Assembly: GCA_009881125.1 (NCBI GenBank)
Contig: WXFH01000296.1
Coordinates: 1 to 23,413, forward strand
Source: Acidaminobacter sp.
GTDB taxonomy: Bacteria; Bacillota_A; Clostridia; Peptostreptococcales; Acidaminobacteraceae
Length of the DNA stretch: 23,413 bases
Reading direction: 5' to 3'
Within the stretch, counting starts at the first letter, position 1; each line of letters opens with the position of its first letter. Shown one piece after another: positions 1 through 23,413 of the stretch. The notes below the pieces were generated by a model. The model was not told the origin of the DNA, made no database searches, and saw only the letters and a list, made by a program, of their open reading frames with translations. A program made the position numbers and the translations under genes.

Positions 1-30
1 TCATTATGATGCGATAATAAAAAAAGGATC

Positions 31-2442
31 GTGATCATTAAAATGATAAATTTTGTAAATGACTTCAATATAGAGCTTGATCGAGAAAAAATTTTTAAAT
101 TAATGAAATGTCATGTCGGCAGCGGTGCTTATATTGAAGCCTGCAAAGTATTCAATAAACTACAAAATGAATTCAGCGGACTAATTGACCCTAAAGGGAT
201 TTTTTCATTAACGGAACGTTCAGACCCATTTGGTTCAATAGAACCGGTAAACAGGTCGAAAAAAATAGTTTTGGCTGCAGTTACCTTGGGGGCGTCTTTA
301 GAAGACAGGATCCAGGGTTTGTTTGCTGAAGGGGAATACCTGGAAGGCATGATGCTGGATGTCATAGCGGATGAGTATTTATTCAATATGAGCAATTTGA
401 TGTATGAAGAGATCGTTCGAGCGTGTCAGCCATTCGGTTTAAAATTAAGCTGCAGAGTGACACCTGGAGACGCTGGCATGCCAATGGCGTTCCAACGAGT
501 GATTTTTGATGCAATTAGAGCAGATTTGAACTTAGCGCTGGACATCACGAATTATTATATGCTTAAGCCTGTAAAATCAATGATGTATTTGTACGGGGCA
601 GACGAAGAATTTTCAAATATCCAAAGAAACCAAAGCTGCGAAAACTGTGAAAATTCAACTTGTACCTATAGAGAAGAACCAATAATAGTCATTGTGGAAG
701 AGGGCAGCCGCTCGTTTGAAGTGGTGTATAATCCCAAGGAAAGTCTGCTGCATACTTTAGTGAAAAAAGCAGACCTTGTATCACCCTGTGGTGGACATGG
801 AACTTGTGGAAAATGTAAAATATTACTCCTTGAGGGAGAAATAGAAATAACAGAATCTGATTATAAAAAACTTTCAGATGAAGAAATTCTTGCTGGGTAC
901 CGGCTTGCTTGCAGTGCGTTTCCAAGTCAGAATTGTAAAATCAGAATTTTGAGTGAGGCGGATCGAAAGAGTTTAATTATCACAGACTTTATTGAAAAAA
1001 GAAATGAGCTTCATCCGTGGATAGAAACCATATCCATCGTACTGCCTGAAAACCGGAGATCGGGAACCAGTGCAGTGCAATGGGTAAAGGATGTCACTAG
1101 TGAACGCAAGTTTTCTTTGAAGTCATTATGGTCTCTTTCGGAAATTCTTGAAGCCAACAATCCTCCTGAGACACTTTTCTTGTCGATGAGTGAAGAGGAA
1201 GTATTCGATATATCAGACCGATTTAAGGATAAATTTGGAATTGTTGTGGATATTGGAACCACGACCGTAGTAGTCGGTCTTGTGAACTTGCAGACTGGTG
1301 AATTGTGTGATCGGCACCCTGTATTGAACAGTCAAAAAAAATACGGTGCTGATGTCATTACCCGCATTCAATATGCTTCTCAAAAACTTCCGAATTTATT
1401 GGAACTAAATGCTGCTATTTTAAACGACATATTGGACGGAATCGAATATTTGTGTCAAACCTGTAACATTGATCCAAGCAGTATTCATGATATTGTCGTA
1501 GCAGGAAATACAACGATGCTGCATCTATTTATGGGAATCCATTGCAAAACTATTGGTGTTTCACCATTTCTGTCTGTCTCCTTATATAAACATGTATTTA
1601 ATTTTGGGGAGGTTTTTAAGCGGGACCTTATTCAGTCACGGGTCAGCATTATGCCGGGGATAGCCGCTTATGTAGGTTCTGATATAGTGATGGGTGTTTT
1701 GAATTGCAACATGGATTTAAAAGACGAAATTGCTCTGCTTATTGATATTGGCACAAATGGTGAAATGGTGATCGGAAACAAGAGCAGATTGATGTGTTTG
1801 GCTACAGCTGCGGGGCCTGCATTTGAAGGGGCCAATATATCTTGCGGGACAGGATGTGTGGATGGAGCGATCAACGCCATTTATATAGAAGGGGATACAT
1901 TCAAGTTCACTACGATAGGAAATAATTCGCCTGTTGGAATTTGTGGATCGGGTGTAATTGACATGGTTTATTCGTCGCTCAGCTATGGTATTATAGACGA
2001 GACTGGCCATATAGAAAACGCTGAGTTAAAGGAAGGAATCATGATTTCAGACAGCCCGGAATCGACGAAAATTTCATTCAGTCAAAAGGACTTCAGAGAA
2101 GTACAACTTGCGAAATCTGCAATTCGTACTGGTATAGACATTTTAATTTCGAGATTTGGCTGTAGTTATGGAGATATAAAGCGAGTCTATATTGCTGGTG
2201 GATTTGGCAGTAAAATGGACATTAAGAGTGCGGTAGGAATAGGTATGATCCCTCAAGCGTTGGAAGGTATAGTCGTTTCTATTGGCAATAGTGCTTTAGG
2301 TGGTGCAATAGATTATATACTTGATAAAAATAATGATGATCGTGTCAATCGAATTCTTCATATAACAGAGTATGTGGATATATCAAAAGACAAAAATTTC
2401 AATGACTTATTTATTGATAACCTTACCTTTGGCAGCAAATAA
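31..2442 (+). CDS. Fused corrinoid-protein activator: MetH-activation-like domain, 2Fe-2S ferredoxin domain and RACo-type ASKHA ATPase
   Basis: Probable ATP-dependent reductive activator that returns inactive Co(II) corrinoid proteins to Co(I). Residues about 1-195 resemble the MetH activation fold, with a TLGxxLE stretch near 86 and a CRVTPGDAG segment near 141. A C-x2-C-x4-C motif follows (C203, C206, C211). A plant-type 2Fe-2S ferredoxin domain has C253, C259, C262 and C294. From about residue 400 there is an ASKHA ATPase of the RACo/DUF4445 type: DIGTTT near 407, AGNTTM near 491, DIGTNGEM near 572, and AGGFGSK near the end. Typical RACo proteins are, from memory, about 600-650 residues and lack the first part, so at 803 residues this looks like a fusion. 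The start is uncertain: GTG at 31 lies 2 bases from AAGGA and ATG at 43 lies 14 bases away. It implies a corrinoid methyltransferase nearby, but no corrinoid-binding protein is seen in the window. Confidence 0.85.
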   Translation: MIIKMINFVNDFNIELDREKIFKLMKCHVGSGAYIEACKVFNKLQNEFSGLIDPKGIFSLTERSDPFGSIEPVNRSKKIVLAAVTLGASLEDRIQGLFAEGEYLEGMMLDVIADEYLFNMSNLMYEEIVRACQPFGLKLSCRVTPGDAGMPMAFQRVIFDAIRADLNLALDITNYYMLKPVKSMMYLYGADEEFSNIQRNQSCENCENSTCTYREEPIIVIVEEGSRSFEVVYNPKESLLHTLVKKADLVSPCGGHGTCGKCKILLLEGEIEITESDYKKLSDEEILAGYRLACSAFPSQNCKIRILSEADRKSLIITDFIEKRNELHPWIETISIVLPENRRSGTSAVQWVKDVTSERKFSLKSLWSLSEILEANNPPETLFLSMSEEEVFDISDRFKDKFGIVVDIGTTTVVVGLVNLQTGELCDRHPVLNSQKKYGADVITRIQYASQKLPNLLELNAAILNDILDGIEYLCQTCNIDPSSIHDIVVAGNTTMLHLFMGIHCKTIGVSPFLSVSLYKHVFNFGEVFKRDLIQSRVSIMPGIAAYVGSDIVMGVLNCNMDLKDEIALLIDIGTNGEMVIGNKSRLMCLATAAGPAFEGANISCGTGCVDGAINAIYIEGDTFKFTTIGNNSPVGICGSGVIDMVYSSLSYGIIDETGHIENAELKEGIMISDSPESTKISFSQKDFREVQLAKSAIRTGIDILISRFGCSYGDIKRVYIAGGFGSKMDIKSAVGIGMIPQALEGIVVSIGNSALGGAIDYILDKNNDDRVNRILHITEYVDISKDKNFNDLFIDNLTFGSK

Positions 2443-2557
2443 AATATAGGACTGACACCAAAAGCCTTCGGAGCATTTATTTGAGTTTAAGATTATAAAA
2501 GTCGGCTATCCCCTAGAAGTAAATTGCAAACAGTGCTTAAAAAAGGGGGCATGTGGT

Positions 2558-4255
2558 GTGGGATTTAAGTATCTTGCGGATTGCAGAAGTATGGTTGATG
2601 TGATCAATACATTGCTGGAAGAACATCAGCTCAATGTAAAATTTAGATTTCAGAGATCATTAGAAGATCCAAAGACTCAGACCAGCAACAATTCGAAAAA
2701 AAATACAAAAGCGACGTTCAAGAAAAAGGGTGATTTGGACAGGCTGTCTGAGTCGGAGGATTGCGTACTCGTTTCGCATAAGATCGACTCGAAGGAGAAG
2801 CTGGATATCTACAATCCAGATGGTTTTCTGATTGGAGCATTATTGATTGAGTCTGATAGTGTGATGCCGTCCGCTAATGAATTTACTCTGACAGATGAAA
2901 TAATAAGGATTTTGGAATCGTCCTATGATGGATTGTGGATCACGGATGGAAAAGGTAAGGTTTTGTATACCAATTTGGCAAATGAAAGATTGACTGGAAT
3001 CAAGAGAGAAGATGTTGTGGGTAAAATGACCCATGAATTAATTAATCAAAAGCTTTTTTCGGTTTCTGCGACATTAGCTGTTATGAATGAACATAAAAGA
3101 GTTACTATAATGGGCTATAATTATAAGACAAATAAGCAGGTCCTGATCACAGGAAACCCCATCTTTAACAATGATGGTGAGCTAGCCTTTATTGTAAATA
3201 ACGTACGAGACATTACAGAGTTCGATAACTTACGAAAAGAATTAAATGATAAAGACAAGATTATTGATCAGCAAAAAATTGAAATTGAAAAACTGAAGAA
3301 CAGTAAAAAATCAATGAATCGTGGTTATATTTTTCGCAGCGGGATTATGAGCGAAATATTTGAATTAACCCAGCGTGTTGGACGATTTGATCTTAATGTT
3401 CTGATTTTAGGCGAATCCGGATCGGGAAAAGAAGTCGTTGCGGATAGTATTGTAGATGCAAGTGATCGACGTGACAAACCGTTCATTAAAGTTAACTGTG
3501 GTGCGATTCCTGAGTCTTTACTTGAGTCTGAGCTGTTTGGTTATGAAAAGGGCGCTTTTACGGGTGCGCACCAAAAGGGAAAAATAGGGATGTTCGAACT
3601 TGCAAATGGCGGTACGATTTTATTGGATGAAGTGGCAGATATCCCTCTCAATTTACAGGTGAAATTGCTCCGGGCAATCCAAGGCAAGGAAATCATGAGG
3701 CTTGGCGGATCAAAAACGATAAAATTGGACGTTAGAATCATAGCGGCGACTAATAAAAATCTTGAGGAAATGGCTCGCGAAGGATTATTTCGAGAAGATT
3801 TATTTTACAGGCTGAATGTTGTTGGAATCACCGTACCCCCGTTACGTGAACGCAGAGAAGATATCCCTGTGCTGATTCATCACTTTTTAAAAAAATTCGC
3901 TGATAAGCATAAGGTTGAGAAATCTATTGAAACTGATTTAACGGATTTCTTGTGCAATTATTCATGGCCTGGAAATGTACGCGAGCTTGAAAATCTTATT
4001 GAGAATCTTGTTGTTTTAACACGTGAGCCGGTGATTAGAAAAATGCATCTGCCGGAGAGAATGCTTAGAAATACCAGCGAAGGATATCCGATTATTGATC
4101 TGCACGGCATCATGCCATTAAAAGAGGCCGTGGGGATCCTGGAGGATAAGCTGATTGAAATGGCAATGCATGAATACGGAACAACGCGAAAGGCAGCACA
4201 GGCACTTGGCGTTGATCAGTCCACCATTGTAAGGAAGCTGAATAAGCAGACCTAA
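2558..4255 (+). CDS. Sigma-54-dependent transcriptional activator (PAS, AAA+, TyrR-type HTH)
   Basis: Bacterial enhancer-binding protein of 565 residues that would open sigma-54 promoters. The N-terminal part (1-110) is an unrecognised sensor-like region with a low-complexity Asn/Lys stretch near 43-57. A PAS domain spans about 112-222 and a short coiled coil about 222-252. The AAA+ domain has Walker A GESGSGKE at 285-292, the sigma-54 contact loop GAFTGA at 332-337, Walker B ending in Asp-Glu at 357-358, and an arginine-rich PPLRERREDIP segment near 427. The C-terminal helix-turn-helix (about 541-563) resembles TyrR/RocR-type regulators. The GTG start is chosen because AAAAGGGGG lies just upstream and the ATG at 2551 runs into a stop at once. 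Two good sigma-54 promoters lie downstream in the window, so local control is the simplest reading. The PAS ligand is unknown. Confidence 0.93.
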   Translation: MGFKYLADCRSMVDVINTLLEEHQLNVKFRFQRSLEDPKTQTSNNSKKNTKATFKKKGDLDRLSESEDCVLVSHKIDSKEKLDIYNPDGFLIGALLIESDSVMPSANEFTLTDEIIRILESSYDGLWITDGKGKVLYTNLANERLTGIKREDVVGKMTHELINQKLFSVSATLAVMNEHKRVTIMGYNYKTNKQVLITGNPIFNNDGELAFIVNNVRDITEFDNLRKELNDKDKIIDQQKIEIEKLKNSKKSMNRGYIFRSGIMSEIFELTQRVGRFDLNVLILGESGSGKEVVADSIVDASDRRDKPFIKVNCGAIPESLLESELFGYEKGAFTGAHQKGKIGMFELANGGTILLDEVADIPLNLQVKLLRAIQGKEIMRLGGSKTIKLDVRIIAATNKNLEEMAREGLFREDLFYRLNVVGITVPPLRERREDIPVLIHHFLKKFADKHKVEKSIETDLTDFLCNYSWPGNVRELENLIENLVVLTREPVIRKMHLPERMLRNTSEGYPIIDLHGIMPLKEAVGILEDKLIEMAMHEYGTTRKAAQALGVDQSTIVRKLNKQT

Positions 4256-4313
4256 GTTCAAGTCCGTTAAAGTGAGGAGACGAAAGCTTAGCAGTGCTTA
4301 GTCGGGGGTGAAT

Positions 4314-4330
4314 TTTCAAATGATTTGAAA
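4314..4330. repeat. Perfect 17-bp inverted repeat (TTTCAAAT-G-ATTTGAAA)
   Basis: Two 8-base arms around a central G lie between the regulator gene and its terminator-like hairpin. The 15-mer at 4311-4325 recurs exactly at 9536-9550, upstream of the second sigma-54 promoter. It could be a regulator-binding site, or a chance AT-rich match. Confidence 0.4.
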
Positions 4331-4333
4331 CTT

Positions 4334-4374
4334 AAAATGTCCTCGCTGTCAGATTGATGGAAGGACATTTTTTT
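4334..4374 (+). terminator. Rho-independent terminator after the sigma-54 regulator gene
   Basis: AAATGTCC (4335-4342) pairs with GGACATTT (4363-4370), and the flanking A and T runs extend the stem. The loop is 20 bases and the stem runs directly into TTTT. It would separate the regulator from the small downstream gene. Confidence 0.6.
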
Positions 4375-4480
4375 AAATAAAAATCGTCCTAAGTGCATTC
4401 CCCTCCGACCTTGTCAATCGATGAATCAATGAATTAATAAGTCGATAGGAAATAAAAAATCGCAAAGCGTGGTGTGGTTT

Positions 4481-4708
4481 ATGACAATAACAATTAGGAA
4501 TGCTTCCTATATCAACTTAAAATCAAATCAAGTTTTATCGACAACAAATAATGGTGCTACAATCCTCGGACTATTGACTGAATATAAGGTTGAAGAAAGT
4601 GTGATTAGAACAGTAACATTTTTGGTAAATGGGATCCCTGCCAAATATCATGACATATTGAAGGATGGAGATGAAGTTGTCGTGATCCCGGTAATTGTGG
4701 GCGGATGA
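4481..4708 (+). CDS. MoaD/ThiS-like ubiquitin-fold sulfur carrier
   Basis: Small protein of 75 residues from ATG 4481. In-frame GTGs at 4469 and 4472 give slightly longer forms. No start has a clear ribosome binding site; ATG 4481 fits the beginning of the first beta strand. The protein ends in Gly-Gly, as MoaD and ThiS do when they are adenylated and thiocarboxylated. The FLVNG and GDEVVVIPVIVGG segments are typical of this fold. A MoaD role would be donation of dithiolene sulfur to molybdopterin, the cofactor needed by the tungsten-type AOR encoded at 12352-14250. No activating E1-like enzyme or MoaE is present in the window. A ThiS-like role or another sulfur-transfer role is also possible. 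Confidence 0.72.
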   Translation: MTITIRNASYINLKSNQVLSTTNNGATILGLLTEYKVEESVIRTVTFLVNGIPAKYHDILKDGDEVVVIPVIVGG

Positions 4709-4959
4709 TGTGTTGATGCAGAACCGCATTTTTTCGATGCGCCATTACATCAATTTTTCTTATGGTTTCTTATTGATATGATAATTTTATATTTGATTCA
4801 TTTAACCTTTCTGTTTTTATTTTTAGAATAACCAGAATATTGAAATATTACGCCCAGAGAGGTCGAATTGGTCTTTTTCGATTTAAATTTGCAAGATTTA
4901 ATTAAGAAAATTGCATTTATTTAAACAAACTCTGCAAATATTCTCAAAATTGACTGGAT
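4709..4959 (+). promoter_or_regulatory. AT-rich intergenic control region upstream of the first sigma-54 promoter
   Basis: This non-coding stretch leads to the promoter at 4960. It holds an AATATT-GA-AATATT dyad (4836-4849), centred about 140 bases before the predicted transcription start, and a TGCAAATATT element (4933-4942). Similar AATATTG/CAATATT elements lie upstream of the second sigma-54 promoter, so they are candidate activator sites. A 4-bp hairpin with a T run (4716-4734) is too weak to call a terminator. No gene is seen. Confidence 0.4.
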
Positions 4960-4975
4960 TGGCACAAACCTTGCT
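4960..4975 (+). promoter_or_regulatory. Sigma-54 (-24/-12) promoter for the UroD-like/TRAP operon
   Basis: TGGCAC-AAACC-TTGCT closely matches the TGGCAC-N5-TTGCW consensus, with the invariant GG and GC separated by exactly 10 bases. Transcription should start near 4986, about 23 bases before the ATG at 5009. The sigma-54 activator encoded at 2558-4255 is the obvious candidate regulator. Confidence 0.88.
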
Positions 4976-5008
4976 TTTATATTCATTGAATAGATAAGGG
5001 GGTTAAAC

Positions 5009-6178
5009 ATGGTGCAGATGAACTCCAGGGACCGCGTAAAAAGAGCTTTAAATCATCTGGAGTCAGACCGTGTGCCAATCGATATCGGGGGCATATCGAC
5101 GCTGACAACATTCCATCGGGATGCCTATAAAAAGCTGCAGACACATCTTGGTATGGACAATCCTATCAGCTTGACATCCATGCCATCACAGTCTGTTTTT
5201 CCTGATGAATCTATGAGACGGCGATTTAAAGCGGACTGTTATCCGCTGACGATTATGGCGCCGTACGGCTCTCAATTAAGTCCAAAGATTGAAAGCGATG
5301 GTGCGACGACCTATGTGGATGAATGGGGTGTTAAATGGAGGTCACCCAAAAATGGATTATATTATGATGCCATCGGCCACCCGCTTTTGGATTGCACACT
5401 TGACGACATTGAAAAATTCAATTGGCCAGACCCTAGAGACAGCAGCAGGATCGCTGGACTTGGGAAGCTGGCAAAAGAGCTTTACGAAGGTACGGATTAT
5501 GCTCTGATCATGAATGGCCCACTTTATGGAGGTGTTTACGTTCCGTGTCAGTGGCTCATGGGCTTTGAAGAATTCTTCTTAAAAATGATTTTGGAACCTA
5601 GAGTAGTTGAGGCTCTTCTAGATAGAATTGTTGCTTATCACATAGGGCAATGGAATCTGATCTTGGATGAAGCCGGAAAGTATCTCGAAGCAGTCGTCAT
5701 TTGTGATGACCTGGGCACGCAAAGCAGCCCAATTATGAAGCCTTCCATTTACAGAGAGCTGATCAAGCCAGCGCATAAGAAAATCGTTTCTTTCATCAAG
5801 TCCAAAGCGGATATCAAAGTCATCTATCATAGTGATGGTGCGATTTCCGAATTTTTGCCCGATATTGTTGATGTTGGCTTTGATGTTCTAAATCCTTTAC
5901 AGATTTCTGCTGTAGGCATGAATGACACAGCGCAGCTAAAGAGAGACTTTGGAAAGAAATTATCATTTTGGGGTGCGGGATGTGAAAGTCAAAGCACCTT
6001 GACACATGGAACGGTTGCGGAAATTCGAGCGGAAGTTGAGCAGCGCGTGCGGGATTTGGCACCGGGTGGTGGTCTGATTCTTGGTTCAGTGCACAACATT
6101 CAAAGAGATGCACCTGTAGAAAATGTTGTCGCATTTTATGATGCACTATACGAATTTGGCACTAAGTTTTACAAATAA
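5009..6178 (+). CDS. Uroporphyrinogen decarboxylase-fold (MtaA/UroD-like) protein
   Basis: Member of the UroD/MtaA superfamily (389 residues), whose anaerobic members often move methyl groups between corrinoid proteins and a thiol or folate carrier. Family landmarks are NSRDRVKRALNH near 5, NPLQISAVGM near 295, the FWGAGCESQ strand near 320, and the C-terminal GGGLILGSVHNIQRDAP segment. MtaA-type enzymes usually carry a zinc-binding His-X-Cys. Here the equivalent appears to be H274-S-D276, although C325 is available in the next strand. It is unlikely to be haem-pathway HemE: there are no haem genes nearby and it is first in a sigma-54 transport operon. The start ATG follows AAGGGGGTT. The corrinoid activator at 31-2442 supports a methyl-transfer role, but the substrate is unknown. 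Confidence 0.8.
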   Translation: MVQMNSRDRVKRALNHLESDRVPIDIGGISTLTTFHRDAYKKLQTHLGMDNPISLTSMPSQSVFPDESMRRRFKADCYPLTIMAPYGSQLSPKIESDGATTYVDEWGVKWRSPKNGLYYDAIGHPLLDCTLDDIEKFNWPDPRDSSRIAGLGKLAKELYEGTDYALIMNGPLYGGVYVPCQWLMGFEEFFLKMILEPRVVEALLDRIVAYHIGQWNLILDEAGKYLEAVVICDDLGTQSSPIMKPSIYRELIKPAHKKIVSFIKSKADIKVIYHSDGAISEFLPDIVDVGFDVLNPLQISAVGMNDTAQLKRDFGKKLSFWGAGCESQSTLTHGTVAEIRAEVEQRVRDLAPGGGLILGSVHNIQRDAPVENVVAFYDALYEFGTKFYK

Positions 6179-6203
6179 TAAAAACAATCAGGGAGGAAAT
6201 TTA

Positions 6204-7253
6204 ATGAAAAAATTAGTTGCTCTACTGCTTTCGCTCGTCCTGGTATTCTCACTCGCTGCCTGCGGCAGCAACAGCGCTCCGGCTGTGGCAGAACCAGCGG
6301 CTGCTCCTGAACCTGCAACTGAAAAAGTAACCATCAAGATCGCAACTGTTATCTCCGGTGACAGCAGCCCTACGCTTCAGGCCTTGAACATGTTCAAGGA
6401 AAATATAGAAGCAAAGTCACAAGGACATATAGAAGTTCAGCTCTTCCCGGGCGGTCAGCTTGGAACAGCTATTGAGTTGATGGATCAAGCCAGAAACGGC
6501 GATATTCAGATGACAACCTCTAATCCTTTGACGGTGAATACAACCATTACCGAACTCGCGACGCTTGACCAATATTTTCTCTTTGATGATTCTGCCCATG
6601 CCTACCGTTTCTTTGACAGCGAAGGCGGTCAATATCTGCTTGACACCTATCAACAAATGGGCCTTCAGGGGTTAGGTTATTTCCCTCTTGGATTCCGCCA
6701 GATGACTAACAGCAAAAAACCGATCAATACGATGGAAGACTTTAAGGGTCTTAAAATTCGTGGCTATAACCCAGTGCAGATCGCAGTTTGGGAATCTGTA
6801 GGGTGTAACCTTAGCAGCGTGGCTTGGGGCGAGCTGTTCAGCGCGCTGCAGCAGAACCTGATCGACGGTCAGGAAGGCGCGATTACAAGCTTTTCTGAAG
6901 CAAGATTCTATGAAGTCCAGAAATATGTCACACTCACGAACCATATGTTCTCAACGGATGTCTTAGTCGCAAATCAGGAATTCATGGCCTCCTTGAGCGA
7001 TGAAGACCGCGCGATGGTCGAAAGCGAATTGGCAACTGTATTCGCATGGCAGCAAGATAAAGTTGTGACTTCAACCCAGGAACTCATTGACTCTATTGCA
7101 GCTGACTATGGCGTCGAATTTAATGAGATCCCTGCAGAGACGCTCGCAAAAATGAAGGAAATTATGGCGCCGATCACAGAAGAAAATATTGTTAAGATTT
7201 CGGGACGGGAAGTCTTTGATAAGGTCATGGCTTACGTCGAAGAAGTCAGATAA
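6204..7253 (+). CDS. TRAP transporter substrate-binding lipoprotein (DctP family)
   Basis: Extracytoplasmic solute receptor of a TRAP carboxylate transporter, 349 residues. The start is ATG 6204, preceded by GGGAGG at 6191-6196; upstream in-frame ATGs lie inside the previous gene. A lipoprotein signal peptide ends in the lipobox LAAC with C20, followed by an Ala/Pro/Glu-rich linker (26-40). The core shows the DctP pattern: VQLFPGGQLG near 78, GFRQMTNSKKPI with R165, and MEDFKGLKIRG with R186, the position that usually holds the ligand carboxylate. This suggests an organic acid or sugar acid ligand. It lies 25 bases after the UroD-like gene and before the two membrane subunits, with an intergenic hairpin that may raise its expression. 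Confidence 0.93.
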   Translation: MKKLVALLLSLVLVFSLAACGSNSAPAVAEPAAAPEPATEKVTIKIATVISGDSSPTLQALNMFKENIEAKSQGHIEVQLFPGGQLGTAIELMDQARNGDIQMTTSNPLTVNTTITELATLDQYFLFDDSAHAYRFFDSEGGQYLLDTYQQMGLQGLGYFPLGFRQMTNSKKPINTMEDFKGLKIRGYNPVQIAVWESVGCNLSSVAWGELFSALQQNLIDGQEGAITSFSEARFYEVQKYVTLTNHMFSTDVLVANQEFMASLSDEDRAMVESELATVFAWQQDKVVTSTQELIDSIAADYGVEFNEIPAETLAKMKEIMAPITEENIVKISGREVFDKVMAYVEEVR

Positions 7254-7274
7254 GTTATTACCATACTGTCGGTG

Positions 7275-7308
7275 AATTCGGGCTCTGTTAAGAGTTGGAG
7301 CCCGAATT
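7275..7308 (+). terminator. Intercistronic stem-loop between the TRAP receptor and permease genes
   Basis: AATTCGGGCTC (7275-7285) pairs perfectly with GAGCCCGAATT (7298-7308) around a 12-base loop. The following TATTAT tail is weak. It is more likely a partial terminator or an mRNA-stabilising hairpin that gives more receptor than permease than a full stop. Confidence 0.6.
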
Positions 7309-7388
7309 TATTATACATAGTGTTGCCGGGTAAAGTCGGCATAATGACATCTCGCAGATATTTTCGCTATAGATAATGGGGGTTCGAT

Positions 7389-8042
7389 ATGTCATCTTTA
7401 AAAAGAATACTTAAATGGCTCGATATCAATTTGGAACCGCTGTTTATCATGGTAATATTTATAGTCATGACTTGTCTGATTACTATCCAGGTTATTAAGC
7501 GTTTCATTTACGGTTCGGGTTTTGCCTGGGGAGAAGAGTTTTCGGTATTTATGTTTGTTTGGATTGTTTTCTTGGGAATTTCCTATGCGTTCCGAAATAA
7601 TCGACAAATCGGTGTCGACTTCCTTCGCGATAGTCTCCCTGAAAAACTTAGAAAAATTTTAGTGGTTGCAGTTGAAATTTCAATGCTGGTTTTGATGTGC
7701 GTTTTCCTGTCCGGAGCAATAGCCAATGTGCAAGCGGTAGCAAAATTTGGAGATAAGGTTCAATCTGTTCCGATCAGCCTCAACGTCTTATACTTTGCAG
7801 CGGTCACAGGGTATACCTTATCCCTCGTTCGGCTGATTCAATCAATTATATGGAAGATCAAGCGGTTTAACGCTTCTTATGAATTGTTTTTGAATCGAGG
7901 AGGACTGTATTCCGGGGCGAGTGATATATTTTTTATGCCACTCGAATACAAAGAAGCTATGGATTCGAAACTTATCTCAGAGCTGGTCGAAGAAGAAGCT
8001 ATGGGATTGTATAAAAAGAAAAGGGGAGGTGCATCACTTTGA
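7389..8042 (+). CDS. TRAP transporter small permease (DctQ family)
   Basis: Small membrane subunit of the TRAP transporter, 217 residues. Four hydrophobic segments lie at about 18-36, 50-69, 90-112 and 131-152. The FAWGEEFSVFMFVW segment near 45 is characteristic of DctQ. The protein has an unusual charged C-terminal tail of about 60 residues (156-217) beyond the last membrane helix. The ATG follows a GGGGG ribosome binding site. Its stop overlaps the TTG start of the large permease gene, so translation is coupled and the two subunits should be made in equal amounts. It pairs with the receptor encoded just upstream. Confidence 0.9.
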   Translation: MSSLKRILKWLDINLEPLFIMVIFIVMTCLITIQVIKRFIYGSGFAWGEEFSVFMFVWIVFLGISYAFRNNRQIGVDFLRDSLPEKLRKILVVAVEISMLVLMCVFLSGAIANVQAVAKFGDKVQSVPISLNVLYFAAVTGYTLSLVRLIQSIIWKIKRFNASYELFLNRGGLYSGASDIFFMPLEYKEAMDSKLISELVEEEAMGLYKKKRGGASL

Positions 8043-9325
8043 TCGCAACCTTATTTGTCACCTTTCTGACCCTCCTCGTCCTCTCTTTTCCAATTGCGGC
8101 AGCGCAATCCATTGCATCGGTACTGCTTATTTTCAGCGATGATCCACTCTCCATAGAGAGCTATACAAAAGCAATTGTTTCCGGATTCAACTCGTTTCCA
8201 TTGGTTGCCATTCCGCTGTTCACTTTCGCCGGCGACATAATGGGCAAAGGCGGTATTTCAAAACGGTTGATCAATACATCGAAAATATTTTTAGGAAATG
8301 TAACGGGTGGACTTGGCATTGTATCCGTCGTCGCCTGCATGATATTCGCAGCGATCTCCGGCACCGGTTCTGCAACCGTGGCTGCTATAGGACTGATAAT
8401 GGTGCCCGAAATGGTAAAAGCCGGGTATGATCGAGCCTACAGCGCGTCCTTGGTAGCTACGGCAGGGACTATTGGAACAATTATTCCTCCGAGTATTTGT
8501 ATGGTCGTTTATGCCATAGCAGCCGGAACGTCAGTTACTGCAATGTTTACAGCCGGTTTCCCGGTGGGAATTATTGTTGGAACAGCACTTTGCATTTACA
8601 CTTACATATCCAGCAAAAAGAATGGCTACAAGCCAGTGATCATTCGTTATACTTTTAAGGAGATCATTGGGATCTTTATAGATGCCATTCCTTCTTTTGC
8701 TGTTCCACTCATTGTACTTGGCGGAATCTATGGCGGCGTGTTTACACCAACGGAAGCGGCCGCGGCAGGATGCTTCCTGGGCGTTCTGATCAGTGTCTTA
8801 ATCTATAAGGAAGTCAAGATTTCCGAGATTCCTTATCTTGCTTTTCGTTCGGTTTACATCAGTTCGCCGGTCATGTTTATCATTGGTGTCTCCACCGGAT
8901 TTGGCAGACTTCTTGCTATTACGCAAATGCCTATCAAAATAGCGGATTTGATCCTGAGCATTACTTCAAGTACAATTTTGCTGATGTTATTGATTAACGT
9001 GCTGCTCCTGATCGTTGGAACCTTCATGGAAACCAATGCAGCCATCATTATTTTAACGCCTATTCTTTTGCCGATGGTTACCGCAATTGGCATCAACCCT
9101 GTTCACTTTGGCATGGTGATGATTTTAAACCTCGCGATTGGCTTTGTCACTCCTCCGGTAGGTGCGAACTTGTTCATGGCAAGCGAAATCTCGCGGGTTC
9201 GGTTTGACATACTGGCAAAAACCATTTGGCCTTGGGTATTTGTAATGGTATGTGTCTTAATGCTGATCACTTATGTACCTGAAATTTCACTCTTCTTACC
9301 AAGAATGCTGGGCATCAGAATTTAA
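8039..9325 (+). CDS. TRAP transporter large permease (DctM family)
   Basis: Large membrane subunit, 428 residues, which carries out ion-driven uptake of the acid delivered by the receptor. It has many hydrophobic helices across its length and DctM landmarks: FPLVAIPLFTFAGDIMGKGG near 52, a Gly/Ala/Ser-rich AAISGTGSATVAAIG helix near 103, GTIIPPSICMVVYA near 145, and FVTPPVGANLFMAS near 366. The start is TTG 8039, which overlaps the DctQ stop and is placed by GGGGAGGT at 8023-8030. It is the last gene of the first sigma-54 operon, followed by a strong terminator. Confidence 0.93.
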   Translation: MIATLFVTFLTLLVLSFPIAAAQSIASVLLIFSDDPLSIESYTKAIVSGFNSFPLVAIPLFTFAGDIMGKGGISKRLINTSKIFLGNVTGGLGIVSVVACMIFAAISGTGSATVAAIGLIMVPEMVKAGYDRAYSASLVATAGTIGTIIPPSICMVVYAIAAGTSVTAMFTAGFPVGIIVGTALCIYTYISSKKNGYKPVIIRYTFKEIIGIFIDAIPSFAVPLIVLGGIYGGVFTPTEAAAAGCFLGVLISVLIYKEVKISEIPYLAFRSVYISSPVMFIIGVSTGFGRLLAITQMPIKIADLILSITSSTILLMLLINVLLLIVGTFMETNAAIIILTPILLPMVTAIGINPVHFGMVMILNLAIGFVTPPVGANLFMASEISRVRFDILAKTIWPWVFVMVCVLMLITYVPEISLFLPRMLGIRI

Positions 9326-9354
9326 TACGACGTGATCAGGCAGTGCGTTAAATG

Positions 9355-9388
9355 AAAAAAGACTGGAAGTGCGACCAGTCTTTTTTTT
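9355..9388 (+). terminator. Strong Rho-independent terminator of the UroD/TRAP operon
   Basis: AAAAAAGACTGG (9355-9366) pairs with CCAGTCTTTTTT (9375-9386) around an 8-base loop, within a run of eight T. The symmetry would also allow termination of minus-strand transcripts. Confidence 0.92.
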
Positions 9389-9607
9389 ATACAGCAGGAT
9401 TTCAATGCAACTGCGATGCACCAGCAAATCAATTAGATGCAAATATGCATCAAATGAGTTGAACTATTTATAAAACAAAGCGGTATGACGGGATTTACTG
9501 AACCGGACTTCTAAATATTGGTGCAATATTGGATAAATTTTCAAATGATTGTTCGATAATGGCTGAAAATTGCAATATTTTTAGTAATTTTCATCATAAT
9601 TGCGAGT
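9389..9607 (+). promoter_or_regulatory. Intergenic control region upstream of the second sigma-54 promoter
   Basis: This non-coding stretch contains GATGCA-AATA-TGCATC (9436-9451), the inverted repeat AATATTG-GTG-CAATATT (9514-9530, about 110 bases before the predicted start), the 15-mer shared with 4311-4325 (9536-9550), and another TGCAATATT at 9571-9579. The distance suits an upstream activator site for a sigma-54 enhancer-binding protein. No gene is seen. Confidence 0.45.
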
Positions 9608-9623
9608 TGGCATTAAAGTTGCT
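9608..9623 (+). promoter_or_regulatory. Sigma-54 (-24/-12) promoter for the catabolic operon
   Basis: TGGCAT-TAAAG-TTGCT has the invariant GG and GC 10 bases apart and one deviation (T for C) from TGGCAC. Transcription should begin near 9634, leaving a leader of about 54 bases before the ATG at 9688. The GTG-started reading at 9646 has no ribosome binding site. Confidence 0.8.
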
Positions 9624-9687
9624 ATTTATATAGTTAGTCAGAAAGTTGTGGTTTATCAAAAAACGAAAATTGAAAGGTGGAACTAAT

Positions 9688-10500
9688 ATGCCAGGACAAA
9701 ACTCTCATTGGTGGCAATACAAAAGTTGGAACGAAATAGTTGATCATGCCAAAGAATGCGATATCGCAATTATTCCTCTAGGATCTATTGAACAACACGG
9801 GCATCACTTGCCAACCGGACATGACACACTTCAATTGTTCCCAATGCTTGAAAGAATCGCCGAGCAAACCGGTGCTATTCTGATGCCTTGCCCGTGGTAT
9901 GGCGCTCATCCGCATCATCACTGGAATTTTCCTGGAACAGTACCACTTTCAAATGATACTTGTAAAGCGATGATCAAAGACATTGTCAGAGGTGCTGCTG
10001 TAGCGGGCTTCAATAAATTTATTTTATTCTTTGGACATGGCCAGGCATTTGTAACCAATTATACAGTTCAGGATCTTGGTCAGGAAGGCTTTTATGTGTT
10101 GTCAGTCATGTTTCAGAACTCTGTCAGAGATGTGCATGATGAGATTTTCGAGACGCCATTCTGGCATGCGGATGAAGCCGAAACCTCCATTGCACTTTCG
10201 CTGTTCCCGGAATACACAGATATGAGCAAAGCCGTTGTAGAATATGCGACGCCGCTTCTTAGCAGAGAATTCCTTACGGGGCCAACTCAAATGACGTCTT
10301 CAAAACCTCTTAGATTTGATGAAGGCACAGTCAGCGCTCCTGAATACAAGGATCTAAAAATTGGCGTTGTTGGGGATCCTACTCTAGCTACAAAAGAAAA
10401 AGGAGATAAATACGTCGATGCCATTGTTGAGAGAATGGTCAACCTGGTAAACAGTATTAAAAAAGACTACCCTGCTGGTGTCAAGATTGAAACCAACTAG
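9688..10500 (+). CDS. Creatininase-family metal-dependent amidohydrolase
   Basis: Member of the creatininase (creatinine amidohydrolase) fold, 270 residues, whose known members hydrolyse cyclic or linear amides with divalent metal ions. The metal site is visible as GSIEQHGHHLPTGHD (E35, H37, D46), GHG with H117, and HADEAETS (160-167, E165). The usual HAGxxET reads HAD here, and the usual NGHGGN reads FGHGQA, so the pocket differs from creatininase itself. The start ATG 9688 follows AAAGGTGG. As first gene of a carbon-catabolic operon without a creatinase gene, it probably opens a lactam, lactone or amide in another substrate. The exact reaction is unknown. Confidence 0.85.
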   Translation: MPGQNSHWWQYKSWNEIVDHAKECDIAIIPLGSIEQHGHHLPTGHDTLQLFPMLERIAEQTGAILMPCPWYGAHPHHHWNFPGTVPLSNDTCKAMIKDIVRGAAVAGFNKFILFFGHGQAFVTNYTVQDLGQEGFYVLSVMFQNSVRDVHDEIFETPFWHADEAETSIALSLFPEYTDMSKAVVEYATPLLSREFLTGPTQMTSSKPLRFDEGTVSAPEYKDLKIGVVGDPTLATKEKGDKYVDAIVERMVNLVNSIKKDYPAGVKIETN

Positions 10501-10547
10501 TGTTTACAGAACGCCGGTATCACTTAGGGAAATAAGGGGTAATGTGC

Positions 10548-11312
10548 ATGATTAGGAAAAATAAGCTAAAGCAGCTGATCAAGGATGGCGGCTTTGCCAT
10601 CGGAACCTTTGTTAAGTCAAATGATCCTGCGGTTGCGGAGATTCTGGGTTTTTCCGGGCTGGATTTCATAGTTCTGGACAATGAGCACGTTGCAATGAGT
10701 CGAGACAGCATGATTAATATGATTCGCAGCGCGGATTCAACAGGCATTGTTCCAATAGTAAGAGTCAGAGAAAACAGGCCTGTAGAAATATTACAGGCCT
10801 TGGATTCCGGGGCATTGGGAGTTCAGGTTCCAAATGTGGATACAAAAGAAGAAGCCGCTGCTTTGATTGAGAGTGTCAAATATAATCCCATCGGCAAAAG
10901 AGGCTTTTCTCCAACTACTCGCGCAGCTGCCTACGGTTTGATGGACAAGAAAGAGTATGTGGCATTGTCCAATCAAGAAACGCTTGTAGTCGCGCACTGT
11001 GAAACGACAACTTGTATGGAGAACCTGGATGAAATTTTAACGCTGGACTACCTGGATGTCATCTTCATTGGTCCAATGGATTTATCTCAGTCTCTTGGTG
11101 TCATGGGTGAGGCCAACCATCCAAAAGTTATTGAAAGTATTGAGATGATCATTAAGAAAGTTCTTGGTGCGGGCAAAGCGGTGGGCATTGTTTCAAGCCC
11201 GGCACAGGCTAATGATTATATTGCAAAAGGCGTCCAATATTTACTGATCAGCACGGATCAAGGCATGATTGCTTCAGCGGCTCAAAAGATCGCGGCAGAT
11301 CTCAAGAAATAA
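10548..11312 (+). CDS. HpcH/HpaI-family class II aldolase
   Basis: Metal-dependent aldolase of the HpcH/HpaI family, which cleaves 2-oxo-4-hydroxy acids to pyruvate (or a related oxo acid) and an aldehyde. Landmarks are H47 in the DNEH segment, R72 in VRVRE, the GVQVPNV strand near 91, metal ligand E152 in the CET motif, and D178 in GPMDLS. The length of 254 residues is normal for the family. The ATG at 10548 is preferred over ATG 10542 because AAGGGG ends at 10539, which leaves a better spacer. The aldehyde product would be a natural substrate for the AOR or the GAPDH-like enzyme encoded in the same operon. The specific substrate is unknown. Confidence 0.9.
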   Translation: MIRKNKLKQLIKDGGFAIGTFVKSNDPAVAEILGFSGLDFIVLDNEHVAMSRDSMINMIRSADSTGIVPIVRVRENRPVEILQALDSGALGVQVPNVDTKEEAAALIESVKYNPIGKRGFSPTTRAAAYGLMDKKEYVALSNQETLVVAHCETTTCMENLDEILTLDYLDVIFIGPMDLSQSLGVMGEANHPKVIESIEMIIKKVLGAGKAVGIVSSPAQANDYIAKGVQYLLISTDQGMIASAAQKIAADLKK

Positions 11313-11350
11313 TTGGATGGCGTTAAACAACGCGAAAAGGGGCGAAGCCT

Positions 11351-12322
11351 TTGTATAAGGTATTCCTGACAGAACCGATTCATCCGGACGGCATTGAGCT
11401 TTTGGAAACTGTAGCAGAAGTTGTCCGTGGAACGTCAGTGGAAGCGCAGACTATTGTGAAGGAAGCTCAGGACTGCGACGCCATGCTTGTACGTTCGGCT
11501 TATGTAACCAGCGAGATGATGGCGGCACTTCCAAAACTCAAAATTGTCGCAAAACACGGTATTGGTGTAGACAACATTGATGTTGAGGCGGCGACGCAAA
11601 GCGGGATTATGGTTGTGAATGCACCGGAGGCAAATATTAATGCGGTCGCAGAGCATGCCTTTGCACTGATTATGGCACTTTCAAAGAACTTATTGTTTTT
11701 AGACCGTAATTTGCGAAACGGCGACTTCAAAGCAAGAAACAAGTACCCTTGCACTGAAATCAAAGGCAAAGTTATAGGCTTGATTGGTCTGGGGCGCATA
11801 TCAAAGTTGCTGGCTATGAAGATTAAATCCCTGGATGTTCGAGTGATCGCCTATGATCCGTTTGTTTCAGAAGACAGCAGAGCCTTTGCATCCTCTGAGG
11901 GGATTGATCTCGTTGAAACCTTGGATGAAATTTTAACCCTCTCAGATCTTGTTTCGATTCATGTTCCGCTGACGAATGACACCAGAGGGATGTTTGACAA
12001 AGCGGCATTGTCGAAAATGAAGTCCGAATCTTATCTGATCAATGTAGCTCGCGGTCATATAGTGGATGAGGACGCATTATATGAGGCGCTAAAGAATCAA
12101 AAGATTAAAGGTGCGGCACTGGACGTATTCGCTGAAGAGCCGCCGGCAAAAGATCACCCGTTGTTTCAGCTTGATAATATCATTGTTTCCCCGCATAACG
12201 CAGCATTGACCCACGAGGCACTCTGTGCTATGGCAACTCACTCTGCTCAAGGTATTGTTGAGTTTCTGTCAAATAGGGAACCAAGGAATATAGTAAATCG
12301 AAATGTTTTAAAAACTCCTTAA
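11351..12322 (+). CDS. D-2-hydroxyacid dehydrogenase (3-phosphoglycerate dehydrogenase-like)
   Basis: NAD-dependent 2-hydroxyacid dehydrogenase of 323 residues, the short form without the ACT/ASB regulatory domains. The catalytic set is present: R234 in NVARG, E263 in AEEPP and H282 in SPHNA. The nucleotide loop GLIGLGRIS (143-151) has Ser where the last Gly of GxGxxG is usual, and D169 after the second strand favours NAD over NADP. TTG 11351 is the start, 8 bases after AAAAGGGG. In this operon it would interconvert a 2-hydroxy and a 2-oxo acid, for example before the aldolase step. Serine biosynthesis is unlikely because no serB or serC neighbour is present. Confidence 0.88.
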   Translation: MYKVFLTEPIHPDGIELLETVAEVVRGTSVEAQTIVKEAQDCDAMLVRSAYVTSEMMAALPKLKIVAKHGIGVDNIDVEAATQSGIMVVNAPEANINAVAEHAFALIMALSKNLLFLDRNLRNGDFKARNKYPCTEIKGKVIGLIGLGRISKLLAMKIKSLDVRVIAYDPFVSEDSRAFASSEGIDLVETLDEILTLSDLVSIHVPLTNDTRGMFDKAALSKMKSESYLINVARGHIVDEDALYEALKNQKIKGAALDVFAEEPPAKDHPLFQLDNIIVSPHNAALTHEALCAMATHSAQGIVEFLSNREPRNIVNRNVLKTP

Positions 12323-12351
12323 TATACTTGTTGGAAAGCGAGGCTTAGTTA

Positions 12352-14250
12352 ATGGAAAACATGATAATTCCTCCATTGAAGGATGGCAGAAAGCTATTAA
12401 GAGTTAATCTGACTACTGGTGAAGTCAAGACTGAAATGATAGCAGAAAGAATTCTCAGACGCTATTATGGCGGCGGTGCACTGGCGACTTACTTCTTGCT
12501 CAATGAACTGAAACCGGGCATCGATCCGCTGGGTGAAGAAAATCTATTGGTTATTACCTGCAGCGTTTTGACTGGAACTTTAATCCCGGGCGCATCCAGA
12601 TATACTATAGCCTCCAAATCACCATTGACGAATGGGTTTGCGGAATCAGAGGCGGGCGGATTTTGGGGTCCTCAACTCGCAAAAGCCGGATACATTGGGA
12701 TCATCATTTCAGGTGTTTCTGAAAAACCTGTTTACTTATGGATTCACAACGAAAAGGTCGAGATTAGAGACGCATCCCATCTGACGGGGAAATCCACAGG
12801 TGAAGTAGAAGGGCTGATTCGCGAAGAGCTGGGTGACAACAAAATTGTCATAGCCCAGACCGGCCCGGCAGGTGAAAAGCTGGTCAAATATGCTTGTGTG
12901 TTAAACAATCTAAAACATGCCAACGGAAGAACGGGCATGGGCGCAGTCTTTGGCTCAAAGAAGCTCAGAGGGATCGCGGTGCGTGGAACTTTGGATATGC
13001 CGGTCGCAAATCCTGATGCAGTGAAGGAACACGTCAAATGGTTCGGCGAAAACTGGAAAAACAACACTAGTAATGTTCGCTTGAATAAATATGGAACGGC
13101 GCATTCCATCTCGGGCCTTCAAAACACAGGGACACTCCCTAGCTATAACTGGAGAGACGGTGAATTTAAAGACGCAGAAAAGTTCTATGGTGAAACCATG
13201 ACGGACACCATTTTGCTTAAAAATGAAGGCTGCTATGCTTGTCCTGTCAGATGCAAACGGGTCGTCAGCGGTACGGAATATAACGTGGACCCAATTTATG
13301 GCGGACCTGAATATGAGACGATTGGTGGATTTGGTTCAATTTGCGGCATCTCCGATCTCCCGGCAATATCAAAGGCTCATGAAATGTGCAATGCAGTCGG
13401 TTTGGATACGGTATCTACCTCGGTTGCAATTGGCTTTGCAATGGAATGCTATGAAAAGGGCATCATAACCGACAAAGATACAAATGGCGTAAAGCTCGAC
13501 TGGGGCAATATAGAGTCTATGCTGAAGATGATCGACATGATCGCCAACGGCGAAGCAATAGGCAAACTTCTGGGAGAAGGCGTTGCAAAAGCTGCGAAAG
13601 TACTGGGACATGACAGTGATAAATTCGCTATGGAAGTAAAAGGACAAGAATTCGCGGCTCATGATCCGAGAGGTAAAACAGGCGTTGGTTTAGGCTTCGC
13701 CATTTCTCCAACAGGTGCGGATCATCTTGAAATCGCTCATGACGGTGGATTTGCGGACTACACGATTGCGCTCGAAAACGTTGCGCCAATTGGAATTCAC
13801 GAGCCTGTAGACATGGTTGCGCTGACAAATGAGAAATTGAGGCTGTTTTACAAACTTCAACAGGTCTGCAGTCTAAATAACAGCACTGGGATGTGTAATC
13901 TTGTCATGGCACCCGCATTTACCTTCCCGTTTGATAAATTTATTGAGGTCGTCGGAGCTGTTACCGGCTGGAGAATTAGCATGTATGAGCTTATGATGCT
14001 TGGTGAAAGAGCCAACAACATGGCAAGGTGCTTCAATGTCAGAGAAGGCTTTACCGCTGCGGATGACCGACTCCCTGAACGCTGCTTTGAGCCACTTGGA
14101 AACGGTGCAAGAAAAGGACAGTTTCTTGATAAGCAAGAATTCAGAAGCTTTATTGATAACTATTACAGCATTTGTGGCTGGGACACAGAAGGTGTTCCAA
14201 CACCTGCAAAACTTATCGAACTTGAACTGGAATGGATTAAGTTGTCATAA
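12352..14250 (+). CDS. Tungsten-type aldehyde:ferredoxin oxidoreductase (AOR family)
   Basis: Oxidises an aldehyde to a carboxylic acid with ferredoxin as electron acceptor, using a bis-pterin tungsten (or molybdenum) cofactor and one 4Fe-4S cluster; cytoplasmic. The 632 residues cover the whole family length. The cluster cysteines appear as C294-x2-C297-x3-C301 and C515 (STGMCNL). Other landmarks are YYGGGALATYFL near 38, the pterin-binding region NGRTGMGAVFGSKKLRGIAV (191-210), HDPRGKTG near 437 and GADHLEIAHDGG near 455. ATG 12352 follows an AGCGAGG site. The MoaD-like protein encoded at 4481-4708 may support its cofactor. Its operon position suggests that it acts on the aldolase or isomerase aldehyde product rather than as a general detoxifier. 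Confidence 0.93.
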   Translation: MENMIIPPLKDGRKLLRVNLTTGEVKTEMIAERILRRYYGGGALATYFLLNELKPGIDPLGEENLLVITCSVLTGTLIPGASRYTIASKSPLTNGFAESEAGGFWGPQLAKAGYIGIIISGVSEKPVYLWIHNEKVEIRDASHLTGKSTGEVEGLIREELGDNKIVIAQTGPAGEKLVKYACVLNNLKHANGRTGMGAVFGSKKLRGIAVRGTLDMPVANPDAVKEHVKWFGENWKNNTSNVRLNKYGTAHSISGLQNTGTLPSYNWRDGEFKDAEKFYGETMTDTILLKNEGCYACPVRCKRVVSGTEYNVDPIYGGPEYETIGGFGSICGISDLPAISKAHEMCNAVGLDTVSTSVAIGFAMECYEKGIITDKDTNGVKLDWGNIESMLKMIDMIANGEAIGKLLGEGVAKAAKVLGHDSDKFAMEVKGQEFAAHDPRGKTGVGLGFAISPTGADHLEIAHDGGFADYTIALENVAPIGIHEPVDMVALTNEKLRLFYKLQQVCSLNNSTGMCNLVMAPAFTFPFDKFIEVVGAVTGWRISMYELMMLGERANNMARCFNVREGFTAADDRLPERCFEPLGNGARKGQFLDKQEFRSFIDNYYSICGWDTEGVPTPAKLIELELEWIKLS

Positions 14251-14297
14251 TAACAGGCGGTTTTAGACTCAGACTATTTGAAAAGAGGTCGATTGTT

Positions 14298-15152
14298 GTG
14301 AATGAGCATACCAGCTTGCATAGGTTTAAAGGCGAGGCGCAGTATGAACGCGTTATTACTTCAGAAAACTCAAAGTTAAAATTCATGGGCTTTGACAGGG
14401 TTCTTCTCAAAGCAGGCGAAGCAATGGAACGAGACATTGTCGGTGAAGAAATCGTACTTGTTTTAATCGAAGGCGACATGACGATCTCTGTAGAGTGGAA
14501 CGGCGAAACTCACATCAACAATCGGCAGGGCGTTCGTAAAAGTGTTTACAAAGAGCGGCCTTATGCGGTTTATATGCCGCCGGGAAGCAAAATGACCCTG
14601 AGTACGGAAGGGGGCGTGGAGGCCAGAATCTTCTGCGCACCATGTGAAGAAGGCAATCCTCCTTATTTCTGTACCCCTGACAATGTGGATGAAGGCACGC
14701 CGGGCGCCATGAATATGAAGAGGAAGTACCGATTTGTCTTTGGACCTCCGGGACAAAACAATGACACAGTTACCAAGAAACTGATTGTTGGAGAGTCCGT
14801 ATCGGTCCCGGGCGGGTGGATTGGATTCCCAGCCCACAGACATGATTATGACACAAAGGATGAAACGGAACTCGAGGAAGTATTTTCCTTCAAAGTTTAT
14901 GGTCCAAGGGGCGGTTATGTCATTCAGCATTCCTATGAGCTTGAGCCTAGATGGGATGAATTCAATGTTATTGAAGATGATCTTTGTGCAGTAGCACTGC
15001 CAAAAGGCTATCATACTTCCATGGCTGTTCCGGGATGTGTTGAATACCTGCTCTGGGGTTTGGCTGGTGACAAAGGCAAAGACTATGTGCTCAAGTTTGA
15101 CCATAGACTTGAGTGGATCAGAGAAGCCGAAAACCTCTTTCCAACGTTTTAA
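14298..15152 (+). CDS. IolB-family (5-deoxy-glucuronate isomerase-like) cupin isomerase
   Basis: Bicupin isomerase of 284 residues strongly resembling IolB, which converts 5-deoxy-glucuronate to 5-dehydro-2-deoxygluconate in inositol catabolism. The C-terminal cupin carries the expected metal ligands: H180 and H182 in PAHRHD, a Glu in the ETELEEV segment (about 193), and H239 in LPKGYH, followed by a WGLAGDKG segment like the IolB end. GTG 14298 follows AAAGAGGT by 8 bases. No other iol gene (iolC, iolD, iolE, iolG or iolJ) is in the window, so the substrate is probably another aldehyde-acid such as a uronate or deoxyuronate. Aldose-ketose isomerisation is the most likely chemistry. Confidence 0.86.
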   Translation: MNEHTSLHRFKGEAQYERVITSENSKLKFMGFDRVLLKAGEAMERDIVGEEIVLVLIEGDMTISVEWNGETHINNRQGVRKSVYKERPYAVYMPPGSKMTLSTEGGVEARIFCAPCEEGNPPYFCTPDNVDEGTPGAMNMKRKYRFVFGPPGQNNDTVTKKLIVGESVSVPGGWIGFPAHRHDYDTKDETELEEVFSFKVYGPRGGYVIQHSYELEPRWDEFNVIEDDLCAVALPKGYHTSMAVPGCVEYLLWGLAGDKGKDYVLKFDHRLEWIREAENLFPTF

Positions 15153-15250
15153 TAAGTGAGAACATCGTCAATTAGTGATTTGGAAACGATTTCGAATACA
15201 AGATGTACACTAGAAGGTCGGATTTTTCATTCCAAGTTGGAGGTCATAGT

Positions 15251-16273
15251 ATGGTTAGAGTTGGTGTAGCAGGTTATGGCGTTATTGGACAGAGATTGGC
15301 TGACGGTATAGCGCTTCAAAAAGATATGGAGCTTGTGGGCGTTGTTGACGTTGCGCCGACCCTGTCAGTAAAGGCGTTGAAAGAGAAAGGCATGCCTTAT
15401 GCCTTTTACGCAGCGACTGAGGAAAGTATTCCAAACCTTGAGAAGCACGGCATTCCTGTCTCCGGAACTATGGAGGACATGCTCAAAAAGGTAGATATCA
15501 TGCTGGACGCTACTGGAGCGGGCATCGGTGCAAAGAATAAGGTTCTCTATGAAAAGTATGGCGTTAAGGCAGTATTTCAAGGCGGAGAAAGCAATAACGT
15601 CGCGGATGTCTTTTTTCACGGTTATGCGAACTATGAAGAAGGATTGGGCAAAAATTTCCTCAAACTGACTTCCTGCAATACAACTGGACTCATCAGAGCC
15701 ATTGATTGTCTGGACAGAAAAGTCGGCATAGAAAAAGTGGCGATTACAATAGTCAGACGCGTCGCTGATCCTGGCGATTACCACAGAGGTCTCACCAATG
15801 CGCTGCAAGTAGATAAGGCGCCAAACCACCAGGCTATTGATTTGATGACGATCATGCCGCATATTGACGCTACCGGTCTGCTGATTCATACACCTGTAAC
15901 ACACGGCCATTTCATTTCAGTTGTAGCAACTCCAAAAGCTGATATGGAGATAGATGAGGTCATTGCAGCATTTTCTGAGCATGATCGCATCAGAGTCGTC
16001 AGCATTGACGAGGGTTTTCTCGGAAACGCGTCTCTTTTCAGATATGCCAGAGATCTTGGAAATCCAAGAGGTGACATGTATGAAATTGCGGTCTGGAGAG
16101 ATACTGTCGTAAAATCCGGAAAAGATATAATGTTTGGCATTCATATCCCTCAAGAGTCGGTCACCATTCCTGAGACGATTGACGCTGTCAGAGCTGCGCT
16201 TGGAATGGAAACGGACAGATTGAAAGCAGTCGGTGAGACGAACAAATATCTGGGGATGGGAGCATGGAAGTAA
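15251..16273 (+). CDS. Archaeal-type (type II) glyceraldehyde-3-phosphate dehydrogenase-like protein
   Basis: Phosphorylating aldehyde dehydrogenase of the archaeal GAPDH class, 340 residues. It has an N-terminal Rossmann loop GYGVIGQR, the catalytic SCNTTGL motif with C142, IVRRVADP (R169, R170), and H218 in THGH, which aligns with the catalytic histidine of archaeal GAPDH. D33 after the second strand suggests NAD. The loop that reads about PSHHGPD in archaeal GAPDH reads PNHQAID here (191-197), so the substrate may not be glyceraldehyde 3-phosphate. ATG 15251 is chosen because GGAGG lies 7 bases upstream. It overlaps the PGK-like gene by 10 bases. Glycolytic bacterial GAPDHs belong to a different class, which makes this a rare find in a Firmicute. 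Confidence 0.88.
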   Translation: MVRVGVAGYGVIGQRLADGIALQKDMELVGVVDVAPTLSVKALKEKGMPYAFYAATEESIPNLEKHGIPVSGTMEDMLKKVDIMLDATGAGIGAKNKVLYEKYGVKAVFQGGESNNVADVFFHGYANYEEGLGKNFLKLTSCNTTGLIRAIDCLDRKVGIEKVAITIVRRVADPGDYHRGLTNALQVDKAPNHQAIDLMTIMPHIDATGLLIHTPVTHGHFISVVATPKADMEIDEVIAAFSEHDRIRVVSIDEGFLGNASLFRYARDLGNPRGDMYEIAVWRDTVVKSGKDIMFGIHIPQESVTIPETIDAVRAALGMETDRLKAVGETNKYLGMGAWK

Positions 16274-17541
16274 ACGATACCTTCAGAATTCAGAGCGTGG
16301 ACGAATTCGATTATGATGGCAAGTTTGTACTGCTTAGAGTGGATATCAACTCGCCTATTGATCCGGTGACAAAAAAAATAGTCAGCGATAATCGAATCAA
16401 AAAGAGCATCCCGACGATTAAAAAAATTCTTTCGAAAAACGCTAAACTGGCAATTATCGCCCACCAAGGTGACACTTTGGATTATCAGAATCTAATCCCG
16501 TTAAACGAGCATGCAGAAAAGCTTTCAGCACTGCTTGGCGTAGAAGTCAAATATATTGATGATGTCGCGGGCCCGGCTGCACAAGCGGCCGTAAAAAATG
16601 TGCAGCCTGGCGAAGTGATTCTCCTTGGAAATCTCAGATATTATACAGAGGAAATTTCCACATTTGAAAACTCTGTGAAGCTAAAACCGGAAGAAATGCT
16701 CCAAACTTATCTGGTTAGAAATTTGGCGCCGTTATTTGATTTTTATGTCAATGATGCTTTCGCTGCGGCTCACAGAAATGCGCCATCTATGGTTGCCTTT
16801 CAGGAATTGCTGCCTACAGCAGGTGGGGAATTGATGGTGCAGGAAGTAAGCGCGCTTCAGAAGTTGATGGAGAAACCTGATAAGCCTTGTATTTTTGTAC
16901 TTGGAGGAGCGAAAATATCGGATGCTTTTGGCATGATGAAACAAGTCTTGTCGAATGGTACGGCGGATAAAATTCTCACCTCTGGCATTACGGGTGAAAT
17001 ATTTCTGCTTGCTCAAGGCATTCGCCTGGGGACGGCAAAAGAAACTTTCATTCGCAAGAGAAATCTGGATGTTTTTATCGAGGACGCAAAGAGATATCTG
17101 GAGGAGTTTCCAGGGAAAATTGAAAGCCCGCGTGACTTATCCTATGAGGTGGATGGACAAAGAGTGACCGTTTCAACAGAGAATCTGCCGATTGATGATG
17201 CACTTTACATGGACATTGGTGAAGCAACGATTTCGAAATATTCCGAAATAATTGACCAAGCCGCAACCATTTTCGTTAATGGTCCTGCGGGTGTGTACGA
17301 GAACGCCATGTTCGAAACCGGCACCAAGGAGATTTGGAAGGCAATTGCGTCCTCAAAAGGGTATTCCGTCATAGGTGGCGGAGATACTGTCAGTGCCGCA
17401 CAGAAATTTATTGACTTAAAGGATATTAATTATGTGTGCACAGCCGGGGGAGCCATGGTGCAGTTTCTATCCGGGGATGAACTTCCTTTAATTGAAGCAA
17501 TGAAAAAAGCTTATGCGAAGAGTCAGAAAACTACGTTATGA
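16264..17541 (+). CDS. Archaeal-type phosphoglycerate kinase-like protein
   Basis: Acyl-phosphate:ADP phosphotransferase of the PGK family, 425 residues, closest in motifs to archaeal PGKs (RVDINSPIDP, with R25, D27 and N29). Other visible sites are R44, H67, R125 in LGNLRYY, H170-R171, GGAKISDAF (214-222), NGPAGVYE (339-346) and the nucleotide loop GGGDT (371-375). Position 70, where archaeal and bacterial PGKs have HQGRPG or SHLGRP, reads HQGDT. The Arg that normally contacts the phosphate end of 3-phosphoglycerate is therefore missing. The gene starts inside the end of the GAPDH-like gene, so the two enzymes are made together and probably act in sequence. It would make ATP from the acyl phosphate formed by its partner. 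Confidence 0.88.
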   Translation: MEVNDTFRIQSVDEFDYDGKFVLLRVDINSPIDPVTKKIVSDNRIKKSIPTIKKILSKNAKLAIIAHQGDTLDYQNLIPLNEHAEKLSALLGVEVKYIDDVAGPAAQAAVKNVQPGEVILLGNLRYYTEEISTFENSVKLKPEEMLQTYLVRNLAPLFDFYVNDAFAAAHRNAPSMVAFQELLPTAGGELMVQEVSALQKLMEKPDKPCIFVLGGAKISDAFGMMKQVLSNGTADKILTSGITGEIFLLAQGIRLGTAKETFIRKRNLDVFIEDAKRYLEEFPGKIESPRDLSYEVDGQRVTVSTENLPIDDALYMDIGEATISKYSEIIDQAATIFVNGPAGVYENAMFETGTKEIWKAIASSKGYSVIGGGDTVSAAQKFIDLKDINYVCTAGGAMVQFLSGDELPLIEAMKKAYAKSQKTTL

Positions 17542-17555
17542 ATGGAGGCTATATC

Positions 17556-18215
17556 TTGAAAAAAAAGGTCGCGGTGATTCATACATTCCTATATTCAGTT
17601 GAAGACCTAAAAAAACTGTTCAGAGAAAAGCTGCCGGAAGTCGAAATGATCAATATCATTGATGACAGTTTGCTTCAAGAAGCACTTTCCAACAAGGGCA
17701 TTACACCGGGGATCATTAAGAGAATTTCCAGATATGCCGTTGAAGCTGAAGCCCTGGGGGTGGACGCGATCTTGAATCAGTGTTCCTCAGTGGGTGAAGC
17801 TGCAGACATTGCTCAAAAAATGATCAATATTCCCTATGTAAAAATTGATCAGCCAATGGCCGAAGAAGCTGTTCGCCTCGGTTCGAAAGTAGCAGTCATA
17901 GCGACGGCTGTTTCTACCATTGAGCCATCATCGCGCCTAGTCGAAAGTATGGCGTTGAAAGCTGGAAAAGAAGTAAAAGTAAGCCGCTGCTTCTGCGAAG
18001 GTGCCTATGAAGCGCTGCTGATTGAAAACAACAGGGAAAAACACAATCAAATTGTCATAGAAACTATTAAAAAGGCAAGTGAAGAAAATGATGTCATTGT
18101 CTTGGCTCAAGGCAGCATGTATCATTTGCTTCCACTGCTTCAAGATATCAAAGTACCTGTTTTGACAAGCCTTGAAACTGGGGTAGAGCAACTGCGCGGC
18201 GTTTTGGGCCTGTAA
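17556..18215 (+). CDS. Asp/Glu racemase-superfamily protein
   Basis: Member of the Asp/Glu/hydantoin racemase superfamily, about 219 residues. The first catalytic cysteine is present as NQCSSVG (C76). At the place of the second cysteine the sequence reads LAQGSM (183-188), a variant typical of a subgroup of these proteins found in carbon-catabolic clusters. A two-cysteine amino-acid racemisation is therefore unlikely; isomerase, decarboxylase or lyase chemistry is possible. TTG 17556 is preferred because GGAGG (17544-17548) precedes it by 7 bases. ATG 17538, overlapping the PGK-like stop, has no ribosome binding site but would add six residues. It is the last gene of the second operon, before a terminator. 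Confidence 0.8.
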   Translation: MKKKVAVIHTFLYSVEDLKKLFREKLPEVEMINIIDDSLLQEALSNKGITPGIIKRISRYAVEAEALGVDAILNQCSSVGEAADIAQKMINIPYVKIDQPMAEEAVRLGSKVAVIATAVSTIEPSSRLVESMALKAGKEVKVSRCFCEGAYEALLIENNREKHNQIVIETIKKASEENDVIVLAQGSMYHLLPLLQDIKVPVLTSLETGVEQLRGVLGL

Positions 18216-18242
18216 AATCTGGTTTAAGTGTGAATAGAGCGG

Positions 18243-18303
18243 ATAAGGCGGATACGGTTTGTGGTTTCACATAATTGTATCCGCTTTATTTAAAAATTTT
18301 TTT
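18243..18303 (+). terminator. Terminator of the catabolic operon
   Basis: ATAAGGCGGATAC (18243-18255) pairs with GTATCCGCTTTAT (18277-18289), 13 pairs with one G-U, around a 21-base loop. A T run at 18297-18303 follows slightly downstream, so some read-through into the malic enzyme gene is possible. Confidence 0.6.
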
Positions 18304-18358
18304 ATACAACATTGTTACAAAATTAATTATCAAAATTTTAATTTGAAGGTGAGAAAGC

Positions 18359-19531
18359 ATGGATTTTAAATCAGAAGCTGTTCGATTACATAAAGAGTGG
18401 AAAGGGAAAATCGAAGTTATAAGTACGGTTGAAGTGAAAACGAAAGAAGACCTTTCGGTTGCCTATACGCCGGGTGTTGCAGAACCTTGTTTGGAAATTC
18501 AAAAAGACGTCGATTTATCCTATGAATTGACCCGCCGTTGGAATTTGGTCGCGGTCGTCACAGACGGAACAGCTGTCCTCGGACTGGGTGATATTGGACC
18601 TGAAGCGGCTATGCCAGTCATGGAAGGCAAATGCGTCTTATTTAAAACTTTTGGAGATGTTGACGCATTTCCATTATGTATTAGGTCGAAAAGTGTTGAC
18701 GATATTGTCAATACCATCCGCTTGCTCTCTGGCAGCTTTGGCGGAATTAATATTGAAGATATTAGTGCTCCGAGATGTTTTGAGATCGAAAAGAGGCTCA
18801 AGGAAGTATGTGATATACCGATATTCCACGACGATCAACATGGAACCGCAGTCGTCACAGTGGCGGGCCTGTTAAATGCGCTAAAAATTGTCGGTAAGAA
18901 AATCGAAGACATCAAGGTTGTGGTTAATGGCGCAGGTTCTGCCGGGATTGCGGTGACGAAGCTGATGATAAGCCTGGGTTTAAAACATGTGATACTTTGC
19001 GATAGGAAAGGCGCCATAAGCAGGGATCGCGCTGATCTTGACGCAACTAAGCAGGAAATTGCCAATTTAACCAACGAAGAAATGAAAAAAGGATTATTGG
19101 ATGAGGTCATAGCGGGAGCAGATGTATTTGTTGGAGTATCTGCACCGGGTGTTGTTACGCAAGAGATGATCAAATCCATGGCGAAGGACGCCATTGTTTT
19201 TGCAATGTCGAATCCGGTGCCGGAGATTATGCCTAATTTAGCAATAGAGGCAGGCGCTCGTATTGTTGGGACGGGGCGATCTGACTTCCCGAATCAAATC
19301 AATAATGTGCTTGCTTTTCCGGGGATTTTCAGAGGCGCTTTGGATGTAAGAGCATCAGATATCAACGATGAGATGAAGATCGCTGCGGCTATGGCATTGG
19401 CCAATCTGGTTGATCCTGCAGACTTAAATGAAGATTATATAATTCCACTTCCATTTGATTCGCGCGTAGGAGCAGCGGTAGCTGAGGCGGTGTCTGAGGC
19501 AGCAAGAACTTCTGGCGTAGCGCGACTTTAG
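18359..19531 (+). CDS. NAD(P)-dependent malic enzyme
   Basis: Oxidatively decarboxylates L-malate to pyruvate and CO2. At 390 residues it is the short bacterial form without a phosphotransacetylase tail. The catalytic set is visible: Y36 in SVAYTPGV, K91 in VMEGK, metal ligands E133-D134 in NIEDI, D158-D159 in FHDDQHGTA, and the Rossmann loop GAGSAG (191-196). The ATG follows GAAGGTGAG. It sits beyond the operon terminator with no sigma-54 promoter, so it may have its own weak promoter or rely on read-through. It leads a group with the LarA-like and NTF2-like genes. Confidence 0.95.
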   Translation: MDFKSEAVRLHKEWKGKIEVISTVEVKTKEDLSVAYTPGVAEPCLEIQKDVDLSYELTRRWNLVAVVTDGTAVLGLGDIGPEAAMPVMEGKCVLFKTFGDVDAFPLCIRSKSVDDIVNTIRLLSGSFGGINIEDISAPRCFEIEKRLKEVCDIPIFHDDQHGTAVVTVAGLLNALKIVGKKIEDIKVVVNGAGSAGIAVTKLMISLGLKHVILCDRKGAISRDRADLDATKQEIANLTNEEMKKGLLDEVIAGADVFVGVSAPGVVTQEMIKSMAKDAIVFAMSNPVPEIMPNLAIEAGARIVGTGRSDFPNQINNVLAFPGIFRGALDVRASDINDEMKIAAAMALANLVDPADLNEDYIIPLPFDSRVGAAVAEAVSEAARTSGVARL

Positions 19532-19558
19532 CTATCATAAACTATTCGGAGGATAACT

Positions 19559-20815
19559 ATGGAAATATCTGTTGGCTATGGTAAGGGTGATCTCAAATTT
19601 ACTATTGAGGACCAAAATCTATTGGCTAATTTAATTCCCAATAAAATCGAGATTGGCATAAGCGGCGAGGACGAAGTGAGACGCGCGCTCAAGGAACCTA
19701 TTTCATCAAAACCGCTTAGAGAAATTGTAACGGCAGGCGATAAAATCGCAATTGTTACAAGTGATATTACACGACCCATACCAAGTAAAATTGTGTTGCC
19801 GGTTATTATTGAGGAGTTGAATGCAGCAGGTGTTCAAGACTGCGACATTACCATTGTTTTTGCACTGGGAAGCCACAGAAAACACACACAAAATGAAATG
19901 ATTTATTTGGTGGGTGAATCAGTTTATAATAGGATAAAATGCCTTGATCTTGATGTGAAAGACTGTGTCCATCTGGGCAATACGAACCACGGAACCCCTG
20001 TCAGCATATACAGACCCGTCGTTGAAGCAGATAAAAGAATTTGCCTGGGCAATATTGAATTCCACTATTTTGCGGGTTACAGCGGAGGTGCCAAGGCATT
20101 GATGCCTGGCGTTGCGACAAGAGACGCAATTCAAGTCAATCATAGTATGATGGTACTGGATGAGGCTAAAGCAGGTGCGCTGAATACGAATCCGTTAAGA
20201 CGTGACATTGACGAAGTCACCAGCTTTATTTCGATTGATTTTCTGCTCAATGTTGTTCTAAGTGAAAAAAAAGAGATTATCAAGGCTTTTGCTGGTCACC
20301 ATAAGCTTGCCCATGAGGAAGGCTGCCGTTTCCTTGACCGTCTCTATAAGGTGGATATCCCAAGACAGGCGGACATTGTTGTCGTCTCAGCGGGTGGTTA
20401 CCCAAAAGACATCAACGTCTATCAAGCTCAAAAGGCGCTGGATAATGCTAAACACGCCGTTAAGCCGGGTGGGATCATAATACTTGCCGCTTCTTGCAAA
20501 GAAGGATTGGGAGAAGGCGTATTTGAAAAGTGGATGATCCACTCAGAAACATCAAAGGAAATGATTTTTAGAATCCGCGAAAAATTTGAGTTGGGTGGTC
20601 ATAAAGCTGCAGCAATAGCGATGATCCTGGAAAAAGCCAGAATCTTCCTGGTATCTGATCTTGAGGATGATTTTGTCAGGAGTATTTTTCTAGAGCCTTT
20701 TTCAAGTATCGATGATGCGCTCAGCGCTGCTTATGAGTCATTAGGACGAAATGTCGATATTGTCATTATGCCCTATGGCGGGTCAACTTTACCCGCCGTT
20801 TCAGAAGTGATCTAA
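19559..20815 (+). CDS. LarA-like nickel-pincer 2-hydroxyacid racemase
   Basis: Member of the LarA family (DUF2088), enzymes that racemise or epimerise 2-hydroxy acids with the nickel-pincer nucleotide cofactor. The protein is 418 residues. The family residues are in place: D69 and R72 in SDITRP, H106 in ALGSHR, H169 in IEFHYFAGYSGGAK, the cofactor-linked lysine K179, and H195 in VNHSMM. ATG 19559 follows CGGAGG. The cofactor synthesis genes larB, larC and larE are not in the window, so they must be elsewhere. Because malic enzyme is encoded just upstream, malate is a reasonable substrate guess; malate racemases are known in this family. Another hydroxy acid of the pathway is also possible. 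Confidence 0.9.
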   Translation: MEISVGYGKGDLKFTIEDQNLLANLIPNKIEIGISGEDEVRRALKEPISSKPLREIVTAGDKIAIVTSDITRPIPSKIVLPVIIEELNAAGVQDCDITIVFALGSHRKHTQNEMIYLVGESVYNRIKCLDLDVKDCVHLGNTNHGTPVSIYRPVVEADKRICLGNIEFHYFAGYSGGAKALMPGVATRDAIQVNHSMMVLDEAKAGALNTNPLRRDIDEVTSFISIDFLLNVVLSEKKEIIKAFAGHHKLAHEEGCRFLDRLYKVDIPRQADIVVVSAGGYPKDINVYQAQKALDNAKHAVKPGGIIILAASCKEGLGEGVFEKWMIHSETSKEMIFRIREKFELGGHKAAAIAMILEKARIFLVSDLEDDFVRSIFLEPFSSIDDALSAAYESLGRNVDIVIMPYGGSTLPAVSEVI

Positions 20816-20837
20816 GCGATTAGGAGAGAAGTGGAGT

Positions 20838-21854
20838 ATGGGTAAGTATGAGGCTTCAAAAAAATGTGTTTTGAATTATTTTAGCGCACTTGAGAATGCA
20901 GATTCCAAAAGTATTAAAGACGTTCTAGGGTCGTTCATGTGTGAGGATTATAGTTGGAAAGGCGTTTATCCGTTTCGTGAGCAGCAAGGCATTTCTGACG
21001 TCGCTGAGGTGTTCTGGATTCCGCTTACTAAAGCACTGAAGCATATGCAAAGACGCCAGGATATCTTCATTGGAGGTACCAGTGAAATTGACGGTGAAGA
21101 ATGGGTCATGAGCATGGGGCATTTTATGGGGTTGTTTGATTCGGAGTGGCTTGGCATAAGACCGACAGGCAAAATGATCAACCTTAGATATGCGGAGTTC
21201 AATTGTGTTGAAAACGGTTTGATTACTAAAACCGGGATTTTTGTGGACATTATTGGATTTATGCTGCAGGCCGGGATTAATCCGCTTCCGCCGCAAACCG
21301 GAAGCTACTTTGTATATCCTGGTCCAAGAAACCATGATGGCCTGCTGTTTGAAGATGCCCCAGAAGAAGAAGGAATAAAAACACTTGAACTTGTAAATCG
21401 AATGGTAGATGATTTAACAGAGCTAAATAAAAGCGGCGCTATGGGTTGCCCGCCGGAGATCCTAGATAAAACTTGGTCAAAAAATATGATTTGGTATGGT
21501 CCTGCAGGGATTGGCGCCTCCTATACAATTCCTAGATATCAAATACAGCATCAATTGCCATTCAGAAACAATTTGAAAGATAAAACCTTTAATGGTCATG
21601 TCTGTCGATTTGCGGAAGGAAAATTTTCTTGTTTCTTTGGTTGGCCAAACTTATCCAATACACCAACAGGCGGTTTTTTGGGATTGCCTGGAGGCAATGT
21701 AAGGGCTGACATGCAAGTGGTGGATGTTTATTGCCGGGAAGGTGATAAGTTGTCGGAAAACTGGGTTCTGATTGATCTTCCTTACTGGTTGAGCCAGCAA
21801 GGTCTCGATATTATCAAGCGAACGACACAAATTTTCAATCCGGAAGTTTTTTAA
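20838..21854 (+). CDS. Tandem NTF2/SnoaL-like domain protein
   Basis: Protein of 338 residues that appears to contain two NTF2-like (SnoaL/ester cyclase-like) domains, about 8-150 and 185-330, joined by a Pro/Gly-rich linker near 155-175. There is no signal peptide or membrane helix. NTF2-like domains are cone-shaped pockets used by isomerases, cyclases and small-molecule binders, but no catalytic residue can be named here. The fold call rests on general pattern (amphipathic N-terminal helix, the SWKGVYPFREQQG type of strand, repeated W/F-rich strands), not on a close family member. The ATG follows GGAGAGAAGTGG. It is the last plus-strand gene, and its partner is unknown. Confidence 0.6.
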   Translation: MGKYEASKKCVLNYFSALENADSKSIKDVLGSFMCEDYSWKGVYPFREQQGISDVAEVFWIPLTKALKHMQRRQDIFIGGTSEIDGEEWVMSMGHFMGLFDSEWLGIRPTGKMINLRYAEFNCVENGLITKTGIFVDIIGFMLQAGINPLPPQTGSYFVYPGPRNHDGLLFEDAPEEEGIKTLELVNRMVDDLTELNKSGAMGCPPEILDKTWSKNMIWYGPAGIGASYTIPRYQIQHQLPFRNNLKDKTFNGHVCRFAEGKFSCFFGWPNLSNTPTGGFLGLPGGNVRADMQVVDVYCREGDKLSENWVLIDLPYWLSQQGLDIIKRTTQIFNPEVF

Positions 21855-21903
21855 ATTCAAAGGCATAATCACTAGAGCAGAGTGCGGTGAGTCCAAAAAG
21901 AAA

Positions 21904-21942
21904 AAGACTCTGGTCGTATTCAAGGTGAACGACCAGAGTCTT
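21904..21942 (-). terminator. Rho-independent terminator of the CoA-transferase operon
   Basis: AAGACTCTGGTCGT (21904-21917) and ACGACCAGAGTCTT (21929-21942) form a perfect 14-base stem with an 11-base loop. The A-rich run before it (about 21896-21905) becomes a U tract in minus-strand RNA. It may also help stop plus-strand transcripts. Confidence 0.88.
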
Positions 21943-21958
21943 ATAGCTATGCATGAGA

Positions 21959-22609
21959 TTACTGCATATTTCGTAAGTTTTCAGAAATAATTAAATCCGC
22001 TTCTGTGGCAGCAATAACCTGCTCCACTGTATACTCCGGATTGATTTCTGTTAGAACAAGCCCTTTGTCAGTCACGTTCATGACACCCATTTCTGTAACA
22101 ATAACGTCAACCTCATTTGCCGCTGTTAATGGAAGTGTGCATTGCTTAAGTATTTTAGGCTTTCCTTTTGCAGTGTGTTCCATAGCGATGACAACTTTTT
22201 TTGCGCCGCAGACAAGATCCATTGCGCCGCCCATACCGGGGACGAGTTTACCGGGGATCATCCAGTTTGCCAAGTTGCCATATTGATCCACTTGAAGCGC
22301 ACCTAAGACAGTAGCGTCAATATGGCCGCCGCGAATAATCGCAAATGACATGGCACTGTCAAAAAACGCAGCACCATCCAGAATCGTGGCTGGGACAGCC
22401 CCGGCATTTACGAGATCTTTTATTTCTTCACCTGGCTTTGGCTCTGGTCCCATTCTTATGTAACCATTCTCGCACTGGAAAGATATATCGATACCTTCGG
22501 GAATATAGTTTGCGACCAATATTGGAAGACCTATTCCCAGATTGACTATATCACCGTCCTTGAACTCTTTCGCAACGCGTTTTGCTATAATTGCGCGGAT
22601 ATCACTCAT
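21959..22609 (-). CDS. 3-oxoacid CoA-transferase subunit B (AtoA-like)
   Basis: Beta subunit of a two-component CoA-transferase, 216 residues, which carries the catalytic glutamate that forms the enzyme-CoA thioester. The GIGLP segment near 25 and the CENG motif with E47, followed by MGPEP, mark it as the active-site subunit. Other conserved stretches are [19 protein letters not shown] and [11 protein letters not shown]. It starts 8 bases inside the end of the A subunit gene, so the two are translated together. The CoA acceptor could be acetate, butyrate, acetoacetate or an acid made by the neighbouring pathway; sequence alone does not decide. Confidence 0.93.
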
Positions 22610-23264
22610 TGATTTGACCTCCGTTCACTATGTAATCTACAAATAATCCTGGCGTGACGATGTGGTTAGGATCAATTGAACCAACCTCAACAATGTGATC
22701 TGCTTCAGCGATGACTAAGTCTGCGGCAGTTGCCATAAGCGGATTCATGTTTCTAGCGCTGTTGTTATAGAGTATATTTCCCATATGATCTATTTTGTAT
22801 CCCTTAATAATAGCAACGTCCGCTTTAATAGGAAGCTCGATCAGATACTCTTTATCATTGAGAAAGATTTTTTGCTTGCCGTTTTCAACAAGTGTACCAA
22901 GCCCAACGGGTGTAAGAACGCCGCCCAACCCTGCTCCGGCAGCCCGTATTTGTTCAGCGAGCGTACCTTGTGGAACCAAAACAACCTCGAGTTCTTCAGC
23001 ATTCATTTGTAATCCGGACTGAGGATTTGTTCCAATGTGAGAAGTAATTACTTTTTTGACAAGTTTGTGATTAATTAACTTTCCGCCTCCGATATTGATA
23101 AAACTTGTATCATTTATTATGAGTGTCAAATCTTTGATGTCCTGACGAATGATTTCATCAATGATCGCTTCAGGTGCACCGGTTCCAAGGAATCCTCCAC
23201 ACATAACACTCATGCCGTCTTTGATTTTGGAGACCGCATCTTCTAATGAAATGATTTTTTTCAT
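22602..23264 (-). CDS. 3-oxoacid CoA-transferase subunit A (AtoD-like)
   Basis: Alpha subunit of the same CoA-transferase, 220 residues. The start ATG (complement of 23262-23264) is chosen because GGAGG on the minus strand (about 23271-23276) precedes it; an upstream in-frame ATG at 23336 has no ribosome binding site. The glycine-rich [18 protein letters not shown] segment near the N terminus and the LTPVGLGT stretch match AtoD/ScoA proteins. It is transcribed convergently to the catabolic genes, so it may be a general fermentative function that happens to be adjacent, or a partner that activates a pathway acid. Confidence 0.93.
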
Positions 23265-23303
23265 TTTAAACCTCCAGTGTATTTTCCGTATTGTTAAATA
23301 GTT

Positions 23304-23332
23304 TATATAAAAACTCTTTGAAAGCATTGCAA
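23304..23332 (-). promoter_or_regulatory. Possible sigma-A promoter for the CoA-transferase genes
   Basis: On the minus strand TTGCAA (23327-23332) is separated by 17 bases from TATATA (23304-23309), about 40 bases before the start codon. The spacing is ideal and the -35 hexamer is a fair match. No sigma-54 pattern was found here, unlike the two plus-strand operons. Confidence 0.45.
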
Positions 23333-23413
23333 ACACTTAGTTGCACAAAAAATATAGTGGTACCCCCATTTTGAAGTATAATTGAGTCACCACAACACCA
23401 ATTTTCTTCAAAA

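Follow-up and report, generated by a model that had tools for sequence, protein, structure and literature searches.

The described systems that come closest to the gene pair analyzed here are the type II GAPDHs, phosphoglycerate kinase (PGK), the canonical iol pathway of inositol breakdown and the malate racemases. Functional evidence for bacterial type II GAPDHs had been absent, according to the accessible part of Koendjbiharie et al. (2019; PMC6543838), where the type II GAPDH CDQ83_07070 of Pseudoclostridium thermosuccinogenes was expressed. Neither with NAD nor with NADP did this protein show activity on DHAP plus triosephosphate isomerase in the presence of arsenate; in contrast, the two type I GAPDHs of the organism were active, expression having been checked on gels. 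The assay, performed on crude heated extract as far as the source describes it, is not proof of a different substrate. When translated, the primers given there yield VKVGV and MGKWK, the termini of P0070, a P. thermosuccinogenes member of the same GAPDH family that is 76–77% identical to the GAPDH-like protein studied here. With regard to malate racemases, the portions of the published reports at hand state that malate racemase activity was experimentally demonstrated for LarAH6 (MAR2), that another malate racemase has a Km of 0.21 mM for D-malate, and that these enzymes are the largest group of their superfamily.

We analyzed a DNA stretch of 23,413 nucleotides from Acidaminobacter sp. (contig WXFH01000296.1), hereafter the window. 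Its features are listed in Table 1. A first-pass annotation had described a GAPDH-like and a PGK-like gene overlapping by 10 bases within a catabolic operon; the coordinates (overlap at 16264–16273) and the Pfam and NCBIfam matches confirm it, and the motifs quoted at that time, SCNTTGL and RVDINSPIDP, are found in the GAPDH-like and the PGK-like protein. The aldolase, IolB-like and AOR neighbors that it named are recognized by Pfam as HpcH/HpaI, KduI/IolB-family and aldehyde:ferredoxin oxidoreductase proteins, while the malic enzyme and the LarAH6-type malate racemase were absent from that account. The program list of open reading frames gives 15203–16273 as alternative limits for the GAPDH-like gene; we prefer the start at 15251, because relatives of 340 amino acids align across 100% of the protein from that ATG. 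The closest solved structures by sequence are 2CZC for the GAPDH-like protein (1e-79) and 2CUN, the Pyrococcus horikoshii PGK, for the PGK-like protein (8e-88).

Table 1. Features of the window; positions are those of the whole stretch.
Feature	Position	Strand	Basis or remark
Corrinoid reductive activator (RACo family)	31–2442		At window edge
PAS-domain sigma-54 activator	2558–4255	+	
Sigma-54 −24/−12 consensus, exact	4960–4975	+	Ahead of operon
URO-D-family protein (URO-D/MtaA-like)	5009–6178	+	URO-D-type genes near the pair in Alkalibacter too
TRAP transporter solute-binding protein DctP	6123–7253	+	
TRAP transporter DctQ	7389–8042	+	
TRAP transporter DctM	8039–9325	+	
Creatininase-family hydrolase	9646–10500	+	Nearest NCBIfam model 3-dehydro-scyllo-inosose hydrolase IolN, 175 bits (cut-off 245)
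HpcH/HpaI-type aldolase	10542–11312	+	Pfam; nearest solved chain 1DXE, 2-dehydro-3-deoxygalactarate aldolase
D-2-hydroxyacid dehydrogenase	11351–12322	+	Pfam 2-Hacid_dh
Aldehyde:ferredoxin oxidoreductase	12352–14250	+	Pfam AFOR_N, AFOR_C
KduI/IolB-family isomerase	14298–15152	+	Pfam KduI 163 bits; 140 bits, below IolB equivalog cut-off of 205
Type II GAPDH-family gene	15251–16273	+	Two NCBIfam type II GAPDH models, 406 bits (cut-off 185) and 305 bits (cut-off 233); clade and residue analysis
PGK-family gene, 425 aa	16264–17541	+	Pfam PGK domain (PF00162) 365 bits (cut-off 27); position 65 not basic; clade
Asp/Glu racemase superfamily protein	17538–18215	+	Pfam; 70–81% identity in three related loci
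Malic enzyme, L-malate to pyruvate	18359–19531	+	Pfam malic and Malic_M over cut-off
Nickel-dependent malate racemase, LarAH6 family	19559–20815	+	NF052593 568 bits (cut-off 500)
338-aa protein, 3′ of racemase gene	20838–21854		SnoaL-like stretch, no NCBIfam match
3-Oxoacid/acetate CoA-transferase A and B	21959–23336	−	

The genes from URO-D through TRAP transporter, IolN-like hydrolase, HpcH aldolase, 2-hydroxyacid dehydrogenase, AOR, KduI/IolB isomerase, the pair, Asp/Glu-racemase-like protein and malic enzyme to malate racemase are co-directional, and we infer that they form one transcript. The sigma-54 setting reported earlier was borne out by the activator gene and by one exact −24/−12 site before the operon, where shuffling predicts 0.02 per window; sites with up to two mismatches are not in excess (12 in the window vs 13 by chance). 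The RACo and URO-D/MtaA-like genes may mean that a methyl-transfer step, perhaps the demethylation of an O-methyl compound, is part of the window pathway. At the other end, locus L001 carries its CoA-transferase pair directly after the racemase gene, on the plus strand.

Protein searches, in which 8000 GAPDH and 7998 PGK candidates were scored, yielded 5063 and 6330 relatives; the best 120 of the 5063 are 74–99% identical and the best 120 of the 6330 are 67–95% identical. From a genome scan giving 539 loci we kept the best 80, on which all 80-locus counts are based, and these belong to Clostridia, Spirochaetes, Chloroflexi, Desulfovibrionaceae, Planctomycetaceae, Synergistaceae and a few proteobacterial MAGs. 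Both genes were detected in 67 of 81 sequences (the 80 loci plus the window) and are adjacent in 64 of these 67, the ORF caller having missed the GAPDH gene in 7 of the 80 loci. PGK is the first gene in 14 loci, and an overlap of 10 bases is seen in 16. A length filter before alignment reduced the PGK cluster from 73 to 69 rows and the GAPDH cluster from 74 to 72. In the quick trees then obtained, which carry long-branch warnings, the 72 pair GAPDHs split with support 100 from four archaeal type II enzymes and seven further bacterial ones, and the 69 pair PGKs split with support 99 from three solved PGKs and from the ordinary PGKs encoded in the same genomes (20 sequences); the tree check that the first-pass annotation had proposed thus places both proteins in bacterial clades of their own. 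The pair may have been imported from archaea, as the first-pass annotation had suggested: the PGK clade joins the P. horikoshii enzyme, but this is the only archaeal PGK in the tree and the node is flagged for long-branch risk. The window GAPDH clusters with those of L001, L002, L004, L005, L013, L018, L027, L032 and L040 (support 99), not with those of inositol operons. A second PGK subclade, 42–47% identical to the window PGK and with Ser or Gly at position 65, comprises L043, L050, L053, L057–L061, L064, L067–L072, L076, L078, L079 and L022; in its Treponema loci the gene order is PGK before GAPDH. Further bacterial type II GAPDHs, 35–38% identical, are plasmid-borne (L101, L102, L104), with pfkA as a neighbor in Meiothermus and heavy-metal P-type ATPases as neighbors in Rhodococcus and Paracoccus; the plasmid gene table, which is incomplete, lists no PGK gene within 5 kb of them.

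The alignments show specific changes in both proteins. Position 65 of PGK, part of the 3-phosphoglycerate site (numbering of human PGK, which has Arg65), is basic in none of the 69 pair PGKs (Asp in 50, Ser in 18, Gly in one) and R or K in all 23 others. All 69 retain R38, H62, R122, R170 and K215, and all 69 have Ala in place of K219, a residue that P. horikoshii PGK has also replaced, by Ser. Arg65 presumably contacts the substrate phosphate. It also forms a salt bridge to Asp218 that takes part in domain closure, as stated in the accessible part of a review, and for this reason the loss of a basic residue is not a clean substrate marker. In the GAPDH clade, 17 alignment columns are switched in comparison with the 11 other type II enzymes. 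Asp33 is found in 19 of 19 members, where the archaeal enzymes have Lys (4 of 4), which suggests that the cofactor would be NAD and not NADP.

Ordinary glycolytic enzymes were searched for in 35 genomes holding the pair (those of a hand-picked 36 of the 80 loci, minus L067). An additional full-length ordinary PGK (at least 447 bits) is encoded in 32 of the 35, the exceptions being G011 and G023, with fragments only, and G010, with none; an ordinary GAPDH (at least 158 bits) is encoded in 33, G023 and G031 having none. G002, G003, G018 and G023 contain a further frame of 407–437 amino acids that scores 89–95 bits to the GAPDH C-terminal domain. The first-pass annotation had postulated a dedicated module, from aldehyde to acyl-phosphate to ATP, outside glycolysis, and had named as contrary evidence a host without any other gapA or pgk, or normal activity of both proteins with glyceraldehyde 3-phosphate (G3P) and 3-phosphoglycerate. 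The ordinary genes are retained in the relatives and the published family member is inactive on G3P, findings that, with the separate clades, uphold such a module. Housekeeping glycolysis as the role of the pair was rejected on the ordinary enzymes, the change at position 65 and the G3P inactivity. The pair could also be a second glycolytic GAPDH and PGK, handling G3P and pentose phosphates from the transketolase step; the fold, the catalytic cysteine motif and most residues of the 3-phosphoglycerate site are kept, and plasmids carry further bacterial type II GAPDHs in the vicinity of pfkA or fructose bisphosphate aldolase genes. We consider this improbable: besides the three observations just mentioned, among them an inactivity that, in the accessible text, is set against two active type I enzymes of the same organism, it leaves the malate racemase and the malic enzyme unexplained.

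These two enzymes belong to a recurrent neighborhood. In Clostridia, Spirochaetes and Chloroflexi the pair is often found with iolG/E/D/B, a split transketolase, malate racemase and malic enzyme. At L038 the order is ABC transporter, IolB-type, IolD, IolE, IolG, malic enzyme, LarAH6, GAPDH, PGK, transketolase N half and C half, with scores (cut-offs) of 989 (715) for IolD, 443 (290) for IolE, 497 (355) for IolG and 605 (500) for LarAH6, the IolB-like protein (113 bits) being below the IolB cut-off. Among the best 80 of 539 loci, many of them on short contigs, IolD is present in 31, IolE in 33, both transketolase halves in 26, LarA in 42 and malic enzyme in 22. When only the 32 loci of at least 20 kb are counted, IolB/D/E or transketolase N is present in 20 and LarA or malic enzyme in 24. 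No IolB/D/E or transketolase N gene is nearby in 35 of the 80 loci, in part because contigs are short. Spirochaete LarA proteins score 380–384 bits, under the malate racemase cut-off of 500.

We propose, with a probability of about 0.7, that the GAPDH-like member of the pair is a phosphorylating (R)-malic semialdehyde dehydrogenase and the PGK-like member a malyl-phosphate kinase, (R)-malic semialdehyde being the likeliest substrate. In the route that we infer, with the substrate, direction and stereochemistry of each step, IolG, IolE, IolD and an IolB-type isomerase would convert inositol, the source in the most frequent setting, to 5-dehydro-2-deoxygluconate (DKG), from which the split transketolase would release (R)-malic semialdehyde, standing in for IolC, IolJ and IolA. 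The GAPDH-type enzyme would convert (R)-malic semialdehyde, NAD and phosphate to D-malyl phosphate; the PGK-type enzyme, as a D-malyl-phosphate:ADP phosphotransferase, would then form D-malate and ATP; the LarAH6 racemase would turn D-malate into L-malate, and malic enzyme L-malate into pyruvate. Malic semialdehyde (3-hydroxy-4-oxobutanoate) equals D-glyceraldehyde 3-phosphate in shape, its carboxylate taking the place of the phosphate, and DKG matches D-xylulose 5-phosphate in carbon skeleton and configuration, again with -COO- instead of -OPO3. The configuration of D-gluconate underlies a Fischer-projection check, according to which malic semialdehyde and malate from the transketolase route are both R, as is D-glyceraldehyde, and malic semialdehyde relates to D-glyceraldehyde 3-phosphate as malate does to 3-phosphoglycerate. 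D-Malate as the product would explain why a malate racemase and a malic enzyme are encoded within the same operon. A broader reading has chances that we judge somewhat better than even: a natural malyl-phosphate route to ATP, in which enzymes of the lower pentose-phosphate pathway and glycolysis are reused with carboxylate for phosphate, organized as an exchangeable cassette (GAPDH, PGK, malate racemase, malic enzyme) with several feeders, the main one being IolC-free inositol breakdown. The module is wider than the first-pass annotation supposed.

The relationship with IolC was studied at the genome level, IolC being the one of IolC, IolJ and IolA that the genome searches covered. In the 35 pair genomes, IolD is over cut-off in 24, LarAH6 in 27 and IolC in 4; in 14 control genomes the corresponding numbers are 3, 1 and 3. 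IolC over cut-off is missing in 21 of the 24 pair genomes that bear iolD. Those with both are G003 and G023, in each of which the pair comes with an aminotransferase feeder, and G007, which has two IolC-IolD clusters plus an IolC-free cluster that holds the pair. In gut Clostridia with an isolated pair, the loci (e.g., L047) have no racemase or malic enzyme adjoining it; IolD is encoded elsewhere in G024, G025, G026, G030, G031 and G032, and LarAH6 elsewhere in four of six genomes searched. A less biased sample of 245 genomes of one class contains the pair in 8, IolD in 21 and IolC in 10, with IolD in 7 of the 8 pair genomes. The 21 IolD genomes comprise 9 with IolC only, 7 with the pair only, none with both and 5 with neither (G072, G092, G100, G117 and G128, taking IolC over cut-off). 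In 5 of the 7 genomes with the pair but without IolC, the pair is at most 10 kb from IolD. Fisher tests that ignore kinship give p values of 9e-8 for association of the pair with IolD and 0.007 for exclusion with IolC, and of 2e-6 and 0.03, respectively, after removing the three seed genomes.

Besides the inositol genes, the cassette is accompanied by a class III aminotransferase, a pyruvate-dehydrogenase-like complex, or a dehydrogenase with transketolase. The aminotransferase of L004 (529 bits; GABA-transaminase cut-off 507) adjoins the pair, malic enzyme and malate racemase, and acting on 4-amino-3-hydroxybutyrate it would yield malic semialdehyde. A BLAST cluster places class III aminotransferases in 5 of the 80 loci; because it includes at least one biotin-type enzyme (L021, recognized by eye), we rely on L004, which was scanned. 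An E1/E2/E3 complex accompanies PGK, LarA and GAPDH at L078, and L015 is similar. The second Alkalibacter cluster (L110) combines TRAP genes, a zinc dehydrogenase, an SDR that scores over the D-mannonate oxidoreductase cut-off, the pair, both transketolase halves, LarAH6 and malic enzyme, a set that could oxidize an imported deoxy sugar acid to DKG.

None of the 19 window genes scanned is a transketolase, IolD or IolE; L001 and L002 share with the window the HpcH, 2-hydroxyacid dehydrogenase, IolB-like, Asp/Glu-racemase-like, malic enzyme and LarA genes. The cassette would here be fed by the aldolase/hydrolase/isomerase set, a rare type of feeder, and one idea for a candidate step is an HpaI-type cleavage of 4,5-dihydroxy-2-oxoheptanedioate, which would give pyruvate and malic semialdehyde. 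Compared with solved structures, the window aldolase and IolB-like protein match at family level at best, and the Asp/Glu-racemase-like and URO-D-like proteins have no match; a search for window-type loci with the Asp/Glu-racemase-like protein gave 1e-70 matches in the seed genome only (1 of 345 and 1 of 185). A further explanation is that the substrate is a different short aldehyde acid, such as succinic, malonic or tartronic semialdehyde, or that it varies by operon. GABA would give succinic semialdehyde through the GABA-transaminase-family feeder of L004, and the window HpcH aldolase is nearest to GarL-type enzymes, which yield tartronic semialdehyde. We regard this as rather unlikely, since the GABA-transaminase operons L004 and L032, like the window, have racemase and malic enzyme next to the pair, and since from DKG transketolase can yield malic semialdehyde only.

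The first-pass annotation had also allowed for the pair running backwards, ATP being spent to activate an acid that is then reduced to the aldehyde. In the parent families either reaction can proceed in both directions, as is generally known, but the catabolic setting with its importers and feeders and the downstream racemase and malic enzyme point to oxidation, as does the invariant Asp33 insofar as it suggests NAD; we find this reversal very improbable.

If the pair does oxidize (R)-malic semialdehyde, it would be the first malate-semialdehyde/malate-kinase pair of natural origin and would represent a new substrate-level phosphorylation. Inositol breakdown would then avoid the ATP cost at IolC and gain one ATP at the PGK step, malate racemases would have a metabolic source of D-malate, and many proteins of Clostridia, Spirochaetes and Chloroflexi that are now called "type II GAPDH" or "PGK", those of gut species among them, would be renamed. 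The literature searched, which mostly lies outside subscription journals, yielded no description of the pathway, no assay of pair-type enzymes with malic semialdehyde and no assay of a pair-type PGK.

When compared with known systems, the pair GAPDHs share with archaeal type II GAPDH (TIGR01546, NF003251) the family, the SCNTTG motif and the histidine of the MHxH motif, and differ in their separate clade (72 rows, support 100), the 17 switched columns and the G3P inactivity of the member assayed. The pair PGKs are full-length members of the phosphoglycerate kinase family (PF00162) and have R38, H62, R122, R170 and K215 in common with it, whereas the non-basic position 65, the change of K219 to Ala and the 69-row clade set them apart. 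With the canonical iol pathway (IolG-E-D-B-C-J-A) the pair operons share the IolG, IolE, IolD and IolB-type steps to DKG; they lack IolC and contain instead the split transketolase, the pair, the racemase and malic enzyme. A synthetic malyl-phosphate pathway with an engineered malate kinase likewise has, in the available part of its description, malyl phosphate between malate and the semialdehyde. It is reportedly an engineered, ATP-consuming pathway that uses enzymes of the aspartate pathway and carries the phosphate on the other carboxyl group. As far as the accessible text of PMC11659671 goes, the sulfoglycolytic transketolase pathway (SqwGH) also employs a split transketolase on a ketose with an acid group in place of phosphate, but the group is a sulfonate rather than a carboxylate and there is no GAPDH/PGK step. 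The carnitine route of Acinetobacter baumannii, from carnitine through malic semialdehyde and D-malate to pyruvate, shares the aldehyde and the D-malate product, but uses, in the part of PMC11353897 at hand, a one-step aldehyde dehydrogenase (MSA-DH) without ATP, plus a D-malate dehydrogenase.
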